Of a DNA stretch of 64,000 nt, positions 1 through 64,000 are shown one piece after another. The notes beneath the pieces are model-generated. The model was given only the letters and a program-made list of their open reading frames with translations. It was not told the DNA's origin and did not search any database. How positions within the stretch are numbered: position 1 is the stretch's first letter; every line of letters begins with the position of its first letter. Position numbers and translations under genes: made by a program. Origin of the DNA: Gemmataceae bacterium (GTDB taxonomy: Bacteria; Planctomycetota; Planctomycetia; Gemmatales; Gemmataceae); contig JAIEMG010000205.1 in the NCBI GenBank assembly GCA_019752375.1, positions 1 to 64,000 of the forward strand. Direction: 5' to 3'.

Positions 1-109
1 ATGCTTCCCAGACTACCCAATTCCTCCTTCGACAGCTGCGCCAGTTTCCAGGGTTATTGAGAAGTTACCGCGATAGGTAGTAAGTCTCTTTATAGTAATG
101 ACTAACGGA

Positions 110-136
110 CGCCAGGCGGTAGTATGCCGCCTGGCG
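110..136. repeat. Short inverted repeat, possible terminator hairpin
   Basis: Ten-base arms CGCCAGGCGG and CCGCCTGGCG are separated by seven bases. No clear T-tract follows. The first 316 bases hold no convincing gene. The hairpin may end a transcript entering from the left. Confidence 0.4.
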
Positions 137-316
137 GCTCTCATTTACTGGAAGGAGATTTTTTATTTGTCCTCCGCGCGGGACTGGCCTAAAGTTGGGC
201 GAAAGAGGGAATTATGCGGCACCAAGGAACCAAAAAACGCGCGGGATCGTCTAAGGGACGGTTCATTGCACCTCGGACAACCCTTTCTGGCCAAGCTCAT
301 CTGAGGGGGATCGGTC

Positions 317-1171
317 ATGCGTTTCGTTCTTCGGCTGGCGATGTTTGTTTCCGCCGTGACACTGGTCGTGTCCATGGTCGGCGCTCAAGTCGTTCCTGAC
401 CCGAACAAGGTCGACGAGAACAAGATTCGCCTGAACATGCTGACCAAGTTCGCCAAGGACGGTAAGTTCACCGCCAAGGTGGTCGGCGACGTGGAAGAAG
501 AAGGCTGCATCGCGCAAGTCGATTACGAGTACCAAAAGTTCAGCGCCGGCTATCAAGACGCGCTGGCCAAGTATAACGAAGCGCGTGCCAAGAAGGACTT
601 CAATACCGCCAAGGCGCTCTACGGCCAGATGGTCGAGATGGGCAAGAAGAACCAGATCTACGAGCTCGAGAAGATTCCGCTCCAGTTCAAGATCACGTTC
701 AAGACGGCTGCCAAGGCCGACGACAAGAAGACCCCGGACAAGAAGGACAAGAAGGACGCCAAGGAAGACAAGACTGACAAGAAGGAAGCCGACAAGAAGG
801 AAGCCGACAAGGACGACGCGCCCAAGAGCATGGTCATCTTCCGCCGCATGCAGTTGCCGCCGAAGGACCCCGAAAACCCCAAGGCGACTTACACGCTGGC
901 CGAGCAAAAGGAATTGAAGGGCGATCCGAAGCTGGTCGGCTGGAAGGCAGAGTCCAAGGACATCGACGAAGCCAAGGAAATGCCGTTGATCTTTTACATC
1001 GCCAAGACTTTCAAGGCTCCGGTCATCAAGGCCCCGGTCAAAGGCAAGGAGAAGAAGGACGATGAGGAGATGCTGGACCTCGAATCGATCGAGTTGCCGG
1101 TCATCATGATCGTCATTCCGCCACCGCCGAAGGAAGGCGTGGGCAATCCATTGATCCCCGGCGCCAAGTGA
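317..1171 (+). CDS. Secreted lysine/aspartate-rich protein of unknown function
   Basis: 284 aa. The N-terminus looks like a Sec signal peptide (basic start, hydrophobic stretch to about residue 23, cleavage near GAQ), so export is likely. Residues about 135-170 are a low-complexity run of KKD/KKEAD units. The C-terminal third is Pro/Lys-rich and ends in a PPPPK motif. I recognise no catalytic domain. ATG start with a GGGGGA-like ribosome site just upstream. It is followed by a good terminator and then by a convergent gene, so it is probably transcribed alone. Small secreted proteins of this kind are common in planctomycetes; the function is unknown. Confidence 0.75.
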   Translation: MRFVLRLAMFVSAVTLVVSMVGAQVVPDPNKVDENKIRLNMLTKFAKDGKFTAKVVGDVEEEGCIAQVDYEYQKFSAGYQDALAKYNEARAKKDFNTAKALYGQMVEMGKKNQIYELEKIPLQFKITFKTAAKADDKKTPDKKDKKDAKEDKTDKKEADKKEADKDDAPKSMVIFRRMQLPPKDPENPKATYTLAEQKELKGDPKLVGWKAESKDIDEAKEMPLIFYIAKTFKAPVIKAPVKGKEKKDDEEMLDLESIELPVIMIVIPPPPKEGVGNPLIPGAK

Positions 1172-1192
1172 CGTCGGTGTGAGCAATCTTCC

Positions 1193-1222
1193 AAGCCCAC
1201 GGGCGACATCGCCCGTGGGCTT
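1193..1222 (+). terminator. Rho-independent-like terminator between convergent genes
   Basis: A perfect 12-bp stem (AAGCCCACGGGC / GCCCGTGGGCTT) with a 6-base loop sits 22 bases after the stop codon at 1171 and just before the end of the convergent gene at 1225. It could serve both strands. Confidence 0.75.
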
Positions 1223-1224
1223 TG

Positions 1225-2112
1225 TCATTCCAGGAGGCGGTCCAGCCCTTTCAATGCCGTGCTCCACGGCGGCCGCATGGCGCGGTACTTCTCCCACCAC
1301 TCGCCCAGACGTGCGTTCCAGGTTTCCCGGTGCGGCGAGGGCGGCATCCACGTGCGGACCGCAAGTTCCAGCAGAGGTTCGACGCCGTCGACCATGCGCA
1401 CATCGGTTGCAGCGGCGAGCGCCACGGGGAGCATGGCCAGGCATGCGACCGTCAGGAAACGCGTTCCGCGAATGTGGTCGCTGTAGCGCGGCAGGTTCAA
1501 GTTCAACGTGGACAGCAGCCAGGCGAGACGCATCGTTTCCGGCAATTCCGGCGTCGGGTCGTCCGCGAGCGCCTCAATGTGAACCAGGTTGTAGTAGGGG
1601 TACGCACCGCCACCGCCGTCCAGTACCGGAAAGACTCCCACCACCGTCGCATCTTCGACGAGGATTTCCGGTTCGGTCCACAGTGCCATGCGACCCAGTA
1701 GTCCGCTGCCGCGCTCGTTCCATCGTTGCTGCAATGGTTTGATGGTCCACGCGGCCGCATTGTTCACCTCCGGTAGAGCGAGGGGAAAGAGGCGGCGAAT
1801 GTCATGTAACAACCCCTGGATCCGCCGGACGCGCGTGCTGGCCTCCGCCTGGCCGACGCTCTTGGTCAGTGCCACCTGAGCCAGTTCCTGGGCGCCCGCA
1901 TTGCTCGCGGACAATGGCAACAGGTGCGCCCAAAAGGCCGCGGGCGGCACTCGCTCTTCGACAAGGGCCTCCTGCAAGCGGGCGACCGGTTCGGCCAGTG
2001 CCTCGGCTAACGCGGGCCAGACGAAGCTTCGTTGATGCAGCACTGCCTCGGCGGCATGGAAACAGCTGAGCGACGTGCTTGTCTGCCAGCGCAGGTCGAT
2101 GGTTGTGGTCAC
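1225..2112 (-). CDS. Conserved-looking hypothetical protein, 295 aa
   Basis: I chose the GTG at 2110-2112 because GGGGAGG lies seven bases before it; an ATG 66 bases upstream has no such site. The protein is Leu/Ala-rich and helical, rich in Trp and Pro, with no signal peptide and no motif I recognise. It is divergent from the sigma factor-kinase operon, across a gap of about 470 bases. It may be a planctomycete-specific cytoplasmic protein. Function unknown. Confidence 0.6.
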   Translation of the reverse strand: MTTTIDLRWQTSTSLSCFHAAEAVLHQRSFVWPALAEALAEPVARLQEALVEERVPPAAFWAHLLPLSASNAGAQELAQVALTKSVGQAEASTRVRRIQGLLHDIRRLFPLALPEVNNAAAWTIKPLQQRWNERGSGLLGRMALWTEPEILVEDATVVGVFPVLDGGGGAYPYYNLVHIEALADDPTPELPETMRLAWLLSTLNLNLPRYSDHIRGTRFLTVACLAMLPVALAAATDVRMVDGVEPLLELAVRTWMPPSPHRETWNARLGEWWEKYRAMRPPWSTALKGLDRLLE

Positions 2113-2380
2113 GAGCGATCCTCCCCACCTTGCGTCGGGCTTTGTGCGGAAGAGGCGGAACTTCTGGCAGCGCCCCATCGTCCATTAAGCATCGTTCCAT
2201 CAGTAAAGACAAGTTGAAGGTGTCGCCAACTGACGAATCACGAAATTCGAAACTAAGCTCCAGGGAAAAGAGCGGCGTCTCAACCTCTCTGCCATTTGAG
2301 ATTCGTTATTCGTCAGCCTACGAGCGACTCCCAGTACCGGCGCGCGGATGACGGACCGATTGCCGGCGCCGCCTCCGGTC

Positions 2381-2421
2381 GCCCCTGTCGCTGCTCGTGG
2401 CGGCGCAGGGGCGTTTTCTTT
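2381..2421 (+). terminator. Terminator-like hairpin upstream of the sigma factor gene
   Basis: GCCCCTG pairs with CAGGGGC, extended by CGC/GCG around a bulge, and is followed by GTTTTCTTT. It points in the + direction about 160 bases before the sigma start and no + strand gene precedes it in the gap. It could be an attenuator in a long leader or the end of a small RNA. The rest of 2113-2583 shows nothing else I can name. Confidence 0.45.
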
Positions 2422-2583
2422 CCAACGATCTGCCAGACAGCTAACTAGTAGCTTTCGAACGAATCATTGAATAAAATAACATTTGAATGCCACCGGGCAG
2501 GATGGTTCCTGGCCGCATCGGGCGGCACGGGCCGACAGGACGGTCGAATCATCGGCAGGCACGAGTCGCGGTGGAGGCGAAGC

Positions 2584-3177
2584 GTGGCGGAAGGCGATTC
2601 CTTTGCAAAGTTCATGCGCCGAGTGCGCGGCGGGGACGAGCAGGCCGCCGTCGAATTAGTACGCAGCTATGAGACCGAGATCCGCCGCGAAGTTCGCCTG
2701 CGTCTGAGCGACCCACGTCTTCATCGCGCCTTTGACTCGATGGACATCTGCCAGTCGGTGCTGGGGAGTTTCTTCGTGCATGCGCCCCTGGGTCAGTACG
2801 AGGTCGAGGAACCGCGGCAGCTGCTGAAACTGCTCATGGCGATGACGCGGCACAAGCTGGCGTTCCACGTGCGCAAGCAACGCGCGGCGCGGCGCGATCA
2901 CCGCCGCATCGAGGCCGGCGGCTCGGCCGCAGCCCTGGCGCCTGCGGCGGACGCCAGTCCCAGCCAGGAGGTCGCGGGCCGCGACCTCCTGGAACAAGTC
3001 CGTCGCCGGCTCAGTCCGGAGGAGCTCCAGCTGGCGGAATTGAAGGCGCAAGGGCACGGCTGGGCGGAGATTGCCCTTGCCGTCGGCGGTACACCGGAAG
3101 GGCGGCGCAAGCAACTGGCGCGCGCCATCGATCGCGTCGCTCAGCAAATTGGCCTGGATGACGCCGCGCCGGATTGA
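2584..3177 (+). CDS. ECF-type RNA polymerase sigma factor, planctomycete kinase-linked type
   Basis: 197 aa from a GTG start preceded by GGAGG at a 9-10 base spacing; a TTG further upstream would add 39 unlikely residues. Sigma region 2 features are visible (DSMDICQSVLGSFF, then the basic helix after RQLLKLLMAMTRHK). Region 4-like HTH residues lie near LSPEELQLAELKAQGHGW. It ends only six bases before the giant kinase, so the two form an operon. In planctomycetes such pairs are thought to link kinase signalling to promoter selection; no separate anti-sigma gene is present. The target regulon cannot be read from the sequence. Confidence 0.9.
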   Translation: MAEGDSFAKFMRRVRGGDEQAAVELVRSYETEIRREVRLRLSDPRLHRAFDSMDICQSVLGSFFVHAPLGQYEVEEPRQLLKLLMAMTRHKLAFHVRKQRAARRDHRRIEAGGSAAALAPAADASPSQEVAGRDLLEQVRRRLSPEELQLAELKAQGHGWAEIALAVGGTPEGRRKQLARAIDRVAQQIGLDDAAPD

Positions 3178-3183
3178 CATCCC

Positions 3184-6100
3184 ATGACGGACTCCACCCC
3201 TTCCCTCTCGGTCCCCGACCCGGCTCACCAGCTGTGGGACCTATGGCAGCTGGGCCTGTGCCCCGACGTCCAGGAATTTGTTCGCCGCGCCGGGACGTTG
3301 CGTCCCGTTGAACTCGTCGCCGTGCTCCGTGTCGATCAACGCGAACGCTGGCAACGCGGCGAACGACCGCCTGCCGAGGCCTATCTGCATTTCCACGCGG
3401 CCGACCGGGTTCACGAAGCATTCATCGACCTGATCTACGGGGAGTTCCTTCTCCGCGAGGAACGGGGCGAGCAGCCGTGCGCGGAGGAATACCTGCAACG
3501 CTTCCCCCAGTTCCGGACGCAGTTGTTGCGGCAACTCTCGCTGCACGAGGCGCTGGAAGCGGACCCGAGCGGCACGGGGAGCGGAACCGGCACCAACGCC
3601 GAAAGCGTCTGGACGTCCCTGCCGCCTCTGTCGCAGCATGTCTTGCCGACATTTCCCGTTCGGGGCGGTGCGGCCGTGCACCTGCCGGACCTGGCGGGCT
3701 ACGAAATCCTGGACGAACTCGGCCGCGGCGGCATGGGGGTCGTCTACAAGGCCCGGCAGGTCGCCCTGCAGCGCATCGTCGCCTTGAAGATGATCCCGGC
3801 CCAGGCAGGCACCGATCCGGAGCAGCGGGCGCGATTTCGGACCGAGGCCGAGGCTGCCGCGCGCCTGCAGCACCTGAACATCGTGCAGATTTACGAGGTG
3901 GGCGAGCAGGAGGGGCGGCCCTATCTCTGCCTGGAGTACGTGGACGGCGGCAGCCTGGCACAGCGATTGGCGGGCACGCCGATCGTCGCACGCGTGGCGG
4001 CGGAATTGACGCTCGCCCTGGCGCGGGCGGTGCATCACGCCCACCTGCACGGCGTCGTTCATCGCGATCTCAAGCCGGCGAACGTGCTGCTAGCGAGCAC
4101 GGGACGCGAGCCTCCCGAGTCGCCGTCCCTCGAAGGCTCGCGCCCGCCGCTCGCCCTGGGGATTCCCAAGATCGGCGATTTCGGGCTGGCCAAGCAGCTC
4201 GACGCCGATTCGGGACTGACCCGGAGCGGCACGCTGCTCGGCACGCCCAGCTACATGGCGCCGGAGCAGACCCTGGGGCGTCCGGAGGATGTCGGGACCG
4301 GTGCCGACGTCTACGCCCTCGGCGCCACCCTTTTCGAGATGCTGACGGGCCACCCCCCCTTCCGCGCCGCCACCGCGATGGACACGCTCGCCCTGGTTCG
4401 CACGCAAGACCCCGTTCCGCCCCGTCGCCTGCAGCCGAAGGTGCCGCGCGACCTGGAGACGGTCTGCCTGAAGTGCCTGGAGAAGAAACCGGGCCGCCGT
4501 TATGCCAGTGCGGCCGCGCTGGCCGATGACCTGAAGCGTTTCCTGGCAGGCGAGCCCGTGCAGGCGCGGCCGGCGGGACGCGCGGAACGCCTGCTCAAGT
4601 GGGCTCGGCGCAAGCCCGCGGTTGCCGCACTCGTCGTCGTCAGCGTTTTCGCCGCGGCCGCGCTGCTGACCATCGGCACCCTGTCGTACGCCGCGCTGAG
4701 CGATTCGGCGGCGCGGGAGAAGGACCGTGCCGACGCTCTCGACAAGGCCAACGAGCGGAACACGGAGCAGCTGCTGGAGACGCGCCGCAATTACTACGCC
4801 GCCAATATCCAGCGGACGCAGCAAGCCTGGCACGATCTACGCGCGCCGCACATGGTCGAACTGCTCTCCGAACTGCGGCCGCACGGCCCGGACGACCCCG
4901 ACTTGCGCGGCTTCGAATGGCATTACCTCTGGCGCCTGGCGCAGAAGGGCCTGTTCCGCACGCCGCCCGCCAGGCAACTCGTCAGCAGCATGGCCTTCAG
5001 TCCGGACGGCACCCGTCTGGCGACCGCCACGGCCTTCGAGGGCACGGTCCAGACCTGGGAGACCGCCACCGGCAAGCTGACCGGCGGCGTGTCGATGCCG
5101 GGACACACATACCATGCGATCGCCTACAGCAGCGACGGCCGACGGCTGCTCACGCTGGGCCTCAATGGCAGCTGGCAGCTGTGGGACCTTGGCAAACCCG
5201 GCAAACCGCTGCTGACCTACCAGCGGAAGAACCTGGGCGAAACCTGGGCCGTGTTCAGTCCCGATAGTAAGCTCGTCGCCGGCCACGACTCGGAGGACGG
5301 CGTATTCATCTGGGACGCGGCGACCGGGCAGCGGCTCACTGCCTTCCGTGGTCATGGGCAACCGGTGCAACATCTGGCGTTCTCGCCCGATGGCCGGCTG
5401 CTCGCGGCAGCCACCGCTTACCGACCGGCGCCGGCTCCTCCCGCCGGCGCGGACAAGGCGGGCGAGGTCATCCTCTGGGACGTGGCCGCGCGGAAGGAGG
5501 TCGGTACGCTCCGCGGCCATGCCGATGGCGTGACCCGGGTGGCCTTCGGCGCCGACGGCAGCTGGCTGGTGTCCGCCAGCCGGGACCACACCGTCAAGGT
5601 CTGGGACCCGGCCACTGAGAAAGAGCTTTTCACCTACCGGGGGCACACCGCGCCAATCGAACAGTTGCTGCTCGGCCCCGACCCGCTGCGCCGCTGTGTT
5701 GCCTCGGCCAGCCGCGACCGCGTGCTGCGCATCTGGAACTTTTCCGGCCGCGATCTGCTGACCCTCGCCAACGTGCCCAGCAGCGCACGGCCGGACCGCT
5801 GGCTGCCGCTGGGGTTGGCGTTCCGCCCCGACGGCCGACAAGTGGCGGTCAGCGGGCCGGAAGGCACGGTCAGCATCTACGACCTGACCACGGGTCGGGA
5901 AGCGGCCCATGCTCGCCTCCCCAGCCCACCCAACGTCAACACCGGCCAGCCCGCGCTGGTCTCGCAGGTGGCGTTCAGCCCCGACGGCGCGCGCCTGGCG
6001 GCCGCTTGCGTCGATCGTTCCGTCTTTCTCTGGGAAGCGGGTACGGGCATCCCGGCGTTCAGGGGCCGGCGTCTCGACGAGAGCACCTCGGCGTGTGCCA

Positions 6101-7077
6101 CGAGCGGCGATGGTCGACACGTTGCCATCGGCCGCCGCGATGGCACCATGGGGCTGTATGCCGCGGACGACATGCGAGAACGGCGCCCCTTTGCCGGCCA
6201 CGCGGCGCGGGTGCGCTGTCTGGCCTTCAGCCCGGACGGCACCCGGCTGGCTTCCGCCGACGAAGACCTGCTCGTAAAGGTCTGGGATGTCACCGACGGC
6301 CGAGAGCTGCACGCCTTCCGGGGCCACGAACTCTGGGCCGAGCGGCTGCTGTTCAGCCCGGACGGCCGCTGGCTGGCGTCTGCCGCTGGACGCAACTACG
6401 GGACGCAGGGCGAGACGCGCCTTTGGGACCTGACCACCGGCCGCCTGGCCCACGCGCTGCCGGGGCAGGATGAAAAACAGCCGCTGCAGCGCGGCCAGGA
6501 TCACGGCCTGGCGTTCCACGCCGACAGCCGCGTGCTGGCAACCGCCAGCCAGGACGGGGTCGTGCGCCTTTGGGAGGTGGCCACGGCCCGCGAAGTAAGC
6601 GCCTTCCGCGGCCACGGGGACCCGGTCCTCGGCGTCACCTTCAGTCCGGACGGCGGCCGGCTGGCGTCCGGCGGCCGGGACCAGACGGTCAAGGTCTGGG
6701 ACGTCGCCTCCCGGCGCGAGCAGTACACGCTGCGCGGCCACACCGACCACGTCTTCGCGGTTGCGTTCAGCCCGGACGGCGGTCGCATCGCCTCAGGCGG
6801 TCGGGACCGCACCGTCCGCCTCTGGCACTGCGACACCCGCCGCGAACTGCTTGCCCTCCGTGGACACGTGCAGTCCGTCTTTCACATGGCCTTTTTACCG
6901 GGCGGTCACCGCCTGCTGTCCAACGGCGAATGGGGCGTGCGCATTGACATGCGTGTCGGCATCCACCCGCGCGTCGGGCTCGATCCGAACATCGTCTTCG
7001 ACCCGAGTCAGGGCTTTGATCCCGGCGCAAATGGGGATCCGAGAATCTGGGACGGCATGCCGCTCGACGGCTCCTGA
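3184..7077 (+). CDS. Membrane Ser/Thr protein kinase with C-terminal WD40 propeller(s)
   Basis: 1297 aa. An N-terminal segment of about 170 residues precedes a Hanks-type kinase: P-loop GRGGMGVVY after Tyr173, catalytic Lys202 (VALKM), HRDLKPAN with Asp295, DFG Asp332, and GTPSYMAPEQ activation segment. One transmembrane helix spans about residues 478-505, followed by a short linker. From about 590 to 1270 there are many WD40 repeats (recurrent SPDG and VKVWD/LWD motifs), enough for two propellers. The expected topology is a cytoplasmic kinase with the WD40 part across the membrane. It is translationally close to the upstream sigma factor. The Asp/Gly/Pro-rich tail is unusual. Kinase activity looks intact. 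Confidence 0.95.
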   Translation: MTDSTPSLSVPDPAHQLWDLWQLGLCPDVQEFVRRAGTLRPVELVAVLRVDQRERWQRGERPPAEAYLHFHAADRVHEAFIDLIYGEFLLREERGEQPCAEEYLQRFPQFRTQLLRQLSLHEALEADPSGTGSGTGTNAESVWTSLPPLSQHVLPTFPVRGGAAVHLPDLAGYEILDELGRGGMGVVYKARQVALQRIVALKMIPAQAGTDPEQRARFRTEAEAAARLQHLNIVQIYEVGEQEGRPYLCLEYVDGGSLAQRLAGTPIVARVAAELTLALARAVHHAHLHGVVHRDLKPANVLLASTGREPPESPSLEGSRPPLALGIPKIGDFGLAKQLDADSGLTRSGTLLGTPSYMAPEQTLGRPEDVGTGADVYALGATLFEMLTGHPPFRAATAMDTLALVRTQDPVPPRRLQPKVPRDLETVCLKCLEKKPGRRYASAAALADDLKRFLAGEPVQARPAGRAERLLKWARRKPAVAALVVVSVFAAAALLTIGTLSYAALSDSAAREKDRADALDKANERNTEQLLETRRNYYAANIQRTQQAWHDLRAPHMVELLSELRPHGPDDPDLRGFEWHYLWRLAQKGLFRTPPARQLVSSMAFSPDGTRLATATAFEGTVQTWETATGKLTGGVSMPGHTYHAIAYSSDGRRLLTLGLNGSWQLWDLGKPGKPLLTYQRKNLGETWAVFSPDSKLVAGHDSEDGVFIWDAATGQRLTAFRGHGQPVQHLAFSPDGRLLAAATAYRPAPAPPAGADKAGEVILWDVAARKEVGTLRGHADGVTRVAFGADGSWLVSASRDHTVKVWDPATEKELFTYRGHTAPIEQLLLGPDPLRRCVASASRDRVLRIWNFSGRDLLTLANVPSSARPDRWLPLGLAFRPDGRQVAVSGPEGTVSIYDLTTGREAAHARLPSPPNVNTGQPALVSQVAFSPDGARLAAACVDRSVFLWEAGTGIPAFRGRRLDESTSACATSGDGRHVAIGRRDGTMGLYAADDMRERRPFAGHAARVRCLAFSPDGTRLASADEDLLVKVWDVTDGRELHAFRGHELWAERLLFSPDGRWLASAAGRNYGTQGETRLWDLTTGRLAHALPGQDEKQPLQRGQDHGLAFHADSRVLATASQDGVVRLWEVATAREVSAFRGHGDPVLGVTFSPDGGRLASGGRDQTVKVWDVASRREQYTLRGHTDHVFAVAFSPDGGRIASGGRDRTVRLWHCDTRRELLALRGHVQSVFHMAFLPGGHRLLSNGEWGVRIDMRVGIHPRVGLDPNIVFDPSQGFDPGANGDPRIWDGMPLDGS

Positions 7078-7126
7078 GTGCGACGTTGACTACTCATCGG
7101 CACCTTGAGTAGCCAGGCATGCGGGA

Positions 7127-8743
7127 TCATTTCGGCGGCGATTTGCGATTGGGCACCACTTCCACCAACACCCGACCGTTGCGCTCCAGGGTGAATCGCT
7201 TCGGCACGACGGTCCACTGGTCCTTGCGGTCGGCGACCTCGATCTCGTAGTGGCCGGCGGTCAGCTCGAATTCGCGGTTGGCCGTGCGCTCCTCCACGAC
7301 GTCATTGCGCTTGACGATGACCTCCAGGCCGGGATCGTTCGAGGCGAGAATTACCCGTCCCCGATTGCCCACGTAGCGAAGTGCCTCGGGCGCATACCAG
7401 TAGCCGACCATTCCCAGCAGCATGCCGAGCACGGCCAGTGCTGGCAGCACGCCCCGGCACGTCGATCCGTTGCTTGCGGGCGGCGGTGCAACCGCCGTGG
7501 TCGGCGCCAGATCGCGCTCGATGATCTCCAGCGCCTCGACGACGACCTGCGTGGACTCGGGCCGTCCGTCGGGGTGCTTGGCGAGCAAGCGGTTGACGAG
7601 CACCACCAGGGTATTCGGCGCGTCGGAGTTGTAGCGCCGGAGTGCTTCGGGCTGTTCATAGGCCAGCGCCAGCAGGACCTGCATGGTGTCGTCGCCCTGG
7701 AAGGGCAGGACGCCGGCGACCATGTGGTAGAGGACGCTGCCGAGACTGAACAGGTCGCTGCGAAAATCGACCGGGGCGCCGCGCGCCTGCTCAGGCGACA
7801 TGAACGCCGGCGTGCCAACCACCGTTCCGCTCCGCGTCAGGTGCGCGTTATCGCCGACGGCACGGGCGAGACCGAAGTCCACAATCTTGACCCGGCCACG
7901 TCCCGCCTCCAGCCAGATATTGGCGGGCTTGATGTCGCGATGCACCAGGCCGCGCTCGTGCGCTGCCGCCAAGCCTGCCGCAATTTCCCGTGCAATGCGC
8001 AGGGCATCGCGAACCGACAGCTTGTGCTCGCGCCGGAGACGGTCGTCCAGCGTTTCTCCGCGAAGCATCTGCATCGCCAGGTAGGGAACACCTCGATCTT
8101 CGCCGACCTGGTAGATGGTGACAACGTGCTCGTGTTCCAGGGCGGCGGCAGCGCGGGCTTCGCGCAAAAAGCGCTGATGGGCCTGCTCGCCCGTCGCGGC
8201 CTCGGGCTTCATCGCCTTGACGGCCACGACCCGCTGAAGGCTTTGGTCTTCGGCCTGGAAGACGATGCCCATGGCGCCGGCACCGAGCACCTTCTGAATG
8301 CGATAAGGCCCCAGCCGCCCGATCTCTCCGGGCGCCTGCGGCGGTGCGAGCATGGCAAGGGTGGCGGGCGCGACGACGGGGGGCGCCGGAATCGCCGGCG
8401 CCGGTGCCGAATCCGGTTTTGTCGCCAGGGGTAAGGGACCGGGGTTTTCGATCGCCGGCGTCGGCACGACGTACTCGGCGGTGGATGGACCGTTCGTCGT
8501 CGGAAGGTTGAGTTCCGACGCGCTGACCTGCTGCAGGTGCGGATTCGACGGCGGCGCGACCCGGGCGGCCTCCCGCAGGTGCAGGACCAGCGTGTCGTCC
8601 GCATCCAGCGTAGTCATGGCGCCGAGACAATGGCCACACATCTTGACGTGCCGGGCCAGCTGCGTTGCCTCCCTATCGGGCATCAGACCCAGCAGCAGCC
8701 GTTGCAATTCCTTGAGATCCGGACAGGGGGTGGATTGCGTCAT
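7127..8743 (-). CDS. Ser/Thr protein kinase with N-terminal anti-sigma-like zinc finger
   Basis: 538 aa from the ATG at 8743; a TTG 36 bases upstream is less likely. Cys7 and the group His32-x3-Cys36-x2-Cys39 resemble the zinc finger of anti-sigma factors. A Pro/Ala-rich linker leads to a Hanks kinase: GAGAMGIVF, Lys176, HRDIKPAN with Asp270, DFG Asp289, GTPAFMSPEQ. One transmembrane helix lies at about 431-451. The extracytoplasmic tail of about 85 residues resembles a PEGA-like beta domain. It is convergent with the WD40 kinase and last in a leftward group with an unknown gene and a PilZ-like gene. The finger suggests direct contact with a sigma factor. Confidence 0.92.
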   Translation of the reverse strand: MTQSTPCPDLKELQRLLLGLMPDREATQLARHVKMCGHCLGAMTTLDADDTLVLHLREAARVAPPSNPHLQQVSASELNLPTTNGPSTAEYVVPTPAIENPGPLPLATKPDSAPAPAIPAPPVVAPATLAMLAPPQAPGEIGRLGPYRIQKVLGAGAMGIVFQAEDQSLQRVVAVKAMKPEAATGEQAHQRFLREARAAAALEHEHVVTIYQVGEDRGVPYLAMQMLRGETLDDRLRREHKLSVRDALRIAREIAAGLAAAHERGLVHRDIKPANIWLEAGRGRVKIVDFGLARAVGDNAHLTRSGTVVGTPAFMSPEQARGAPVDFRSDLFSLGSVLYHMVAGVLPFQGDDTMQVLLALAYEQPEALRRYNSDAPNTLVVLVNRLLAKHPDGRPESTQVVVEALEIIERDLAPTTAVAPPPASNGSTCRGVLPALAVLGMLLGMVGYWYAPEALRYVGNRGRVILASNDPGLEVIVKRNDVVEERTANREFELTAGHYEIEVADRKDQWTVVPKRFTLERNGRVLVEVVPNRKSPPK

Positions 8744-8793
8744 GAGAACTGCTCGCCTCGCACGATCCTTGGTGCACAAATGGGAGAAGGAGT

Positions 8794-9192
8794 CTAGGAT
8801 TCGAGGATGGTCATTCCCAGCGCCTTGGCGCGGGCGAACGCGTCGCGCTCCACGAGAAACCGACGTGCGGCCGACTTGGCCTCGAGGGCCTGCCTGAGCG
8901 AGGCGTCACGGGCTCGCGCCGCCGCGGCCATGGACCACGCACCGGACGGGCCGGCGATGGTGCCCCGACTCAGCGCACGCCGCGCTTCGAGATACCGGCG
9001 GGTCGCTTCCTTGAGCGGGTCGTCCCCGGTCAGCCATTCTGCCTCGACCTTGTGAAGCTGCATGCGCGCGTCCAGCAGCGTGATGGCTTCCAACGTCACA
9101 CGCACCCAGCGGTGCTCCACGATGCCCAGTGCTACTGCACAGGCCAGATCATGGTCCAGATAATCCACGGTCTCGGTTTCCGGAAGGGGCAT
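8794..9192 (-). CDS. Small helical hypothetical protein
   Basis: 132 aa, Ala/Arg/Glu-rich, predicted mostly helical. ATG start at 9192. No known motif, signal peptide or membrane segment. It sits 50 bases before the zinc-finger kinase start and follows the PilZ-like gene on the same strand, so co-transcription is likely. It could be a small partner of the kinase, but nothing in the sequence proves this. Confidence 0.65.
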   Translation of the reverse strand: MPLPETETVDYLDHDLACAVALGIVEHRWVRVTLEAITLLDARMQLHKVEAEWLTGDDPLKEATRRYLEARRALSRGTIAGPSGAWSMAAAARARDASLRQALEAKSAARRFLVERDAFARAKALGMTILES

Positions 9193-9269
9193 GGTGTGTT
9201 ACCCGTCATTTTTGTCGGCCATGCTTTCGAGCGTGACCATTCTTGCCGGTCAGGCTTTCCAGCGTTCGT

Positions 9270-9848
9270 TTACCCGAGCAGAAGCATGACGTTGCTGGGG
9301 GGCGGCTTCAGGAAACTGCAACCGACGTGATACGCCCCCCCGGACTTCCGACAGTGCCGCACTTCGACATCGACCCAGCCCGTCGACTGCGGCGCGTTCG
9401 CCGGACACACGTGCAAGATGGCCTTCGGCTCCACGGCTTCATTGAGCAAGATGCCGAGCCCCTGCTCGCTGCGCTCCTGAACCCATGCCAGGATGCGGGC
9501 GCCGGGCCACCGGCCACCGGTCACGTAGATCGACACCGGACGGTGCACGGAACATCGTTCGAGATTCCTGTCCGGCATCGCGCGGCGTTCCGATGCTTCG
9601 GACGGCGCCACGGAGGTAACCTTCGATCGACGCACCGGCGTCGCGCTCGCCGGGTTCGAAATCAGTCCGGAACGGCGCCGTGCATTCGCCCGATCGGCCA
9701 CACGGCGCGGCCGAGTCGATCGCCGGCGTCTGCTTGTCGGGATCATCAGTGCAACGATCGTCATGGCCACGAAGAGGACCGCCACCATCCAATTCACTTC
9801 TTGCGGTGAAAGCGGTCCGAACTGGGTATCCAGCGACGGGAAGTTCAT
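9270..9848 (-). CDS. Membrane-anchored PilZ-like domain protein
   Basis: 192 aa. A transmembrane helix spans about residues 20-37, followed by an Arg/Ser-rich linker. The C-terminal half (about 95-190) resembles a PilZ fold: a VSIYVTGG strand, ARILAWVQERSEQGLGILL, then WVDVEVRHCRK and HVGCSFLKPP. PilZ domains often bind cyclic di-GMP through an RxxxR motif and (D/N)xSxxG. Here the serine motif is degenerate (ERSEQG), so ligand binding is uncertain. It is the first gene of the leftward kinase cluster. Confidence 0.6.
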   Translation of the reverse strand: MNFPSLDTQFGPLSPQEVNWMVAVLFVAMTIVALMIPTSRRRRSTRPRRVADRANARRRSGLISNPASATPVRRSKVTSVAPSEASERRAMPDRNLERCSVHRPVSIYVTGGRWPGARILAWVQERSEQGLGILLNEAVEPKAILHVCPANAPQSTGWVDVEVRHCRKSGGAYHVGCSFLKPPPSNVMLLLG

Positions 9849-9859
9849 TCCGGCACTCC

Positions 9860-10700
9860 GGCAGGCGAAGGTTGCGATCCGCCAACCTCATTGCACTTGG
9901 CGAGCGGACCGGACAAGAAAAAGGAATCCTCGGGAAGGCGATTCACTGCAGGCAGCTTTTCCGTGCCAGATTGTGCGCTCAAAGGATTGCCGTAAAATTA
10001 GCGCGCAAGTGCCGGACCGCTCGCGCAAAATCATCCACGCCTGGGTCAGATTGATACGCGCCAACGCAGCGCTCACGGAGATCTTCCGCACGGCGCAAAT
10101 TCCTGGCCTTGGGCGTGCGTTCCAACGCTTGACGGAACCGTGAGTTCCGCTCGCCGCGCCGGGAAGGTTTCCATTTGGCGCGTCGCCTGGCACATGCATT
10201 GCTTCAACCGCACCGGGTCCCGGGTTTCTCTGCGCATGACGGAGCACCAGTACATTTCCAACGTGCCGCGCCCCGAGTGAGTCACAACCCCCTGCGTTGC
10301 GCGTATTGGCTTGTGGAAGTCCACCGGCTTTCCAGTGTCAGCAGTCTTTCCTCGCAGACGGCGCGCACATTACGGCTGCATCCATTGGGGCCACTCCTGC
10401 TAGATCACTGGCGGTGGATGCGTCCTTTGCTGCCCCACTTCCCGTGACGGTACTTTCCCCTTCGTCCGACCGGCTAACCTCCCATGGTGATATCGGCGCC
10501 TGCGCTACTGCCGGTCGGTCTGCTCGGGGACTTCAACGACCGGGCGCGCAAGCTTGGAATTTCAACTCTGAAGGTCTTTCGGCGCCTGACTTAACAAAAT
10601 GATCCTGCAGCGTTTTTTTTCTTTGCGCGGTGCATGGGGTGCGGGAAAAATCCGCGGCTCAAAATTCCTGTGGGGTAATCAGATGAGTTAAATCGGCAAA
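9860..10700. other. Gene-poor intergenic stretch
   Basis: Open frames here have no ribosome site, no recognisable motif and compete with each other on both strands. Around 10,610 there is a T-rich run, and the last 120 bases are more A+T-rich, consistent with a promoter region for the + strand gene at 10,833. I see no RNA gene or repeat. Confidence 0.5.
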
Positions 10701-10832
10701 ATTATGCTGGCGTCAGCTGCGCGACGGGGTATACTTTCCCCCGACCCACAAACGTCGAGAAGGGCCGGCAGGTGGGACCTGCACCGGACCTTCTCATCAG
10801 CGTCTGCATTCTTTGAGGAAAGGAGTCCTCCC

Positions 10833-11564
10833 ATGTCCGCTCCCGCTCCCACCTCGTCTATTCGCATCGGCATCTACGGCATGCACGGCATCAACGGGCA
10901 GGAGAGCCGCGGCTTCGGCCTCTGGCCAGCGGGCTATCCGGGCGCCGTCGCACACAGCGGCGCCACGCCGGTTGTGTTGCCGCTCCTGGCACCGGGTGAA
11001 TCGTGGAAGGAACTGCTGCATGGCCTGGATGGCATCGTCTTCTCCGACAGCACGGCCACGACGACGCGCCCGGCTGGCGAGGAGGACTTGCTGGTCCGTT
11101 ACTGCCGCGACTACCAGGTCCCGTTGCTGGCCGTCGATTTCGGCATGCACGTCCTGAACACCACGTTCGGCGGCACCCTTTACAACGATTTGCCGCGTGA
11201 GTTGCCCGAAGCATTGCAGCACCGCCATCCGCCGGAGCGCGGACTTCGCCATGCGATCAATGTGCTGCCTGGCACGCACCTGGCCAGCCTGTATGGCGAG
11301 GGTGAAGTGGTGGTCAACAGCGAGCATCGCCGGGCCGTGCAGCGGCTCGGGCGCGGCTTCAAGGCCAGCGCGCTGGCGCTGGACGGCGTCGTCGAAGCCA
11401 TTGAACCGGAGAAGGAAGGTTGGTGGGTGCTGGGCGTGCAGTGGCACCCCGCGTCCGTCAGCGCTTCCGGCCTGGACATCCAGGTCTTCCGCGGCCTGAT
11501 CCAGGCGTGCGAACTCCGCACCACGCGCGAGCAGGGCGCCGAGGCGGCCTGCCACGCCGCCTGA
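10833..11564 (+). CDS. Class I glutamine amidotransferase-fold (peptidase C26/PuuD-like) protein lacking catalytic residues
   Basis: 243 aa from an ATG preceded by GAGGAAAGGAG. The fold matches gamma-glutamyl-GABA hydrolases: a conserved GMHVLNTTFGGTLYNDLP block and the late GVQWHP block. In active members the first block reads G-x-C-R-G; here it reads V-D-F-G, so the nucleophile Cys is Asp102. The catalytic His205 is kept but the Glu of HPE is Ala207. It is therefore probably not a hydrolase or amidotransferase and may be a binding or regulatory pseudoenzyme. It appears to be a single-gene unit ended by a hairpin. Confidence 0.8.
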   Translation: MSAPAPTSSIRIGIYGMHGINGQESRGFGLWPAGYPGAVAHSGATPVVLPLLAPGESWKELLHGLDGIVFSDSTATTTRPAGEEDLLVRYCRDYQVPLLAVDFGMHVLNTTFGGTLYNDLPRELPEALQHRHPPERGLRHAINVLPGTHLASLYGEGEVVVNSEHRRAVQRLGRGFKASALALDGVVEAIEPEKEGWWVLGVQWHPASVSASGLDIQVFRGLIQACELRTTREQGAEAACHAA

Positions 11565-11585
11565 AATAGTGAATGCAACGGAACA

Positions 11586-11627
11586 GGAACGCCGGAAAGA
11601 ATCGAGATGCGATTCTTCCGGCGTTCC
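11586..11627 (+). terminator. Strong hairpin after the amidotransferase-fold gene
   Basis: An 18-bp nearly perfect stem (GGAACGCCGGAA... with one bulged A) lies 22 bases after the stop codon. There is no T-tract, so it may act as a processing or stability element instead. The rest of the gap to 12,119 holds a second weak inverted repeat near 11,715 and an A+T-rich segment at 11,800-11,865 suited to a promoter. Confidence 0.5.
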
Positions 11628-12119
11628 GTGCGCGCCTGCCCGATCCCATATCCTCGCGGCAGTGCCGCTATCGTCCTGTCCCTGTGGCCAGGACGGCAAA
11701 TCAAAAGCAAGCCGGAGTCGTCCCTTGTCCCAGCTGGACGACTCCGGTGCTGACATCCCCGAGATGTCACCGGAAGGGTAACTTTCATTCATGTAGTGGT
11801 CAATAGTTCAGTATTAAGAATTTCCATAAGTCATTTAATAATAATGATATGAGAAATTAAGTGGATTTTCGTCCGCAGGCCGCCTCGACCCGTTGCGCTC
11901 CAGCTGCAAAGGTATCGCGCCGACCCATTCCACCGCTCCGGACACGATGGGGCACCCTGGCTCGTGCGAGTTCAAATGACGCGAAACCCGTCAGAAATTT
12001 GGAAGCGTTCGCTCTCGTGTGGAGGTACCCTATCGCCATCGCTTGTGGTTGAGGAGGCGTTGTCGTCCCGCGGAAATACCTCGTACCTCGCTGCATCCTC
12101 CGCGCGAAAGGGGCTCCCC

Positions 12120-14024
12120 ATGCTCGTCATTCAGGGCCGGAGAATTCGTCCGCAAGACGGCAAGACGTCTCGCGACATTCGCCACCAGCGCCCGAAGGCA
12201 GCTGCCCCCCTTGTCGGGAACAGAGAGACACCTCGAATCCGCGGCAGCGCTGCTCCCAAACGAGTGCTTCTGATCCTCCTCGCCCTCGCGGGCCTGATCC
12301 TGTGGGAAGCGAGCGCGCGAGTCGTCTCCGCCGACAAGGAGGAGCCGGTCGTCAAGCCGGCGAACGCGCCCGCGGCGATGGAGGAAACGCCTCCGGTCTG
12401 GACGGTGCTCGATCCTCACGATTTGAAATCCGCCAAGGGAACAACGCTCACCAAGCAGGCCGACAAGTCCATCCTGGCCAGCGGTCCGATTCCGAACCCG
12501 GAAACCTACACCATCCAGGCACACACAACGGTGAAAGGGATCACCGCCATTCGACTGGAAGTGCTGACGGACACCACCATGCCGCAGAACGGACCGGGCC
12601 GGGCACAGAACGGCAACTTCGTGCTCAACGCATTTCGCGTTCAAGCCGCGCCGAAGCAGGAGCCCGCCAAGGCCCAAGAGGTGGCTCTGAGCAAGGCCAC
12701 GGCGGATTTCTCACAGCAAGACTTCGTCATCCAGTCGGCTATCGACGGCAACACACCTCAGAACGGCGGGTGGGCGGTCAGTCCCCAGCTGAGCCGCAAG
12801 CACGTCGCCGTCTTCGAACTGAAAACGCCGCTCAGTCACGAAGAGGGCACCACGCTCACGTTCACTCTGCTCCACCAATACGGCAGTGAACACAACATCG
12901 GCCGCTTCCGCGTGTCCGTCGCTTCCGGCAAGGCGCCATTTCCGTTCTATGACGAGCTCAAAAGCCTGGTGTGGTCAACCCTCGATCCGCACGAGATCAA
13001 GTCTGCCCGGGGGACCAAGCTCGCCCGGCAGATGGACAAGTCCATCCTGGCCAGCGGTCCGCTGCCGACTCCCGAGACCTACACCATCCACGCGAACACC
13101 GCATTGAAGGGGATCACGGCCATTCGCCTGGAGGTGTTGCCCGATTCCACCATGCCCGCGGCCGGACCGGGGCGGGCGGGCAACGGCAACTTCGTGCTCA
13201 ACGGCTTTCAGGTGCGGGCCGCGCCGACGAAAGAACCGGCGAAGGCCGAGGCGGTCGCCTTGAAAACGGCCACGGCCGATTTCTCGCAGCAAGGCTACGA
13301 AGTGCAGACGATCCTCACCGGCAACACGCCCCAGGGCGGTGGCTGGGCCATCGATCCCCAGCAAGGCCGAAAACATGTCGCCGTGTTCGAGTTGAAGAAC
13401 CCCATCAGCCATGATGGCGGCACCACACTCACGTTCACGATGCTTCACAACTGGGCCGGCGGTGAACACACCATCGGCCGCTTTCGCCTCTCCGTCGCCA
13501 CCAGCAAACCGCCTTATCCGTTCGAGCTGCTCGACGTGACGAGCGAGGACATGGCGCTTTTCTGGACCGACCTGGGCAGCGCGGATGCGGAGAAAGCAAA
13601 CCAGGCGGCCGAGAACCTGTTCCAATCGGGACGTGCCCTACCAATGCTGCGCGCGCAGCTGAAGGCGGACGTCGTGAAGGTGGATGCCAAGCAGGTGGCG
13701 AAGTGGATCGCGAACCTCGATGACAACGAGATCAATGTTCGGGAGAACGCCACGAGCGAGCTGGAGAAGCTCGGGGCCAGTGCAGCGCCGACGCTGATGC
13801 GTGCCGTCGAGCTGGCGCCCTCCCTCGAGGCCCGCCGGCGGATGGAGCGGTTGCTGGAAAAACTCAAGGAGACTCCGGACGTGGTGCGGCCTCAGCGTGC
13901 GGTGGAATTGCTCGCCCGAATCGGCTCACCGGAAGCCCGCGAACTACTGCAGAACCTGGCCAACGGTTCGCCCGATGCCGTCTTGACCGAGGCAGCCAAA
14001 GCGGCCCTTGCACGAAGCGAATAG
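12120..14024 (+). CDS. Membrane-anchored protein with two tandem discoidin/LamG-like domains and a HEAT-like C-terminus
   Basis: 634 aa. The ATG at 12,120 follows AAAGGGG; longer frames upstream are unsupported. A hydrophobic helix (about residues 45-62) is likely a signal anchor. Residues about 93-275 and 283-465 are two copies of one domain, sharing SILASGP, ITAIRLEVL, GPGRxxNGNFVLN and HVAVFELK motifs; the domain occurs in secreted planctomycete proteins, often next to DUF1553-type modules. Residues 480-634 are HEAT-like helical repeats with INVRENATSELEKLG. I infer an extracytoplasmic binding protein. The duplication within the gene is clear; the ligand is unknown. Confidence 0.8.
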   Translation: MLVIQGRRIRPQDGKTSRDIRHQRPKAAAPLVGNRETPRIRGSAAPKRVLLILLALAGLILWEASARVVSADKEEPVVKPANAPAAMEETPPVWTVLDPHDLKSAKGTTLTKQADKSILASGPIPNPETYTIQAHTTVKGITAIRLEVLTDTTMPQNGPGRAQNGNFVLNAFRVQAAPKQEPAKAQEVALSKATADFSQQDFVIQSAIDGNTPQNGGWAVSPQLSRKHVAVFELKTPLSHEEGTTLTFTLLHQYGSEHNIGRFRVSVASGKAPFPFYDELKSLVWSTLDPHEIKSARGTKLARQMDKSILASGPLPTPETYTIHANTALKGITAIRLEVLPDSTMPAAGPGRAGNGNFVLNGFQVRAAPTKEPAKAEAVALKTATADFSQQGYEVQTILTGNTPQGGGWAIDPQQGRKHVAVFELKNPISHDGGTTLTFTMLHNWAGGEHTIGRFRLSVATSKPPYPFELLDVTSEDMALFWTDLGSADAEKANQAAENLFQSGRALPMLRAQLKADVVKVDAKQVAKWIANLDDNEINVRENATSELEKLGASAAPTLMRAVELAPSLEARRRMERLLEKLKETPDVVRPQRAVELLARIGSPEARELLQNLANGSPDAVLTEAAKAALARSE

Positions 14025-14036
14025 CAGTTGTCCGTG

Positions 14037-14086
14037 GGGCACGTTTGTAACGTGCCTGGCCGGAACGGCACGTTACAAACGTGCCC
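14037..14086. repeat. Palindromic intergenic repeat with hairpin arms
   Basis: Perfect 20-base arms (14,037-14,056 and 14,067-14,086) flank a 10-base spacer. Each arm is itself a small hairpin (GGCACG...CGTGCC). It lies 13 bases after the HEAT gene stop and could also end transcription. Confidence 0.9.
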
Positions 14087-14190
14087 GACAAATTCCGACG
14101 CGCGCCCGGCGAACCCCTTGGAATTTCTGAACACACGAACACCATCCGCCCGATGATAGGGGCATTCATTCCCTTATCTCCGGAGGAGAC

Positions 14191-14553
14191 ATGCGCGAGC
14201 AGAAAGAGGCGGACATCCTGCGCGATTGCCTGACATGGCTGAAACTGCACGGCGTCTTTTGCTGGCGACAAAACCAGGGAGCGATTGCCGGGGAATACAA
14301 CGGCAAGCGTCGTTTCCTGCGATTCACGTCGATGGCGGGCGTCAGCGACATTCTCGGGGTCTTGCCGCCCACCGGCCGCTTGCTGGCGATCGAGTGCAAA
14401 CGTCCGGGCCGCAAGCCCACGCCCGAGCAGGAAGCGTTCCTCGATATCGTCCGGCACTGCGGCGGCGTGGCGTTTTGCGTCCACAGCACCATCGAGTTGG
14501 AAGAAGCGCTTCGCGCAATGATCGCGCCGCCCGGCATCTCCCACACCGCATGA
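14191..14553 (+). CDS. VRR-NUC domain nuclease, single domain
   Basis: 120 aa. The small PD-(D/E)xK-type VRR-NUC fold is indicated by an early Glu/Gln helix, GVSDILGV with the active-site Asp, AIECK with Glu-x-Lys, and the following EQEAFL helix. Such stand-alone domains are common in phages and mobile DNA and cut branched or flapped DNA in relatives. A GGAGG site precedes the ATG. It is isolated and lies between two palindromic repeats (14,037-14,086 and 14,574-14,703), with no phage genes beside it. Confidence 0.88.
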   Translation: MREQKEADILRDCLTWLKLHGVFCWRQNQGAIAGEYNGKRRFLRFTSMAGVSDILGVLPPTGRLLAIECKRPGRKPTPEQEAFLDIVRHCGGVAFCVHSTIELEEALRAMIAPPGISHTA

Positions 14554-14573
14554 GAAGAACTCCCCCAGGCGTA

Positions 14574-14703
14574 AATGCCATTAACTTAGGGGAGCAACCG
14601 AGGAAAACCCTCCCGTGGCACGGACATTTCTGTCCGTGCAATCGTGAAACTGCACGGACAGAAATGTCCGTGCCACCGGGATCTCGCCTACGTTAATGGC
14701 ATT
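14574..14703. repeat. Nested palindromic repeat element, 130 bp
   Basis: Outer 12-base perfect arms AATGCCATTAAC / GTTAATGGCATT bracket an inner pair of perfect 26-base arms (14,615-14,640 and 14,651-14,676). Each inner arm is itself a hairpin around CACGGACATTTCTGTCCGTG. It fills most of the gap before the acyltransferase gene; the remainder to 14,867 shows nothing else. Confidence 0.92.
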
Positions 14704-14867
14704 CGGAGGCTGTAATCGCCGCCGACAACCTACCTGTCCCGATTTTCCTCCCTTCACTGCTACAGCTCGGCACAGCGGGGCTGGTCTTGACCGAGTTCCC
14801 GCCTTCACGGTCAAATACCGCACACTACGGTTGCCGGAAGCACCGTTACGCCTTGCGCAAGGATGCC

Positions 14868-15938
14868 ATGCCTCAGCATAACGAGCGCATTTCCTACATC
14901 GACACGACGCGCGGGCTTCTGTTCTGCCTGATGGCCTCCGTACACGCCGTCACGCTTTCCAACTTGGCGGAGCTCGATTTCCTGGCCGTAAATGTCTGGC
15001 TGCGTTACTTTCGCAGCTATCAGACCTTCATCATCCTTTCAGGCTTCACCATTGCCCTGGTGTTTCCGTGGCAGGATGACGGTCCCGGTACCGCGAAACG
15101 GCTTCGTCGCCGTTCGTACCAGTTGCTGGCGGTGATGTTCGTCTCGAATGCGATCATGCTCGTGTTGCACCATGCCGTCCATGGAACGCTCGAGCGCATC
15201 GTCGATCCGTGGTGGTGGGTCGGCCTCCTCACCTTGACCACGCACTATTCCATCTCCGGCATCCTGCTGCCGATCGCTGTGCTGCTGCTGGTGACCCCCG
15301 CGTTGTTTTTCCTGTGCCGCTGCTGGGGCCTGCGGGCCCTCATCCCGGTCGTGCTGGTGCTGTTGACCGCAAGCTGGATGGTGCATCATGCGTTTCCGCA
15401 TCCGGAGCAGAACGCCCATGCGATCAATGTACTCTTCCGCCGGGGCGCTGGCGGCTTTCCGGTGGTACCGATGATGGCCTTTGGGGCTGCCGGGATTGTG
15501 CTGGGCATCGTCTGGCGCCGCCTGCGCCCGGAGTTTGACTGGCGCCTGCTCGCAACCATCGTCTCCATCTGGGCTGTCCTCCAACTGCTATCGAGTTATG
15601 CGTTGCCCGACCGGCTGGATCCCATCCTTCGCCCATTTCTCACAATCAGCCGGTTCATGGTCTTCCTGGCGTTGGGGATGATGATTACCCGCCATGCGCT
15701 GCTCAGCCGCGCCTTGCCGTTCCTGCCGGTGATGGGCAAGTACGCCCTGTTCTCGTTCATCGCCCACCGGGTCGTGATGCAGAGCCTGGCGGTCACAAAC
15801 AACAAGCTGGGACTGTTGGATTCGGGGCCGTCATACGTCGTATACTTCGTCGGCACCATTGCGCTGGTCACCTTGCTGTGCCTCTTGCGGGAACGAAGTG
15901 AGAGTTACGATCGCCTGCTGAGGCGCGTCTACCTGTGA
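14868..15938 (+). CDS. OpgC-like / acyltransferase-family polytopic membrane protein
   Basis: 356 aa from the ATG at 14,868. About ten hydrophobic helices are visible. The N-terminal YIDTTRGLLFCLMASVHA fits the R-x-x-x-D-x-x-R-G...H pattern of OpgC and related membrane acyltransferases, which transfer acyl groups to glucans or other sugars in the cell envelope. A conserved-looking FxxHRV motif occurs near residue 300. No partner glucan genes lie nearby. The exact substrate is not predictable. Confidence 0.7.
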   Translation: MPQHNERISYIDTTRGLLFCLMASVHAVTLSNLAELDFLAVNVWLRYFRSYQTFIILSGFTIALVFPWQDDGPGTAKRLRRRSYQLLAVMFVSNAIMLVLHHAVHGTLERIVDPWWWVGLLTLTTHYSISGILLPIAVLLLVTPALFFLCRCWGLRALIPVVLVLLTASWMVHHAFPHPEQNAHAINVLFRRGAGGFPVVPMMAFGAAGIVLGIVWRRLRPEFDWRLLATIVSIWAVLQLLSSYALPDRLDPILRPFLTISRFMVFLALGMMITRHALLSRALPFLPVMGKYALFSFIAHRVVMQSLAVTNNKLGLLDSGPSYVVYFVGTIALVTLLCLLRERSESYDRLLRRVYL

Positions 15939-16046
15939 GGTTCCTTTCCTGACAGTCGCCCCATTGACTCGGCGGCAGCGCGGCCGGATGATTGAGGACA
16001 AGGCGGAGTCGGCATCCGCACGCCTTACTTGCCGGGGAGACTTTCC

Positions 16047-17135
16047 ATGAAGCGGCTATTCCTGACGGTCGGGCTGGTGGTCGCCATCCTCGCGATCAGC
16101 GGCGAACCGCGTGCATCGGCCGACGAGCTGTCGCCCGAGGTGCGCAAGGCCATTGACAAGGGCCTGGCCTGGGTGGCGAAAAGCCAGGCACGCGACGGCC
16201 ACTGGGAAGCGCAGGGCGGCCAGTATCCGACCACGATGACCGCCCTGGGCGGTATGGTCCTGCTCATGGAAGGCAGCACGCTGCGCGAAGGCAAGTACTC
16301 CGAGAACATTCGCCGCGCCGTCGACTGGCTGGTCGATCGCAGCCAGCGCAACGGCCTGCTCGGCAATCCGAACAACCCGACCGAATCCAGCCGCTACACT
16401 TACGGCCACGGCTATGCGTTGCTCTTCCTGGCAAGCGTCTACGGCGAAGAAGAAGACGCCGACCGCCGCAAGAAGCTGGAAGACGTGCTGACCCGAGCCG
16501 TGGAATTCTGCGGCAAGGCCCAGACGACGCGCGGCGGCTGGGGCTACGTCTCCTCCGCCGACGGCAATGGCTTCGACGAAGGTTCGACCACCATCACGCA
16601 GCTCCAGGCCCTGCGCGCCGCACGAAACGCAGGCATCATCGTCCCCAAGTCCGTCATCGACGGCGCCAACAAGTATCTGAAGGACGCCACGACCGAGAAG
16701 GGCTCCATCATCTACAGCCTGGCCCAGGGACGGCACGAAGGCGGCCCGGCCCTGGTGGCGGCCGCGCTGGCCGGCAGCTTCAACGCCGGCGAATACAATT
16801 CCCCGCAAGCCAAGAAGTGGCTGAACTACTGCCGCACCGCGATCCCGATCGGCCAGGCCGGCCGCTTTGGCCACGACGAATACACGCACTACTACTACGC
16901 CCAGGCGCTCTACATCCTCGGCGAGAACGGCTACGAGAAGCTCTTCCCCAATTCCAAGCCGGAGGAGCACATGACATGGAGCAAGTATCGCAAGCCGATG
17001 TTCGAGCATCTGCTCAAGACGCAGACCTCCGACGGCAGCTGGAATAGCGGCCACATCGGCTCGATCTTCTCGACCGCGGTCAACCTGACGATCCTGCAAC
17101 TCGACAACGGCACGCTGCCGATCTACCAACGGTAG
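16047..17135 (+). CDS. Secreted squalene-cyclase/prenyltransferase-fold repeat protein
   Basis: 362 aa from the ATG at 16,047, preceded by GGGGAGA. A signal peptide ends near ASA (residue 25). The mature part carries repeated alpha-alpha units with GHW, GGW and GSW turns (SQARDGHWE, TTRGGWGYVS, TSDGSWNSG), typical of the alpha6/alpha6 terpene-cyclase fold. The DxDD motif needed for squalene-hopene cyclisation is not seen. Many planctomycete genomes encode such secreted proteins without known enzymatic role. I infer a periplasmic or surface protein and not a hopanoid enzyme. Confidence 0.85.
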   Translation: MKRLFLTVGLVVAILAISGEPRASADELSPEVRKAIDKGLAWVAKSQARDGHWEAQGGQYPTTMTALGGMVLLMEGSTLREGKYSENIRRAVDWLVDRSQRNGLLGNPNNPTESSRYTYGHGYALLFLASVYGEEEDADRRKKLEDVLTRAVEFCGKAQTTRGGWGYVSSADGNGFDEGSTTITQLQALRAARNAGIIVPKSVIDGANKYLKDATTEKGSIIYSLAQGRHEGGPALVAAALAGSFNAGEYNSPQAKKWLNYCRTAIPIGQAGRFGHDEYTHYYYAQALYILGENGYEKLFPNSKPEEHMTWSKYRKPMFEHLLKTQTSDGSWNSGHIGSIFSTAVNLTILQLDNGTLPIYQR

Positions 17136-17174
17136 GGCCTGTTATACTTCGCGCGGTGGAGAATGGTTGTGTTC

Positions 17175-17204
17175 GGTGGGCCAGACACTCTTGTCTGGCC
17201 CACC
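17175..17204. repeat. Hairpin repeat, likely terminator
   Basis: Perfect 13-base arms GGTGGGCCAGACA / TGTCTGGCCCACC around a 4-base loop, 39 bases after the cyclase-fold gene. Confidence 0.8.
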
Positions 17205-17237
17205 TTGCCAGGTATCAAATTGGCCTGCCTGTAGTAT

Positions 17238-17288
17238 CGCCGGACGCACGAGCGACGGAGTAAGCATCCGTCGCTCGTGCGTCCGGCG
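17238..17288. repeat. Palindromic repeat between convergent genes
   Basis: Perfect 21-base arms at 17,238-17,258 and 17,268-17,288 with a 9-base spacer. It lies directly before the end of the leftward cyanophycinase gene and may end transcripts from both sides. Confidence 0.88.
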
Positions 17289-17296
17289 AACAAGAT

Positions 17297-18871
17297 TCAC
17301 TTCGCTTCAATCCGCTGCCGTTTCTCCAAATCGTAGCGCGCACCGGAAGGCAGCTCTTCGTAATCGGCCTTTCCCTGCACCACCGGCTTGCGCCGATCAT
17401 AAACCGCGACCTTGCTCTTACCAATGACTTCCATGACGGAACCCTGCACGACGATGGACGTCGCCTCATCGATGCCGATGCCGAGCAATTGCGGATAGGT
17501 TGCCATCAGCTCGCTCATGTCTTTCTGCCGTTTGCGCGCGAAGAAGTGCTGATCGACCGCCACGCCCTTGAGGAAGCCGAAGCCACGTTCGTATCCTTCG
17601 GCCATGATCTTCAGGTTCCCCAGCGGGTCGCCGCGGGGCATGTACTCCGACTGGATCGACGCACCGGCCGATGATCCGCCGATGACGCCGCCGCGCGCCA
17701 GCACGTCGTGGCACGCCTTCTCCGTCGCGGTCCCCTCGTAGGCATCGACGAAGCGCCACTGCCGGCCGCCGCTGAACCAGACGCCCTTGGCGTTACGCAG
17801 GGGTGCGGCAAACTCCGCCTTGTCGGCCTCGGCGCGGTTGCGCGTGTGCATCACCTTCACGTTCTTGGCGCCGACGCGCCGCAGCGCCTTGGCTTCGCCG
17901 GGATCCATGGGGACGGGATCTTCCAGCGCCGTCGGAATGACGACAATGGGCGAATCCACTCCGCCGGCCAGGTCGATGAATCGCGACCAGACGTCCTCGG
18001 ACATGCCGCCACCGCCGCCGATGACGAGCGCCCCCTTGGGCACGTTCGGCGTCTGCGGTTTCTCGGGCGGAAACGCCGGTTGGCTGCGTGCCACTGCACC
18101 ACGGCTCAGCGCCATCAGGTCCGCGCGTTCGTTGGCCTTGAGCGCCTGCACGCTCGCCTGGCGCTGGCCGGAGCCGGGAAGGCAGGTGACCGCACCGCCT
18201 TCGCCCAGGACGGTCAGCGTGCGGCCCCTGACGACAACGGCGGCTTGCTCCTCGACACCGAGACCGGCGTAACCAGGCTGGCGCGCCAGCGTATTCACGA
18301 GGCGATCGACGCGATTCTGCTTGAGCAGCCCCGAATCGATGGCGACGCCCGGTAAGAGCCGCAGACCGGGAACCACCTCGCCGACTTGCAGACCGCCGCG
18401 GATGCAGAACGCTCCGAAGGCCGGTGCAGCCGACGAGCCGCCGATCACGCCATCGCGCTCCAGCAGCTTGTGCAGCTCCTTTTCGGCACCCGTGCCCTGC
18501 AGCAAGGACGCCATCTGCACCGCATCGCCCTCCAGCCAGACGCCCGTCGCGTCGCTCAATGGCTTGATGAGGGCCGCATCATTCGCTTCCTCGCGGGTGC
18601 GCAGCCGTAATGGCGTCACCGAACCGAGGTCGGCATCCTTCCATAGCTCCACGTCTTCGTCCTTGACTGCAAGGATGACCACCGTGGCTTTCTTGCCGCC
18701 GGCCAGTTCGACGAAGCGATCGCGCGCCTTGCCCGGTAACGGACCACCGCCACCAATCACGAGCGCCCCACGAATCTCGCCGGCCGGGACTTTCAGAGGC
18801 GCAATCGATTCGGCCGGCGCCGAGACCGCGATCGCTACGAGAAGCGCGGTCGTGGATAGCAAGCGGAGCAT
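17297..18871 (-). CDS. Secreted tandem cyanophycinase-like (peptidase S51) protein, first domain degenerate
   Basis: 524 aa with a signal peptide (about 1-20). Two S51 domains lie in tandem. Domain 2 (about 278-490) keeps the cyanophycinase signatures: GGSSAGA with nucleophile Ser401, GGRQWR near 368-373, and DQHF with His442. Domain 1 (about 34-240) has GGSSAAP at 145-151 but the DQHF position reads DSGLL, so its His is lost. S51 enzymes cut cyanophycin or beta-Asp peptides. The export signal suggests an extracytoplasmic peptidase acting through domain 2 only. Transcribed leftward; an end-to-end neighbour of the cyclase-fold gene. Confidence 0.88.
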   Translation of the reverse strand: MLRLLSTTALLVAIAVSAPAESIAPLKVPAGEIRGALVIGGGGPLPGKARDRFVELAGGKKATVVILAVKDEDVELWKDADLGSVTPLRLRTREEANDAALIKPLSDATGVWLEGDAVQMASLLQGTGAEKELHKLLERDGVIGGSSAAPAFGAFCIRGGLQVGEVVPGLRLLPGVAIDSGLLKQNRVDRLVNTLARQPGYAGLGVEEQAAVVVRGRTLTVLGEGGAVTCLPGSGQRQASVQALKANERADLMALSRGAVARSQPAFPPEKPQTPNVPKGALVIGGGGGMSEDVWSRFIDLAGGVDSPIVVIPTALEDPVPMDPGEAKALRRVGAKNVKVMHTRNRAEADKAEFAAPLRNAKGVWFSGGRQWRFVDAYEGTATEKACHDVLARGGVIGGSSAGASIQSEYMPRGDPLGNLKIMAEGYERGFGFLKGVAVDQHFFARKRQKDMSELMATYPQLLGIGIDEATSIVVQGSVMEVIGKSKVAVYDRRKPVVQGKADYEELPSGARYDLEKRQRIEAK

Positions 18872-18985
18872 GGCGGGACTCCATCGAGGATCGGGACGGC
18901 GAGGTTGCAGTGTACCGCTTGCCGCCCGGTCCTGAAAGCAGGTTCGACCGGTCGCTTGGGAAGGTCAAGAAGGGATCTTCAGGCA

Positions 18986-19170
18986 AGCCGGGGGGCGTGA
19001 GCCCCCGGATTCTGCGATCTTATCCCAATACCGTTCAATTAGGAGCAAGTGTTCAGTAACTGCCGGCCATGAAATAAGGACTTACGTTCGCGCCATGACC
19101 AGAATCGAGTGAACATTTGCTCCTAATTGAACGGTATTGGATCTTATCCGGGGGCTCACGCCCCTCGGCT
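18986..19170. repeat. Palindromic repeat split by a MITE
   Basis: Arms of 24 bases (18,986-19,009 and 19,147-19,170) match with one mismatch around the core GGGGCGTGAGCCCCCGG. Removal of the MITE and one target copy would leave a loop of about 14 bases, like the other palindromes of this chromosome. Confidence 0.85.
19026..19139. mobile_element. 114-bp MITE with terminal inverted repeats and 10-bp target duplication
   Basis: The ends are perfect inverted repeats of 23 bases (CAATACCGTTCAATTAGGAG and onward), with partial matching for some ten more. The element is flanked on both sides by GATCTTATCC (19,016-19,025 and 19,140-19,149), a direct target duplication. It encodes nothing. It sits in the loop of an older palindrome. 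The parent transposase is not in the window. Confidence 0.88.
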
Positions 19171-19189
19171 CACCTGGAGCGTTCGATTC

Positions 19190-22100
19190 TCACTTGCCGC
19201 CAACAATGCGCACCCGCGCCGGCGAGTTCGGCACGTCGTCCAGCTCCAAACGCAGTCCGTCGCGGCGTTTCTCCAGGTCCAGTGCCAGCGTCAGCGTGTG
19301 GACGCCCGGCTTCAGATCGAGTGTCATCGCCTCGCCGATCTCTAGCGGCACGCCGTCCAGCCAGGCGGTCAAGCCCGTCATCGAATTGAGCAGCAGCTTC
19401 ACCTTGCCACCCGTCGTGACGTCGAGTTGACAGCGCAGGAAGCCATGCGCTGCCGTGTCGTTGCGGTATTTCACCGCCGGAACCGCGTCCAAGGGCAACG
19501 CGCCCGAAACGTGGCTGTATGCCGATCCCCAGATCAGAACAGGATCATTGCTGGCCGCGGATCCAATTTGGGTCGAGCGCAGCAGTTCCTTGCCTTTGTC
19601 CGTCGGCTCCAGCGCCTGCCAGCGCCGCACCACGCGCGCCTGGCTGACGGCATAGGGGCCGACCTTGCCCAGCTCCGACAAGAAGCGGACCAGGTCCACC
19701 AGCTCCGCGCGGGTGAGTGGATCAGACAGGCCCTCGGGCATCAGGGATGGGCCATTGGCGCGCTCGTCGATCTCCTTGATGCCAATCGTGATCTCGCGAT
19801 CCTCGGCATCGCGGAGCACCAGCTCGGTCTTGCTCTCGCGCACCTTGATGCCGGTGTGGATCTTGCCCGCCGTCGTCGTCACGATCAGCGAGTGATAGCC
19901 CTCCTTGAGGACCTTGTTCGGCAGCAGGATTGATTCGATCAGGTAGTCGATCTGGGCGCTGGCGCCGATGCTGGTCAGGTCCGGGCCAACCTGGCCGCCG
20001 GCCCCGGCAATCGCGTGGCACTTCAAGCACACCTGATCCTTGCGACGGAACACCCCCTCGCCGCGGGCCGCGTTGCCGGTCTTCTGCACCTCGGCAACGA
20101 GCTGTGCCAGCTCCTCCGCGGTCAGTTCGCGCTTGAGGTTCGTCAGGTTGCCGGCCTTGGTCAAGGCTTCGATCAGCGCCGGCGAATCGCGGCCGGTCGC
20201 GCGGACGGCACGGACTCCGACCTTGGCCACGTCGGCCGGCAGCTTCTTGTCCGCCAGCGCCTTGGCCAGCAGTGCCACACCATTCTTGCGATCGATGAAC
20301 GCGGTGAATACGTCGCTCGCATCACCTTCACCGCCCGCCAGTACTTCGACCGCAAGCGCGGCGGCGCGTTCGGTGTCCAGCGTCGACAATGCGATGACAG
20401 CCATCCGCCGCAGCGCAAGCGGATGCTCCTTGGCAGCCAGGTCTGCGAGCGTCGCTCGGTCCGTCATTGCCGCCAGGCCGTCAATAGCCGCCTGGCGAAC
20501 GACCACACTGGATTCCGCAGCCTTGGCAAAGGCGAGCAACTCAGGCTGCAGCTTTTGCAGTTTCCAGGAGCCGGCCAGCCGGAGTGCCGACGCGCGCACC
20601 GTTTCGTTCTCGGATTTGAGCAGCGGCGCAAGTCGTTCACGATCCCCGGTCGGCACGACGCCCTTGCCCGCGGCCTGCTCGAGGGCCACCAGCAGCTTGA
20701 CCTGCCGAGCAGCCGGATTGCCCTCCCTGGCCAGCGCCTTGTCGAACACCAAGGTCAGTTCCGGAGGCCCGCCCAGCGCCGCAATCAAGAGCAGGGCGCT
20801 CTCTTCCCGTTCGGGAACGATTTTGCCGGATTTCAGAAGCGCCACCAGCGGCGCGACGCCCTCCTTTGCACCGATCGCTTGGAGTGCGACGACGAGATGC
20901 TGGGGATTGCCGCCGAAATCGAGCGTACCCTTCTGCAAGGCAGGCAACCAGTCCGGCGCCAGCTCACGTAACGTCAGGTACAGCGCATAGTCGATAAAGC
21001 GATCGGTCGGTCGATCGAGTGCCTGCATGGCGATTTCCGCGGAGCGCGGGCCGGGAATCTGGCCTAGTGCCCGCACGGCTTCCAGGCGCACTTCGGGGTG
21101 ATCGTCGGCGATGCGGACGGCCAGCAACTCCACCGGATTGGAGAGTCGGGTGTGCCACAACGCCAGCGCCCGCACCGCGGCGGCGCGGGCATGGTGGTCC
21201 TTCGCTTGCAGGAGCCTGGCGAGCAGCTTCGGCTCCACCACATCAAGAGATTGAAAGGTCCACAGCGCTTCGAGCAAGTGGTGCTCAAACTGCGGGTCGG
21301 CCGCATCGAGCTTCTGCACCCACGCGGTCAGGTCGGGCAGCACGGCCTTGGCGCCGCGCTCTTTCAAGACGCGCTTGGCGAAGTGGCGAGTCCAATCTTC
21401 AGGCGCCTTGAGGGCTTCAAGGAGTTCTGGCGTCTTGGCATCGACGAGTTTCGGACGCTCGACCAAGGGCCGGCCCTTGGCGGTGACGCGCCAGATGCGG
21501 CCGTGCGTCAGGTCGCGGCGCGGGTCGCGGAAATCGACTTCGCCGTGTTGGATGATTGGGTTGTACCAGTCCGCAATGTAAATCGCGCCGTCCGGCCCCA
21601 TCTTGACGTCGATCGGGCGGAATGCGGCATGGTTCGTCTTGATGAGGTCAGCTTTCTGCTGCGAGGCGAAGCCGGAGCCGTCCTCGCGGACGACAAAGCG
21701 GCAGACGCGATGGGCGCGGAAGTCGTTGGCGATCATGTTGCCGCGCCACTCTTCGGGCAGGTGCCGGCCGCTCAGGATCTCCAGGCCGCAGTACTTCGGA
21801 CTGCCTGGATTCAGGCCTGGTAACAGTTTGCTTCCTCCCGTCGCCGCGGCGTAGGACGCACCGGGAACGACCAGGTGAATGCCGCCGTCGCCCGCGCCGT
21901 CGGTGGCGAACGACTGGCCCCAGCGGTCGAAGTGATGGCCCCAGGTGTTCCAGAAGCCCCGGCAAAAGACTTCGAGCTTGAGCGAATCCGGCCGCAGCTG
22001 CCAGATGCCGCCCGCATTGAGCCGGCGCGGCCCGTGCGGCGTTTCCACATGGCTATGGATGTAGACGGACTGGTTGAAATAGAGCATCCCCTCTGGGCCC

Positions 22101-22615
22101 CAGCGGAACGTGTGAATGATGTGGTGCGTGTCCTCGGTGCCGAAGCCAGAAAGGACGACGCGCTTCTTGCGGGCCTTGCCCTTCGTATCGGGATCGCTGA
22201 AGTGCAGGATGTCGGTACTGTCGGCGACGTAGGCGCCGCCGTCGCCGGGCTCGACGCCGGTCGGGATGAGCAAACCGTCGGCGAAGATCGTCACCTTGTC
22301 GGCCTTGCCCATGCCCTTGGTGTCTTCAAGGATCAGGACCTTGTCGTTCGCCTTCTGACCCGGCTTGATCTGGGGATACACCTCGCTGCAGGCGACCCAG
22401 AGCCGGCCTGCGGCATCGAAGTTCATCTGGATCGGCTTGGCAAGCAGCGGGTCGGCCGCGAAGAGGTTGACCTCGAAGCCGTCGGCGACGATGAACGACT
22501 TGCGTTCCAGTTCCGGATCGGGGTCCGGCGGCTGCGCATTCTTCTGGGCAGAGGCCGGACCGCTCAGGAACAAGCATGCACAAAGGATGGCCGGGTATCG
22601 CAGAGGTTGGTTCAT
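19190..22615 (-). CDS. PVC-type heme-binding CxxCH / membrane-bound dehydrogenase-domain protein with HEAT repeats
   Basis: 1141 aa. The ATG at 22,615 overlaps the upstream stop as ATGA, so translation is coupled to the DUF1569 gene. A signal peptide ends near ASA (about residue 23). Next comes a beta-propeller 'dehydrogenase' domain (about 35-400) with ADGFEVNLFAADPLL and YIADWYNPIIQHG, then HEAT repeats (about 430-820). A cytochrome c site CLKCH lies near residue 860, followed by a C-terminal beta domain. Such proteins are abundant in Planctomycetota and Verrucomicrobiota and are thought to be periplasmic redox or sugar-oxidising proteins; the substrate is unknown. Confidence 0.92.
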   Translation of the reverse strand: MNQPLRYPAILCACLFLSGPASAQKNAQPPDPDPELERKSFIVADGFEVNLFAADPLLAKPIQMNFDAAGRLWVACSEVYPQIKPGQKANDKVLILEDTKGMGKADKVTIFADGLLIPTGVEPGDGGAYVADSTDILHFSDPDTKGKARKKRVVLSGFGTEDTHHIIHTFRWGPEGMLYFNQSVYIHSHVETPHGPRRLNAGGIWQLRPDSLKLEVFCRGFWNTWGHHFDRWGQSFATDGAGDGGIHLVVPGASYAAATGGSKLLPGLNPGSPKYCGLEILSGRHLPEEWRGNMIANDFRAHRVCRFVVREDGSGFASQQKADLIKTNHAAFRPIDVKMGPDGAIYIADWYNPIIQHGEVDFRDPRRDLTHGRIWRVTAKGRPLVERPKLVDAKTPELLEALKAPEDWTRHFAKRVLKERGAKAVLPDLTAWVQKLDAADPQFEHHLLEALWTFQSLDVVEPKLLARLLQAKDHHARAAAVRALALWHTRLSNPVELLAVRIADDHPEVRLEAVRALGQIPGPRSAEIAMQALDRPTDRFIDYALYLTLRELAPDWLPALQKGTLDFGGNPQHLVVALQAIGAKEGVAPLVALLKSGKIVPEREESALLLIAALGGPPELTLVFDKALAREGNPAARQVKLLVALEQAAGKGVVPTGDRERLAPLLKSENETVRASALRLAGSWKLQKLQPELLAFAKAAESSVVVRQAAIDGLAAMTDRATLADLAAKEHPLALRRMAVIALSTLDTERAAALAVEVLAGGEGDASDVFTAFIDRKNGVALLAKALADKKLPADVAKVGVRAVRATGRDSPALIEALTKAGNLTNLKRELTAEELAQLVAEVQKTGNAARGEGVFRRKDQVCLKCHAIAGAGGQVGPDLTSIGASAQIDYLIESILLPNKVLKEGYHSLIVTTTAGKIHTGIKVRESKTELVLRDAEDREITIGIKEIDERANGPSLMPEGLSDPLTRAELVDLVRFLSELGKVGPYAVSQARVVRRWQALEPTDKGKELLRSTQIGSAASNDPVLIWGSAYSHVSGALPLDAVPAVKYRNDTAAHGFLRCQLDVTTGGKVKLLLNSMTGLTAWLDGVPLEIGEAMTLDLKPGVHTLTLALDLEKRRDGLRLELDDVPNSPARVRIVGGK

Positions 22616-23118
22616 GGCTTCTCGTGGTGAATGAAGTTCAGGTGAACGGCTGCGTGTCGCAAATGGATTTCCATCCACTGCGCATTGGATAACATTCCCA
22701 GCAGCGGGCTCTTCGCCGTCATCGGCTCGCCCTGCTGGATGCGCTGAATCTGGCTTCGCACCAGGGCTGCGGCGTCGCTCAGGTTCGCGTCATTGCCGGG
22801 CAACATCGGGGCTGCACTCGGCGGCAGTTGAAAGCCCGGCTTGAACATCAGGTTCAGGGTCTTGTTCCACATCACGCGCTTCAGGACACCGGCGATCATT
22901 CGCACCGGCAGTGGAGCGGCGAAGGGAAAACCGTCGAACGAAAATTGCATCGTCTTGCCAATGTGATCGAGGACCTGAGCGGCGGTCCAGTTGCCCGTCG
23001 TGCGCAGCGTACCGGCTTCGTCGGCGCGGACCACGCGCTCGACTTCCTCGCCGAGCTCGGCGTAGGAGGCAAACCGCACGTTGCGGCGATCGGTGACCTT
23101 GTCGGTCGCAATAGGCAT
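22612..23118 (-). CDS. DUF1569 family protein (DinB-like helical bundle)
   Basis: 168 aa. The pattern FASYAELGEEVERV, then GNWTAAQVLDHIGKTMQFS, and the late WMEIHLRHAAVHLNFI matches DUF1569, a branch of the DinB/YfiT four-helix bundle superfamily. His residues in the two late helices and in DHIG may bind a metal. The family has no firm function. The stop codon overlaps the start of the CxxCH protein gene, which makes a two-gene leftward operon. Confidence 0.82.
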   Translation of the reverse strand: MPIATDKVTDRRNVRFASYAELGEEVERVVRADEAGTLRTTGNWTAAQVLDHIGKTMQFSFDGFPFAAPLPVRMIAGVLKRVMWNKTLNLMFKPGFQLPPSAAPMLPGNDANLSDAAALVRSQIQRIQQGEPMTAKSPLLGMLSNAQWMEIHLRHAAVHLNFIHHEKP

Positions 23119-23141
23119 GACGGCAGCCTTTCTCAGCGTCA

Positions 23142-23666
23142 GTCCGAAAAGGGGTCAGGCATGCTCTGTAGAAAGCCCCGATTTCGCGGAGGTTGCGGCC
23201 GGCACAGCCGGCCCTACAGGCCTAAATTCTTGTAGGGCCGGCACAGCCGGCCGCAACCGTACGGTGCCTCAATGCCTGGTTTTCTACAAAGCATGCCTGA
23301 CCTGCTTTGTAGAAAACCTCGCCCTCGTTACCGGGCTCTGCCCGGTAACGCACTGCCCGCGAGGCTCTGCCTCGCGGCAGTGAACGGTCCGCCATCTGCC
23401 GATCCCGCCAGGGAAGGGCTCGCGAGGCAGAGCCTCGCCGGCAGTGCGTTACCGGGCAGAGCCCGGTAACGAGGGACCTCCGTGAAACCAGGGTTTTCTA
23501 CAAAGCTTGTCTGACTTGCTTTGTAGAAAACCCCGAAATCCTCGGGCGAGCCGGGAGCGTGAGCGACCGGAGTTCTACGAGACCTTGAAGAACCCCGGTC
23601 GCACACGCTCCCGGCTCGCCACGAAAGGGCGGTTTCCTACAAAGCATGCCTGACCCCTTTTCGGAC
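23142..23666. repeat. Three-module palindrome array bounded by inverted repeats
   Basis: The outer ends (23,142-23,174 and 23,634-23,666) are inverted copies, perfect over 24 bases. The same border word (GCTTTGTAGAAAACC) recurs inverted at two internal hubs (23,279-23,318 and 23,492-23,532). Between borders lie three different palindromes: arms 23,191-23,218/23,231-23,258 (28 bases, perfect), 23,323-23,378/about 23,419-23,474 (about 56 bases, near perfect), and 23,545-23,570/23,595-23,620 (26 bases, one mismatch). No protein-coding potential is seen. Confidence 0.92.
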
Positions 23667-23672
23667 AGACTC

Positions 23673-24803
23673 TCACTTCTCCCGGCGCAATTCGTATTGG
23701 TGCGTGGCCGGCACTCGCAGGCGGGCAATCTCGCGTTCCAGCTCTTCGATCAGGGGATCGAATTCGGGAATCTCCTTGGCATTCTGTCCCTGCTCGTTCT
23801 TGCGGAACAGGAACAGGTACGTCTCGTTCTGCGGCCGCCAGCGGTGGAAATAGGTCTGGTTCTTCTCGATGATCTTCGCCCGCAACTGCTCCAGTTGTTC
23901 CAGGTCCGGCCCGGCCGGCAGCCGCACGCCCTTGGCCCATGCGGCCGCATCGGCGCTGAGCACCTTTTTGCCGTCGATCAGCAATTCGTACTGACCCGGT
24001 TTCAGGCCGGGATACTTCAACGTCTGTGCGAACGGCCCCCCCAGCGGCGGCAGCGTATCGAGGTGAAAGTCAAATTGTCCGCCATCCGGCCCGCCTTCCA
24101 CGTCAATGTCGCCCGTGCCTGGCAGCGTGCGGCCGGACACGGCGCGCCCCACGCTCATCGCCGACTTTCGGTAGCCCTCGTCGGTCAGATGGATGCCGTT
24201 GTCGGTCAGCGGGGCCTGCGCGGCGAGCAGCTCCGACAGATCGACGAAGGCATGGCCGCGCTTCTCCGCCGTCTTGCGAAGTACGTCGCGATAGAGGCGA
24301 AGGTTCTTGTTGCTCTCGGTCGGATCGGGCAGCGGCGGTCCGAGCTTTTCCTGGTCCTGGGGTCCCAGGATGACGATGCGGGCCTTCGTCTGCGCCAGCG
24401 TGTCGAGCAGCGTATCGAGGCCTTTCTGGAAATTCGGCAAACCGGATTCGCCGGCAAACGACTCGTTCACTCCATAGGAAACGAGGAGGACCGTCGGCTT
24501 GAGCGCGATCACGTGCTCGCGCAAGTGCTTGAAGCCATCCGCCGGACCGCCGAAGCGGGCGCGGGCCTCGCCCCAGACGGTGTCGCCGCTCCAGCCGAGG
24601 TTGCGAAAGGTGATGTCCTTGTCGGGATGCAGGGCCGTCAGCACCGTCTCCCAGGAACCGTGCCGCTGCTCGCGTTCGATCAGCGTATTGCCGAGAAGGA
24701 CCACGCGGTCGCCGTCCTTGAACTCGAACTTTTCCGGCGGGGCGGCAGCCAGCGATGCGGGAAGCGCGGCAATCAGCGAGCAGCAGAGAAGGAAGCGTCT
24801 CAA
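23673..24803 (-). CDS. Secreted SGNH/GDSL-like hydrolase family protein with altered motifs
   Basis: 376 aa from a TTG start (24,803) preceded by GGAG at an 8-base spacing, giving a signal peptide MRRFLLCCSLIAALPASLAA. The SGNH order is clear: a block I strand VVLLGNT, block II Gly in NLGWSGD, block III GVNES, and block V NGIHLTDEGY. The canonical GDS is GNT and the canonical DxxH is NxxH, so the Ser and Asp are both changed. I recall similar changes in planctomycete relatives, so this may be a distinct subgroup. An extracytoplasmic esterase or a binding role are both possible. Confidence 0.8.
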   Translation of the reverse strand: MRRFLLCCSLIAALPASLAAAPPEKFEFKDGDRVVLLGNTLIEREQRHGSWETVLTALHPDKDITFRNLGWSGDTVWGEARARFGGPADGFKHLREHVIALKPTVLLVSYGVNESFAGESGLPNFQKGLDTLLDTLAQTKARIVILGPQDQEKLGPPLPDPTESNKNLRLYRDVLRKTAEKRGHAFVDLSELLAAQAPLTDNGIHLTDEGYRKSAMSVGRAVSGRTLPGTGDIDVEGGPDGGQFDFHLDTLPPLGGPFAQTLKYPGLKPGQYELLIDGKKVLSADAAAWAKGVRLPAGPDLEQLEQLRAKIIEKNQTYFHRWRPQNETYLFLFRKNEQGQNAKEIPEFDPLIEELEREIARLRVPATHQYELRREK

Positions 24804-24933
24804 GGGATTTTCTCCGAGTGGAAAGCCCGGTTGGTCGTCCGGCGGGAATGCGATCAGCAGATGCGTTTGTCGCAGAGGCCGGGGCACGCGTCAAGTAGCC
24901 AGCCGGTTTCGTGCGCGTTCACTGCCGCACTCT

Positions 24934-25047
24934 GCCGTTCGTTGACGGTGCGCGGGCAAAAATTGCCGTTTGGCGACGGTGTTCCCGCACGGACATCACC
25001 GTTTGTTGACGGTGATCCCGTGCCGATTTCGCCGTTGCCCGACGGTA
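24934..25047. promoter_or_regulatory. Four dyad repeats at about 32-bp spacing in a divergent intergenic region
   Basis: Units near GCCGTTYGTTGACGGTG begin at 24,934, 24,965, 24,998 and 25,031, spaced 31, 33 and 33 bases, about three DNA turns. Each has CCGT...ACGG symmetry. They lie between the leftward SGNH gene and the rightward COX2-like gene, as expected for operators bound by one protein on one DNA face. The rest of the 510-base gap is unremarkable. Confidence 0.55.
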
Positions 25048-25313
25048 GCGTCAGAGCGCTTAAAGAATGCGCCCATCTTTATGAGTCTGCGAAACGCCCG
25101 TACGGCGACGCAAGAGCAATTGCACGGCTTCTATGGGTCATCGCGACCGGGCGGTAGCACCGCGGCTGCGCCTTCACCGAGCTTTTTGCATGTCTTCTTG
25201 CAAATCGGCGTTAAAATTGGCCTGGAACGCAGCTTATCAAGCCAGGAAGCGGCTCTCCTGACTCGGAGCCTTCGGCGCAAAGACGTCACAACGCAATCCC
25301 GGCCAGTAACTTC

Positions 25314-25928
25314 ATGAAAGCACGTACTGCGATCATTGTCGCAGCCTCCATTGGATGCGTCCTCGCATTTGCCGCTACGTTCGCCGTGGTTTACAAACGG
25401 ACCGTCGATGCCCAAGTCGAAAGCTTGTCACAGATCAAGTACAGCGCAAGGCCTCTCGCCGGTGATTTGCCAGTAGAGATCGTCGGTCAGGGTTTCGAGT
25501 GGCGCGTCCGTTATCCCAGCAGCCGTCGCTTGCAAGGCGACGGAAAGTTGGCGGCGAACTTCGCTCAGGAAGCCAATGAGAGCCGGCAAGAGTCTGATGA
25601 CGTCCGTTGCGTAGATGAGCTGCACGTGTGGAAGAAAGCTAAGATCCATGTGCACCTGAAGTCAGGAGACGTGCCCCACACCTTCTCAGTGCCGGTGCTG
25701 CGATTGATGGAAACCGTCGCACCAGGCAAGGTCACGCTCGTCTGGTTTATAGCGGATAGAAGCAACGTCACCTGGGATCCCGAGGCTGACGACTGGACGC
25801 ATGAAGACTCGTGGGAGTTTAGGTGTGCGGAACACGGTCCCACAAAGATGAAGGGACAGCTGCTCGTTCACGAGACGAAAGACGACTTCCTCAAGTGGCT
25901 TCGACGAGCGGAAAAGAACCAGCCGTGA
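25314..25928 (+). CDS. COX2-like membrane-anchored cupredoxin with a blue-copper-type loop
   Basis: 204 aa. One transmembrane helix (about residues 6-26) anchors a cupredoxin domain. The order matches the cytochrome oxidase subunit II soluble domain: VHLKSGDVPHTFSVPVLRL with His122, PGKVTLVWFIAD, then the metal loop. CuA loops have two Cys, a His and a Met. Here the loop is C171-A-E-H174-x4-M179, the Cys-x2-His-x4-Met spacing of plastocyanin-like type 1 sites. A mononuclear blue copper centre is therefore likely, acting in electron transfer or copper handling. No other oxidase subunits are nearby. Confidence 0.75.
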   Translation: MKARTAIIVAASIGCVLAFAATFAVVYKRTVDAQVESLSQIKYSARPLAGDLPVEIVGQGFEWRVRYPSSRRLQGDGKLAANFAQEANESRQESDDVRCVDELHVWKKAKIHVHLKSGDVPHTFSVPVLRLMETVAPGKVTLVWFIADRSNVTWDPEADDWTHEDSWEFRCAEHGPTKMKGQLLVHETKDDFLKWLRRAEKNQP

Positions 25929-26033
25929 CCTAACGCTGCAATCGTCGCGTGGGAAGGTCAGCATGGTTGGGATGATTATCGGTTGCTTCACCACTTTGAC
26001 CCGTCCGAACCCTTGGACCCGTGTGCGGGTGTG

Positions 26034-26672
26034 ATGGTTCGGTCGCGTTATCGATGGAATCGAATGAACGAGCGCTCAATTCCGCCGTCTGAAGACTCTC
26101 GCACAGGGCGGTGGAGACACCTAACCGTGTCCGGGGCGGTCTGCTTGGCAATTGGCGTTTTCTTGGTTGGATGGTGGGATCCGTTGGGGTTTCGAGTAAC
26201 CGATTCGGAACAGGTCCCCGGTGATACCGAGGTACTGTCCGACCAAGCCGTTCGCGACCCAGACCCCAATGTGTTTCGCAGCAAGGGGACGATCACACTC
26301 CCTGATGGTGATCTGCTGGAGTTTCGGTATGGTCCAATCAACGATAGCGGGGTGGAGCTGCGACGAATCGCTCGCGTTGATGGGGCGGTCCGCTGGCACC
26401 AATCCACTGCCGCATTGGGCGTAGCCCATTCCAAGTACCATCACGAGGTCGTCGTGCATGTTGAGGGAGCGACCGTAAAGGTAACCAGTCGTGGATCAGC
26501 CGGTACATCCGTTGAACGGCTGGCCTTGAACTCTGGCAGAAGGCTTGCGCGGTCCGTTCGAATGGCAAGGTGGTATTGGGGGAGCGGACCTAACCAAAAC
26601 GCTGACACGACGGTCGCCCAGTTACGCTTCCGCAATGAGTTCGATTTAGGTGGCGCAAGCACCGAGCCATAA
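26034..26672 (+). CDS. Single-pass membrane protein of unknown function
   Basis: 212 aa from ATG 26,034; ATG 26,064 is equally possible. A hydrophobic helix (GAVCLAIGVFLVGW) follows a short N-terminal tail. The outer part is beta-rich and has no motif I recognise. It lies 105 bases after the COX2-like gene on the same strand, so the two may share a transcript. By eye it is more A+T-rich than the neighbouring housekeeping genes. Confidence 0.55.
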   Translation: MVRSRYRWNRMNERSIPPSEDSRTGRWRHLTVSGAVCLAIGVFLVGWWDPLGFRVTDSEQVPGDTEVLSDQAVRDPDPNVFRSKGTITLPDGDLLEFRYGPINDSGVELRRIARVDGAVRWHQSTAALGVAHSKYHHEVVVHVEGATVKVTSRGSAGTSVERLALNSGRRLARSVRMARWYWGSGPNQNADTTVAQLRFRNEFDLGGASTEP

Positions 26673-26834
26673 AGGTGTTTTGCCTTGAGCCAGCCGAGTA
26701 TTCGTTGGATACAAGGAAGTCTTCGATGAGCTACGGCGTCGAGTTCGATGAGCCCGATTACCACTTGCCCCGCCACGATGGCGCACCGGATAATGACGGG
26801 TAGACACAACTCCGCCGTGGGGGAGGCAGAAACC

Positions 26835-27365
26835 GTGACCGAAACGCCTTTGACCGCGATCCACCAGGGCATCGTGGACGTTTTCCGCCGGGCCATCCCG
26901 GCTGTCCACGCAGAGGGTGCGCCGCAAGAACTGTCTCGCGAAATGGCGACGTTGATCCCCACCATCATTCGCAACGCAGCCGGCGCACGCGACCTGTGGG
27001 AAGTCCTGTGGAAGGAATTCGAGGAAGGTCCTGCAGATGAGTCGGACTATCTCCGTCGCGGGAACGAACTTGCCGGCGTCTTGAACAGCTGGCACGGCGT
27101 CCTTCAGGACCTGCGCAGCACCTGTGACGACCTCGCATTGCGCGAGGTGCCAGTCCCGAACGCACCTGCACTGAGAGCTGCCCTTCAAGAGAACGAACAA
27201 CTTCGGGCACTTCTCAAGAACAATTGGCCGTGGCCGGGTCGCCAGGAACTAATTATCGACCCGAACATGGTTGAGGCGTCGAGAGCCGCCATCGAGCGGG
27301 GCGAATGCGACGACCTGGAGGACTTGATCCGTGGCCTACCGGATGAAAGTCGCGCCACAAGTTAG
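26835..27365 (+). CDS. Hypothetical helical protein, first of an overlapping pair
   Basis: 176 aa from GTG 26,835, preceded by GGGAGG at an 8-base spacing. Mostly helical, acidic, with EASRAAIERGECDDLEDLI near the end. It overlaps the next gene by 35 bases, an arrangement common for functional pairs including toxin-antitoxin loci. No known family is recognised. Confidence 0.6.
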   Translation: MTETPLTAIHQGIVDVFRRAIPAVHAEGAPQELSREMATLIPTIIRNAAGARDLWEVLWKEFEEGPADESDYLRRGNELAGVLNSWHGVLQDLRSTCDDLALREVPVPNAPALRAALQENEQLRALLKNNWPWPGRQELIIDPNMVEASRAAIERGECDDLEDLIRGLPDESRATS

Positions 27366-27625
27366 CCAGCCGCTGTTCCAGGATTTCGGACGGCACCTGT
27401 GGGTCCGCTTGCTTGGCCGACTTCTCGACCAACTTCGTCTCCGCGCCGACCAGTTCCGCCAGAACCGCGACCCTCAGTTCCACGGTTGTTTTCGCTATCC
27501 GATGGTATTCGTCGTACGCGAGGAGAACGCCTGGTACGACTTCCGTTTCGCCGTCGACGACCGACGGGAGGGGGGAGTTGTTCGTCGTCGGCTACACATA
27601 CGAGCGACGAGAAACCGGCGGGTAG
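27331..27625 (+). pseudogene. Frameshifted second gene of an overlapping pair
   Basis: GTG start at 27,331. The frame reads well to WYDFRFAVDDRREG, then meets a run of six G at 27,570-27,575. Without one G the protein would continue ELFVVGYTYERRE and stop at 27,625, which looks like a natural beta-strand ending. As written, it runs on to 27,813 in an Arg-rich, unlikely sequence. This could be a sequencing error, a real inactivating indel, or slippage. Function unknown; toxin-like pairing with the upstream gene is only a guess. Confidence 0.5.
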
Positions 27626-27820
27626 CAGCAGAGCTATTCAGCGCTGTGCCAGCAGGCTACGAGGCCTCGCAATGCCGCTTCATGAAGTGGAGTCACTCCA
27701 GCCGCAACTTGGGCATTGACGTCGTGCCTCCCTGTCCGCGCGCGTCCGCTACCGACCTTGACATCGCCTCCCGATTTGGGTCTGCTCCACCTTCCCAGCG
27801 CGAACTCCGGTAATGACACC

Positions 27821-28879
27821 ATGACCGTCGATCCCATCCGTGGCCGCGGCACCGCGCACAATCTGCCCAATCGCTTCGATCCGCTGCACTACGAGCACGA
27901 TCCCGCACGTGTCGATCCCGACGCGCCATCGCCGACTACCCAGTTCCTGCGCGACACCTCGCGTTCCCTCATTACGACGAACGACAGCCCGGACGTCGGC
28001 TTTCATGCCAGCATCAACCCCTATCGCGGGTGTGAACACGGCTGTATTTATTGCTACGCCCGGCCGACGCACGAGTATCTGGGCTTCAGCGCCGGCCTCG
28101 ATTTCGAAAGCCGCATCCTGGTGAAGGAGGATGCGCCGGAGCTGCTGCGACGCGAGCTGGCGTCGAAGCGCTGGAAGCCGATGGTCGTCGTCATCAGCGG
28201 CGTCACCGATTGTTACCAGCCGATCGAACGCCGTTTGCAGCTGACGCGCAAGTGCCTCGAGGTGTTTCTGGAGTTCCGCAATCCGGTCGCGATCGTGACC
28301 AAGAGCCACCTGGTAACGCGCGATACAGACTTGCTGAGCGAGCTGGCGAAGTTCGACGCCAGTGCCGTGTTCCTGTCGATCACGACGCTCGACGGCGACC
28401 TGGCCCGCGTGCTGGAACCTCGCGCCGCCCAGCCCGCGGGACGGCTGGCAGCCATCGAGGAGCTAACCGCTGCCGGCGTGCCCACGGGCGTGCTGGTGGC
28501 TCCAGTCATTCCGGGCCTGACCGATCATGAGTTGCCGGCCATCATCACCGCCGCGGTCCGTGCCGGAGCGCGTTTCGCCGGCCACGTGCCGTTGCGGCTG
28601 CCGGGCGCCGTGGCGCCGCTCTTCGAGCAATGGCTGATGCAGCACTTTCCTGACCGCAAGGACAAGGTGCTGGGCCGCATCCGCTCGATGCGCGGCGGCA
28701 AGCTGAACGATGCACGCTTCGGCTCGCGCATGAAGGGCGACGGCGTCTTCGCGGAGATGATGGATGAAATGTTCGCCCTGGCGTGTCGCAAAGCGGGGGT
28801 CGTGGGACGCAGTCCGGAGTTGAGCGTCAAGGGGTTTCGGCGCCCGGGCGGCACGCAGGGACTGCTGTTCGAAGAGTGA
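27821..28879 (+). CDS. PA0069-like radical SAM protein (SPL-like)
   Basis: 352 aa. The ATG at 27,821 gives the family N-terminus RGRGTAHNLPNRF. The cluster motif C71-x3-C75-x2-C78 (CEHGCIYCYA) is the radical SAM CxxxCxxC that binds a 4Fe-4S cluster and S-adenosylmethionine. GVTDCYQPIER, LTRKCLEVF and VAPVIPGLTDHE are typical of the PA0069 group, related to spore photoproduct lyase-like proteins. The substrate is unknown. The full length is usual for the family. Confidence 0.92.
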   Translation: MTVDPIRGRGTAHNLPNRFDPLHYEHDPARVDPDAPSPTTQFLRDTSRSLITTNDSPDVGFHASINPYRGCEHGCIYCYARPTHEYLGFSAGLDFESRILVKEDAPELLRRELASKRWKPMVVVISGVTDCYQPIERRLQLTRKCLEVFLEFRNPVAIVTKSHLVTRDTDLLSELAKFDASAVFLSITTLDGDLARVLEPRAAQPAGRLAAIEELTAAGVPTGVLVAPVIPGLTDHELPAIITAAVRAGARFAGHVPLRLPGAVAPLFEQWLMQHFPDRKDKVLGRIRSMRGGKLNDARFGSRMKGDGVFAEMMDEMFALACRKAGVVGRSPELSVKGFRRPGGTQGLLFEE

Positions 28880-28973
28880 AACCGCGAAGCCTACTTCCAC
28901 AACCCTACTTCACTCCTGGACCTTGGGTCATTGGAGTTTGATCATTGATTCGTCATTGGGGCTTCGGCATTCG

Positions 28974-29315
28974 TCATTTCATCGGTGGTCCAATCTTCTC
29001 TTCGGGCCGTGGCGTCGGGAGCAATTCCTGTTTCACGCCGGGAGCGACTGGGAGAGCAGGAGCGCCGATGACTGTCCCGCCGGGATGGCCGGCGCAGTCG
29101 AAATGGGCGCGGCCCCAATAGGTTGGCGTATAGCCGGGCGGTATGCCGACGCCCCAGGTGGTGCCGTTGTAGCCGGGCGGAATGCCGCGGTTCCACACCG
29201 CGGGCCGGTAGGTAAACTGCGGCAACACGCACGGCCCCCCGCAGTCCTGGGCGGGGGCCGGGGCCGTCAGACCGAGGAGCGTGACCATACAGCCGCCGAG
29301 CAGGATGCGCTTCAT
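28974..29315 (-). CDS. Small secreted Pro/Gly-rich protein
   Basis: 113 aa from ATG 29,315. A signal peptide ends near APA (about residue 23). The mature part is rich in Pro, Gly and aromatic residues, with two GIPPGY repeats, and has a Cys pair near its start (DCGGPC). No enzyme motif is present. It is probably a cell-surface or periplasmic protein. Confidence 0.65.
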   Translation of the reverse strand: MKRILLGGCMVTLLGLTAPAPAQDCGGPCVLPQFTYRPAVWNRGIPPGYNGTTWGVGIPPGYTPTYWGRAHFDCAGHPGGTVIGAPALPVAPGVKQELLPTPRPEEKIGPPMK

Positions 29316-29355
29316 GCTTGTTCTCACCGATGCGAAAGGCAGCCAGGGGTAGCGC

Positions 29356-29442
29356 ACAAATGCCTAATTTCTAATGACTGATGTCTAATCATTGACGAAT
29401 GGCCCAAGCCCCAACCTCTCAGGCAGATGCCAGAAGCGGACG
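29356..29442 (+). repeat. Dispersed intergenic repeat, copy A (interrupted)
   Basis: About 87 bases, GCCTAATTTCTAATGACT... through CAGGCAGATGCCAGAAGCGGAC, match copy B at 33,432-33,519 at roughly 85% by eye, same orientation. In copy A the family sequence resumes after the 250-base insertion (ACAAGG...TGGTGCTCATT at 29,695-29,722). Confidence 0.8.
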
Positions 29443-29447
29443 TAGGA

Positions 29448-29695
29448 GCCGCGTAACAATAAGTTGAACAATTGCACGTAGGACGGATTTCCAATCCGTC
29501 CCCAGAAAACCGGACGGATTGGAAATCCGTCCTACAGGAATTGCACAAGTGATTCTTGCGCGGATCCTTAGCGGGCCGCGTAACAATAAGTTGAACAATT
29601 GCACGTAGGACGGATTTCCAATCCGTCCCCAGAAAACCGGACGGATTGGAAATCCGTCCTACAGGAATTGCACAAGTGATTCTTGCGCGGATCCT
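29448..29695 (+). repeat. Tandem duplicate of a 121-bp unit containing a palindrome
   Basis: Two apparently identical 121-base copies (29,448-29,568 and 29,575-29,695) repeat with a period of 127 bases. Each contains inverted arms of 24 bases around CCAGAAAACC, built on GGACGGATTTCCAATCCGTCC. Followed by CATTCGTCATT-type short repeats to about 29,770. No gene is present up to 29,927. Confidence 0.92.
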
Positions 29696-29927
29696 ACAAG
29701 GTCATGGTGCTCATTCGTCATTGGGCATTGGGCATTCATTAGACATTCGTCATTCGTCATTCGTCATTACACCTCAAGGCTGAAGTGCAAAGCGCCGCTG
29801 GAGTGTTAGCCTAGGTATCGGCGAAAAGCGGCAGGCATCGCGTGGCGGCACGCGTGGGATCGCGCGAAACTTGCGCGGAGAAGAGGCAGGATCGACAACG
29901 CCCGCAAACGTCGTTCCTTCGGCGCCA

Positions 29928-32900
29928 TCACGACAATAGGAGTTCCAGGTCCTTGCGGTCCAGGTTGCGGATCAGGCTGTTGTCGGCATTGATGATTGCG
30001 TCGGCCAGCGCCCGCTTGCTTTGCTGCAAGGCCAGCACTTTCTCCTCCACCGTGTCCTTGGCGATCAGCCGATAGGCGAACACCGGCTTCGTCTGGCCGA
30101 TGCGGTGCGCCCGGTCGATGGCCTGGGCCTCGACGGCGGGGTTCCACCACGGATCGAGCAGGAAGACGTACTCGGCTGCCGTCAGGTTGAGGCCCAGGCC
30201 GCCCGCCTTGAGGCTGATGAGGAACAGCTTGCTCTCCGGGTCGTTTTGAAACTGCTCGACCTTGGCCGCGCGATCGCGCGTGCGGCCGTCGAGGTACACG
30301 TACGAGATGCCGTCGCGATCGAGCTGCTTGCGCAAAATGGCGAGCAGGCTGGTGAACTGCGAGAAGACCAGCACCTTGTGGCCTTCCGCCAGCACTTCGT
30401 CGAGCTGGGCCCGCAGTGTTTCCACCTTGGCGCTCGGTTCATCGATCTTGGCCTTGTCGATCAGACCGGGGTGGCAGGCTGCTTGGCGCAGGCGCAACAG
30501 TGCTTCCAGGATGTGCAGCGAGGACTTGCGGATGCCGTTGCGATCCACCTCCGCGAGCAGGGCTTGCTGAAAGTGGCGGCGCAGCTCGTCGTAGGATTTG
30601 CGCTGGGCGGGCTCCAGCTCGCAGTAGATCGTCTGTTCGGTCTTGGCGGGCAGATCCTTGGCCACCTGCTCCTTGGTCCGCCGCAGGATGAAGGGACGCA
30701 GCGCCTTCGCCAGCACCTCTCGGGACGCTGCATCCGGATGGCGCAAGCCGCCTTCCACGTTGAAGGCCGATGCGGTACCGAGCATGCCGGGGTTCAGGAA
30801 GTCGAGCAGGCTCCACAGCTCGCCCAGGTGGTTCTCGACCGGGGTGCCGCTCAGCGCCAGGCGATGGCTGCACCGGATCAAGCGCACCGCCTTGGCCGAT
30901 GCGGTGCTCGAATTCTTGACGGCCTGCGCCTCGTCCAGGATGCAATAGTCGAACGCTCGATCCTTGAACGCCAGCGCATCGCGGCGCAGGGTGCCGTATG
31001 TGGTCAGGATGACGTCGTACTCGTCAAAATGCTCGCCTGGCGCTTGCCGGGCAATGCCGGTGTGGTCGAGCGCGCGCAGCTGGGGCGTGAAGCGCGCGGC
31101 TTCGGAAATCCAGTTGAAGATCAGGGACTTCGGCACGACGACCAGAGACGGCGGGGGACGATCCTTCCCGGATTTCTTGGCGCGGAGTAGACGGCGCGAT
31201 TCGAGCAGGGCCAGCACCATGACGGTCTTGCCCAGCCCCATGTCGTCCGCCAGGCAGCCGCCGAAGCCGAAGCGTTGGAGGAACTGGAGCCAGCCCAACC
31301 CTTCGCGCTGATAGCCGCGCAGCTCGCCGACGAAGTCCTTGGGCGGCTCCGCCGGCTCGATGCCCTCGAAGCGGCGCAGCTCCGCGCGGGCGCGGCCAAA
31401 CGCCGCGTCGCAGCTCACGTCGGGCTGCGCCGCCAGCAAGGCGTCGAGCAGCCCGACCTGGCTGCGCGTGAACCGGAGGTGTCCATCCTCAACCGTGCCG
31501 AGCCCCGCTACCGGAGCGTACTTACGCAGCCACTGCTCGGGCAAGATGCCGAAGGTGCCGTCGTCGAGCCGCACGCTGTTCTCGCCGCGCTGGAGGGCCT
31601 TGAGGAGCTCGGGCAGCGTCGCGGACGTATCGCCAAAATCAACGCGGCCTTCCAGGTCAAACCAGTCGATGCCGGACTTGACCTCGATGTGGAAACCGCC
31701 GGCATGACGGTACAGCTTGCCCTCCGCCTCGACCTGCCAGCCCGCCTGGGTGAGGGTCTGCACGGCGCGCGGCAAGTTGCGCGCGGCCAACTCCAGAGCG
31801 GTCCCGCGGCCATAGTAGGTGTTGTTCTGAAAGCCCACCGACCGCAGCAAGGCGATGGCTGCATTTTCCGCGGCCGGATCGCGCACGAGCAGCCGCCGTG
31901 GCTCGGGCTGAAGGATGCCGCGTCCCGGTTGAAACGCCGGCACTGTCGCGCCGTCATAATCGAAGCTCAACTCGCCGTCCAGGCGGCCGGCTCCCCATTG
32001 CTTCGCGGCCTTCTTGATCTGCAACCGAACGCGGGGGGCAGCGCTCACTTCCTCGAACGCCAGCTCGGGCGGCAGGTCGAGGCGCGGCAAGCTCGGCAAC
32101 CGGAGAATCGTGTTGATAAACTCATCCACCTGCCCTGCGGGGACCTTGATGTTTTTCACGTTCCGGAGCACGCGTGCCCATGCAAAGGCACCGCCGACGT
32201 CCAGCGGACCGATCCGGTCATTCCAGAGCACCAGGCCGCCATCCACCAGGAGGACCGGGTCGCTCAGTTCCTTGCACTCCTCGCCGCGCCGCAGCTGGCC
32301 GGTGACCAGGTAACTGCTGCTCGGCTGGGGAGCGACGCGCAGCCAGAACTGCCACGGGCCCGCATCATCCCACTGGATCGGTTGAAGGTCAGGCTGGGCT
32401 TTCGACCGGCGGAAGAAGCAGCGCCCGGTGCGGCAGATGAGCGGCAGCAACTCGTCCTGGATCGCCGTGGGAAACCGGTAGCGAGCGTCGTTGGCGCCAT
32501 AGCTGTACGAGTAGCCGTAGCCCGCGTCGGAGCGTGCTCCGCCCAGCAACGCCAGGATGCGGCGGTCGTCGGCATCGCGGATGCGCTCGAGTTCCCCATG
32601 GGAAAGCCGCTGCGATTTCGGTTTGCTCCAGTCTCCATCTTTCTTGCGATGACGATGGTTGAGTTCGACGACCAGCCCTGTGCCGGTGAGCGTGGCTTCG
32701 ACATCGATCACGTACAGAACCTGGTGGCCGGGCTGTTCCGTGATCGCTCCCGGTGAGACGTACGGCTGACCCGGAGGGCGCATCGACTCCAGGATTTGCT
32801 TCCAATTCGGGTCGCGTTTGCGGGACCCGGTTGCAGCGCGTCCCTGAGGACGGAACGGAATCGTGGGAACATAGGGAGCAGGTTCCTCTTCCCAATCACC

Positions 32901-33272
32901 GTCGTCATCTTCGTAGTCTTCGGGTCCGCCAAAAAATCCGGGGCCTTCCCCCGATTCGTCCGCGTACTCGACCAGGGTCAGCGCGCCGGGCTTGCCGTCG
33001 CCGATCAGCTTGTGGTTGGCTTCGGCGACCAGGATCGTCGCCCAGATGTGCTTGCAGGCGACCAAGTTGTCTTGAAAATAGGGACAATTACACCAGACAT
33101 TGACCTCGCGTCCCTCGCGCCAAAGCTCGACGTGGTACAGTTCGCTGCCTTGCACGTTGGCGACGACGGCATCGGCATCGGCGCTTTCCAAACGCACCGA
33201 GCCGATGTAGCCGCGCCCACGTTTCTGAATCTGCGGATCAACGAAAGGAGCAAGTTGAGTGCTTAGCGTCAT
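29928..33272 (-). CDS. SWIM zinc finger plus SNF2-family helicase
   Basis: 1114 aa from the ATG at 33,272. An N-terminal SWIM zinc finger (CNCPYFQ...CKHIW, about residues 61-76) precedes a central helicase-associated region and the two-lobe SNF2 motor: Walker A DDMGLGKT near 675, DEAQ, SGTPVENHLGELWS, then VFSQFTS, GGLGLNL and HRIGQ in lobe 2. Bacterial relatives (RapA/HepA-like and SWIM-SNF2) translocate on DNA. It is flanked by direct copies of one intergenic repeat at 29.4 and 33.4 kb. Complete length; a stand-alone gene. Confidence 0.95.
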   Translation of the reverse strand: MTLSTQLAPFVDPQIQKRGRGYIGSVRLESADADAVVANVQGSELYHVELWREGREVNVWCNCPYFQDNLVACKHIWATILVAEANHKLIGDGKPGALTLVEYADESGEGPGFFGGPEDYEDDDGDWEEEPAPYVPTIPFRPQGRAATGSRKRDPNWKQILESMRPPGQPYVSPGAITEQPGHQVLYVIDVEATLTGTGLVVELNHRHRKKDGDWSKPKSQRLSHGELERIRDADDRRILALLGGARSDAGYGYSYSYGANDARYRFPTAIQDELLPLICRTGRCFFRRSKAQPDLQPIQWDDAGPWQFWLRVAPQPSSSYLVTGQLRRGEECKELSDPVLLVDGGLVLWNDRIGPLDVGGAFAWARVLRNVKNIKVPAGQVDEFINTILRLPSLPRLDLPPELAFEEVSAAPRVRLQIKKAAKQWGAGRLDGELSFDYDGATVPAFQPGRGILQPEPRRLLVRDPAAENAAIALLRSVGFQNNTYYGRGTALELAARNLPRAVQTLTQAGWQVEAEGKLYRHAGGFHIEVKSGIDWFDLEGRVDFGDTSATLPELLKALQRGENSVRLDDGTFGILPEQWLRKYAPVAGLGTVEDGHLRFTRSQVGLLDALLAAQPDVSCDAAFGRARAELRRFEGIEPAEPPKDFVGELRGYQREGLGWLQFLQRFGFGGCLADDMGLGKTVMVLALLESRRLLRAKKSGKDRPPPSLVVVPKSLIFNWISEAARFTPQLRALDHTGIARQAPGEHFDEYDVILTTYGTLRRDALAFKDRAFDYCILDEAQAVKNSSTASAKAVRLIRCSHRLALSGTPVENHLGELWSLLDFLNPGMLGTASAFNVEGGLRHPDAASREVLAKALRPFILRRTKEQVAKDLPAKTEQTIYCELEPAQRKSYDELRRHFQQALLAEVDRNGIRKSSLHILEALLRLRQAACHPGLIDKAKIDEPSAKVETLRAQLDEVLAEGHKVLVFSQFTSLLAILRKQLDRDGISYVYLDGRTRDRAAKVEQFQNDPESKLFLISLKAGGLGLNLTAAEYVFLLDPWWNPAVEAQAIDRAHRIGQTKPVFAYRLIAKDTVEEKVLALQQSKRALADAIINADNSLIRNLDRKDLELLLS

Positions 33273-33431
33273 CAATCCGTCTCACCCATGAGCGCGCCGG
33301 GAAGGTCCTCTCGCTTCCGAGCGAAGGGAAGCGCCCGATACTTCCATTCTATCCAGGAAGAAAAGGGGTGCTGGCTCATCCGGGCGCAAGCCCATTGTTT
33401 CCACAGCGCCACATCGAGCTGAATGTAAACA

Positions 33432-33519
33432 ACAATGCCTAATTCTTAATGACTAATGTCTAAGCAATGACAAATGGCCCAAACACCCCAACCTCTCAGG
33501 CAGATTCCAGCAGCGGACG
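33432..33519 (+). repeat. Dispersed intergenic repeat, copy B (uninterrupted at the copy A site)
   Basis: Matches copy A (29,356-29,442) and runs straight on into ACAAGGGAGTGGTGCTCATT, so it lacks the 121-base tandem units. It lies upstream of the helicase gene, as copy A lies downstream. Confidence 0.8.
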
Positions 33520-33565
33520 GACAAGGGAGTGGTGCTCATTTTGGCATTGGTCCCGCGCAACGTCC

Positions 33566-33644
33566 GTAGCCGCAGGCTTCAGCCTGCGGAAGTGCGTCGA
33601 GGCGGCCGGCAGACGCCACTCCGCAGGCTGAAGCCTGCGGCTAC
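33566..33644. repeat. Palindromic repeat with hairpin arms
   Basis: Perfect 24-base arms (33,566-33,589 and 33,621-33,644), each a small hairpin CCGCAGGCTTCAGCCTGCGG, around a 31-base spacer. The rest of 33,273-33,755 holds repeat copy B and a short A+T-rich inverted-looking segment (33,675-33,770). Confidence 0.9.
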
Positions 33645-33755
33645 AGACATGCACGCCGATCCTTCCAGTGGACGTAGCGTTGTAGTACTATATAACCAGT
33701 GCTGTAGTATTAGTCATTATTCCTCAACGCTAATGAGCAAAAGAGCGCTGGAGTA

Positions 33756-36404
33756 CTATGTAGTGTGGTATGCCTGCCCGGCACGGTACAAGTCCAGCCG
33801 ACTGCGATAGTCCGCCTTTTCCGATTCCGATGCCAGCTCGACTGCCTGCTCGGCGCGCTGCACTGCTTCCTCAAAGCGGCCACAGGTCGCGCAGGCGGCA
33901 GCCAGGGTGTCCAGGCAATGGGGCTGCTTCCAGGTCGTCAGCTCGCAGGCTTCCGTTGCGTACTTCAGGGCACGTGGGCCATCGCGTAGCTCTGCTTGGG
34001 GACAGGTGGCCCAGATCCAGGCGAGGTGATTGTGCGTGTTGCCGTTGGCAGGGTCCAGCTCGCAGGCCTGGAGGTGGTCGGCGATGGCAGCGCGGTAGTT
34101 GCCCGTGCGACAATGGAGCCGCGCCCGGAAATTGCAGGCCGCCGCGTTCCGCGGATTCAGGCGCAGGTGCTCCGTGAAGTCCTGGATCGCCTGTTCGCAT
34201 CCGCCACGATCGGTGTGCGCGAACGCACGGTAGAGGTAGGCTTCCGGCAATTCCGGGTTCAGCTCGATCACCCGGGTGAAGTCGACGATCGCGAGGTCGT
34301 GCTGCTTCTTCGCCGCATGGGCCAAACCTCGGCGAAGGTAGGGGTGCCAGCCGTCGGGCATCAGCCGCACGGCGGACGAGAAGTCGTCGATGGCCAGGTC
34401 GAACTTGCCGAGCTTCAGGAAGGCCTGGCCGCGACCGAGAAAGGCGCTGCCGCTCTCGGGCAGCAGGCGGATCACCTGGGTGAAGTCGGCGATGGCCTGC
34501 TTGGTCGTCGTTCGCGCCCGGAGGTAGAGGTTGGCACGGGCCTCGAAGGCTTCGGCAAAGTCCGGGTGGATCTGCACTGCCTCGCTCAGCTCCTCGATGC
34601 CCTTGTCGTGCTCGCCATTCTCCGCGTGCTCCAGCGCCTTCTGGAAGTGCGGCTGCGCTTCTTGCGTGGTGCGCCACTCGCGGAGCCGGCGGCGCAGATC
34701 GTCGCGATCCTCGTCCGGAAGGTTGGGCAGTCGCAGCGAGCACCACAGCAGCATGCCGTGGTAGCACATGCCGCCGTCCTCGGGCAACTCTTGCCGAAGG
34801 TCGCGAAAGAGGTGGTCGATGTCGATACACGCATCATCGTCCTCGCGGGCAACGGTGGACAGTGCCAGCAGGGCGGCATCGACGGTCCAGTCCATCGGCC
34901 CGTTGACAAGCGAGAAGAGCGCCTTCTTGCGCACCGAGCCCTCCCAGCCGGTGTCCAGGTGGGCGATGACCAGCGCCGCCGCCACCTGCACGCGATAGAC
35001 CCACCCTGCCGGACGCGCCACCTGCGGGGGCCGCGGTGGATAAACCATGGTCGCCAGCAAATCGGCGACATGCTCGGGCTTCATTTGATTCGCGAGCCGG
35101 CGTGCCATCTGACGCCAGGCGTCCAGGTGATACTGCTGCTGGGCCATCTCCACCACGGCTGAAGCGACGTGGACATCGGGCGGCGCGACGGCGACGGCGG
35201 GCTTGGTGCCCTCGTAGCGCCACAGCAGGTAATCGACCGGGGCACGCGGCACCCGCGGATCGGGCGACTGGATGCGCGTCACCGTCACGGGCATCGTCTT
35301 CAGCTCGTCGAAGGCCAGGTAATTGCTGGGCGCTTCCACACGATTGAGACAGACTGCCGTCAGGCGGCGCTCGCCCGGCCCGCGTTCGCCCATGGCGCGC
35401 AGCAGGTTGCTGGCGGCGTCGGCGGGTTCGGGCAAGTAACCGATGTACGGCGCCACCTGCTGGGCCAGCGAGCGGGCACGTTCGTTGTCCGCGTCCGCCT
35501 CGGCCAGGTCGAGGAGCTGGTTGCGCCAGGTTTCCTTGCCGTCCGTGATGAAGCGAAGGAAATAGTACGACGGCAAGGCGCCGTCGTGGTCCGGTTCGCG
35601 ATCGAGGATTTCCTTGTAGACCTCGATCGCCTCGGCGACGCGATTGCGGTTGGCCATCAGGTCGGCCATGCCCATGCGTGCGTTCAGGTCCTCGGGCTCG
35701 AACCGCAGCGCGTCCTGGTAAGCGCGCAGGGCCAGGTCCACGTCGTTGCGTCCCTCGTGCGCCTGGGCGATGGCCATGGCGGTCTGGAAGCCCGGTTCCT
35801 TCGCATAGGCTTCGCGCGCCAGCTTCATCGCCTCTTCGCCGTGGCCGAGGCGGCGCAGCATTCCCACGCTGGCCGCCTGGAACTGCGTATCCGGCTGCTG
35901 GGTGCGGCGAATGAGCTGAATGAAGAAAGGCAACCGATCGAGCGTGGCCCGCCCGCCGCCGTACGGAGCGCTGAGTGCGGCGAATTGCTCGGTGAGCGAG
36001 CCGATGAACCACGCCATCTTGGTCATGTCGAGCTTGCCGGCCGCCTCCGGCCGCTGCAGCCAGCCCAGGATCCAGTCGAGATAGAGGACGTCCGGCCGTG
36101 AGACAATCACGTCGAGCAGCATGTCCACGGCTTCGCCCAGCCGTCCTTGCCCGGACAGGATGTAGGCGTGCACCGCCTTGATGCTGGACGATGGTTCGCT
36201 GGCGCTGTCCACCGGCGCCAGCTGGAGCGGATCGGGATCGGCGGCGATAATCTCGTCGAGCAGCGGCAGCGCCTCGGGATGATTGGGGTCTTCACCGAGC
36301 GCGCCGGCCACCCGGCGCATGGCCTCGGTAAGGTCGCCCCGATCCAGGGCTCGGCGAGCACTATTGAAATCGTCATCGGGCGTGGCAGCGCCGCGAGGGT
36401 CCAT
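33756..36404 (-). CDS. Large tetratricopeptide-repeat (TPR) protein
   Basis: 882 aa from ATG 36,404. Two TPR regions are seen: residues about 15-300, with DFNSARRALDRGDLTEAMRR and later EPEDLNARMGMADLMA, and about 580-850, with repeated A-x-F-x-x-A-x-L-Y-x-R and FLGRGQAFLKLGKFDLAI motifs. The middle part has no recognised fold. No signal peptide, so it is probably cytoplasmic. It is followed in the same direction by nothing close and preceded by a WD40 protein gene, also leftward, across a palindrome. Confidence 0.88.
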   Translation of the reverse strand: MDPRGAATPDDDFNSARRALDRGDLTEAMRRVAGALGEDPNHPEALPLLDEIIAADPDPLQLAPVDSASEPSSSIKAVHAYILSGQGRLGEAVDMLLDVIVSRPDVLYLDWILGWLQRPEAAGKLDMTKMAWFIGSLTEQFAALSAPYGGGRATLDRLPFFIQLIRRTQQPDTQFQAASVGMLRRLGHGEEAMKLAREAYAKEPGFQTAMAIAQAHEGRNDVDLALRAYQDALRFEPEDLNARMGMADLMANRNRVAEAIEVYKEILDREPDHDGALPSYYFLRFITDGKETWRNQLLDLAEADADNERARSLAQQVAPYIGYLPEPADAASNLLRAMGERGPGERRLTAVCLNRVEAPSNYLAFDELKTMPVTVTRIQSPDPRVPRAPVDYLLWRYEGTKPAVAVAPPDVHVASAVVEMAQQQYHLDAWRQMARRLANQMKPEHVADLLATMVYPPRPPQVARPAGWVYRVQVAAALVIAHLDTGWEGSVRKKALFSLVNGPMDWTVDAALLALSTVAREDDDACIDIDHLFRDLRQELPEDGGMCYHGMLLWCSLRLPNLPDEDRDDLRRRLREWRTTQEAQPHFQKALEHAENGEHDKGIEELSEAVQIHPDFAEAFEARANLYLRARTTTKQAIADFTQVIRLLPESGSAFLGRGQAFLKLGKFDLAIDDFSSAVRLMPDGWHPYLRRGLAHAAKKQHDLAIVDFTRVIELNPELPEAYLYRAFAHTDRGGCEQAIQDFTEHLRLNPRNAAACNFRARLHCRTGNYRAAIADHLQACELDPANGNTHNHLAWIWATCPQAELRDGPRALKYATEACELTTWKQPHCLDTLAAACATCGRFEEAVQRAEQAVELASESEKADYRSRLDLYRAGQAYHTT

Positions 36405-36501
36405 GCGAAGGGCACCTTGAATGCGGAAGCAATGATGAAAATGTAACGCGAGGCGGCGGGGTTCGCAAGAAGTGCAGTGGAGTGAAGGTCTGCAATTGCC
36501 T

Positions 36502-36572
36502 TCCGTAGGGTCCGCTGTGCGGACCGATCTCACGACCTCTGGATGACCGGTCCGCACAGCGGACCCTACGGA
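36502..36572. repeat. Palindromic repeat with hairpin arms
   Basis: Perfect 24-base arms (36,502-36,525 and 36,549-36,572), each a hairpin GGTCCGCTGTGCGGACC, around a 23-base spacer, located just after the WD40 gene stop. Confidence 0.92.
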
Positions 36573-36591
36573 GTTGCGCTGCTCCACAGGT

Positions 36592-38439
36592 TCATTCGCC
36601 AAGCAGGCGCTTCATTTCGAGCTGGTAGCAAGTCGTGTTGCCGTTGCCGGTGAAGCAGAAACGGCCGTCCGGGGAAAAGCAGATGGCCATGATCGGCGTA
36701 TCGAGCTCCTCGACGACAGCCAGTTCACGCGTCTCCACGTCCCAGAGACGCAGGTTCCGGTCGTCACTGCCGGAGGCGAGCCAGCGGCCGTCCGGACTGA
36801 AGGCAACACAGTTGACGCCTTCCTTGTGGCCTGCCAGCTCGGCGATGAGCTCCTGCGTCGCCACATCCCAGAAGATGATCTCTTCTTCCAGCGACGCGGC
36901 GGCCAGCCACTTGCCGGAGGGATGGAACGCCAGGCTGCGGGTGCCATGCTCGAAGATGGCGATCTTGGCGGGCTGCATGATGTCCCACAGGCAGATGGCG
37001 CCGTCGGACCCGCCTGTCGCCATCCAGTCGATGCCGCCGCAGGCCAGGATTCGGCCCGCGGGGTGAAACGCAAGGGCCTCGACGGTGCAGCCATCGGCTG
37101 CTTCGACGATAAGCAACACGGGCTCTCCCGTCGCCACGTTCCAGAGCCAGGCGGTACCGTCAGACGCGCTGGCACTGGCCAGCACCATCGACTTCGGTTC
37201 GACCGCCAAGGCGGTCGCGGCGCCGCGCTGGCCGCTCATCGCCAGGTAAGCGCGTCCGGTGGTAGTGTCCCAGAGCTGAACGCGTTTCTGTTCCTCGGGG
37301 CCGCCGCCGGCAATCCACAGGCCATCCGGACTGGCTGCAACCGAGAGGATGCCCGGCACTTCGCCGTCCAGGATCGACTTGCCGCTGTCCGCGTCCCAGA
37401 CGCACAGGCCCGAACCGGCCGACGTGTATGCCAGGCGTGGACCTTGCTTGCTGACGGTGTAGCCCAGCGAGTAACGCGCGGTGCTGCTGGTGCCGGACAC
37501 CAGTTCACCGCGCTGCGGGTCCCAGAGATGAATGGCACGCTCGGCGCCGCCCGTTGCCAGCTGCTTGCCGTCGGGACTGAACGCCAGGCATCGGACTTCG
37601 TCACCGCCGTCGCGCAGGATTTGCAGCGTCTTCCAGGCGACGGTGTGCCAGATGTGAATCGTGTCGGCGGAGTCGGCACAGGCGAGCATGGTGCCGTCCG
37701 GGCTGAACGCCAGGGCGATGACCTGATCGGCATGGCTGTTGAGCAGAATGACGGGCTCATCCGTGGCGGTGTCCCAGACGCGTGCGGTGGTGTCCCAGCC
37801 GGCGCTGACGAGCCGGTGGCCGCGTGGGTGCCACGCCAGGGAAGGAATGCGGTCGGTGTGTCCCGTCAGCGTTGTCTGCACTTCCCCGGTCGCCGCGTCC
37901 CAAAGATGAATCGCGCGATCCTCGCCGGCCGAGGCCAGGCGTTTGCCGTCGGGACTGAATGCCAGGGACGAGATTGGCTGTGTGTGTCTTTTGAACTCGC
38001 GGATCAGCTCGCGGCTGTTGACGTCCCAGAGACGCACCATGCCGTCGTCGTGGCCCGTCGAAACCACGCGTGCGTCGTGCCGGAACGCCACGGTGGTCAC
38101 CCACGACGGTTGGCTGATCGTCGCCCGGAGTTTCCCGGTGGCGACGTCCCAGAGCGAAAGGTCGTCGCTGGCCGAAGCGAGCAGCCGTGCATCGCCGCTG
38201 AACGCCCACAGCGTCTCCAGATCGCTGAGGAAGTGACGCTTGACCGGCCGCCCGGTGCGCGGGTCCCAGTTGCGCAGCTCGCCCGGCTCTTCCACGGACC
38301 AGATGGTGCCGTCGGCCGCGAAGGCCAGGGCCAGCAGCTCGCCGTCGGCATGAAAGCGCGGCTCGCCGAAGACGCGAAACACGTCCGGCTGAGTCGGCGT
38401 GGCGGGATCTTCTTCCGAGGAAGTGTCCAAAGTTGTCAT
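36592..38439 (-). CDS. WD40 repeat protein
   Basis: 615 aa from ATG 38,439 (ATG 38,463 would add eight residues). The whole length is made of about thirteen WD40 units, with recurring AFSPDG, SAGEDRAIHLWD and GHKEGVNCVAFSPDG motifs, enough for two seven-bladed propellers. No kinase domain or signal peptide is present, so it is a cytoplasmic scaffold by inference. It is the last clear host gene before the phage region, whose first gene ends 134 bases beyond. Confidence 0.92.
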   Translation of the reverse strand: MTTLDTSSEEDPATPTQPDVFRVFGEPRFHADGELLALAFAADGTIWSVEEPGELRNWDPRTGRPVKRHFLSDLETLWAFSGDARLLASASDDLSLWDVATGKLRATISQPSWVTTVAFRHDARVVSTGHDDGMVRLWDVNSRELIREFKRHTQPISSLAFSPDGKRLASAGEDRAIHLWDAATGEVQTTLTGHTDRIPSLAWHPRGHRLVSAGWDTTARVWDTATDEPVILLNSHADQVIALAFSPDGTMLACADSADTIHIWHTVAWKTLQILRDGGDEVRCLAFSPDGKQLATGGAERAIHLWDPQRGELVSGTSSTARYSLGYTVSKQGPRLAYTSAGSGLCVWDADSGKSILDGEVPGILSVAASPDGLWIAGGGPEEQKRVQLWDTTTGRAYLAMSGQRGAATALAVEPKSMVLASASASDGTAWLWNVATGEPVLLIVEAADGCTVEALAFHPAGRILACGGIDWMATGGSDGAICLWDIMQPAKIAIFEHGTRSLAFHPSGKWLAAASLEEEIIFWDVATQELIAELAGHKEGVNCVAFSPDGRWLASGSDDRNLRLWDVETRELAVVEELDTPIMAICFSPDGRFCFTGNGNTTCYQLEMKRLLGE

Positions 38440-38485
38440 AACTCCATAAGTTTCATGCAGCATATGGACTTACGTCGATGAGAAA

Positions 38486-38554
38486 CGGTACGGAAGCCGC
38501 ACAAAACGCACAAAACGCACATAAAGAGCGAGCATCCGTACCGCTTCCGTACCG
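38486..38554. repeat. Inverted repeat at the host-phage junction
   Basis: Twelve-base perfect arms CGGTACGGAAGC / GCTTCCGTACCG lie in the gap between the WD40 gene and the first phage gene, with ACAAAACGC repeated between them. It marks the transition zone; an attachment site role is unproven because the other end is not in the window. Confidence 0.5.
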
Positions 38555-38572
38555 CTGCCGTCACCTGGGTAA

Positions 38573-38923
38573 TCATGCGGAAAAGTAGCCGTCGCACACG
38601 AATCTCCCCGTCATGTCCACGCGTGGGTCGCCCACCGTCTCGACCGCCAGCAGCACCATGTCTCCCGGCATATGTTCGATGTCGTTGAGCAACGCGTCGG
38701 CCGATGTGTACCGACCCAGTTCGTTCCCCTTCTTGTCCGTCGCGACCACCGAGGTCACTTCCAGGAATCGGCCGCTTGTCTCGCCGCGGTCGTTCATCCC
38801 CTCGATGAGGAAGTCGCACAGTTTCGTGTGCGGCACCAGTAGCTCGTCGTCGCAGTAGCGGCATTCGGTACCCAGGCTTCCCTGCTCGTACAGGCGTTTG
38901 CAGTTCGGGCATATCAGCAACAT
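38573..38923 (-). CDS. Phage zinc-ribbon protein, 116 aa
   Basis: An N-terminal zinc ribbon (CPNCKRLYEQGSLGTECRYC) is followed by a beta-rich part with no known family. It is the last gene of the leftward phage block. Zinc ribbons recur in several genes of this block. Nucleic-acid or protein binding is likely but unspecified. Confidence 0.7.
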   Translation of the reverse strand: MLLICPNCKRLYEQGSLGTECRYCDDELLVPHTKLCDFLIEGMNDRGETSGRFLEVTSVVATDKKGNELGRYTSADALLNDIEHMPGDMVLLAVETVGDPRVDMTGRFVCDGYFSA

Positions 38924-39073
38924 CGGCTTGTCCTCCGTGGGTGCCAGACTTGCTTGCTGTGGGCATCGTCGGGCACCGGGCTGGTTCGCGGTGGTTCATC
39001 ACCTTGGTCTCACGCGGGGCAGACTATCGCTTGCTGTCAGCATAGTTCGCACCGGGGCGGTTCGGCCGGACCG

Positions 39074-39331
39074 CTATTCCTCGGGCTTGCACATGATGGC
39101 CTGGAACTTGACGTAGGATAGCTCGATGGCTCGGTCTTTCCTTCGCCCGGTTTTCAGGAATCCCTTCGATTCCATTTGCTGTAATCGGTCGAGAATGGCC
39201 CGCTTCGTCACCCCGAAGTGCATGGCCATCTCGGCGATGGACGGTTGGTACCCGTGCTCCTGGATGTGGGCGATGAGGAAGCGGAACACCTCCATCTGCT
39301 TGTCGGACGGGTTAATCTGACGGCTTGCCAT
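39074..39331 (-). CDS. LexA-like winged-helix DNA-binding protein without peptidase domain
   Basis: 85 aa. The sequence SDKQMEVFRFLIAHIQEHGY, then PSIAEMAMHFGV and LDRLQQMESKGFL matches the LexA N-terminal winged helix. LexA proper is about 200 aa with a Ser/Lys autoprotease; none follows here. The start codon overlaps the end of the tiny membrane-peptide gene at 39,312-39,413, so the two are coupled. A phage transcription regulator is likely. Confidence 0.82.
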   Translation of the reverse strand: MASRQINPSDKQMEVFRFLIAHIQEHGYQPSIAEMAMHFGVTKRAILDRLQQMESKGFLKTGRRKDRAIELSYVKFQAIMCKPEE

Positions 39332-39413
39332 GGCGGTAGTGCTCCAAGGCCCGGCCGAGAAACCCGCCGAGCAGTGCGACCCACAAAATCACGCTCAACG
39401 CTGAGAGCGACAT
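39312..39413 (-). CDS. Micro-membrane protein, 33 aa (SALxVxLWVALL family, copy 1)
   Basis: ATG at 39,413 with GGAGGT eight bases upstream. One transmembrane helix (SALSVILWVALLGGFLGR) and a short basic tail. It is strikingly like the 27-aa peptide at 44,752-44,835: both read SAL-x-V-x-L-W-V-A-L-L-x-G-x-L-x-R. Its stop overlaps the LexA-like gene start. Function unknown. Confidence 0.75.
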   Translation of the reverse strand: MSLSALSVILWVALLGGFLGRALEHYRHGKPSD

Positions 39414-39496
39414 AGGCAAACACCTCCTTAGTGTACAGAGAATGGCTCAGCAATTCAGCCACAGTCCACGTTGTAGCCTTATACATTTATTCTTCC

Positions 39497-40990
39497 TTAC
39501 GACGCTATCATCTGGGTGCCGACCGGAATCAGCCCGGCCTCGGCCGGAAACCAGTCCGCGGCCACCTTCAACCCACGCTTCTTGCAGCTGGGGCAGTTCT
39601 TGCCGCGGTGGCACGGCAGCACCTTGCCGGAGCAGTTCGGGCAGGTACCCTGCTCCTCGGGGCGGTATAGGTCGCAGCGGCTGAGGACGGTCTGCTTGGT
39701 GCCCTTGTACTCGCCGTGCTCCTTCACGGTGCCGTGGACGATGACGGTGTCGCCCTTCGCGGCGTCCTGTTCGTTCGATGCCTTCCACACGACGATGTTT
39801 CCCTGCTGGTCTGCGAAGCGATACATGTACGTGGTGCCGAACTGACTCTCGAAGTAGTTGATGCCGAGAACCGTCAGCTGGAAGAAGTCGCGTTTGCCGA
39901 CCTCGCTGATGTGCGTGGACTCGGCACGAGCCTTCTCGCGGACGGCACGTTCGGCCCGCTGGCCCATCTCACGCTGGTACGCGGCGATGGCCGAGCACGC
40001 GATACCGAAGTGCTTCTTCTTCACGGTCTCCTCGCACAAGACCACGAGCAGGTTGTGGAGGTAGTCGCCGAGGGTCTCGGCCTGGGGCCGCATGGCCCGC
40101 ACCCACTCGATGGCCTCGGTGGCGAGCTTGACATCCTGCTCCTGGACATCCTTCGCCGCCTCACGCAGGGCCACGTCCTCGCGGCGGTCGTCCCGCTTGG
40201 GCTCGAAGAACTTCGGGTTGAGGAAGATTTCGCCCACCAGGTCGGCCGTTGCACACGAGGACTGGCCCATCTCCGCACGCTCGCGAGCCTGGCCGCGGCT
40301 CATCCAGCCGGCGTGGCGGATGATGCGGGCGGTCATGGCCAGCAGGGAGTCGGTCAGCACCCGCGGCGTCCCACGCCCACCCATGCCGAAGAACCCTTCG
40401 TCTTCCGCACCACCACACAGGCCACTGGCAGAGGACATGTATTCGGCGTAGCCGCACATCCCAGACGCGGCCTCGGGGCTGCGACAAAAGTCGGCCAGGC
40501 AGTTACGCCCGATTTGTTTATACGCACCGCTGGTGGTCTCCAGGAGCACGAACGTCTCCAGGCGGCGGCGTGCCGTGTTGCAGTGGGAGCAGAACGGCGT
40601 GGCCGTGCGGTAGACGGCCGGGCACTCCTTCTCGGGCACGACGCGGACCACGTTGCCCACCTCGGTGTCGCCGTGCTTGATGACCGCGATGAGTTCCCAG
40701 CCGGGAATGGTCGGGGCCTCGCCCACCAGGCGGATGGTGAAGTAGCGGCGGTAGCCCACGACCTTGTGCTTAGATGGGTCGGGCTGCTTGCACTCGCGAT
40801 GGCCGGGGGCGTCGAAGTCGCCCAGGTTGACCACCAGGGGGATGTCCTCGTGCCCCTCCACCAGCAGGGAAGGCGGGGCCATGCCGAGCTTCGCCGCCCG
40901 CTTGGCCAGCTTGGCGATGCGGGCCTGGAGTTCCTCCAGGTTGCACTCGGGGACGCGGAAGGTCGTCGGCGTGGTGATGGCTTCGGTCAT
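39497..40990 (-). CDS. Large phage protein with zinc motifs and an OB-like segment
   Basis: 497 aa. Residues about 130-165 carry PFCSHCNTARRR and IGRNCLADFC, likely zinc ligands. Around 400-440 is an OB-fold-like stretch (GDTVIVHGTVKEHGEYKG). The C-terminus ends with a zinc ribbon CPNCSGKVLPC...CPSCKKRG. I recall similar proteins in actinophages and plasmids but cannot name the function; single-stranded DNA or RNA handling is a reasonable inference. It lies downstream of a promoter-like element at 41,035-41,063. Confidence 0.75.
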   Translation of the reverse strand: MTEAITTPTTFRVPECNLEELQARIAKLAKRAAKLGMAPPSLLVEGHEDIPLVVNLGDFDAPGHRECKQPDPSKHKVVGYRRYFTIRLVGEAPTIPGWELIAVIKHGDTEVGNVVRVVPEKECPAVYRTATPFCSHCNTARRRLETFVLLETTSGAYKQIGRNCLADFCRSPEAASGMCGYAEYMSSASGLCGGAEDEGFFGMGGRGTPRVLTDSLLAMTARIIRHAGWMSRGQARERAEMGQSSCATADLVGEIFLNPKFFEPKRDDRREDVALREAAKDVQEQDVKLATEAIEWVRAMRPQAETLGDYLHNLLVVLCEETVKKKHFGIACSAIAAYQREMGQRAERAVREKARAESTHISEVGKRDFFQLTVLGINYFESQFGTTYMYRFADQQGNIVVWKASNEQDAAKGDTVIVHGTVKEHGEYKGTKQTVLSRCDLYRPEEQGTCPNCSGKVLPCHRGKNCPSCKKRGLKVAADWFPAEAGLIPVGTQMIAS

Positions 40991-41034
40991 GGTCAGGCCC
41001 CTTTCGAGTCAGATGTCGTTCAATCCCAGCTAGA

Positions 41035-41063
41035 ACTATAGCATACTCGTTTGGAGAGGCGAT
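41035..41063 (-). promoter_or_regulatory. Phage promoter-family member (weaker -35)
   Basis: On the minus strand, -10 TATAGT at 41,040-41,035 with the shared core CCAAACGAGTA upstream and CTACTGAG further up. The -35 (ATCGCC) is poor. It precedes the 497-aa gene and resembles the elements at 43,635 and 43,982. Confidence 0.55.
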
Positions 41064-41371
41064 AGCTCAGTAGCGAGATTCGTGAATTCGTTCGCCGGCA
41101 CGACGGTCCTCAGCCAGTACCGCAAGGCGGCGTCCGTGAAGTGGTCGTTGGGGGCGGTGTCCCGGACGGCTTCTACCCAGGCGACCAGGTCACCCTTCCA
41201 GGGCACAGGACACTTCCCTGCCGGTGTGATGATGTTGTTCCCCGTGATGGGGAAGAAGAACACTTCGTTGGCGGCACCGATGTCGAACGGCTGGTGGCAC
41301 GACCCGCAGGACAGGGCACGGGCACCGTTATCGGCCCCGCACTGAGAACAAGCTTTGTGACCCTTTGCCAT
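41036..41371 (-). CDS. Phage zinc-ribbon protein, 111 aa
   Basis: The N-terminus holds a zinc ribbon (CSQCGADNGARALSCGSC). The remainder, with WKGDLVAWVEAVRDTAP and a RYWLRTVVPANE helix, has no known family. Its last codons overlap the promoter element for the next gene. Member of the leftward block. Confidence 0.68.
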   Translation of the reverse strand: MAKGHKACSQCGADNGARALSCGSCHQPFDIGAANEVFFFPITGNNIITPAGKCPVPWKGDLVAWVEAVRDTAPNDHFTDAALRYWLRTVVPANEFTNLATELSPLQTSML

Positions 41372-41517
41372 GTCAGTTGCTCCTGAAGTGCTTGCTACCA
41401 GCTACTGGCAGCACCGCGTTGGTTCGGATGGTTCCTGGACTTCGACTTGCTTGCTGTAGGCATTTACGGGACCCGGTCCGATGGGGTGGGTCGGTGCCGG
41501 GGGCTCCGCGGGTTCCC

Positions 41518-41748
41518 TTAGTTGACGTTGGCAAATGCCAGGTCGGCCTCGATGGGCTCCGCGGCCTGCCCGAGGTGACCCGTCTTCGCGGCCCGCGTCA
41601 GGATGCGTTTGCATTCGGCCAGGTCCAGGAAGTTGGCTTCGCACCCGGCGAACCAGATGGACCCGTCGCCGTCCGAACTCAACACCAGGGTGGGCTGCGT
41701 GCCGTGGACCAGGGCGATACGTTGCATCAGCAGGAAGATGGCGTTCAT
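41518..41748 (-). CDS. Small phage protein, 76 aa
   Basis: Start ATG 41,748, with an in-frame alternative 15 bases upstream. Short, mixed alpha/beta, containing DGDGSIWFAGCEANF. No family recognised. Between this gene and 41,371 there is a GC-rich gap without a good gene. Confidence 0.55.
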   Translation of the reverse strand: MNAIFLLMQRIALVHGTQPTLVLSSDGDGSIWFAGCEANFLDLAECKRILTRAAKTGHLGQAAEPIEADLAFANVN

Positions 41749-41805
41749 CGTTCGTTCCCCCATTGGCAGGGAAGGTAGGGGCGTCTACCCTCCCCGCGGT
41801 GTGCT

Positions 41806-42129
41806 CTACTGGTAGTGTTCCGACACCTTGTTTGCTCCAGCCATGATGTGTTCGAGGTTCATTGAGTAGTCTGAGATAACGTCCCATCCGTCGTTGCCGT
41901 ACACGAACCACACCCACCCGGCCCGTTTGCCGTCCTTGTAAAAGATGAGATGTTCGTCGTCCGTCGCGAACATAGCCTTGAGTATGTCGGTCACCTTGAC
42001 CGACGGCGTAGGTAGTTCCCAACTGTCGCCGCCGTTGTTGATGTTGATGCTGTAGCCGGCCTGGATGGCATCCAGTATCAGGCGGCGTGCAATTCGCTTT
42101 TCGACCATCCGTCGCATATTGACTGACAT
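41806..42129 (-). CDS. Phage hypothetical protein, 107 aa
   Basis: ATG 42,129. A basic N-terminal helix (MRRMVEKRIARRLILDAIQA) leads to an alpha/beta part with GKRAGWVWFVYGNDGWDVIS. No known domain. Part of the accessory operon. Confidence 0.62.
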   Translation of the reverse strand: MSVNMRRMVEKRIARRLILDAIQAGYSININNGGDSWELPTPSVKVTDILKAMFATDDEHLIFYKDGKRAGWVWFVYGNDGWDVISDYSMNLEHIMAGANKVSEHYQ

Positions 42130-42187
42130 GTTCGTTCCTCTCCGCTTATGGAGTCTTTCGGTTACAAAGACAGTGGACACAATCTTC

Positions 42188-42391
42188 TCAAGCATCTTCG
42201 TCGCCCTCTTCTTCGGCGTCGCACTCCTCGCAGTGATTGCGAGTTTGGTCGGGATGCTCTGGGCAAATCTCGAACACTTGAAGTTCGTCGTCTGGGTCGG
42301 ACTTCGCCAACGCTTCCGTTGCTTCTTCAAGGGAGTAGAAGTTTCCTTCGATGAGTCCTTCGTCACTGAACAAGCCGTATTCGATGGTCAT
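42188..42391 (-). CDS. Small acidic phage protein, 67 aa
   Basis: Very acidic, with CPEHPDQTRNHCEEC, a possible Cys/His zinc site, and a Glu/Asp tail. Starts with ATG 42,391 just after the preceding gene. Function unknown; acidic DNA mimicry is only a thought. Confidence 0.6.
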   Translation of the reverse strand: MTIEYGLFSDEGLIEGNFYSLEEATEALAKSDPDDELQVFEICPEHPDQTRNHCEECDAEEEGDEDA

Positions 42392-42396
42392 TTGAG

Positions 42397-42585
42397 TTAC
42401 TCCTCGTTGTTCGGATAGATGCCTTCAATCCTGTCCCACGCATCGCAGAGGGCGGCGTGAATTTCCTTCGCCTTGTCGTCTTTGCTAGCTGCGGCGTAGG
42501 CCGCAAATCGCAGTTCATCAAGGACGGCCATAAACCCGTGCAGCTTCACAAGGCCGCGTAGCACTTCGCGTTCTTTTGCGTTCAT
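42397..42585 (-). CDS. Small helical phage protein, 62 aa
   Basis: ATG 42,585 (MNAKEREVLRGLVKLHGF). Helical with an acidic end. It ends six bases before the next gene starts, so the two are co-translated. No family recognised. Confidence 0.6.
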   Translation of the reverse strand: MNAKEREVLRGLVKLHGFMAVLDELRFAAYAAASKDDKAKEIHAALCDAWDRIEGIYPNNEE

Positions 42586-42633
42586 GTTTTTTGTCCGTGT
42601 TAGGGCCATCCGTGGCCCATTGTGTTCATCCAT

Positions 42634-42807
42634 CTACTTGGTTGCAACGATGACGATGGGTTCATCCTCGCGAGGCACGGTGAAGTCTCCTGGCTCTAGA
42701 TGCGGGCAGTCTTCGTAGTGGACACCGCACGGGTCTTCTCGACCGCATCCGGTGCAGCACAGGTCTTCGTGTCCAGTGTTCGAATGCTCTTGGGTTGGCA
42801 TTGGCAT
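42634..42807 (-). CDS. Small Cys-rich phage protein, 57 aa
   Basis: ATG 42,807 with GGAAAGGA upstream. The central part LCCTGCGREDPCGVHYEDC has six Cys/His positions suited to a zinc knuckle. It ends in an amber codon. It fills the gap between neighbouring genes in the same direction. Confidence 0.65.
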   Translation of the reverse strand: MPMPTQEHSNTGHEDLCCTGCGREDPCGVHYEDCPHLEPGDFTVPREDEPIVIVATK

Positions 42808-42845
42808 GGTCGTGGTCCTTTCCGGGTTAAGGTCGTGCGTGTCTG

Positions 42846-43061
42846 TTACTTGACGTTGGCTGACAGCCAGGGGAATCGTTTTGCGTCGTTCTGGTCGAAG
42901 TGTACGAACGGCCCGCCATACCCTTGCTCTTCCAGCTGGTGCTCGGCGGCATCGTAGTGGTCGCCGTTGTCACGCTGTTCCGGGGTGGCTTCGACGACGG
43001 TTCGGACGAACGTCGGCATGCCGTTGTAGTCGCTGCAAGCGGTGATAACTTCAATCTTCAT
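42846..43061 (-). CDS. Small phage protein, 71 aa
   Basis: ATG 43,061 preceded by GGAAAGGAATTG. Alpha/beta, containing FVRTVVEATPEQRDNG and GGPFVHFDQNDAKRF. No known family. Confidence 0.6.
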   Translation of the reverse strand: MKIEVITACSDYNGMPTFVRTVVEATPEQRDNGDHYDAAEHQLEEQGYGGPFVHFDQNDAKRFPWLSANVK

Positions 43062-43127
43062 GGGTCAATTCCTTTCCTCGTTGGGGGCCATCCGTGGCCC
43101 TGACAGCCTTCCCTGCGAGTGGTTTTG

Positions 43128-43595
43128 TTACAGATTGCACACCAGGCTGCTGTAGCTCGAACGACGGCGGACCACCTTGCACTTCGCCGTCTTCGGCAGT
43201 TTCGTCGTGTAGCGGACGGTCACGGTCGGGTAGTTGACCGATTTCAGGTAGACGTTGACCGTGCGAGCCCGTGCGTTCGACAGGGACTTGTGGTCGGGCT
43301 TGATGGGTCCGATGGCGGCGTAGACCGCGGCCAGCTGGTCGCGTTCGACTTCCAGGGTGAAGTCTTCGCGTTCCCACTTGGATAGTTTGACGTTGAACCC
43401 GTGGGCGTTCAGCAGGTTGACCGCGTCCACCGTCTGGCGGATGGCCTGGGCCTTCTTCGACAGGGCCTTCTCCGCGGCCTGGACATACTCTGCGACCGAC
43501 TTCCGCTGTTCTGCCATCATGGCGGACACCAGTTCGTTGGCCTGGTACGGCACCTTGACCATCGGCTTCACGGTTGCGTTTTTCTTCGTCTTCAT
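43128..43595 (-). CDS. Phage hypothetical protein, 155 aa
   Basis: ATG 43,595 with an AAAAGGAACGAACC ribosome site. A helical N-terminal half with Lys/Ala-rich segment (KALSKKAQAIRQTVDAV) and a basic beta C-terminus. It is the first gene after the strong promoter-like element at 43,635-43,663. Function unknown. Confidence 0.66.
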   Translation of the reverse strand: MKTKKNATVKPMVKVPYQANELVSAMMAEQRKSVAEYVQAAEKALSKKAQAIRQTVDAVNLLNAHGFNVKLSKWEREDFTLEVERDQLAAVYAAIGPIKPDHKSLSNARARTVNVYLKSVNYPTVTVRYTTKLPKTAKCKVVRRRSSYSSLVCNL

Positions 43596-43634
43596 GGTTC
43601 GTTCCTTTTCGTGTTAGTTGACCGGACAGGGTGT

Positions 43635-43663
43635 AATTTAGCCTACTCGTTTGGGTAGTGCAA
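43635..43663 (-). promoter_or_regulatory. Phage promoter-family member, strong
   Basis: Minus-strand -35 TTGCAC (43,663-43,658), 17-base spacer TACCCAAACGAGTAGGC, -10 TAAATT (43,640-43,635). It ends 40 bases before the 155-aa gene. The spacer contains CTAC-N8-GTAG dyad symmetry. Confidence 0.72.
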
Positions 43664-43681
43664 GGTCAGTAGTGTAACGAC

Positions 43682-43939
43682 CTACATGTCCCAGGTTACG
43701 CCGGCAGAAAAGGCGGCGTTAACAACGTCCAAGTTGCGAAGCTTGACACCGGCCGGCGTGCGGACGCACCAGTGATGGCCCTGGTAAGTGCGTTCCCCGG
43801 TGGCTTGGTTGTAGTGTCGCACTTCGGCCTTGAAGATTTCGCACTCGACGCCTTCGTACAGCTTGGCGATGAGTTTCTTGTAGGCTTCCGCCTGCTTCTC
43901 CACGATGAACGTCCCGATGATTTTCGCCTTGAAGTCCAT
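43682..43939 (-). CDS. Small phage protein, 85 aa
   Basis: ATG 43,939. Beta-rich with YKKLIAKLYEGVECEIFKAE and GHHWCVRTPAGVKL. First gene after the promoter element at 43,982-44,010. No family recognised. Confidence 0.63.
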   Translation of the reverse strand: MDFKAKIIGTFIVEKQAEAYKKLIAKLYEGVECEIFKAEVRHYNQATGERTYQGHHWCVRTPAGVKLRNLDVVNAAFSAGVTWDM

Positions 43940-43981
43940 TGTTCGTTCCTTTCGAGTAAGTTAGTTTGACTGACAGGTTGT

Positions 43982-44010
43982 AATTTAGCCTAATCGTTTG
44001 AGTAGCACAA
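43982..44010 (-). promoter_or_regulatory. Phage promoter-family member
   Basis: Minus-strand -35 TTGTGC (44,010-44,005), 17-base spacer TACTCAAACGATTAGGC, -10 TAAATT (43,987-43,982). Nearly the same sequence as at 43,635-43,663, including the upstream CTACTG. Confidence 0.72.
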
Positions 44011-44020
44011 CCCCAGTAGT

Positions 44021-44467
44021 TCACTTTTTCAGGGCGTACATCCGGAAGCCCCGCGTTCGCTCCACCAGGGGCAAGTCGAGGTGTATGTCGCCCTGCCACG
44101 TCCCCGTCTTCGTTGTCCCGTTGAGTTCCTTCACGTCCGCCCGTACGCTGATGTAGGCGGTGCCACCGTCGGCCAGCAGACCGCGAATGACCTCGATGAC
44201 GTTCTCTCGTTCCTATTCACTCTCGATGACGTTCAGGACGTAGTTGCAGGTGATGGTCCTGAAACCGCCCGTTAGCATCGCCTTCAAGTCGGCCAGGCTC
44301 TTGCGGTGGTTCGGGTCGAAGCCCAGGATGCCCAGGGCATCGCAGTCGAAGCCCTTGCCACACCCGTAGTCCAGGCACTTGCCCGTCAACTTACCTTGCT
44401 GGTGCAGCCAGGCCATCGGGGCGGATAGGCTGGTTCGCGTGATGGCGGTTCGTCCGGAAGCGTTCAT
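44021..44467 (-). pseudogene. SAM-dependent methyltransferase interrupted by an in-frame amber codon
   Basis: From ATG 44,467, the frame reads a methyltransferase core: KCLDYGCGKGFDCDALG (SAM-binding loop), then ITCNYVLNVIESE, then TAG at 44,215-44,213 (codon 85). The same frame continues without a shift: ERENVIEVIRGLLADGGTAY, ISVRADVKELNG, TWQGDIHLDLPL, ending at 44,021. This is the expected second half of the fold. Either the gene is broken, or the amber codon is read through. Its start overlaps the preceding gene (ATGA). Confidence 0.75.
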
Positions 44468-44748
44468 TCGTCGTTCCCTTCCTCTTTCGTGTCGATGGGC
44501 TCTTGCATGTTGAAAGCCAGGTGCAGCCAGTCTTCCGCATCCTTGCCTTGCAGCCTTTCGCCCGTCCACAGGTCACGCCCGTCGTCGAACAGGATGGCCA
44601 ACAAATCGACTTCCTTGCGTTGCTGTTCCTCAGTCCGCGGTCCGTCGATGCGGACCTTGTCGCGTTTCTTCTTTGCGGCCCGGCCTAGCAAGTGCGTTCG
44701 ACCCGGCCGCGTTGCCGTTCCCTGCGAGTCGCTATCCGGTTCGTACAT
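44464..44748 (-). CDS. Phage hypothetical protein, 94 aa
   Basis: ATG 44,748. Basic N-terminus (RAAKKKRDKVRIDG), then LLAILFDDGRDLWTGERLQG and an acidic tail. The stop overlaps the methyltransferase start as ATGA. No family recognised. Confidence 0.62.
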   Translation of the reverse strand: MYEPDSDSQGTATRPGRTHLLGRAAKKKRDKVRIDGPRTEEQQRKEVDLLAILFDDGRDLWTGERLQGKDAEDWLHLAFNMQEPIDTKEEGNDE

Positions 44749-44751
44749 TCT

Positions 44752-44835
44752 CTACTCTCTCCTTCTCAGCAGCCGGTTCAACATGCCGGCTAACAGGGCG
44801 ACCCAAAGCATGACTTCCAGTGCAGACTTCGTCAT
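44752..44835 (-). CDS. Micro-membrane protein, 27 aa (SALxVxLWVALL family, copy 2)
   Basis: ATG 44,835, overlapping the upstream gene stop. One helix (SALEVMLWVALLAGMLNR) and a basic tail LLRRRE, ending in TAG. Paralogue of the 33-aa peptide at 39,312-39,413. It is followed directly by the 94-aa gene. Confidence 0.72.
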   Translation of the reverse strand: MTKSALEVMLWVALLAGMLNRLLRRRE

Positions 44836-45086
44836 GATGCTCCCACTCCAGCCAGGGCGATGAAAGCGTCATACATCGACTTGAACCGTGGCCCGTCGGC
44901 GGGGGAGTCTAGGTCAACGAACGTGATAAGGTACTGCGAGCGAAGGACTTCTGGGTTCCGGCGGATGGTATCCGCGGACAGCGGCTTTTCCAGGATGTTG
45001 CGAACCGCCTCGACGCGACCTAGCATCGCTTCTGCCTTGTCACCGCGATACGCTGCGATGGCAACCGTCTCACCGATGTTGAACAT
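44832..45086 (-). CDS. Phage hypothetical protein, 84 aa
   Basis: ATG 45,086. SH3-like beta start (FNIGETVAIAAYRGDKAEAM) and a helical end. The stop overlaps the micro-membrane protein start. Function unknown. Confidence 0.6.
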   Translation of the reverse strand: MFNIGETVAIAAYRGDKAEAMLGRVEAVRNILEKPLSADTIRRNPEVLRSQYLITFVDLDSPADGPRFKSMYDAFIALAGVGAS

Positions 45087-45148
45087 GACTTATCCCCCTA
45101 ACCAACTACGCAACTAACAGGCTTACTTTTACAGATTCGATAGGCTAC

Positions 45149-45739
45149 TCACCAGGCCAGTTGTTTCGTTTTGCGTGCGGCCTGTCCGGTCCGGTTGACC
45201 ATCCAGCCCAAGCCGACGATGCGGCCGACGACGGACATGGTTTCCCCGCGTTCCTTGTCCCTGTACTCAGGTTTCAGGCAGGCAGCATACTTGCACGGGT
45301 CAACCGTGCCGCGGCGGATGTGCTCGGCCGGTGTGCCGTAGTCGTTCCCGTAAACCTTGACCGTTCGCTGTTCCACGTCCACGACGTACACCCATTCCAG
45401 GTCACCTTGATTCCCGTAGTGGGCGGATGACAGTTCCTCGTGCCAGACGCAATCCCGTCCGTTGTCGTCGTCGATGCGTGCCGCGGCACCGTCCCACTGA
45501 ATCGAGGATGCGACTACCAAGTCGGCAAACGTCTGTGCGGGCATGTCGGTTAGCTGGTAATCCTTGGACCAGGATTGCATGGCGTACTTCTGGTGAAGTT
45601 CGTTTGCCTTCTCGATTGCTTCCGCGATGGTGGACAGGTTGCAAGTAGGGTAACCGTCCCAATGCCGATACAGTCTGACGGTTTGCTTCCCACCGTGCCG
45701 ACCCTTGCCCGTGATGAGGATGATTGAGCGGGTGCCCAT
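45149..45739 (-). CDS. Phage hypothetical protein, 196 aa
   Basis: ATG 45,739; the longer frame upstream lacks a ribosome site. The N-terminus GTRSIILITGKGRHGGKQTV and RLYRHWDGYPTCN leads to a domain with ARIDDDNGRDCVWHEELSSA. I recall a group of phage and bacterial proteins with R-x-YRHWDGYP but cannot give a function. Confidence 0.66.
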   Translation of the reverse strand: MGTRSIILITGKGRHGGKQTVRLYRHWDGYPTCNLSTIAEAIEKANELHQKYAMQSWSKDYQLTDMPAQTFADLVVASSIQWDGAAARIDDDNGRDCVWHEELSSAHYGNQGDLEWVYVVDVEQRTVKVYGNDYGTPAEHIRRGTVDPCKYAACLKPEYRDKERGETMSVVGRIVGLGWMVNRTGQAARKTKQLAW

Positions 45740-45758
45740 TGTGGACCTGCCTTTCGTG

Positions 45759-46031
45759 TTAGAGGGACTTCCAGAACTTCGGACCGCGAACCACGTTTCC
45801 CTGCCCGTCGATTTTGAACGTCCCAACCTGTCGGGCCATGTTGTGGCCAACGTCCAGGTGGATGGTTCCCGTGATGCTGCCGTCTACGTGCGTCTGGCGG
45901 TTGACTTCGTAAAAGTAAGACTTGGACCCGACGCGGAACGCGTTGCTTGACGTTCCGTCGTGCGTTGCACGGCATGCCTTCTCGATTGCTTCCATCTTCC
46001 GGCTTGCTCTTGCGTCACAGCACCATCCCAT
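45759..46031 (-). CDS. Phage hypothetical protein, 90 aa
   Basis: ATG 46,031 (MGWCCDARASRKMEAIEKAC); an upstream in-frame start is possible. The C-terminal half is beta-rich (YFYEVNRQTHVDGSITGTIH). No known family. The gap 46,032-46,154 holds only a weak 29-codon frame. Confidence 0.58.
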   Translation of the reverse strand: MGWCCDARASRKMEAIEKACRATHDGTSSNAFRVGSKSYFYEVNRQTHVDGSITGTIHLDVGHNMARQVGTFKIDGQGNVVRGPKFWKSL

Positions 46032-46154
46032 GATTTGTCCCCTGTAGTGTGTGGACTGTCGTTGTGCCACTCACCCGGATGGGTGTGGTGGTTCTCTTGG
46101 CCATCGTCAGGCACCGCATTACGGTGCTACGGGCGTGTGCCCGTTTCGGCCTGT

Positions 46155-46343
46155 CTACTCTTCTTCTGGCGTGAGTCCGCAGACTGCTAACTCCCCAATG
46201 ACGAAGTCCACAAAATCAGCACCGTTGATTGATTTGTCGGGATTGACGTTTCCCCTGTCATCGCGGTAAAGCTGGGACTGGATTGCACGGACCATGTTTG
46301 CTAGTGCCGCATGTTTCAACTTGCTTGGGTCGTTCATACGCAT
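46155..46343 (-). CDS. Small phage protein, 62 aa
   Basis: ATG 46,343, overlapping the end of the upstream 109-aa gene by ten bases. Helical with an acidic end (FVIGELAVCGLTPEEE). Function unknown. Confidence 0.6.
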   Translation of the reverse strand: MRMNDPSKLKHAALANMVRAIQSQLYRDDRGNVNPDKSINGADFVDFVIGELAVCGLTPEEE

Positions 46344-46663
46344 GACGTTTCTCCATTGTGTATACGTGTCGATAGCAGTTCCTGGAACAGGCCAGTTAGC
46401 ACCGCTTTCACTGCAACGCTGCGACGGTTGAATACCGAGACCGTGTTGCCGAGCAAGGAAAACACCGTCACGCCTTCTTCAACCGTTAGCTTGCCGTTAC
46501 TGACCGCCAAACTTTTCAGTTCTTGGAACTTGACGTGTTCCATGATGGACATGTCCAATTGCTTGCCGGTTGCCTTGACGCGTGTTGCCGTTGTCATGCC
46601 TAACGCGACGCGTTCCTTGATTTGCGTTTCCATCTTGGCGATAGCAAGGGTAATGCGGTTCAT
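46334..46663 (-). CDS. Small helical phage protein, 109 aa
   Basis: ATG 46,663 preceded by AAAAGGGAGCAC. All-helical sequence with MEHVKFQELKSLAVSNGKL. No motif recognised. Belongs to the leftward operon. Confidence 0.6.
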   Translation of the reverse strand: MNRITLAIAKMETQIKERVALGMTTATRVKATGKQLDMSIMEHVKFQELKSLAVSNGKLTVEEGVTVFSLLGNTVSVFNRRSVAVKAVLTGLFQELLSTRIHNGETSCV

Positions 46664-46685
46664 AGTGTGCTCCCTTTTAGGTGGA

Positions 46686-46886
46686 CTAAACGACTTGCAG
46701 AGAAAGCTTGACTTCGTACCGTTCTAGTTCGCGAACGATTGCCTTGCATCCGTACTCCGGAGCGTAGACTTCTTCAACCGTGAAGAAACGGTCTTCCAGG
46801 ACATAGACATCGTTTCCCCATTGGTCACGACCACAGAGCAGACCACTATCAAACACGTCCCAAGGTTGTGGCATACATCGACACAT
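46686..46886 (-). CDS. Small phage protein, 66 aa
   Basis: ATG 46,886 with GAAAGGTAGGTCAGTC upstream. Contains DQWGNDVYVLEDRFFTVEEV, beta-rich. It starts eight bases after the tiny peptide gene ends. Function unknown. Confidence 0.58.
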   Translation of the reverse strand: MCRCMPQPWDVFDSGLLCGRDQWGNDVYVLEDRFFTVEEVYAPEYGCKAIVRELERYEVKLSLQVV

Positions 46887-46893
46887 GACTGAC

Positions 46894-46977
46894 CTACCTT
46901 TCGACTAGGGTGATGATGAATGAGACCGCAGCAGTGAAGAGGACAGGGGCGAAAACGACAACCGTTGCAATGTCCAT
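46894..46977 (-). CDS. Micro-membrane protein, 27 aa
   Basis: ATG 46,977 with GGAG five bases upstream. Almost the whole length is one hydrophobic helix (ATVVVFAPVLFTAAVSFIIT) ending VER and TAG. It shares the size and operon of the SALxVxLWVALL peptides but not their sequence. Confidence 0.55.
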   Translation of the reverse strand: MDIATVVVFAPVLFTAAVSFIITLVER

Positions 46978-47054
46978 TGCTACTCCGTTTGCTGGACGTT
47001 CACCCGCCTGGATTAGGTGGGGAGAACCACTCTCCCCACCTATGGCCCATTGGC

Positions 47055-47831
47055 CTATGCCATTGCTAGCGGCACGCGTTTCGTTGACACCACAAACCCG
47101 CTTGTGTCCTTGCGTCCCTTGCCTTTCGCATACAAGCCGACGATGACACCGCGTTTGTCAAGGAACCGCAAATCCGTCTGGTCCCCATTGATGACTTCGT
47201 ATCCGTTCCACGTTGCCGGAATCTTTTTGTTGTCGAACACCACAGTGACGGAGTTGCCCGACTTGAGAACTTGCGTCACTTCCTTGTCGTTCGTTTCACT
47301 GCGGGAGAACGTCAGATGGTAGTTCGCCGGCATGGTGCCTTTCGCGTGGGCAATCGCCCGATGGCCGTTTTTCGTGTAATCGTAGAATTGCACCGTGGGG
47401 AATTCGGTGAACAGTTCCGGGAAGGTCTTTTCCCAGGGGATATCGCTGAACACGTTCAGCCGCAGAGCGACCAGCTTGCCAACCTTTGCTGCTGCCTTGA
47501 CCGCGTTAGCTAGTTCGCGACGCAACATCGACTTGAATTCGTCGCGGTTCAGGAACCACGCACGCGTTTTGGCGATACGTGCCGCGGGAATCGAGGGGAA
47601 TAAACCGCCGAATCCGCTGGTGAAGATGCAAGCTTGCTTGCAACCGTCGGAAGCAAATGGGCAGGTTTGAAAACCGCTGGTCAACGCCGGTGCCAGGGAG
47701 AGACCGTAGGTGAGATATCCCGATTCGCTTTTGTCGCTTTTCACCAGCTTGGGATTGTCGCCTTGTCCGAGCAAGCGACTGACATTGACAACGCTTCCGT
47801 CTTCCATCTTGACCGCGATTGCCTTGACCAT
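47055..47831 (-). CDS. GP88-family phage protein
   Basis: 258 aa. Matches the phage GP88-type family: GYLTYGLSLAPALTSGFQTC, then CPFASDGCKQACIFTSG with four conserved Cys, LRRELANAV, YDYTKNGHRAI and HLTFSRSETND. The family is widespread in mycobacteriophages and other phages and has no settled role; the Cys set suggests metal binding. Stop codon is TAG. Near the start of the leftward block. Confidence 0.82.
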   Translation of the reverse strand: MVKAIAVKMEDGSVVNVSRLLGQGDNPKLVKSDKSESGYLTYGLSLAPALTSGFQTCPFASDGCKQACIFTSGFGGLFPSIPAARIAKTRAWFLNRDEFKSMLRRELANAVKAAAKVGKLVALRLNVFSDIPWEKTFPELFTEFPTVQFYDYTKNGHRAIAHAKGTMPANYHLTFSRSETNDKEVTQVLKSGNSVTVVFDNKKIPATWNGYEVINGDQTDLRFLDKRGVIVGLYAKGKGRKDTSGFVVSTKRVPLAMA

Positions 47832-47882
47832 TGGAAACCCCTTTCGAGTGAATGTATGAACGCGTGTTGATTCGTTAGCGTG

Positions 47883-48005
47883 TTACTTACCTAGCACCGA
47901 TGCCAGTTGCTTGACGCAAGCGACGTTGAACAGGGAAACGCCAGTTTGTGCGGTTGCCAGGATGAGCAAGCCCAGTAGTGCCGCTGTCAGAATGTTGCGT
48001 CCCAT
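47883..48005 (-). CDS. Micro-membrane protein, 40 aa
   Basis: ATG 48,005 with GGAG seven bases upstream. One hydrophobic helix (ILTAALLGLLILATAQTGVS), then a short tail with one Cys. First gene after the leftward promoter at 48,053-48,080. Confidence 0.6.
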   Translation of the reverse strand: MGRNILTAALLGLLILATAQTGVSLFNVACVKQLASVLGK

Positions 48006-48052
48006 GTCAGTTCTCCGTTTGGCGTCCCTTGTCCCTTCCCCCCTACACTCCA

Positions 48053-48080
48053 ATGATAGGCTATCTTTCTGTAGAGTCAA
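48053..48080 (-). promoter_or_regulatory. Leftward sigma-70-like phage promoter
   Basis: Minus-strand -35 TTGACT (48,080-48,075), 16-base spacer, -10 TATCAT (48,058-48,053). It faces the leftward block and lies 48 bases before its first gene. Confidence 0.68.
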
Positions 48081-48193
48081 AAAGAAATTCGGATAGGTCG
48101 CAAGTTAGCTACTGATAAGGGGTTGCGGCATGGCAGGCAGGCAGGGGTTGCCCTGGAGCGTGCCGCCGGAGGGTGGATTGCCTTAAAGCGTTA

Positions 48194-48202
48194 TGCTATA
48201 AC
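48194..48202 (+). promoter_or_regulatory. Rightward extended -10 promoter candidate
   Basis: TGCTATAAC fits an extended -10 box, followed by GTTAGGAGG and an ATG at 48,219. Divergent from the leftward promoter about 120 bases away. Confidence 0.45.
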
Positions 48203-48218
48203 GAGTTAGGAGGATGTG

Positions 48219-48287
48219 ATGCCCAGCAAACCAGGTGTCCGATTCGTGCCAGCGGGTAGGATGGGGAGCGTCAGGTCGTCGCCGTAA
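48219..48287 (+). CDS. Possible leader peptide, 22 aa
   Basis: ATG after an excellent GGAGG site. The peptide MPSKPGVRFVPAGRMGSVRS is basic with no known match. It could be a leader or chance. The region 48,290-48,412 shows no other gene. Confidence 0.3.
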   Translation: MPSKPGVRFVPAGRMGSVRSSP

Positions 48288-48412
48288 AGGGTGTTTTTAT
48301 AACGGGTTGCGGCGAGGCGGTGGCGGGCGTCCGGGGCGGGGGCGGTACAGTCGCAACACGCCACCCACCACCAAAATGAACCACCCAATCTCGCCAGGTA
48401 ACCACCAGCCCC

Positions 48413-48441
48413 AAAAAAAAGCCCACCAGCAGGAAGGTGGG
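48413..48441 (-). terminator. Rho-independent terminator of the leftward HTH gene
   Basis: On the minus strand, CCCACC-8-base loop-GGTGGG is followed by C and eight T. It lies 12 bases after the end of the gene at 48,453. Confidence 0.85.
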
Positions 48442-48452
48442 TAGCGTGCTCG

Positions 48453-48716
48453 TTACTGATAGATGCTAGGCAACCTCGCCTCTGCCGTCACGGTGAGGCT
48501 CGCCCCGTCCCTGCCCCTCGCCTGCTTCTTGACGACGCAGAGGCCCCGGCCGGAGGCTTTGGCCACCCCCAGCCTTTGCCGGGTTCTGCGAACCGAGACG
48601 ATGGAGACGTGGCGACCCGTAAGCCGCGACAAAGTCGCGGCCATGTCGCGGTCCCTCAGCTGGCCGGCGTTCGCCCGCACGAATTCTTTCTCAGCGTCCG
48701 ACCAGACCTTGTTCAA
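48453..48716 (-). CDS. Phage Myb/SANT-like HTH DNA-binding protein
   Basis: 88 aa from a TTG at 48,716; longer upstream sequence is Ala/Ser-rich shadow of the opposite-strand gene. VWSDAEKEFVRANAGQLRDR, then MAATLSRLTGRHVSIVSVRR is a helix-turn-helix typical of small phage regulators. The tail is basic. Divergent from the late operon with only 28 bases between starts and closed by its own terminator, so it is probably an independent repressor or switch for that operon. Confidence 0.65.
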   Translation of the reverse strand: MNKVWSDAEKEFVRANAGQLRDRDMAATLSRLTGRHVSIVSVRRTRQRLGVAKASGRGLCVVKKQARGRDGASLTVTAEARLPSIYQ

Positions 48717-48744
48717 GGGCGTCGCCCGAAGTGTAGTATAGGGT

Positions 48745-48957
48745 ATGAGTAATCCAACAGTGTCCTCTGAACTATACACCGCGGAAGCTGCCGCTTCCCG
48801 CCAGCAGGCCCAGGCCGATGTGGGTGTTGCCGACCCGGCTGCTGACGCAGCCGAAGAAGCACTCCGGGCAAATGCCCGGTGCCCCAAGCACCCCAAAGAG
48901 AGCCTTCCCTGCGGGTTCTGCGTGGCCAATAGCTACCTGAGTGAGGAAGCCCGGTGA
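48745..48957 (+). CDS. Mini zinc-knuckle phage protein A, 70 aa
   Basis: ATG 48,745. The N-terminal half is Ala/Glu-rich and helical, the C-terminal half holds CPKHPKESLPCGFC (Cys-x2-His-Pro-x4-Pro-Cys-x2-Cys). The same spacing recurs at 49,303-49,533. First gene of the rightward operon. The stop overlaps the next GTG start. Confidence 0.68.
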   Translation: MSNPTVSSELYTAEAAASRQQAQADVGVADPAADAAEEALRANARCPKHPKESLPCGFCVANSYLSEEAR

Positions 48958-49145
48958 GCGACACAGCCATCCACGTCGTCGATAAGGTCGCTGTTCGCGA
49001 CTTGTTTCCGACGTACCAGTACCAGTCCCGCCTGTACATCACCCCCACCTTCTGCGTGGCTGTGGAGAAGCCGATGCCCGGCATGTGGCGGCGATTCTGG
49101 TACTGGGCGTTGCTCGGGTGGACGTGGAAGGCGGCGACGCCATGA
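48954..49145 (+). CDS. Small phage protein, 63 aa
   Basis: GTG start overlapping the previous stop (GTGA). Ends with a Trp-rich segment MWRRFWYWALLGWTW, perhaps membrane-associated. The stop overlaps the next ATG. Confidence 0.6.
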   Translation: MSDTAIHVVDKVAVRDLFPTYQYQSRLYITPTFCVAVEKPMPGMWRRFWYWALLGWTWKAATP

Positions 49146-49306
49146 ACCTTCTATGGGCTCTCTTGCGATTCGTCGCCGCCATGGCCTTCAGCTGGTTCCG
49201 CTGCCCGTGGTGCGGCACCTCGTTTCCTCGGTGCGGCAAGCCCGAGTGGGGGCGGCGGACCCCGGAGAATCGGCGGCAGTGCAAGCATTGCGGGAGAAAG
49301 TCATGA
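49142..49306 (+). CDS. Small phage zinc-ribbon protein, 54 aa
   Basis: ATGA overlap at both ends. A hydrophobic/aromatic start (LLWALLRFVAAMAFSWF) is followed by a zinc ribbon CPWCGTSFPRC...CKHCG. Possibly membrane-tethered. Confidence 0.65.
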   Translation: MNLLWALLRFVAAMAFSWFRCPWCGTSFPRCGKPEWGRRTPENRRQCKHCGRKS

Positions 49307-49533
49307 GCGAGCTTCGCTCGTGTGAACACCATCCGCTGTACGCGGACCCCTGTCCCATGTGCCAGGAGCCGAAACGGCTCCATAAGATGGCGACCGCGGC
49401 TGACTCCGAGCTATGCTCGGTCACTCCAGAAGAGCGAGTGCAAATCCTCAAGGGTGAGATGCCCGAGCAGACTCTTTTCGGAGGACGGATGATTGTGACG
49501 CCGCTCGGCGTCGAGGAGCTAGACCAACGATGA
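49303..49533 (+). CDS. Mini zinc-knuckle phage protein B, 76 aa
   Basis: ATGA overlap at both ends. N-terminal CEHHPLYADPCPMC repeats the Cys-x2-His-Pro-x4-Pro-Cys-x2-Cys spacing of the 48,745 gene. The C-terminal part (TPEERVQILKGEMPEQTLFG) is unrelated to it. Confidence 0.68.
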   Translation: MSELRSCEHHPLYADPCPMCQEPKRLHKMATAADSELCSVTPEERVQILKGEMPEQTLFGGRMIVTPLGVEELDQR

Positions 49534-50021
49534 ACGAGCTTTGCTCGATGACTGGTATTCCAGTCTACTACGTCGAGTCGATGGCTGACCGCGTCCAGGT
49601 CCGCTTCCCCCGCTCCAAGAAGCGTCGGATTCGCCGCAAGTGGGCGAAGCAGGCGAAGAACTTCCGGCTCGTTCCCCGCCCCGACATCATCCGAGTGGGC
49701 AACGGCCTCTACGCCCACCCCGAGACGTGGCGGGAGTTCTGCAAGCTGTACGACATCAAAGAGGCTGCCGCCGAACGCCGATTCGCCACGGTCGGTGCTC
49801 CCGGCCTGGCAGCGACTACGGGCGGTATCACGTTGCAGTCCCTGAGCGACAGTCTCGCCCTCCTAAGTAAGGTGATGCCCCAGGCCCCGGACTGGCAGTC
49901 GCCCCTCTCCTTCCAGATGCCGGAGCCGGACCTGGATAAGTCGTGGTTGTACTCCTGCTCGCCCCGCTTCGACTTTGCCCCGACGCCTTCGAGGGCCTTC
50001 CTGTGCAACACGGTGTTCTAG
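49530..50021 (+). CDS. Phage hypothetical protein, 163 aa
   Basis: ATGA overlap at the start. A strongly basic segment (RFPRSKKRRIRRKWAKQAKN) is followed by PDIIRVGNGLYAHPETWREF, reminiscent of small basic phage proteins. The C-terminus is low in motifs. Function unknown. Confidence 0.65.
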   Translation: MNELCSMTGIPVYYVESMADRVQVRFPRSKKRRIRRKWAKQAKNFRLVPRPDIIRVGNGLYAHPETWREFCKLYDIKEAAAERRFATVGAPGLAATTGGITLQSLSDSLALLSKVMPQAPDWQSPLSFQMPEPDLDKSWLYSCSPRFDFAPTPSRAFLCNTVF

Positions 50022-50041
50022 GAAGCGGCGACTACGCCACC

Positions 50042-50284
50042 ATGATTCAGACGGTCAAGATTTCCAGGGATTTGGGCCGCAAGGAACTCTTCGAGCTAGG
50101 TCGGAAGGCTCCGTACCACCGCTACGTCAATTTTCCGGTTGAGATACATCCGCAGTGGGACGCACTCAGACAGGAAATGGGCACTCTCTGCGGAGTTTGC
50201 GGCCGTTTTGTCAAAGACCACCAATTGGAAACAACCAATGATAAACCTACTGCATTATCTGAAGCATGCCACGAGCGTTTGTAG
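50042..50284 (+). CDS. Small phage protein, 80 aa
   Basis: ATG 50,042. Contains a CGVCGRFVKDH zinc-like motif. It overlaps the HNH-like gene by 19 bases. No family recognised. Confidence 0.58.
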   Translation: MIQTVKISRDLGRKELFELGRKAPYHRYVNFPVEIHPQWDALRQEMGTLCGVCGRFVKDHQLETTNDKPTALSEACHERL

Positions 50285-50841
50285 ACCACTCAGGGCGAGT
50301 GATTGGTACTCGCAAGGTACTCTCGTTTCACCACAGAAATAAGAGCGGAAACTCCATTTGGACATGGCAGTGTCTCAAATGCGGTAAGACTGGTGTTGGC
50401 CCCATAGTTCTGTTGCAGAAGCGTCGCTGTCAACGATGCTCCATCAAAGGCGAAGCCTCAAGGTCGTCAACATATCTTGGCTGTGGTCAGCTTAGCCAAC
50501 CACGATACCTAAAACTCAAGCGAGCCGCCAAAAACAGGAATTGGGAGTGGAACGTCACTCCCGAGTACCTGTGGTGCTTGTATTTGGAACAAGCCGGCCG
50601 ATGTGCGTTAAGCGGTCGGTCAATTGAGATGTTCCGTGATGACCCAATGCAAGCCAGTAGGACAACGGCGTCATTGGACCGTATTGATTCAAAAGCCGGC
50701 TATGTGCCCGGCAATGTGTGGTGGGTTCATAGGGATTTTCAGCCAATGAAAATGGATATCGACCTGTCCACGTTCGTACAAATGTGTCGCGACGTATCGA
50801 GGTATCAAACAAGCAATGCAACTACCTCCAGGCAAGACTGA
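50266..50841 (+). CDS. HNH-like / homing-type endonuclease of phage
   Basis: 191 aa. Two zinc pairs occur near residues 36-60 (CLKCGKTG, CQRC). The region CALSGRSIEM, then TASLDRIDSKAGYVPGNVWW and VHRDFQPMK is typical of phage HNH-type endonucleases, with SLDRIDS as the catalytic strand. By eye, more A+T-rich than flanking genes, consistent with later acquisition. It overlaps genes at both ends. Confidence 0.75.
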   Translation: MPRAFVDHSGRVIGTRKVLSFHHRNKSGNSIWTWQCLKCGKTGVGPIVLLQKRRCQRCSIKGEASRSSTYLGCGQLSQPRYLKLKRAAKNRNWEWNVTPEYLWCLYLEQAGRCALSGRSIEMFRDDPMQASRTTASLDRIDSKAGYVPGNVWWVHRDFQPMKMDIDLSTFVQMCRDVSRYQTSNATTSRQD

Positions 50842-51439
50842 ACAAGAAGTGATGGCGGCGATTGAGAAGGCGGTGAACATACTGGCACCGTCTTTTGTGT
50901 TCGGATACATGGACTTGGACGATATCAAACAGACGGCTCGCATGTACGGACTGCAATGCCTGCGTCAGTACGACTCGTCCAGACCGCTCGACAACTTCGT
51001 CTATTCCCATATTAAGAACAGACTTATTAACTATAAGAGAGATAATCTTCGCCGCAACGACGCCCCGTGCCGCGAGTGCCACGCCGCCTCGATGACCGGC
51101 TCGCCGTTCTCGCACCACACCGACAGCCTTCCCTGCCAAAAGTATCGGGCCTGGAAAAGCCGGAACGACAACAAGGCGAACATCATGCACCCGCTCGACC
51201 TGGACTTCATCGCCGACGAGCGGGAACCAAACACCCGGCAGGAGAGCGAGGTAGAGTCCGAGGTCGAGACCAAAGAGCTTCTCCGACTCATCGACATGAA
51301 CCTGGACGTTGACCTGCGGGCCACCTTCCTTCAAATGAAGGCCGGCCAGTCGGTGCCCAAGGCCCGCCGAATGGTGGTCGAGAAGGCCGTCCGGGACATC
51401 CTGAAGGGAGCCATCGAATGCCCAAGCGTGGACGACTAA
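50816..51439 (+). CDS. Phage sigma-70-like factor
   Basis: 207 aa. DLDDIKQTARMYGLQCLRQY, then DSSRPLDNFVYSHIKNRLIN matches sigma region 2, the core-binding and -10-recognising part. After a variable Cys/His-bearing linker, the C-terminus has helices (LRATFLQMKAGQSVPKARRM) in the position of region 4. It stands directly upstream of the terminase-like gene, overlapping it by 22 bases, so it may direct host RNA polymerase to late promoters. Confidence 0.72.
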   Translation: MQLPPGKTEQEVMAAIEKAVNILAPSFVFGYMDLDDIKQTARMYGLQCLRQYDSSRPLDNFVYSHIKNRLINYKRDNLRRNDAPCRECHAASMTGSPFSHHTDSLPCQKYRAWKSRNDNKANIMHPLDLDFIADEREPNTRQESEVESEVETKELLRLIDMNLDVDLRATFLQMKAGQSVPKARRMVVEKAVRDILKGAIECPSVDD

Positions 51440-52263
51440 GCAACGACGAGTCCAACTACATCCGCATCAACGCCCGCAAGTTGACGGTGGACGAGATTGC
51501 CGCCAACCTGGACCGGACGCCGCTCACCGTGCGGGACTTCATCGAGAAGAACGTCCCTCCGGACACGACCGGCATGACCATGCCCAAGGCCGAGGCCATC
51601 AAGGTCACCGTCCGGCAGGAACTGCGTCACTCCATGGCCTGGAAGTCGCTGAACGACGAGTTTACCAATGAGGAGCTTGAGTATTTCGAGGAACGCTACG
51701 TCACGATGATGTCGCAGTTCAAGGAAGACGTACTTCCTACGGAAGAAACTCAAATCTTCTTACTCATCAAGTTCGAAATCTTGATGAACCGCAACCTGAA
51801 AGAGCGGCGGCGTGCCCGCGACGACATCGAACGCTTGATGCGTGTCCAGACGACCCACCTGAAACAGTTTCAGGGCAAGGTGGAGAACATGGACGACGCC
51901 GCCAAGCAGTTCATGCTGAACGTCGAGACGCAAATCATCTCGGCCAAGGCCGCGGAGTCCACGCGGACCACCGAGTACGTCAAGCTCGAAGAGAAGCACC
52001 AGGCCCTGATGAAGGATTTGAAGGGCACCCGCGACCAGCGTATCTCGAAGGCGACCGACGCCAAGGTCAGCTTCCTGGGGCTCATCAAGAACCTCCAGGA
52101 GCACGACATCCGCGAAGCCGAAGGCCGGCAGATGGAACTCATGCGACTGGCCACCGAGAAGGAGTTACGGCGGCTCGGCCAGCCGCACAAGTACGACGAC
52201 GGCAACCAGGACCAGCCGGTGCTATCGGCTGAAACGGTGGAGATGCTCGATGAGCTTGAATAG
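51418..52263 (+). CDS. Probable small terminase subunit
   Basis: 281 aa. An N-terminal HTH-like part (LSNDESNYIRINARKLTVDE, IAANLDRTPLTV) precedes long helices with charged heptads up to about residue 250. This, and its position ahead of the large subunit, fit a DNA-recognising small terminase. No direct family match is visible, and genes lie between it and the large subunit, so the call is contextual. Confidence 0.55.
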   Translation: MPKRGRLSNDESNYIRINARKLTVDEIAANLDRTPLTVRDFIEKNVPPDTTGMTMPKAEAIKVTVRQELRHSMAWKSLNDEFTNEELEYFEERYVTMMSQFKEDVLPTEETQIFLLIKFEILMNRNLKERRRARDDIERLMRVQTTHLKQFQGKVENMDDAAKQFMLNVETQIISAKAAESTRTTEYVKLEEKHQALMKDLKGTRDQRISKATDAKVSFLGLIKNLQEHDIREAEGRQMELMRLATEKELRRLGQPHKYDDGNQDQPVLSAETVEMLDELE

Positions 52264-52357
52264 CCAAAGTGACGGTCTGCTACCGCCAATGCGTATGTGG
52301 GAAATTGGTTAACCCCCGTGGGTCATTTATCCACCGCACTATCACTGCCCTTCTTGC

Positions 52358-52456
52358 ATGGGCGAGAAGTACACGGACCTCAACGGGGTCAAGTTCTGCC
52401 CCAAGTGCGACGCGGTCATGGTCGCCTGTACTCCAGCAATTTGTGCATCATCATGA
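52358..52456 (+). CDS. Tiny phage zinc protein, 32 aa, start uncertain
   Basis: ATG 52,358, ending in an ATGA overlap with the next gene. It contains FCPKC; the codons just upstream in the same frame read CPSC, so a complete four-Cys ribbon would need an unusual earlier start. Real start unresolved. Confidence 0.45.
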   Translation: MGEKYTDLNGVKFCPKCDAVMVACTPAICASS

Positions 52457-53085
52457 AACTGAAGCTGCATAGCAACTTTTCGGACTATTACGATTACCAG
52501 TTCGACCTGGACGGCGAAGTCTTCGAGCGGATGGGTACCGGCGGACCGACCCGCAGGGAAATGTTCGTTGTCATGGAGCGGCTCGGCCTCCGCGTCCCCG
52601 AATACGGCCGCGTGACCGACCTCAAGCCCCTGTGGGCGGAAGTCGTCGTTTACCTGGACGAGCGAGCCCACTGCGGCGACGGCAAGGTGAGGCTACCCCT
52701 GGAGCAGGCCATCATGCAGTACCCGCAGGCCCTGGCGTCGTGCTTCCTGCCGCCCGGTGGCGAGTCCATTCGGGAGCTTCACATCGGGAATCGGTGTTTC
52801 CGGCTGCGGTACACGTCGGTCGATGACTGGCGGTCCAACTGCGGCGAGGGCGATTGCGAGGTGTTGGGCGAGGTCTGCCTTCCTGCCTATCGCGGGAAAG
52901 TATCGCACGCCCTCTTTGCTATCGACTTCGTGCCGTGTGGTGGAAAGGAATGGGCGGTGGACTTCAACATCGCCCCAGGGATGAGGGGCTCCGGCATGGA
53001 AAGAATCATGTCGGCGAGCGATGTGGTCAAGGAATTGAAGGGATATCTTAGTTCGTTCCAAGAGGATACCAAATGCGGAAGCTAG
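52453..53085 (+). CDS. Phage ATP-grasp-like protein
   Basis: 210 aa from an ATG overlapping the previous stop. The C-terminal part HALFAIDFVPCGGKEWAVDF followed by NIAPGMRGSGME matches the metal/ATP-binding end of ATP-grasp enzymes (Asp...Asp-Phe-Asn...Pro-Gly), which ligate acids to amines or thiols. The N-terminal half is less typical. It overlaps the GDP-mannose dehydratase gene by 13 bases. Its acceptor is unknown. Confidence 0.6.
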   Translation: MKLKLHSNFSDYYDYQFDLDGEVFERMGTGGPTRREMFVVMERLGLRVPEYGRVTDLKPLWAEVVVYLDERAHCGDGKVRLPLEQAIMQYPQALASCFLPPGGESIRELHIGNRCFRLRYTSVDDWRSNCGEGDCEVLGEVCLPAYRGKVSHALFAIDFVPCGGKEWAVDFNIAPGMRGSGMERIMSASDVVKELKGYLSSFQEDTKCGS

Positions 53086-54173
53086 CGGTCATATGGGGAA
53101 TCACTGGACAGGATGGCAGCTATCTAGCTGAGTTGCTGCTGAACAAGCGATACGAGCGTGTCGTCGGCGTGAGGCGGCGGACATCGGTTAACAACGACGA
53201 GCGTCTCCGGTCCGCAATGCGTGACGACCGCTTCGAACTCATCTACGGGGACGTGACCGACGCGGCCTCGGTGAACGCCATCATTCGCCACTACCACCCG
53301 ACCGAGGTCTACAACCTCGCGGCCCAGAGTCACGTCAAGGTGTCGTTCGACGAGCCCTCGCACACTTGGGCTGCGACGGCGGGCGGGGCTCTGAACATCC
53401 TGGAGGCAATTCGGCAGGAGGCCGCGTGGCCTGGAGAGATGCGGTACTACCAGGCGTCCAGCAGCGAAATGTTCGGCTCACAGTTCACCGTCACTGCCGA
53501 CGGCCGCTGCCAGGGCGAGTATACGCCGATGGTGCCAAACTCCCCATACGCGATTGCCAAGTTGGCTGCCCACCACACGGCCCGACTATATCGCGAGGCA
53601 TACGGCCTCCACGCGAGTTCCGGCATTCTGTTCAACCACGAGAGCGAGCGGCGTGGAGACACCTTCGTCACCCGAAAGATTTCCCAGTGGGTCGCCCAGG
53701 TCGCCCTCTCCCGCAAGTGGAAGGCCAAGCCGCCCGAACTTTGCCTCGGGAACATCGAGTCCCACCGCGACTGGGGTCACGCCCAAGACTACGTGTACGC
53801 GATGTGGCTCATGCTCCAGCAGGAAAAGCCCGACGACTACGTCATCGCCACCGGCCATACGCACACGGTGAAGCAGTTCCTCGACCGTGCCCTCGCCGTC
53901 ATCGGCGTCACCGAGTCGCAGGGCCTCTACCGCATCGACCACTCCCTGTACCGTCCGTCCGAGGTGCCCTTCCTGCGTGGCGACTCGACCAAGGCGAGGA
54001 ATGTACTTGGCTGGAAGCCGGAGATTTGTTTCGACGAGCTAGTCCGCAGAATGGTGTTACATGATGCGGGGCAATTAGGTCTCGACATGGCGGGTACGAC
54101 GAGTGGCACGCGAAGACAGGAACTGGGCGGACCCGCAGTACAAAGCTTGGCGACTAGCGGTCTATCGACGTGA
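53073..54173 (+). CDS. gmd: GDP-mannose 4,6-dehydratase, phage-encoded
   Basis: 366 aa. An NAD(P)-binding Rossmann start (WGITGQDGSYLAELLL), catalytic SSSEMFG and Tyr-x3-Lys (SPYAIAK), then FNHESERRGDTFVTRKI and RDWGHAQDYV are diagnostic of Gmd, which makes GDP-4-keto-6-deoxy-mannose, the precursor of GDP-fucose, rhamnose, talose and perosamine. The extra tail after about residue 335 overlaps the next gene by 71 bases and looks non-native. The gene lies within the phage late operon. Confidence 0.93.
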   Translation: MRKLAVIWGITGQDGSYLAELLLNKRYERVVGVRRRTSVNNDERLRSAMRDDRFELIYGDVTDAASVNAIIRHYHPTEVYNLAAQSHVKVSFDEPSHTWAATAGGALNILEAIRQEAAWPGEMRYYQASSSEMFGSQFTVTADGRCQGEYTPMVPNSPYAIAKLAAHHTARLYREAYGLHASSGILFNHESERRGDTFVTRKISQWVAQVALSRKWKAKPPELCLGNIESHRDWGHAQDYVYAMWLMLQQEKPDDYVIATGHTHTVKQFLDRALAVIGVTESQGLYRIDHSLYRPSEVPFLRGDSTKARNVLGWKPEICFDELVRRMVLHDAGQLGLDMAGTTSGTRRQELGGPAVQSLATSGLST

Positions 54174-54435
54174 CAAGTTCTGCTGTCGCCAGTGCGGCAG
54201 CAAGAAGAAGCTTCAGGCTCACCATATAAAACGGTGGGCGGATTATCCCACGCTCCGTTTTGTAGTGTCGAACGGCATCACCCTGTGCAAGGCGTGCCAC
54301 GGCAAGATTTGGGGTTGCGAGGAGGATTTCGAAGCGATGTTCACTCACATGGTCAACCCGGACGGGATGGTTAGCATCCTGGCAATTCTGTATGGCGAGC
54401 AAGACAACCCCGACACCTTACACGGTCGTCCGTGA
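54103..54435 (+). CDS. HNH endonuclease next to terminase
   Basis: 110 aa from GTG 54,103. CRQCG...LQAHHIKRW...CKACHGKIWG is the standard HNH zinc-nuclease signature. HNH proteins beside terminase genes take part in DNA packaging in several tailed phages. It overlaps both neighbours. Confidence 0.9.
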   Translation: MAREDRNWADPQYKAWRLAVYRRDKFCCRQCGSKKKLQAHHIKRWADYPTLRFVVSNGITLCKACHGKIWGCEEDFEAMFTHMVNPDGMVSILAILYGEQDNPDTLHGRP

Positions 54436-54871
54436 CACGAGAGAGAAGGAAGGCTGGACCTTCCCTGCCGGTGGCCTGTGCCAAGGCACGGTCGTCGGCA
54501 CACTCCGCACGGGCGACTACTCCCTCAAGGGCTACGAGAAGCTGTTTGTCATCGAACGGAAGGGCTCCATTGGTGAGTTCGCCCGCAACATCGTTCAATC
54601 CCGCTTCGACCGAGAGCTAGTCCGTCTCGAATCATTCGCTCATCCCTTCATGGTTCTGGAATTCACGATGGAAGACATCGTGCTCTTCCCCCAGAACGCC
54701 AATCTGCCCGATTACGTCATCAAGCGGCTCCGCATCTCGCCGCAGTTCATCATGAAGCGTCTGAACGACTTCCAGGTCAAGTACCGGACCCACATCATCC
54801 TCGCCGGCAAGTACGGCCGACACGTCTCCTCCAGTCTCTTCAAGCGGATAACGGAACAATGTCCCATCTAA
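54392..54871 (+). CDS. ERCC4/XPF-type nuclease domain protein
   Basis: 159 aa. VVRDTREKEGW with the catalytic Asp, then GDYSLKGYE and the IERKGS motif define the ERCC4 nuclease fold (GDx...ERKx3D-like). RFDRELVRLESF and THIILAGKYG are also typical of phage members. It probably cuts branched or flapped DNA. The ATG overlaps the HNH gene and the stop overlaps the terminase gene. Confidence 0.88.
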   Translation: MASKTTPTPYTVVRDTREKEGWTFPAGGLCQGTVVGTLRTGDYSLKGYEKLFVIERKGSIGEFARNIVQSRFDRELVRLESFAHPFMVLEFTMEDIVLFPQNANLPDYVIKRLRISPQFIMKRLNDFQVKYRTHIILAGKYGRHVSSSLFKRITEQCPI

Positions 54872-56919
54872 AGTCCGAGCAGGAACGTCTCGCTTCCCTG
54901 CTTGAGAACGCCTGGCTCGGCCTGGGCGACACCAGCGGCATCGACATTCTCAGCCCGTTCGACCTGCGGACGCGTGAGGATATCGAGAACCCGATTCTGC
55001 ACACGCTCAAGCTGATGCGGAATCCGATGTACTTCCCATTCACCTGCAAGCACATCTTCAACATCGAACTGCTGCCGATGCAGAACGTCGTGCTCCAGGA
55101 GTTGTGGAACAAGCCGTTCCCGATGTGGATTGGTAGCCGCGGCATGGGCAAGAGCTTCCTCATGGCCCTCTACGCCATGCTCCGAGCCCTCCTGTGCCCC
55201 GGCGTGAAAATCGTCATCGTCGGTGCCGCCTTCCGCCAGGCCAAGGTCGTCTTCGAATACTGCGAGTACATCTGGTCCAACGCCCCCGTCCTCCGCGACC
55301 TGGTCGGCTCCGACCGCGGCCGTAACAACCGCGAGAACGGCCCCCGCCGCGACATCGACCGCTGCGAACTCATCATCGGCGACAGCATCATCATCGCCCT
55401 GCCCCTGGGCGACGGGAAAAAGATTCGCGGACAGCGTGCCAACTACATCATCGCGGACGAATTCGCCTCCATTCCGGAGGAGGTCTACGAGAATGTCGTC
55501 GCCGGTTTCGCGGCCGTGTCGGCGTCGCCCATCCAGCAGGTGAAGAACACCGCACGCACCAACATCCTCAAGGGCCTCGGCCTGTGGAGTAACGAGCAGG
55601 AAGAGGAGGCGGTCAAGTCGCACCGTGGCAACCAGGCCATCCTCTCCGGTACCGCCTACTACGACTTCAACCACTTCTCGAAATACTGGAAGCGGTACAA
55701 GGCCATCATCGAGAGCCGCGGGGACAAGCACAAGCTGGAGGAGATTTTCCAGGGAGAGGTGCCGCCCAACTTCAACTGGCGTGATTACTCGGTCATCCGC
55801 GTCCCCGTCGAGCTTCTCCCCGAAGGCTTCATGGACGCCAAGCACGTCGCCCGGTCCAAGGCCACCGTCCACAACGGCATCTACCTGATGGAATTTGGTG
55901 CCGTATTTGCCACCGACAGCGAAGGCTTCTTCCGCCGCTCCCTCATCGAGTCGTGCGTCGTCGGCAAAACCGCCGCCCCCATGGTCATCGACGGACACGA
56001 AGTCGTCTTCGAAGCCAGCCTGCGTGGCAACCCGAGGAAAGAGTACGTCTACGGCATCGACCCGGCGTCGGAGCAGGACAACTTCTCCATCGTCGTCATC
56101 GAGATGGCCGATGGCCACCGCCGCATCGTCTACTGCTGGACGACCACCCGCCAGAGCCACAAGGAGAAGGTAAAGGCCGGCCTTATCCGCGACCTGGACT
56201 TCTACGGCTACTGTGCCCGCAAGATTCGCGACCTGATGAAGACCTTTCCGTGCGTCCGCATGGTCATGGACTCCCAGGGCGGCGGCATCGCGGTTGAAGA
56301 AGCACTCCACGACCCCGACAAGTTCCACGGCGGTGAGAAACCCATCTGGCAAGTCATCGACCCGGACGACCACAAGGACTCCGACGACCAGCCGGGCCTC
56401 CACATCCTGGAGATGGTCCAGTTCGCCCGAGCCGACTGGGTCAGCGAGGCCAATCACGGCATGAGAAAGGACTTCGAAGACAAAGTCCTACTCTTCCCGC
56501 ACTTCGACCCGCTCAGCATCGGACTAGCTATCGAGGAAGACAAGGCGTCGCAGCGGCTCTACGACACGCTCGAAGACTGCGTCATGGAAATCGAGCAACT
56601 CAAGGACGAACTAGCGACCATCATCCACACCCAGACCGTCACCGGCCGCGACCGCTGGGACACGCCCCAAATCAAGGGAGCGGGCGGCAAGACGGGCCGG
56701 CTCCGCAAGGACCGTTACTCGGCACTTGTCATGGCCAACATGACAGCACGCACCATGCAGCGTTCGGTCAAGCCAGCGGAAGTGCAGGTCATTGGCGGCT
56801 TCGCCCACACGAGGCTGGGCAGGAAGGGTGGTGCCTTGTACACGGGACCGGACTGGTTCTGCCAAGGCGGTATCCAGAGCGGAAGCTTTGGTCAGTCTGT
56901 CCGTCGAGGCGGTGTATAA
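54859..56919 (+). CDS. Terminase large subunit
   Basis: 686 aa. The ATPase part has Walker A GSRGMGKSF (near residue 98), and Walker B YIIADEFASI (near 200). The nuclease part starts near YGIDPASEQDNFSIVV (about 400) with acidic residues suited to the RNase H fold (VRMVMDSQGGG). This motor packages DNA into the prohead. Length is above the usual 450-600. Gene order terminase-portal-protease-capsid is intact. Confidence 0.95.
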   Translation: MSHLKSEQERLASLLENAWLGLGDTSGIDILSPFDLRTREDIENPILHTLKLMRNPMYFPFTCKHIFNIELLPMQNVVLQELWNKPFPMWIGSRGMGKSFLMALYAMLRALLCPGVKIVIVGAAFRQAKVVFEYCEYIWSNAPVLRDLVGSDRGRNNRENGPRRDIDRCELIIGDSIIIALPLGDGKKIRGQRANYIIADEFASIPEEVYENVVAGFAAVSASPIQQVKNTARTNILKGLGLWSNEQEEEAVKSHRGNQAILSGTAYYDFNHFSKYWKRYKAIIESRGDKHKLEEIFQGEVPPNFNWRDYSVIRVPVELLPEGFMDAKHVARSKATVHNGIYLMEFGAVFATDSEGFFRRSLIESCVVGKTAAPMVIDGHEVVFEASLRGNPRKEYVYGIDPASEQDNFSIVVIEMADGHRRIVYCWTTTRQSHKEKVKAGLIRDLDFYGYCARKIRDLMKTFPCVRMVMDSQGGGIAVEEALHDPDKFHGGEKPIWQVIDPDDHKDSDDQPGLHILEMVQFARADWVSEANHGMRKDFEDKVLLFPHFDPLSIGLAIEEDKASQRLYDTLEDCVMEIEQLKDELATIIHTQTVTGRDRWDTPQIKGAGGKTGRLRKDRYSALVMANMTARTMQRSVKPAEVQVIGGFAHTRLGRKGGALYTGPDWFCQGGIQSGSFGQSVRRGGV

Positions 56920-56957
56920 GACCATTGCTGTTGTGAACACATTACCGGGGAAACGCC

Positions 56958-57353
56958 GTGGAACCCGTCTTTAATGAGCCGGCCATAGCTCGGTTAGTGT
57001 CTGAAGTTGAGTCTCGTTTCGAGTTGCGTCATTTGGACTCAATCAACATCACCGGACATTTTCGCGTCAGACACAAACACATCAATTCTAACAAACTCGT
57101 TTACATCTGTCGCGATGCGAACACGGGCACGCTACTGAAAGTCGGACAAACGACAAACTGGCGGGGTAGGTTCGTTTGTTACGGATATCGAGACAGAACA
57201 CTTGATGTGTGGGTGGAAGTGTTTGAGGCAAAGGATTGGCCTCATCAAGACCGAGTTGAAAATGAGCTTCGAGATTACATCGAAAACTTGGGCTGTCTCC
57301 TGCCATGGGATAACACAAGTCAGCGACTCACAAGAATGAAAGTTCGGTCATGA
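56958..57353 (+). CDS. GIY-YIG-like nuclease, possible homing gene
   Basis: 131 aa. KLVYICRDANTG, then LLKVGQTTNWRGRF and VENELRDYIEN match the order of GIY-YIG variants (YI...KxGxT...R...E). It lies between terminase and portal, a frequent homing site, and is clearly more A+T-rich by eye. It overlaps the portal start (ATGA). Confidence 0.55.
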   Translation: MEPVFNEPAIARLVSEVESRFELRHLDSINITGHFRVRHKHINSNKLVYICRDANTGTLLKVGQTTNWRGRFVCYGYRDRTLDVWVEVFEAKDWPHQDRVENELRDYIENLGCLLPWDNTSQRLTRMKVRS

Positions 57354-59572
57354 GTGTGAAGAAGCCGAAGAATCCAGCCTCCGTGGTCGAGAGTCGCCGC
57401 GACGAGCCCATGTTCACGACGTGGGCCGCGGATGGCACGGGCCAGGCGACGGCCTTCGCCTCCACCGCCAAGGCCCTCACCAACGCGGAGCCGTTCGTTC
57501 AGCGGACGGCCGGTACCAACGCCTACCAGAACGTCGCTCCAGGAAACGTCTCGGTCCGCGACGGCTACGACCGCCGCGACTACGACTACTTCCGTCCGGG
57601 CGAGGCCATCCCCACCAAGCCCAAGGAAATCATCGCCGCTTGCATGCAGGCGTATGACCGGATTGGTCCGGTCAAGAACACCATCGACCTGATGGCCGAC
57701 TTCGCCTGTGCCGGCATCGACCTGGTCCACCCGAACCCACGCATTGAGAAGTTTTTCAAGGGCTGGGCCAAGCAGGTCAAGATGAAGGACCGCACCGAGC
57801 GTGCCCTCAACCTGCTCTACCGTGGCGGCAACGTCATCATCAAGCGTCAGACCGCCAAGCTGCGGCAGGCGGACATCGACAACATCCAGCGAGCCCAGGG
57901 CGAGGCGGACTTGCCGGCCGATTCAGGCCCGAAGCCGCCGAAGAACGAGATTCCCTGGGCCTACACGATTCTCAACCCCATGAGCATCGAGGTGCTGGGT
58001 GAGGAACTCGCCCCGTTCCTGGGCTCCGACCACTTCACCTACGGCGTGAAGCTCTCGCAGAGCTTGGTCCGGAAAATCAAGAACCCGCGGACCACGACGG
58101 ATAAGGCACTTATCGCCAAGCTGCCGGCGAACATCACCGCCGCCATCCGTGCGGGCGAGACGGTGATTCCGCTCGACCCGACCAAAGTCCGGGCCATGTA
58201 TTACAAGAAGGACGACTGGCAGGTGTGGGCGAACCCCATGACCTACGCCATCCTCGAAGACCTTGTAATGCTCAAGAAGATGAAGCTGGCCGACCTGGCT
58301 GCCCTCGATGGGGCCATCAGCCACATTCGCCTCTGGAAGCTCGGCAACTTCGAGCACCGCATCCTGCCGACCGAGCACGCCATCAACCGCCTGGCCGAGA
58401 TGTTGCTGAACAACGTCGGCGGCGGCTCCATGGACCTCATCTGGACGCCCGACATCGAACTCAGCGAGACCTCCACGGAAATCGCCAAGTTCCTGGGTGA
58501 AGAGAAGTACGGTCCCGTCCTCACGGCCATCTACGCCGGCCTCGGCATTCCGCCGACCATGACTGGTGCCGCGACCCAGTCCGGCTTCACCAACAACTAC
58601 ATCTCCATCAAGACTTTGGTCGAGCGGCTCCAGTACGGCCGCGATGTCATCACGGCGATGTGGGAGGAGGAAATCCGGGCGGTCCAACTCGCGATGGGCT
58701 TCCGCTTCCCTGCCCAGTGTGTCTTCGACCGGATGACGCTGACTGACGAAGCCTCGCTGCTGGCCCTGTTCATCCAGATGGCCGACCGAGACCTCATCTC
58801 CGCGGAGACCATCCAGGAACGCTTCGGCGAGATTCCCGAGGTCGAGGAAGTGCGTATGCGTCGCGAGGCCCGCCGCCGCAAGAACGAGCAGCTGCCCGCC
58901 AAGGCCGGCCCGTTCCACACCGCGGAAAAGTCCCACGACCTCAAGAAAATCATCGCCCAGTCCGGTGCCCACGCCCCGAGCGAGTTGGGCGTCTCCATGG
59001 ACGAGAAGAAGCCGGGCGAAATGTCGCCGATGCAGCACGAGAAGAAGTTTGGCCCGAAGCCCGCCGCCCCGGTGGGTACCGCCAAGAAAAAGGGTGTCTC
59101 CGAGCAGGGACGGCCGCGGAACAAGAAGGACTCCAAGAAGCGGAAGGCACGGACGGTCAAGCCCCGCACCAAGGCGAGTTTCATGGACGCCCTGTCCTGG
59201 GCCGAGCACGCCCAGCAGGTCATCGCCGAGGTCACCCAACCGGCCTACCTCCACTCGGTCAACAAGAAGAACCTTCGTGCGTTGACGACCGCCGAGTCCG
59301 AGGCCCTGGAGAAGTTCAAGTTCGCGACGCTGGCGAACCTGGACGTTCACGCCAAGGTGGACGAGGAGGCCGTCAAGAGGGTCGTTGCTAGTCCGTTGGT
59401 TATTCCCCATCAGGTAACGCAACTCGTTAAGGCCACCGTGACCAAACACATCGAACGCGAAGGCAAGGAGCCGACCGTCGAGAAGGTTCGCCAAATCCAG
59501 GCAGCGGTCGTCGCTTTGTTCAAGGCGGATGTTGATGAAGAGGCCAGTGATTCTGGTAACGGTCCATCGTAG
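57350..59572 (+). CDS. Portal protein
   Basis: 740 aa. Gene order, size and segments such as DYFRPGEAIPTKPKEIIAAC, YTILNPMSIEVLGEEL, HAINRLAEMLLNNVGG, and SGFTNNYISIKTLVERLQYG are typical of phage portals, which form the dodecameric DNA channel. The C-terminal 250 residues are unusually long, with a Lys-rich stretch (KKKGVSEQGRPRNKKDSKKR), perhaps a fused domain. The stop region is overlapped by the next gene. Confidence 0.9.
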   Translation: MSVKKPKNPASVVESRRDEPMFTTWAADGTGQATAFASTAKALTNAEPFVQRTAGTNAYQNVAPGNVSVRDGYDRRDYDYFRPGEAIPTKPKEIIAACMQAYDRIGPVKNTIDLMADFACAGIDLVHPNPRIEKFFKGWAKQVKMKDRTERALNLLYRGGNVIIKRQTAKLRQADIDNIQRAQGEADLPADSGPKPPKNEIPWAYTILNPMSIEVLGEELAPFLGSDHFTYGVKLSQSLVRKIKNPRTTTDKALIAKLPANITAAIRAGETVIPLDPTKVRAMYYKKDDWQVWANPMTYAILEDLVMLKKMKLADLAALDGAISHIRLWKLGNFEHRILPTEHAINRLAEMLLNNVGGGSMDLIWTPDIELSETSTEIAKFLGEEKYGPVLTAIYAGLGIPPTMTGAATQSGFTNNYISIKTLVERLQYGRDVITAMWEEEIRAVQLAMGFRFPAQCVFDRMTLTDEASLLALFIQMADRDLISAETIQERFGEIPEVEEVRMRREARRRKNEQLPAKAGPFHTAEKSHDLKKIIAQSGAHAPSELGVSMDEKKPGEMSPMQHEKKFGPKPAAPVGTAKKKGVSEQGRPRNKKDSKKRKARTVKPRTKASFMDALSWAEHAQQVIAEVTQPAYLHSVNKKNLRALTTAESEALEKFKFATLANLDVHAKVDEEAVKRVVASPLVIPHQVTQLVKATVTKHIEREGKEPTVEKVRQIQAAVVALFKADVDEEASDSGNGPS

Positions 59573-60296
59573 GTACCACGAGCTAGCCCACAACCTGGAG
59601 AAGACCTGGGAACTGGCAGGAGAGTTCGCCGAGAGACCGGAAGTCGTGGTCGTCTGGGCGGACCCGGAAGTCGGCCACCTGTGGTTCTTCCAGGAACTGC
59701 TGGCGAAGGGCCTGATTCACCACCTGGTGGAGCGGCCACCGCTTCCCTGCAAGTCGGTCCGGAACACCACCTACCCCGAGTCCCACAACTTGCGGCTGGG
59801 GCTGGAGTTCATCCGGGACCACTACCGGGACGCCTACGTTTTGACCCAGATTGCGGACATCGAGCCGCGTCCGGGCGTGTACAAGTTCGTCGATAAGCAC
59901 ATGGCGGTCGGCGAGAACAAGGCCGTCCTCTTCCACTGGCCCAACCCCTCGGTGTCGGGCTGCTGGCACACGAATTTCTTCGCGGTCGCGACGGACGAAG
60001 CCTACTGGCCACCCGTTTCGACCACCGACAACGCCGACGTGCTCGAACACCAGTGGGGACAGAAGTTCGCCCGCAACTCACTGCCCGGCGTAGTGCAAAC
60101 GAACAACTTCTTTAACCGATTTTTCCTTCATTCCCATTTGAGCGAGGGCCAGCCGGCCTGGCCCGTGTTTCCGCAGGCCGGTTCCTGTGGCGTCAGTCTC
60201 AGCGTCCGCGGCCACCTGTCGTGGAGGCAGAAAGTTCGCGGTTGGCTTCAGTGGTGTAGTTCCAAGTGGAGGGCATTCAACAATGGCAAAGATTAA
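59529..60296 (+). CDS. Possible phage glycosyltransferase-like protein
   Basis: 255 aa from ATG 59,529 (or 59,535). The start VILVTVHRRYHELAHNLEKT and a mid DIEPRP acidic motif resemble GT-A-type transferases that act on NDP sugars, but a clear DxD is absent. The gene sits between portal and protease, an unusual place. With gmd in the same operon, sugar transfer to a virion protein is a reasonable inference. Confidence in the enzyme class is low. Confidence 0.45.
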   Translation: MLMKRPVILVTVHRRYHELAHNLEKTWELAGEFAERPEVVVVWADPEVGHLWFFQELLAKGLIHHLVERPPLPCKSVRNTTYPESHNLRLGLEFIRDHYRDAYVLTQIADIEPRPGVYKFVDKHMAVGENKAVLFHWPNPSVSGCWHTNFFAVATDEAYWPPVSTTDNADVLEHQWGQKFARNSLPGVVQTNNFFNRFFLHSHLSEGQPAWPVFPQAGSCGVSLSVRGHLSWRQKVRGWLQWCSSKWRAFNNGKD

Positions 60297-60606
60297 CGTC
60301 GAATTCGACACCAAAGACAAGTCCCTGTCCGTCTCCATGGACGGCAAGGCAATGGCGAACGTCGCCGGCATCTCGCTCTATCAGTCCTACGACGACGAGG
60401 ACGAGTTCCGCTGCAACGTGGTGATGGCCACCAAGGACGACACCAACGACATCCGGACGGTCACGTCCATCTACGCGTCGGAGCAGCCGAAGGCCGACGA
60501 GCAGGAAAAGGCGTTTGCCGAGGCCGGCTTCAAGGTCTCCAAGGCTTCGCCGCAGCGGGCCAACCCGATTCACCGCGACATCGCCGAGTTCCTCAAGAAG
60601 GTCTAA
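60283..60606 (+). CDS. Small phage protein between portal and protease, 107 aa
   Basis: ATG 60,283, overlapping the previous gene by 14 bases. Beta-rich with SLSVSMDGKAMANVAGISLY and an acidic middle. No family recognised; a minor head protein is possible from position. Confidence 0.6.
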   Translation: MAKINVEFDTKDKSLSVSMDGKAMANVAGISLYQSYDDEDEFRCNVVMATKDDTNDIRTVTSIYASEQPKADEQEKAFAEAGFKVSKASPQRANPIHRDIAEFLKKV

Positions 60607-60611
60607 CTCCC

Positions 60612-62309
60612 ATGTGGGAAATCCCGGTATTTGCTGCGGAACGTGAGGCCGGCCTGTCGGACGTGGTCCGTTCGACGGGCCGGCTGACTTACGCCGCCGT
60701 CGCCGAACCGTGCCCCGTCTTCGACATCTCGCAGGCCGTCGCCGGCAAGTTGGTCCAGTCCCCATACGGATACTGCCCGACTTGCAAGGCACCAGGCGTC
60801 GAGAGGGAAAGACGGCCGGACGGCAACGACAAGTGCCAGGGTGGCCACACCTACCCGTCCAAGTCCGCCCAAAGCGACGTGCCGGTTGGGAGGGCCAAGG
60901 CCACCAACGAGGGTCAGTTCGACCTCTTCTACCTGAAGACGTTGCTCGTCTCCACGGGCTGGAACCTCAACGACGACGTGTTCGACCTCGGCGAGGTGTG
61001 GGCGGCTCGCAAGACCCCGGAAGACAAGCAGTTCAACTACGAGCACGACTGCAAGGACATCATTGGCCACATCACGGACACCCACGTCGTTGACGTTGAG
61101 GGCAAGGCCCTGGCGGACGACTTGGTGGCCGACGATTTGCCGCCGAAGTTCCACGTCGTCACGAACGCGGTCCTCTACCGCTACTGGGCGGACAAAGACC
61201 TCCAGAAGCGGATGGACACGATTGTCGCCGAGGTCGCCGAGGGCAAGTGGTTCGTGAGCATGGAGGCCCTGTTCCGGGGCTTCGACTATGCGGTCGTGCG
61301 TGCGGACAACACCACGTCCATCATCGCCCGCAACCAAGAAACCGCCTTCTTGACCAAACACCTTCGTGCATACGGCGGCACCGGCACCTTCAACAACATG
61401 AAGGTCGGTCGCCTCATGCGAAACATCACATTCTCGGGCAAGGGTTTGGTCCGGAAACCGGCGAACCCCGAGTCCATTATTTTTTCCGACACCGAATCCT
61501 TCACCGCAACTGTTGGGAAATTTTCTCAGCTTGAGATGGAGTCGGGGTATGGAACTGTGAGCGACGACCCGTCGCAGACCAAGGAGAGCAAGTCAATGGC
61601 AGTCGAACTCGAAGTCCTCAACAAGCAGGTCGAGGCACTCAAGGCCGATAACGAAAAGCTTCAGGCCGAACTGCGTGACAGCAACGTCAAGGCAGTCACC
61701 GCCGCGAAGGTGAAGCTGGAAGCCGACCTCAAGGTCGCCCAGGAAGCCATCGAGAAGCTCCAGGCCGACAACAAGGCTGCCACCGCAGCCCTCGCCAAGG
61801 TCGAGGCCGAAAAGGCTGAAGTCGCCAAGACTCTCAACGAAACACAGGCTTCGCTCGCGACCATCCAGGCCGCACAGCAGAAGGCTGCTCGCGTCGCGAC
61901 CGCCAAGGAAAAGCTCGGCATCGCCGACGACAAGGCCAACAAGTTGGTCGAGTCCCTGGCCAGTCTGAGCGACGAGCAGTTCCAGGCCAACATCCAGACG
62001 CAGGCCGACTACCTCGAAGAGGTCAAGTCCGCCGCCGTCAAGAGCACCCCGGCCCCACTACCGCCGACGAGCACGCCGGCCCCGGTCGCCATGGGCTTCC
62101 CGAACAAGGTCAAAACCCTTGCAACCGCCGCGGCAGTGGAAACTGACTCGGCCGACGCCAACGCCAACCCGGCCGTCCTCGAAACCGCCACGCCGGCCTC
62201 CGAGCCAGCACTAGCGACGGGTTCGACCGATGACGGTGTAGAGACTACTCGGGCCTCCATCGCGGACTTCCTGATGAGCGGCTACATGAGTGGCGGCAAG
62301 ACCAAGTAA
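60612..62309 (+). CDS. Prohead protease fused to a scaffold domain
   Basis: 565 aa. The N-terminal half has NYEHDCKDIIGHITDTHVVD with a catalytic-type His and WFVSMEALFRGF with a Ser in the S-x-E context of prohead proteases. Residues about 330-480 are a long coiled coil rich in KAEVAK and ALKADNEKLQAEL, then a Pro/Ala/Thr-rich tail: a scaffold. Some phages fuse the two as here. A second start inside (61,596) could give free scaffold. Confidence 0.8.
   Translation: MWEIPVFAAEREAGLSDVVRSTGRLTYAAVAEPCPVFDISQAVAGKLVQSPYGYCPTCKAPGVERERRPDGNDKCQGGHTYPSKSAQSDVPVGRAKATNEGQFDLFYLKTLLVSTGWNLNDDVFDLGEVWAARKTPEDKQFNYEHDCKDIIGHITDTHVVDVEGKALADDLVADDLPPKFHVVTNAVLYRYWADKDLQKRMDTIVAEVAEGKWFVSMEALFRGFDYAVVRADNTTSIIARNQETAFLTKHLRAYGGTGTFNNMKVGRLMRNITFSGKGLVRKPANPESIIFSDTESFTATVGKFSQLEMESGYGTVSDDPSQTKESKSMAVELEVLNKQVEALKADNEKLQAELRDSNVKAVTAAKVKLEADLKVAQEAIEKLQADNKAATAALAKVEAEKAEVAKTLNETQASLATIQAAQQKAARVATAKEKLGIADDKANKLVESLASLSDEQFQANIQTQADYLEEVKSAAVKSTPAPLPPTSTPAPVAMGFPNKVKTLATAAAVETDSADANANPAVLETATPASEPALATGSTDDGVETTRASIADFLMSGYMSGGKTK
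61596..62309 (+). CDS. Internal in-frame scaffold protein start
   Basis: ATG 61,596 (residue 329 of the fusion) is preceded by AAGGAGAG at a 9-base spacing, and its product MAVELEVLNKQVEALKADNE begins exactly at the coiled coil. Lambda makes its Nu3 scaffold from gene C in this way. About 237 aa. Confidence 0.55.
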   Translation: MAVELEVLNKQVEALKADNEKLQAELRDSNVKAVTAAKVKLEADLKVAQEAIEKLQADNKAATAALAKVEAEKAEVAKTLNETQASLATIQAAQQKAARVATAKEKLGIADDKANKLVESLASLSDEQFQANIQTQADYLEEVKSAAVKSTPAPLPPTSTPAPVAMGFPNKVKTLATAAAVETDSADANANPAVLETATPASEPALATGSTDDGVETTRASIADFLMSGYMSGGKTK

Positions 62310-62360
62310 CCAGCAGGCCACGAGTCAACCAAACAAGACAGAACAGAGGAGACATAGAAA

Positions 62361-62837
62361 ATGGCACTCAAGGGTGACCGCCACATCGTTCAGACCGAAA
62401 TCAGCTTCTCGCTCAGCGATGTCGCCGAGCGTGGCGTCGTGGTCATGTACAGCGTCGCCGGCTCCGGCCACGCACTCGCGGACGCCGCGGGTACGGTGAC
62501 TTTGCTCGCCGCCAACTCTTCCGGTAACAAGCCGGCCGGCCTCTTGCTGAACGACTTCGTCAGCATCGACCAGACGGTCACGCACCGCAACTGGCACAAG
62601 GACGTTCAGGTTCTCGGCGAGCGTGCGACTCTCCTCCGCAAGGGCTGGGTCGTCAGCAACAAAATCACCGGCACGCCGACTCTCGGTGCGACGGCCTACG
62701 TCGCCGCGTCCGGCCTGATGACCCCGAGCAAGCACGCCACTGGTGGCGAGGCCATGACGCCGAAGTGCGGCGAGTTCATGGGCATCAAGGACGAGGACGG
62801 CTACTGCAAGGTGGCCATCGAACTGCCGGCCATCTAA
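62361..62837 (+). CDS. Probable head decoration protein
   Basis: 158 aa. Beta-rich, located between protease and capsid genes, with GHALADAAGTVTLLAANSSG and GLMTPSKHATGGEAMTPKCG, similar in style to small phage decoration proteins. ATG after GAGGAGA. Function by position. Confidence 0.62.
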   Translation: MALKGDRHIVQTEISFSLSDVAERGVVVMYSVAGSGHALADAAGTVTLLAANSSGNKPAGLLLNDFVSIDQTVTHRNWHKDVQVLGERATLLRKGWVVSNKITGTPTLGATAYVAASGLMTPSKHATGGEAMTPKCGEFMGIKDEDGYCKVAIELPAI

Positions 62838-62895
62838 GTGACGGCCCCTGACCAACAACCGAACTAACGAGAAGACAGAGAAGAGGAGATAGCAA

Positions 62896-63906
62896 ATGGC
62901 ACGGTTCAAGACGCCTAGCGTCGAAATGGTAAAGCTGCTGTGTGATTCGGGCTCGACCAACTACGCCACGGCGAGTGCGGCCCTTCACGAACTCGCGGTC
63001 GCTCTGACCCTTCCGCTCAAGCAGGGCGTCATGAAGGGTGACATCATCGGGGGCATCTTCGAGCCCATCAAGTTCCAGCCGGGTGCGGCCATCGAATTCC
63101 CGTTGGACTTCCTGAGCCCAGGCTCCGAGAAGGACTACGTGGCCTACACAATTCCGAACCAGGGTCGGATTCCTGAGCGTCACGTTGAAGGCGACTTCGT
63201 CATGGTGCCGGTCTACGACGTGGGCTGCTCCATCGACTGGAACCTCAAGTACGCCCGCGACGCCCGCTGGGACATCATCGGCCGTGCCATGCAGGTGCTG
63301 GAGTCCTCGTTCGTTCGCAAGAACAACAACGACGGCTGGCACACCTTGCTGGCCGCTGGCGTCGGTCGCGGCCTGGTCATCTACGATGACGCGGGCACTG
63401 CCGGTCTCTTCACGAAGCGGCTCGTCGCCCTCATGAAGACCTCGATGCGTCGCTACGGCGGCGGCAACAGCACCAGCATCAACCGCGGCAAGCTCACGGA
63501 CCTCTACATGAGCCCCGAGGCCCTCGAAGACATCCGCTCGTGGGATTTGAGCCAGGTCGATGACACGACCCGCCGTCAAATCTTCATCGGCGGTGGCGAC
63601 ACCGAAGCGGCACTGTCGAACATCTTCGGCGTCAACCTGCACGATATCGACGAACTGGGCGTCGGCCAGGAGTACCAGGCGTACTACACCAGCACCCTCG
63701 GCGGCTCGCTGCCGGGCAGCAAGGTGGAGACGGTCATCGGCCTCGACCTGTCCAAGAACGACAGCTTCGTCAACCCGATTCGTCAGGAAATCGAAATCTT
63801 CGAAGACCCGACCTTCCACCGTCAGCGTCGGGCCAGCATGTACGGCTGGGGCGAGCACGGCTTCTCCGTCCTGGACAGCCGCCGCATCCTGCTCGGTGCC
63901 CTCTAA
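62896..63906 (+). CDS. Major capsid protein
   Basis: 336 aa, following protease/scaffold and decoration genes. Segments such as IPNQGRIPERHVEGDFVMVP, KLTDLYMSPEALEDIRSWD, and ASMYGWGEHGFSVLDSRRI fit an HK97-type capsid. ATG after AGAGGAGA. It is the last complete gene before a strong terminator. Confidence 0.88.
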   Translation: MARFKTPSVEMVKLLCDSGSTNYATASAALHELAVALTLPLKQGVMKGDIIGGIFEPIKFQPGAAIEFPLDFLSPGSEKDYVAYTIPNQGRIPERHVEGDFVMVPVYDVGCSIDWNLKYARDARWDIIGRAMQVLESSFVRKNNNDGWHTLLAAGVGRGLVIYDDAGTAGLFTKRLVALMKTSMRRYGGGNSTSINRGKLTDLYMSPEALEDIRSWDLSQVDDTTRRQIFIGGGDTEAALSNIFGVNLHDIDELGVGQEYQAYYTSTLGGSLPGSKVETVIGLDLSKNDSFVNPIRQEIEIFEDPTFHRQRRASMYGWGEHGFSVLDSRRILLGAL

Positions 63907-63935
63907 GAGGCCGAGTAGCTAACTGTCAACTACGA

Positions 63936-63967
63936 GGGGCGACCGCAGGGTCGCCCCTTTTCTTTTT
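63936..63967 (+). terminator. Strong Rho-independent terminator after the capsid gene
   Basis: A 9-bp stem GGGGCGACC / GGTCGCCCC with a GCAG loop is followed by TTTTCTTTTT. It lies 30 bases after the capsid stop and fits a late-operon end. Confidence 0.92.
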
Positions 63968-64000
63968 GGTGTAGTTCCTACAGAGGAAAACCACCACCAT

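Follow-up and report, generated by a model that had tools for sequence, protein, structure and literature searches.

Tandem REPIN-carrying MITEs in an older palindromic element: a probable origin of a palindrome array in a Gemmataceae genome

REP dimers lying in long palindromes have been reported from Anabaena variabilis (GTAG-15) and Halothiobacillus neapolitanus (CGTC-1), and no border palindromes free of REPs were found (PMC3733652). IS elements that target REPs are also known (PMC1525189; ISPpu9, PMC8450116). Among insertion sequences, IS903B has the ends GGCTTTGTTGAATAAATC and a 9 bp repeat (PMC10569121), and IS903-group elements of Paracoccus are ~1.05 kb long with 9 bp repeats (PMC3281130). 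Searches of the open-licence literature turned up no description of MITEs whose REPIN contents can be exchanged, and little has been written on how transposon ends and REP hairpins are mixed and matched.

The locus compared with these systems is a palindrome array in a 64,000-nucleotide stretch of a Gemmataceae genome, referred to below as the window. The array is very probably a set of nested and tandem REPIN-carrying MITEs, assembled stepwise by standard IS/MITE transposition inside an older palindromic transposon. Its elements resemble bacterial MITEs such as RUP, NEMIS/Correia, Nezha and ERIC in being short and non-coding, with terminal inverted repeats (TIRs), target-site duplications (TSDs) of fixed length and many dispersed copies; they differ in that the interior is one of several unrelated REPINs and not a remnant of a parent IS. 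Inverted REP doublets, one of which flanks a probable RAYT gene, are shared with the REP/REPIN-RAYT system (PMC2817692, PMC3116915), and REP A is GTAG-tagged like the GTAG REPs of PMC3733652; many REPINs of this genome, in contrast to that system, lie between TIRs that belong to a DDE-type element and are flanked by TSDs. The palindromes of Anabaena and Halothiobacillus likewise hold REP dimers regularly within an inverted border sequence, whereas the section of that report which describes them does not interpret the borders as ends of a transposon and gives neither a TSD nor an autonomous IS nor any exchange of contents (PMC3733652). As with the REP-targeting IS (PMC1525189; ISPpu9, PMC8450116), a mobile element prefers a palindromic repeat, but the target is here the arm of a MITE-like palindrome and its duplicates are reused, giving tandem arrays.

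The array lies between a GDSL-lipase gene (23673-24887, - strand) and a DUF1569 gene (- strand). A 15 nt border word was located at 23163-23177 (+, two mismatches), 23278-23292 (-, exact), 23304-23318 (+, exact), 23492-23506 (-, exact), 23518-23532 (+, exact) and 23631-23645 (-, one mismatch); nine matches with up to three mismatches were obtained in the 64 kb window, against 0.9 expected from dinucleotide shuffling (maximum of 100 shuffles, 4). A preliminary description had placed three palindromes each inside inverted copies of this word, and both the six words and the palindromes were recovered in that arrangement. Of the arm lengths proposed there (28, about 56 and 26 bases), the first was reproduced for palindrome A (28 nt, 23191-23218/23231-23258, 89%) and the second came to 55 nt for palindrome B (23322-23376/23421-23475, 98%); the third had to be extended to 37 nt for palindrome C (23545-23581/23584-23620, 89%), 26 being just the best-paired part. 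Matching outer arms (23135-23189/23619-23673), overlooked in the preliminary description, enclose the entire array, which folds as single-stranded DNA at -244 kcal/mol (-101 +/- 5 kcal/mol for shuffles).

Defined from pairs, the repeated ends are 16 bp long (TGCTTTGTAGAAAACC), one base longer than the border word. With these limits MITE 1 (132 bp, 23162-23293; TIRs 23162-23177 and 23278-23293) contains REPIN A (23191-23258), two inverted GTAG-tagged REPs (GTAGGGCCGGCTGTGCCGGCC); MITE 2 (205 bp, 23303-23507; TIRs 23303-23318 and 23492-23507) contains the REP-type palindrome B (23322-23475), made of CTCGTTACCGGGCTCTGCCCGGTAACG plus CGCGAGGCTCTGCCTCGCG, inverted; and MITE 3 (130 bp, 23517-23646; TIRs 23517-23532 and 23631-23646) contains REPIN C (23545-23620), an inverted pair of GGCGAGCCGGGAGCGTGAGCGACCGGAG. 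Hub 1 (23294-23302, target site TGCCTGACC) is common to MITE 1 and MITE 2, and hub 2 (23508-23516, target site TGTCTGACT) to MITE 2 and MITE 3, so that the 9-mers and modules follow in the order GGTCAGGCA / A / TGCCTGACC / B / TGTCTGACT / C / TGCCTGACC. The borders, previously taken to be shared back to back at the two hubs, do form inverted pairs there; between their 16 bp forms lie exactly 9 bp.

The border word is the terminal inverted repeat of a dispersed MITE family. In the 8.46 Mb genome the 15-mer has 87 copies with at most one mismatch (reversed control, none), and the uniqueness that would have spoken against the preliminary description was not seen. The sites were retrieved and combined into 37 TIR pairs for a TSD test. 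Perfect duplications of 9 bp were found for 15 of the 37 and several others agreed at 8 of 9 positions, while at lengths of 4-8 and 10-13 bp none of the 37 pairs was perfectly duplicated. Mean flank identity at length 9 was 0.78, compared with 0.42 for shuffled pairings of the 37 pairs, a control inflated by flank sharing at a hot spot. Clean examples are GTTAGCGTT (L033), CGTCGGGAT (L041), GTTGGCGTC (L028) and CCTCAGTTT (L061). The copies have the TIRs in common, are duplicated at a fixed 9 bp, are mostly 75-349 bp long without a transposase gene and number 45 complete copies plus fragments.

The hubs are TSDs between successive insertions. Hubs of 9 bp also occur at other tandem loci (L043, GGTCAGGCA; L035, AGACGCAGC; L062, GGTCAGACA; L153, GGTCAGGCA), as would result if a target, once duplicated, were hit again by later insertions. 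The 9-mers beside the MITEs of the array are imperfect (7 of 9 for MITE 2, 7 of 9 for MITE 3, and 4 of 9 for MITE 1, where they are inverted), so decay and recombination have to be assumed. An inverted motif on both sides, as at MITE 1, was also present at L013, L060 and one element of L036.

The outer arms are those of a host palindromic element (23136-23672). Its left arm (23136-23161, +) ends in the motif GGTCAGGCA (23153-23161) and its right arm (23647-23672, -) is TGCCTGACCCCTTTTCGGACAGACTC; it is flanked by a 3 bp TSD, TCA at 23133-23135 and TCA at 23673-23675, the latter being the stop codon of the GDSL-lipase gene (TGA on the - strand). Empty copies of 91 bp (L101, L108, L116 and L119) have the form (TNA)G[A/C]GTCTGTCCGAAAAGGGGTCAGGCACCGTTG...CAACGGTGCCTGACCCCTTTTCGGACAGAC[T/G]C(TNA), with the motif in both arms, and this motif (GGTCAGGCA/TGCCTGACC) is the hot spot of the MITEs. 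Matching 3 bp TNA flanks were found at 10 of 15 host copies (shuffled pairings: mean 3.5, maximum 8). The loop is retained at L005 and L012, where MITEs occupy both host arms; at L036 and L121 the two arms come from different palindrome types, which points to recombination. Because the duplicate in the window doubles as the stop codon of the adjacent gene, the host palindrome may often land at stop codons. Its TNA duplicates include TAA, TGA and TCA (window 23673-23675; L101, L116, L055, L057). A core GGTCAGGCACC...GGTGCCTGACC with other matched outer arms (GGCAATCCGAAAAGG, GCGATCGAAAAGG, TTTAGCAAAAAGG) was also noted at L097, L107 and L122.

Every one of the 45 complete MITEs has a REP inside, drawn from four families: A in 18, B in 19, C in 5 and the C/D type in 3. 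Modules A and C are dispersed REPINs, two inverted REPs around a short spacer. REP A has 130 genome copies; about one third of the 30 loci inspected lack TIRs of the TGCTTTGTAGAAAACC type, and several of these sit within a second border type, GCTCCGTCAAGCCT. Many genome copies of REP B are likewise without TIRs. REPIN C, without TIRs, immediately flanks a Y1 transposase gene on either side (L161, 1255-1830, 191 aa; Y1_Tnp over the cut-off, NF047646 match below its cut-off), so a module does adjoin a REP-like transposase, as the preliminary description had proposed to check; for REPs A and B no adjoining RAYT gene turned up in this genome. A third border type, AATGCCATTAACTTA, holds REP D and a further REP and has one copy in the window (14574-14703). 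Since REPs occur bare or in other border types, ends and contents are not tied together. On one side the inner flanks of A (CCGATTTCGCGGAGGT) and B (CTGGTTTGACGGAGGT) are alike at 12 of 16 positions and diverge at the start of the REP, C being weaker; judged from this alignment, the likeness suggests one MITE backbone in which REPINs may have been exchanged. The earlier suggestion that the modules had been captured or built stepwise agrees with the border copies across the genome, with modules occurring singly and in other combinations, and with palindromes lying bare, in other borders or, for C, beside the REP-type transposase gene.

Autonomous IS copies with the same ends were found in other Planctomycetota. 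The element at L242 (3138-4143, 1006 bp) has the TSD GGTCAGACC twice and encodes a 351 aa transposase; it sits inside AGGGGTCAGACC...GGTCAGACCCCTTTT, near-identical to the hot-spot motif of the present genome. A second element at L171 (1501-2516, 1016 bp) has the TSD CTTCGTACT twice. The two transposases are 42% identical and were assigned to the DDE type of the IS5 family by the pattern Y-2-R-3-E-6-K, by PF01609 (PF13751 sub-threshold) and by NF033579 (IS5 family, cut-off 140), which L242 passes with 148.4 bits and L171, at 133.7 bits, falls just short of. The 9 bp TSD, the GGCTTTGTTGAATAAA-like ends (11 of 16 bases) and the lengths of 1006 and 1016 bp, set against about 1.05 kb, agree with the IS903 group. 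PF13737, the IS903-type transposase domain, was unmatched in the L242 and L171 transposases and membership of the IS903 group is therefore not claimed; this profile gave no match in 95 family genomes, where the control was equally silent and the result thus uninformative. The MITE TIR TGCTTTGTAGAAAACC shares 11 of 16 bases with IS903B GGCTTTGTTGAATAAATC (PMC10569121), and the 9 bp duplications and the IS length of ~1 kb recall the IS903 group (PMC3281130), the difference being that the model passed by L242 is that of the IS5 family as a whole, NF033579, with PF13737 unmatched.

The present genome (92% complete, 391 contigs) yielded neither an autonomous IS with these ends nor a gene closely related to its transposase, and none of its six DDE_Tnp_1 matches has the ends; an end match with four mismatches by a DDE_Tnp_1 gene at L095 was discarded as wrongly oriented and at chance level. 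The MITEs may thus be without their IS, or this IS may be encoded in sequence absent from the assembly; many of the 391 contigs end inside these repeats. The same ends were present in a few other Planctomycetota; at L258, L257, L183 and L198 they have 9 bp duplications, some imperfect, and other palindromes inside, and the REP enclosed at L258 is present 26 times in that genome, in part within TIRs and in part bare. Outside Planctomycetota, exact 16-mer matches in GTDB were for the most part regarded as coincidental.

The following origin is proposed, drawing on the observed ends, duplication lengths, dispersal, hot spot, bare REPs, link of module C to a RAYT gene and autonomous IS elsewhere. 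First, the older palindromic MITE (3 bp TNA duplication; 91 bp in its empty form) would have inserted at the stop codon of the GDSL-lipase gene. Its arm motif GGTCAGGCA/TGCCTGACC is a preferred target of a second MITE family (TGCTTTGTAGAAAACC ends, 9 bp duplications), presumably mobilized in trans by the transposase of the IS5-family elements with matching ends known from other Planctomycetota. Three such MITEs would have inserted successively, the 9 bp duplicate of each being reused as target and leaving the hubs between back-to-back ends; we infer this order of events. The host loop would have been lost afterwards, probably through recombination between MITEs in both arms. The different contents would predate the array: the backbone would carry REPINs, RAYT-type mobile hairpins, in place of an interior, so that various unrelated palindromes come to be framed by the same ends. 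Most secure in this account are the ends, the 9 bp duplications, the dispersal and the nesting; least secure are the manner in which REPINs may have entered the MITE backbone and the help they may give to its spread.

Four other readings were weighed. If RAYT (Y1) alone had spread a REP/BIME cluster, the border words would be part of the REP unit; the contents are indeed all of REP type, REPIN C flanks a RAYT gene and REPINs have been reported to insert into or beside one another (PMC3116915). This reading is nevertheless very improbable given borders with 9 bp TSDs, full-length DDE-transposase IS with the same ends, and REPs found without borders and within other border types. Even less credible, to the point of being scarcely worth retaining, is a recombinase-built, integron-like array with border words as recombination sites and palindromes as cassettes: the copies are for the most part solitary and scattered, with a 9 bp duplication that differs from copy to copy, no fixed attachment site is seen, and arrays are a minority found mostly at the MITE hot spot, although common inverted borders, unrelated inserts and back-to-back hubs do resemble cassettes. 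Integron-like cassettes, a pure BIME and tandem duplication were all rejected because of the TSDs and the unrelated contents.

The assembly is fragmented, with many contigs ending inside these repeats, and could in principle have joined separate repeat copies into a chimera. The assembler, however, tends to break and not to join at such repeats; every module and hub is marked by variants of its own (TGTCTGACT; GGTTTCCTACAAAGC at the right end; GCTCTGTAGAAAGCC at the left end), several elements also lie together at L005, L012, L035, L043 and L153, and the outer TSD is preserved as TCA on both sides, which leaves a chimera highly unlikely. There is similarly little to be said for a structure maintained by the host as a terminator or RNA-stability element: the position between two genes on the same strand (GDSL lipase and DUF1569, both -), abutting a stop codon, and the very stable fold would suit it, but strong folding follows from the palindromes, copies lie at many unrelated sites, and an incidental effect on transcription, while possible, would leave the anatomy unexplained.

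Under successive MITE insertion into a host palindrome, the earlier statement that the array falls outside the usual REP/BIME and IS models is not supported: TIRs and 9 bp TSDs account for the borders and the hubs, and the contents follow from the REPIN model. What is unusual is only the combination of IS-type ends with REPIN contents; the parts are of known kinds. RAYT-type REPINs and DDE-transposase MITEs, usually kept apart, are here joined by TSDs, an autonomous IS and bare REPs, and reuse of a duplicated target site offers a route to large compound palindromes in bacterial intergenic DNA. A testable account is also obtained for REP dimers within longer palindromes of other phyla (PMC3733652). 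A wider proposal is made tentatively, at somewhat less than even confidence: IS5-type MITE ends may have repeatedly and independently enclosed host REPINs across Planctomycetota, with cargo swapped among TIR families (A with TIR1 and TIR2; D with TIR1 and TIR3) and perhaps required for spread, REPs travelling by DDE as well as by RAYT. If true, mixed cargo and ends would mean a second route of REP spread, independent of their own transposase.

Several further arrangements were observed. The third border type (AATGCCATTAACTTA) also occurs at L005 (246-371 and 1389-1488) and L025 (141-250), with REP doublets including GGCACGGACATTTCTGTCCGTGCC and REP D and, at these two loci, ~10 bp direct repeats at the ends. 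A second RAYT-like gene (L160) is adjoined by a different REP (GGCCAGACAAGAGTGTCTGGCC), so at least two REP-RAYT pairs are present in this genome. Palindrome B is split by another long palindrome (GGAGACAGCTGAAAAAGTCCTACGGG...) at L019, L031 and L055, a further level of nesting. In the window, one palindrome encloses another at 18977-19179 (the outer arms contain AGCCGGGGGGCGTGAGCCCCCGG; the inner ones are 19025-19071/19094-19140), and 29478-29662 is a direct duplication of ~127 bp in which the REPIN GTAGGACGGATTTCCAATCCGTCC is present twice.

What the first reader, a model, noticed from the sequence alone, without database searches (positions are those of the whole stretch)
25314..25928. COX2-like membrane cupredoxin with a plastocyanin-spaced copper loop
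The domain has the order of the cytochrome oxidase subunit II cupredoxin, but its copper loop is Cys171-x2-His174-x4-Met179 with His122, the spacing of type 1 blue copper proteins. The CuA loop of oxidases needs two Cys, a His and a Met. No other oxidase subunit is encoded nearby. It may be a natural CuA-to-blue-copper conversion in a planctomycete.
Basis: partly seen in the sequence, partly recalled or inferred. Interest (0 to 1): 0.72.

Follow-up and report, generated by a model that had tools for sequence, protein, structure and literature searches.

The report
Oxidase-derived orphan cupredoxin lacking CuA
One planctomycete carries a stray, fast-evolving copy of the copper-carrying subunit of its respiratory oxidase; it has lost the two-copper CuA site and the residues that work with the oxidase core, but keeps residues spaced like a one-copper blue protein, so it may be a natural conversion, although copper binding is unproven.

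Summary
The ORF is real (25314-25928, +, 204 aa), and the loop is as described: C171-A-E-H174-G-P-T-K-M179, with H122 upstream. Sequence, predicted structure (pLDDT 89; best PDB match the CoxB periplasmic domain, Z 15.7) and a tree place it as a paralogue inside the COX2 clade of its own family, Gemmataceae. Its terminal branch is the longest of 81. Relative to 64 COX2 relatives it has a 3-residue deletion removing Leu-Cys-Gly, including the second CuA Cys. The invariant CuA His became Pro176, and His174 is new. It has also lost TM1, the TM2 Glu and Trp, and the Lys-Gln-Asp motif, while 19 of 21 other near-invariant positions survive. The contig has no COX1; the genome has separate COX2-COX1 pairs with normal CuA. 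A CuA oxidase role is therefore very unlikely. A mononuclear type 1 site is the best positive hypothesis. It rests on spacing alone: a compatible His would arise by chance in about 7-10% of such loops, and no orthologue exists to test conservation. The intact frame argues against a long-dead pseudogene, but low GC3 and weak codon-position contrast show relaxed constraint. Verdict: observation confirmed; CuA loss solid; blue-copper gain plausible and unproven.

The parts
25314..25928 (+). COX2-derived cupredoxin ORF, 204 aa, one membrane helix plus periplasmic domain
25350..25442 (+). helix H13-43, overlapping the hydrophobic stretch of residues 7-25; corresponds to TM2 of COX2. TM1 is absent, and conserved TM2 residues are replaced (G11A, E16V, W19F, W38L)
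   Evidence: DSSP of model, hydropathy, alignment A2
25677..25679 (+). H122 codon, upstream Cu-ligand His conserved in all 64 COX2 relatives compared
25707..25715 (+). residues 132-134 MET in place of the near-invariant COX2 KQD motif
25824..25850 (+). copper loop CAEHGPTKM (C171, E173, H174, M179); lacks the L-C-G of CuA, and the CuA His column is P176

Best explanation
It is a free-standing, membrane-anchored cupredoxin derived by duplication from a Gemmataceae cytochrome c oxidase subunit II. Shown: COX2 ancestry; loss of the second CuA Cys by an in-frame 3-residue deletion; loss of the CuA His; loss of TM1; loss of the TM2 and KQD residues conserved in oxidase subunits; retention of the cupredoxin core with H122, C171, E173 and M179; a new H174 at the plastocyanin spacing. 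Inferred: H122, C171 and H174 (equatorial) and M179 (axial) bind one copper ion in a type 1-like site, and the protein passes single electrons on the outer face of the membrane or in the periplasm, independently of an oxidase core.
For: COX2 profile and fold. Tree places it within the family's COX2 clade. Of 32 columns at least 90% conserved in 64 relatives, 13 are changed: four in TM2, three in KQD, L-C-G plus His of the CuA loop, and Q60 and N101. The other 19, in the cupredoxin core and including H122, C171, E173 and M179, are kept. An intact frame at 50% nucleotide divergence is not expected under pure drift: P of zero stops 0.0004 from the own-genome COX2, 0.05 if only a quarter of the divergence was unselected. 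Cys-His spacings of two to four residues are the norm in blue and red cupredoxins, and loop length is proposed to govern site geometry (PMC4059628).
Against: H174 is unique, so its conservation cannot be tested. A compatible His has about a 7-10% chance of arising at random. GC3 is 0.66 against about 0.80 in neighbouring genes, and position 2 against position 3 divergence is less contrasted than among real COX2 genes, so constraint is relaxed.
Confidence: 0.45

Rival explanations
1. A COX2 paralogue under relaxed selection that no longer binds copper, either decaying slowly or kept for a structural role. H174 is a coincidence.
For: Terminal branch 2.04 against a median of 0.25; GC3 0.66; weak codon-position contrast; neighbours 26064-26669 and 26748-27362 also have low GC3 and no family match, and the first has no relative in the order; 7-10% chance of a compatible His.
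Against: No stop or frameshift over 612 nt at about 50% nucleotide divergence; 19 of 21 core near-invariant columns kept, including three of the CuA ligands; confident model.
Confidence: 0.32
2. A copper protein with a non-blue site: a perturbed, red or open mononuclear site (using E173 or water, as in nitrosocyanin or the purple cupredoxin type), or a copper carrier or chaperone rather than an electron carrier.
For: Nitrosocyanin is among the structural matches (rank 49); E173 is kept; mononuclear sites outside the classic blue class are known (PMC4059628; purple cupredoxin Nmar_1307 cited in PMC6790972).
Against: All four classic type 1 ligands are present at classic spacing; nothing marks a chaperone.
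Confidence: 0.17
3. It is still an oxidase subunit II, working with a subunit I encoded elsewhere.
For: Passes the PF00116 gathering score; COX1 genes exist on other contigs.
Against: Second CuA Cys and CuA His gone; TM1 gone; TM2 Glu (aligned with what I take to be the K-channel entrance Glu, E101 of R. sphaeroides) is Val; KQD is MET; two other COX2 genes with intact CuA loops, one directly beside COX1.
Confidence: 0.05

Closest known systems
Gemmataceae cytochrome c oxidase subunit II (own-genome copy, L002 = G000:C186)
   Same: same fold and domain order, TM2-cupredoxin layout, H-C-E-M positions; 45% identity in the local match, 37% over the alignment
   Different: L002 has TM1, CAEFCGTRHTAM with two Cys and the CuA His, and lies beside COX1
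Plastocyanin / pseudoazurin type 1 copper proteins
   Same: upstream His, then C-x2-H-x4-M spacing (spacing of the known proteins from general knowledge)
   Different: not close in sequence; here the domain is a membrane-anchored COX2 derivative, and copper binding is untested
E. coli CyoA with engineered copper site (PDB 1cyx) and quinol oxidase subunit II
   Same: COX2-fold domain without native CuA; structural match Z 14.6
   Different: CyoA remains a subunit of a quinol oxidase and its copper site in 1cyx is man-made; here the change is natural and the gene has no oxidase partner nearby
Nitrosocyanin and purple cupredoxin Nmar_1307
   Same: mononuclear copper proteins of cupredoxin fold; nitrosocyanin appears in the fold search
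   Different: different ligand sets and organisms; no sequence link shown here

Membership tests
CuA-type cytochrome c oxidase subunit II | COX2 periplasmic domain by profile and fold | tested here: met
   PF00116 27.8 bits against a cut-off of 22; 4w9z Z 15.7
CuA-type cytochrome c oxidase subunit II | CuA loop C-x3-C-x3-H-x2-M | tested here: not met
   CAEHGPTKM; Cys2 deleted, His column is Pro
CuA-type cytochrome c oxidase subunit II | CoxB equivalog score | tested here: not met
   45.3 bits against 147.7
CuA-type cytochrome c oxidase subunit II | conserved TM2 Glu/Trp and KQD residues | tested here: not met
   E16V, W19F, W38L, K132M, Q133E, D134T
CuA-type cytochrome c oxidase subunit II | encoded with subunit I | tested here: not met
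   no COX1 on contig C5
Type 1 (blue) cupredoxin | cupredoxin fold | tested here: met
Type 1 (blue) cupredoxin | His + Cys-x(2-4)-His-x(2-4)-Met ligand set at the right places in sequence | tested here: met
   H122, C171, H174, M179
Type 1 (blue) cupredoxin | ligands conserved among orthologues | tested here: inconclusive
   no orthologue found
Type 1 (blue) cupredoxin | mononuclear Cu with about 600 nm band and small EPR hyperfine splitting | not testable with these tools
   needs purified protein

The most novel reading that the evidence does not exclude
A natural, single-lineage conversion of a cytochrome oxidase CuA domain into a mononuclear blue copper electron carrier by an in-frame loop deletion plus a new His, together with release from the oxidase. 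It would be a natural counterpart of the loop and site engineering done between CuA and blue sites in the laboratory.
Probability: 0.35. Interest if true: 0.72.

Novelty: new variant of a known kind. Interest (0 to 1): 0.45.

Why it matters
CuA and blue copper sites sit on the same fold, and their evolutionary relation has mostly been probed by engineering. A young natural paralogue that lost CuA and shows a type-1-compatible loop would give a natural example of that step, testable in one expression experiment. If it proves copper-free, it is an ordinary relaxed paralogue.

Tried and rejected
1) First loop-pattern scan of the class used 9 instead of 10 free bases after GG, so it could not match the window's own loop; its 8 hits were discarded. 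Redone correctly: 7 matching genomes, of which only the window's is a COX2. I translated the other matched stretches by eye. Three read CxEH-...-MDGVM, unlike COX2. The CDEHHLKSMSGSLSV one (L183) was checked, and none of the ORFs of at least 80 aa listed in that locus is COX2. 2) Single-protein scans of genome contigs and viral contigs found no relative. 3) I first took the F in GFEWR as loss of the electron-entry Trp; rejected, because Phe is the commoner residue there in relatives (52 of 64). 4) The 80 loci all have CuA, but the scan selected partly on the CuA loop, so this is not independent evidence; searches are. Many weaker hits were not fetched, so their loops are unread. 5) Sequencing error as the source of the loop: rejected, since the whole gene is diverged, not just the loop. 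Absence of plastocyanin among the listed structural rows is not counted against the fold.

Full report
What is there. The ORF at 25314-25928 (+) is open from ATG to TGA and encodes 204 residues: an N-terminal membrane helix, a cupredoxin-type domain and a C-terminal helix.

What it comes from. Pfam COX2 matches above its curated cut-off, and CoxB matches at E 7e-12 but far below the equivalog score. AlphaFold2 on an alignment with 64 COX2 relatives gives mean pLDDT 89.4. The best solved matches are the CoxB periplasmic domain 4w9z (Z 15.7, rmsd 1.9, 120 residues) and other COX2 and CyoA chains. Because the alignment consisted of COX2 proteins, the model is partly guided towards that fold; pLDDT is lower over the copper loop (76). 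In the maximum-likelihood tree of 81 sequences the query joins a clade (support 100/99) made otherwise only of COX2 proteins of its own family, with the longest terminal branch of all (2.04 against a median of 0.25). The tree program warns that the place of so long a branch is unsure, and its exact place inside that clade is unresolved. The family is Gemmataceae: contigs of the same genomes bear that name (for example the 31,626-base contig of G452 is SHZY01000064.1).

What it has lost. All 84 other COX2 ORFs retrieved by the whole-genome searches carry C-x3-C-x3-H-x2-M; the query's two locus copies are the only exceptions. Against 64 relatives, 32 columns are at least 90% conserved and the query keeps 19. 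The 13 changes are G11, E16, W19 and W38 in the membrane helix; Q60; N101; K132-Q133-D134; and L, C, G and H of the CuA loop. The Cys is removed by a 3-residue deletion, and the CuA His column holds Pro176. TM1 is absent. The TM2 Glu aligns, by my reading of the motif, with the K-channel entrance Glu101 of R. sphaeroides COX II (role described in PMC10095113); this mapping was not verified in a structure. Together these point to a protein released from the oxidase core. The grouping of the lost columns was made after seeing them, so it is an interpretation, not a test. No COX1 lies on the contig, while the genome has other COX2 and COX1 genes on contigs C48 and C186, the C186 COX2 lying directly beside COX1.

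What it may have gained. H174 stands where relatives have W, G, L, F, S or T. With H122, C171 and M179 it makes a complete type 1 ligand set at C-x2-H-x4-M, the plastocyanin and pseudoazurin spacing (spacing of those proteins from general knowledge). Blue and red cupredoxins usually have two to four residues between Cys and His, and loop length is proposed to set site geometry (PMC4059628). But a compatible His would turn up by chance at one of three positions in about 7-10% of such loops, so spacing alone is weak evidence. The Met and the first Cys could also simply be inherited and not yet lost.

Is it functional? Simulated unselected change of the own-genome COX2 to the same nucleotide divergence gives 7.5 stop codons on average and P(no stop) = 0.0004; for half and a quarter of the divergence, P = 0.006 and 0.05. 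The simulation ignores indels, uses a simple mutation model and treats the own-genome copy as the starting sequence, although the true ancestor lies between the two. So a long-dead pseudogene is unlikely, but recent relaxation is not excluded. GC3 is 0.66 against 0.79-0.82 in most neighbouring genes, and the divergence at codon positions 1, 2 and 3 (about 0.48, 0.48 and 0.64) is flatter than among functional COX2 pairs. Constraint is therefore weaker than in COX2.

How unique. No other COX2-like gene with this type of loop was found among 397 class genomes by pattern, nor in the fetched hits of 392 phylum and 102 order genomes. No other genome of the same genus turned up in the order search. 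Unfetched weak hits were not read.

Conclusion. The blue-copper conversion is the most attractive positive hypothesis, but I put it at a little under even odds, with a copper-free relaxed paralogue as the main rival.

Noticed in passing
window 25314-27365: Three consecutive + strand ORFs (25314, 26064, 26748) have lower GC3 (0.60-0.70) than neighbouring genes (about 0.80). The 26064-26669 ORF has no relative in 102 genomes of the order, and the last two have no Pfam match; possibly a lineage-specific insertion.
   Followed up: partly
window 19190-22678 (-): 1162-aa DUF7133 plus HEAT-repeat protein with a weak c-type cytochrome match; a type common in planctomycetes from general knowledge.
   Followed up: no
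G000:C38:2515-2862 (L184): The only Copper-bind (PF00127) domain match in the genome lies in an 1810-residue open frame.
   Followed up: no
alignment A2, column of query residue 61 (window 25494-25496): Many planctomycete COX2 with intact CuA have Phe where the classic GHQWYW motif has the electron-entry Trp (52 F, 12 W of 64).
   Followed up: no

Follow-up and report, generated by a model that had tools for sequence, protein, structure and literature searches.

The window, a 64,000-nucleotide stretch of contig JAIEMG010000205.1 (contig C5), carries on its + strand a tightly packed run of terminase, portal and capsid genes, in which 8 of 13 junctions overlap and inside which lies gmd, encoding a member of the GDP-mannose 4,6-dehydratase family (Table 1). 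The start of gmd is overlapped by 13 bp by an ATP-grasp-like gene, and the 3' end of the portal gene is overlapped by 44 bp by the gene for a 255-aa protein. The position of the conserved 281-aa protein, and that alone, suggests a possible small-terminase role. A promoter scan returned 2 sites against 2.5 expected, none above chance.

Table 1. Genes of the packaging and head run in the window, with the evidence for each assignment.
Product	Coordinates	Strand	Evidence and context
Sigma-factor-like protein, opening the conserved module	50816..51439	+	NCBIfam sigma70-ECF 2.9e-6, below cut-off; beside the 281-aa gene in relatives too
Conserved 281-aa protein, directly before the gmd slot	51418..52263	+	Homologues 34-53% identical, same place in relatives
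ATP-grasp-like 210-aa protein, variable slot cargo	52453..53085	+	ATP-grasp folds among the matches listed for a low-confidence model
Gmd, GDP-mannose 4,6-dehydratase family, 366 aa	53073..54173	+	Pfam, NCBIfam, structures, catalytic residues
HNH endonuclease	54103..54435	+	Pfam HNH 4.6e-7; adjoins gmd in most relatives
ERCC4-type nuclease	54392..54871	+	Pfam ERCC4 2.3e-7; PHROG 3490 1.6e-13
Terminase large subunit (TerL)	54859..56919	+	Pfam Terminase_6N 1.5e-7; PHROG 2 2.1e-23
T5orf172-like protein, probably mobile	56958..57353	+	Pfam T5orf172 0.0022, below cut-off
Portal protein	57350..59572	+	PHROG 2739 5.8e-5 (weak); kept after TerL in relatives
Putative 255-aa GT-A-fold glycosyltransferase-like protein	59529..60296	+	AlphaFold2 model, Foldseek, VIA-align
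Small protein after the transferase gene, no assigned function	60283..60606	+	L011 relative, 41% identical
Conserved 565-aa head-region protein	60612..62309	+	Homologues between portal and major capsid genes in relatives
Conserved 158-aa protein before the capsid gene	62361..62837	+	Homologues in same position
HK97-fold major capsid protein	62896..63906	+	NCBIfam capsid_Caudo_2 1.8e-5, below cut-off; relatives 53-74% identical

A preliminary description of this DNA had placed gmd among the terminase and nuclease genes of a phage head operon. We confirm this synteny and find it lineage-wide, with the gene order shared by dozens of viral contigs and therefore more than chance. The contigs belong to a lineage of large uncultured phages (up to 244 kb), across which gmd lies between the conserved 281-aa gene and the HNH, ERCC4 and TerL genes. 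A search of 50,697 deposited phage records at E 1e-5 gave no match to the window's capsid protein. The judgement that a sugar enzyme in a packaging-head cluster is unusual stands in comparison with other viruses, where gmd usually lies near fcl, but not within this lineage, where the arrangement is the rule. An fcl gene lies within 5 kb of gmd at 6 of 125 module loci, a set that includes near-duplicate contigs and is not independent, versus 15 of 22 other viral loci. In the open-access literature, we recognised no paper describing gmd in a phage packaging module.

Assignment of the window protein to the Gmd family is borne out by its match to Pfam GDP_Man_Dehyd (PF16363; 1.7e-109, 366.7 bits against a cut-off of 27, profile positions 2-332 of 332). 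Its score against NCBIfam gmd TIGR01472 (385.2 bits) lies under the equivalog cut-off of 415, so that domain and residues place the protein in the Gmd family and its exact activity is a prediction, namely the conversion of GDP-mannose to GDP-4-keto-6-deoxymannose. Every one of the nearest solved structures is a Gmd or an unnamed relative, and residues S130, E132, Y159 and K163 align with solved Gmd structures (1db3, for example). The catalytic S/T-x-E and Y-x3-K motifs are kept in 122 of 122 module Gmds, and the three glycines of the GxxGxxG cofactor loop in 120, the remaining 2 being gapped. The median dN/dS of about 0.16 denotes purifying selection, although neither the 138 pairs behind it nor the 122 Gmds are independent, both including near-duplicate contigs. 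Conversion of Gmd into a structural or regulatory packaging protein, its enzyme activity a relic, would accord with the position of gmd and its co-inheritance with TerL, but catalytic residues intact throughout the module are unexpected if activity had been lost, and we find this account barely credible.

Among 83 loci found by TerL, gmd lies just upstream of TerL in 52, is cleanly absent from 16, where gaps of -1 to 33 bp remain, and could not be assessed in 15. The 16 loci without gmd indicate that it is not essential, and 52 of 68 assessable loci may overstate its frequency lineage-wide, because the TerL scan alignment comprised 24 rows from gmd-bearing loci only and 80 of 581 viral matches were kept. 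In trees reduced from 150 to 95 rows at 95% TerL identity, with five weak host matches (L004-L008) excluded from the Gmd tree, a single branch (SH-aLRT 98) separates the module Gmds from 22 other viral, 2 bin and 1 cyanophage Gmd. Gmd distances follow TerL distances (r 0.70; 0 of 500 permutations), and presence or absence of gmd is explained by few changes (4). The two trees conflict within the window's own subclade (L175, L153, L201, L202), so that gmd has probably been exchanged to some extent.

The slot between the 281-aa and HNH genes carries varied cargo, including GT90, FkbM and type-24 methyltransferases, an acyl carrier protein, a fatty-acid hydroxylase, an ornithine cyclodeaminase family member and a GAPDH-like protein, as well as the ATP-grasp-like gene in the window. 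One further slot protein, a sulfotransferase by appearance (L106, 3834-4586), had no Pfam match and is left unnamed together with look-alikes in L145, L156 and L171. Such variety, and the clean absence of gmd from some loci, would fit gmd being one of many cargo genes in a tolerated slot by a homing-type HNH gene, a useful auxiliary whose position is uninformative about the target of the sugar. Yet no other slot gene seen comes near gmd in constancy, and the inheritance of gmd broadly follows the TerL tree, which makes this explanation improbable.

The ATP-grasp-like gene, which the preliminary description had grouped with gmd, does overlap it by 13 bp, and the fold is weakly favoured by a low-confidence model (pLDDT 56.5), for which 50 of 50 Foldseek matches listed are ATP-grasp-fold proteins and VIA Z reaches 9.2. 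The gene is not a conserved member of the set: the module relatives searched gave no homologue, and a wider scan gave no new contig. It has no Pfam or PHROG match; its relatives are in Moorella phage MTATph1 (42%), L203 (41%) and L204 (36%). As an occupant of a variable slot, it need not belong to the sugar pathway.

For the transferase-like gene after the portal, structure prediction returned not a fold unrelated to glycosyltransferases but one typical of them. The AlphaFold2 model (pLDDT 81.5) has glycosyltransferases as its listed Foldseek matches, and 50 of 50 VIA-align matches listed are glycosyltransferases or contain such domains (Z 13.7-15.5); among these, chondroitin polymerase scores Z 15.5 and WrtF, which uses GDP-fucose, about 15. 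Pfam, PHROGs and NCBIfam place the protein in no glycosyltransferase family, and the canonical DXD is missing, its first Asp (D110) alone being invariant across 8 sequences. The motif is absent from some GT-A enzymes, and the protein is therefore described as GT-A-like and predicted to be a GT-A glycosyltransferase. Single-sequence search gave no relatives in the 50,697 phage records, the first viral scan or 58 other related genomes; relatives were found solely through gmd and TerL neighbours followed by an alignment scan. The gene thus recovered is present on 31 related viral contigs, directly 3' of the portal gene in all 31, and restricted to one subclade; gmd is present in 17 of 17 of these contigs where the 281-aa gene is in view.

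The host of the phage is uncertain because contig C5 joins bacterial to phage DNA. Among 397 genomes from the same class as the window, a TerL search was positive in the window's own genome alone, so that C5 may be a true integration or a misassembled join. No tyrosine integrase was found on C5 and none above cut-off in 33 relatives (one weaker match, in G081), which led us to drop a reading of gmd as prophage cargo and makes lysogenic surface change less likely.

A search for fcl on C5 found none and, given its rarity near module gmd genes, the second step must come from elsewhere. Of 33 large relatives, 6 have Fcl family matches of at least 263 bits and 2 have a match to the GT11 fucosyltransferase family; GT2 enzymes occur in 14 of the 33 records at E 0.001 (13 above cut-off), and some large relatives carry broad sugar clusters. 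On contig C247, the genome bin carries an adjacent gmd and fcl pair of its own. The GT2 enzymes, the sugar clusters and the gmd and fcl of the bin could also serve a pathway in which the Gmd product enters surface glycans of the infected host (LPS, exopolysaccharide), altering receptors or excluding other phages. Such a role is proposed for phage LPS genes generally. For the Gmd of cyanophages and marine phages, and for genes related to it, the proposal is made in PMC9602691 and PMC5332604. We nevertheless regard it as rather unlikely here, since gmd in this lineage lies in a packaging run and not in a sugar cluster, the putative transferase gene overlaps the portal gene in the window phage, and no tyrosine integrase was found on C5 or above cut-off in the 33 relatives.

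Phage DNA had also been named as a possible recipient of the sugar. Phage glycosyltransferases that modify DNA are known and packaging genes adjoin gmd, both of which are compatible with a sugar attached through a hydroxylated base as a guard against restriction. Section 12 of PMC12619734 also cites such enzymes. A thymidylate synthase/hydroxymethylase family gene is found in 0 of 15 large relatives, with controls positive in 9 of 14, which makes DNA a less likely target, one we consider highly improbable. A Tet/JBP search gave 0 of 15 relatives, and its control also matched nowhere.

We give an even chance to the proposal that gmd is an ancestral working gene of this uncultured large-phage lineage, read with the packaging and head genes and feeding deoxyhexose glycosylation, most likely of the virion. 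Co-reading would place Gmd synthesis at the time of packaging and head gene expression, when the enzyme would convert host-derived GDP-mannose. The next step would fall to a reductase, supplied by the host or, in some relatives, by the phage itself as Fcl, and would yield a GDP-deoxyhexose, most simply GDP-L-fucose. Phage glycosyltransferases would attach the sugar, the likely one here being the GT-A protein encoded directly after the portal, and the most likely acceptor would be a virion protein made at the same time. These arrangements suggest that the phages coat their own particles with sugar, which may shield the particle or tune adsorption. A more specific version, tentative and on the doubtful side, holds that synthesis of the deoxyhexose donor belongs ancestrally to the packaging programme. 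Gmd would be made with terminase and portal, the glycosyltransferase of one subclade, whose gene overlaps or abuts the portal gene, would sugar the portal or procapsid during assembly, and virion glycosylation would be built into head maturation.

Phage sugar genes are usually read as host-altering auxiliary genes. Here, the sugar gene is a long-kept syntenic neighbour of terminase, apart from fcl, in a lineage without a close deposited phage. If the virions are sugared, nucleotide-sugar supply would be tied to head assembly and the lineage would offer a clear set of phages for testing virion glycan function; gmd-plus and gmd-minus relatives make the question testable.

Among the few deposited TerL matches are the Bacillus phages Slash, Staley, Stahl and Stills, which at ~28% identity over 62% of the protein are by sequence too distant for the same lineage. 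The moraphages of PMC12619734 are also large and uncultured (aquatic), with glycosyltransferases in their core; the words 'mannose', 'dehydratase' and 'epimerase' are absent from the main text on them, and their core table (section 12) lists T4-type tail genes. The fold of the 255-aa protein resembles WrtF fucosyltransferase (PDB 9omh and others) and other GT-A enzymes (Z ~15 over ~176 residues), but at ~10-11% identity, in no known sequence family and with the canonical DXD missing. Cyanophage gmd-fcl clusters also encode a phage Gmd: that of Synechococcus phage S-CAM7 is 51% identical to that of the window, with a glycosyltransferase nearby. Downstream of the S-CAM7 gmd come fcl, a sugar dehydrase and a GT11, and the 9 kb examined there contain no annotated head gene, whereas the window gmd lies without fcl inside a terminase-portal-capsid run and its product falls in a separate clade. 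Mycobacteriophages carry glycans on capsid and tail tube proteins (PMC12619734, section 12). The likeness to them lies in the proposed reading of the window phage; compared with the mycobacteriophages, the window lineage has a nucleotide-sugar enzyme gene as an addition among its packaging genes.

The window derives from contig C5 (78,816 bp) of an 8.46 Mb genome bin in which the SBP_bac_10 family, typical of planctomycetes, has 21 matches, against none in 14 control genomes; the bin is therefore probably planctomycetal. Gene content looks bacterial up to ~41 kb, and many viral-contig matches occur from 50.8 kb on; no integrase was found in the ~38 kb phage part, and the junction could mark either a genuine prophage or an assembly error. 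All genes named in the preliminary description were recovered at their positions. In the packed run carrying gmd, 8 of the 13 gene junctions examined are overlaps and the widest gap, 5′ of the ATP-grasp-like gene, is 189 bp, and this tight packing suggests a single transcription unit. Outside the run, a gene product 88 family protein lies among small minus-strand genes to its left, and a 191-aa protein with a 37% relative later in the same phage may represent a repeated mobile gene.

Features of the window and of related loci
Feature	Sequence	Position	Strand	Remark
Bacterial/phage join	Window	38000-50800		~41 kb of bacterial genes (e.g. WD40 repeat protein) and ~38 kb of phage sequence to the contig end
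Gene product 88 family protein	Window	47055-47831	-	PF17338, 7.9e-44
191-aa protein	Window	50266-50841		
Relative of the 191-aa protein	L009	13279-13758	opposite	
Packed run	Window	50.8-63.9 kb	+	sigma-like, 281-aa, ATP-grasp-like, gmd, HNH, ERCC4, TerL, T5orf172-like, portal, 255-aa, small, 565-aa, 158-aa, capsid
gmd	Window	53073-54173	+	
255-aa protein	Window	59529-60296	+	Overlaps the portal gene's end
Fcl-family gene	L122 and L129	4933-5871	-	5′ of sigma-like gene, ~2.1-2.4 kb from gmd
Fcl-family gene	L172	4675-5595	-	As for L122 and L129
Acyl carrier protein and FkbM-type methyltransferase	L044	8821-10001		Directly 5′ of gmd; Pfam result
Acyl carrier protein and FkbM-type methyltransferase	L052	8658-9938		Directly 5′ of gmd
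ATP-grasp-like relative	L228 (Moorella phage MTATph1)	3001-3624		Spread over separate short hypothetical CDSs

The assignment of gmd was borne out: its product is a full-length GDP_Man_Dehyd protein, scoring under the strict NCBIfam cut-off, whose catalytic motifs align with solved Gmd structures. Catalytic residues are intact in all 122 Gmds encoded in the conserved packaging module, and dN/dS has a median of 0.16 in Gmd, 0.10 in TerL and 0.18 in the 255-aa protein (the last from three pairs only). Scanning viral contigs with the window Gmd yielded 140 relatives. In 58 of the 80 retained, gmd stands beside HNH and ERCC4 in the same order (with TerL where the contig extends that far), and in 22 it does not. 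Because this sample had been chosen by Gmd, the search was repeated with TerL, giving 83 loci (80 viral, from 581 relatives, and three from genome bins): gmd lies 5′ of TerL in 52, the 281-aa gene abuts HNH without gmd in 16, and 15 end too early. The arrangement is thus a trait of this phage lineage and not a curiosity. Lineage contigs reach 244 kb; among 50,697 deposited phage records the capsid protein had no match, and TerL matched nine (26-28% identity).

Quick trees without bootstrap were built for both proteins. On the TerL tree (95 rows after reduction, with gmd present in 73, absent from 12 and of unknown status in 10), four changes explain gmd presence and absence. The Gmd tree (96 sequences) places all 71 module Gmds on one side of a single branch (support 98), apart from 22 other viral, two bin and one cyanophage sequence. 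Distances in the two trees correlate (r 0.70, reached by none of 500 permutations); discordance occurs in the window's own subclade, where L175, L153, L201 and L202 cluster with the window by TerL and not by Gmd. No Epimerase-family gene was found in the three gmd-minus records >50 kb searched (those of L108, L121 and L143).

The slot around gmd, from the 281-aa gene to HNH, holds other genes in some relatives. Cargo passing Pfam cut-offs, tested on one example each, comprises GT90, an acyl carrier protein with an FkbM methyltransferase, a type-24 methyltransferase, a fatty-acid hydroxylase, an ornithine cyclodeaminase family protein and a GAPDH-like protein; among the ten slot proteins searched, one gave a sub-threshold match to a 2OG-oxygenase and two others matched no family. 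The window's ATP-grasp-like gene is one more such visitor, with relatives in one Moorella phage, whose annotation may split a single gene, and on two other contigs. Its model is poor (pLDDT 56.5), and all 50 matches listed are ATP-grasp-fold proteins.

The 255-aa protein, initially described as a possible glycosyltransferase, has no credible family match in Pfam, PHROGs or NCBIfam. Its AlphaFold2 model (eight sequences, pLDDT 81.5) agrees with that description: each of the 50 Foldseek matches listed is a glycosyltransferase or an enzyme containing such a domain, and VIA-align gave Z 15.5 for chondroitin polymerase and 15.2 for the WrtF fucosyltransferase. Many of the matches to viral structures carry a glycosyltransferase name, and most of the others listed are unnamed; of the DXD motif, the first Asp alone is invariant. 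The nearest relative (49%, L011) was located via synteny; others occur at L095-L097, L126, L128 and L153, and an alignment scan extended the set to 31 contigs, on all of which the gene lies directly 3′ of the portal gene. Seventeen of these contigs extend to the 281-aa gene, and all 17 carry gmd. Among loci with portal and 565-aa genes, duplicates included, the transferase-like gene occurs in 22 of 96 with gmd versus 0 of 15 without, a co-occurrence that is not independent support because its bearers form one subclade. The 206 kb contig of L097 (L207-L217), one of these bearers, has six GT2-like matches, some below cut-off, and gmd as its sole Epimerase-family gene.

Of 33 large records, 6 carry an Fcl-family gene (263-300 bits, against a strict cut-off of 500), two a GT11 fucosyltransferase family gene and 14 GT2 genes (13 above cut-off). 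An fcl gene lies within 5 kb of gmd at 6 of 125 module loci; for viral gmd genes outside the module the figure is 15 of 22. Because contigs end, both counts are lower bounds. The bin's own gmd and fcl are adjacent on another contig, C247.

Taken together, the evidence fits an active Gmd produced alongside packaging proteins, which would supply a deoxyhexose, and the 255-aa protein, of predicted GT-A fold, would be the likely transferase in the window's phage. As to the acceptor, no thymidylate-synthase family gene was found in any of the 15 large records searched, a result that makes sugared DNA by the known hydroxymethyl-base route less likely. Gene position and the overlap with portal favour, by inference, a virion acceptor. 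Modification of the host surface by the Gmd product is a serious rival, being the role proposed for sugar genes of other phages in two reports (PMC9602691, PMC5332604).
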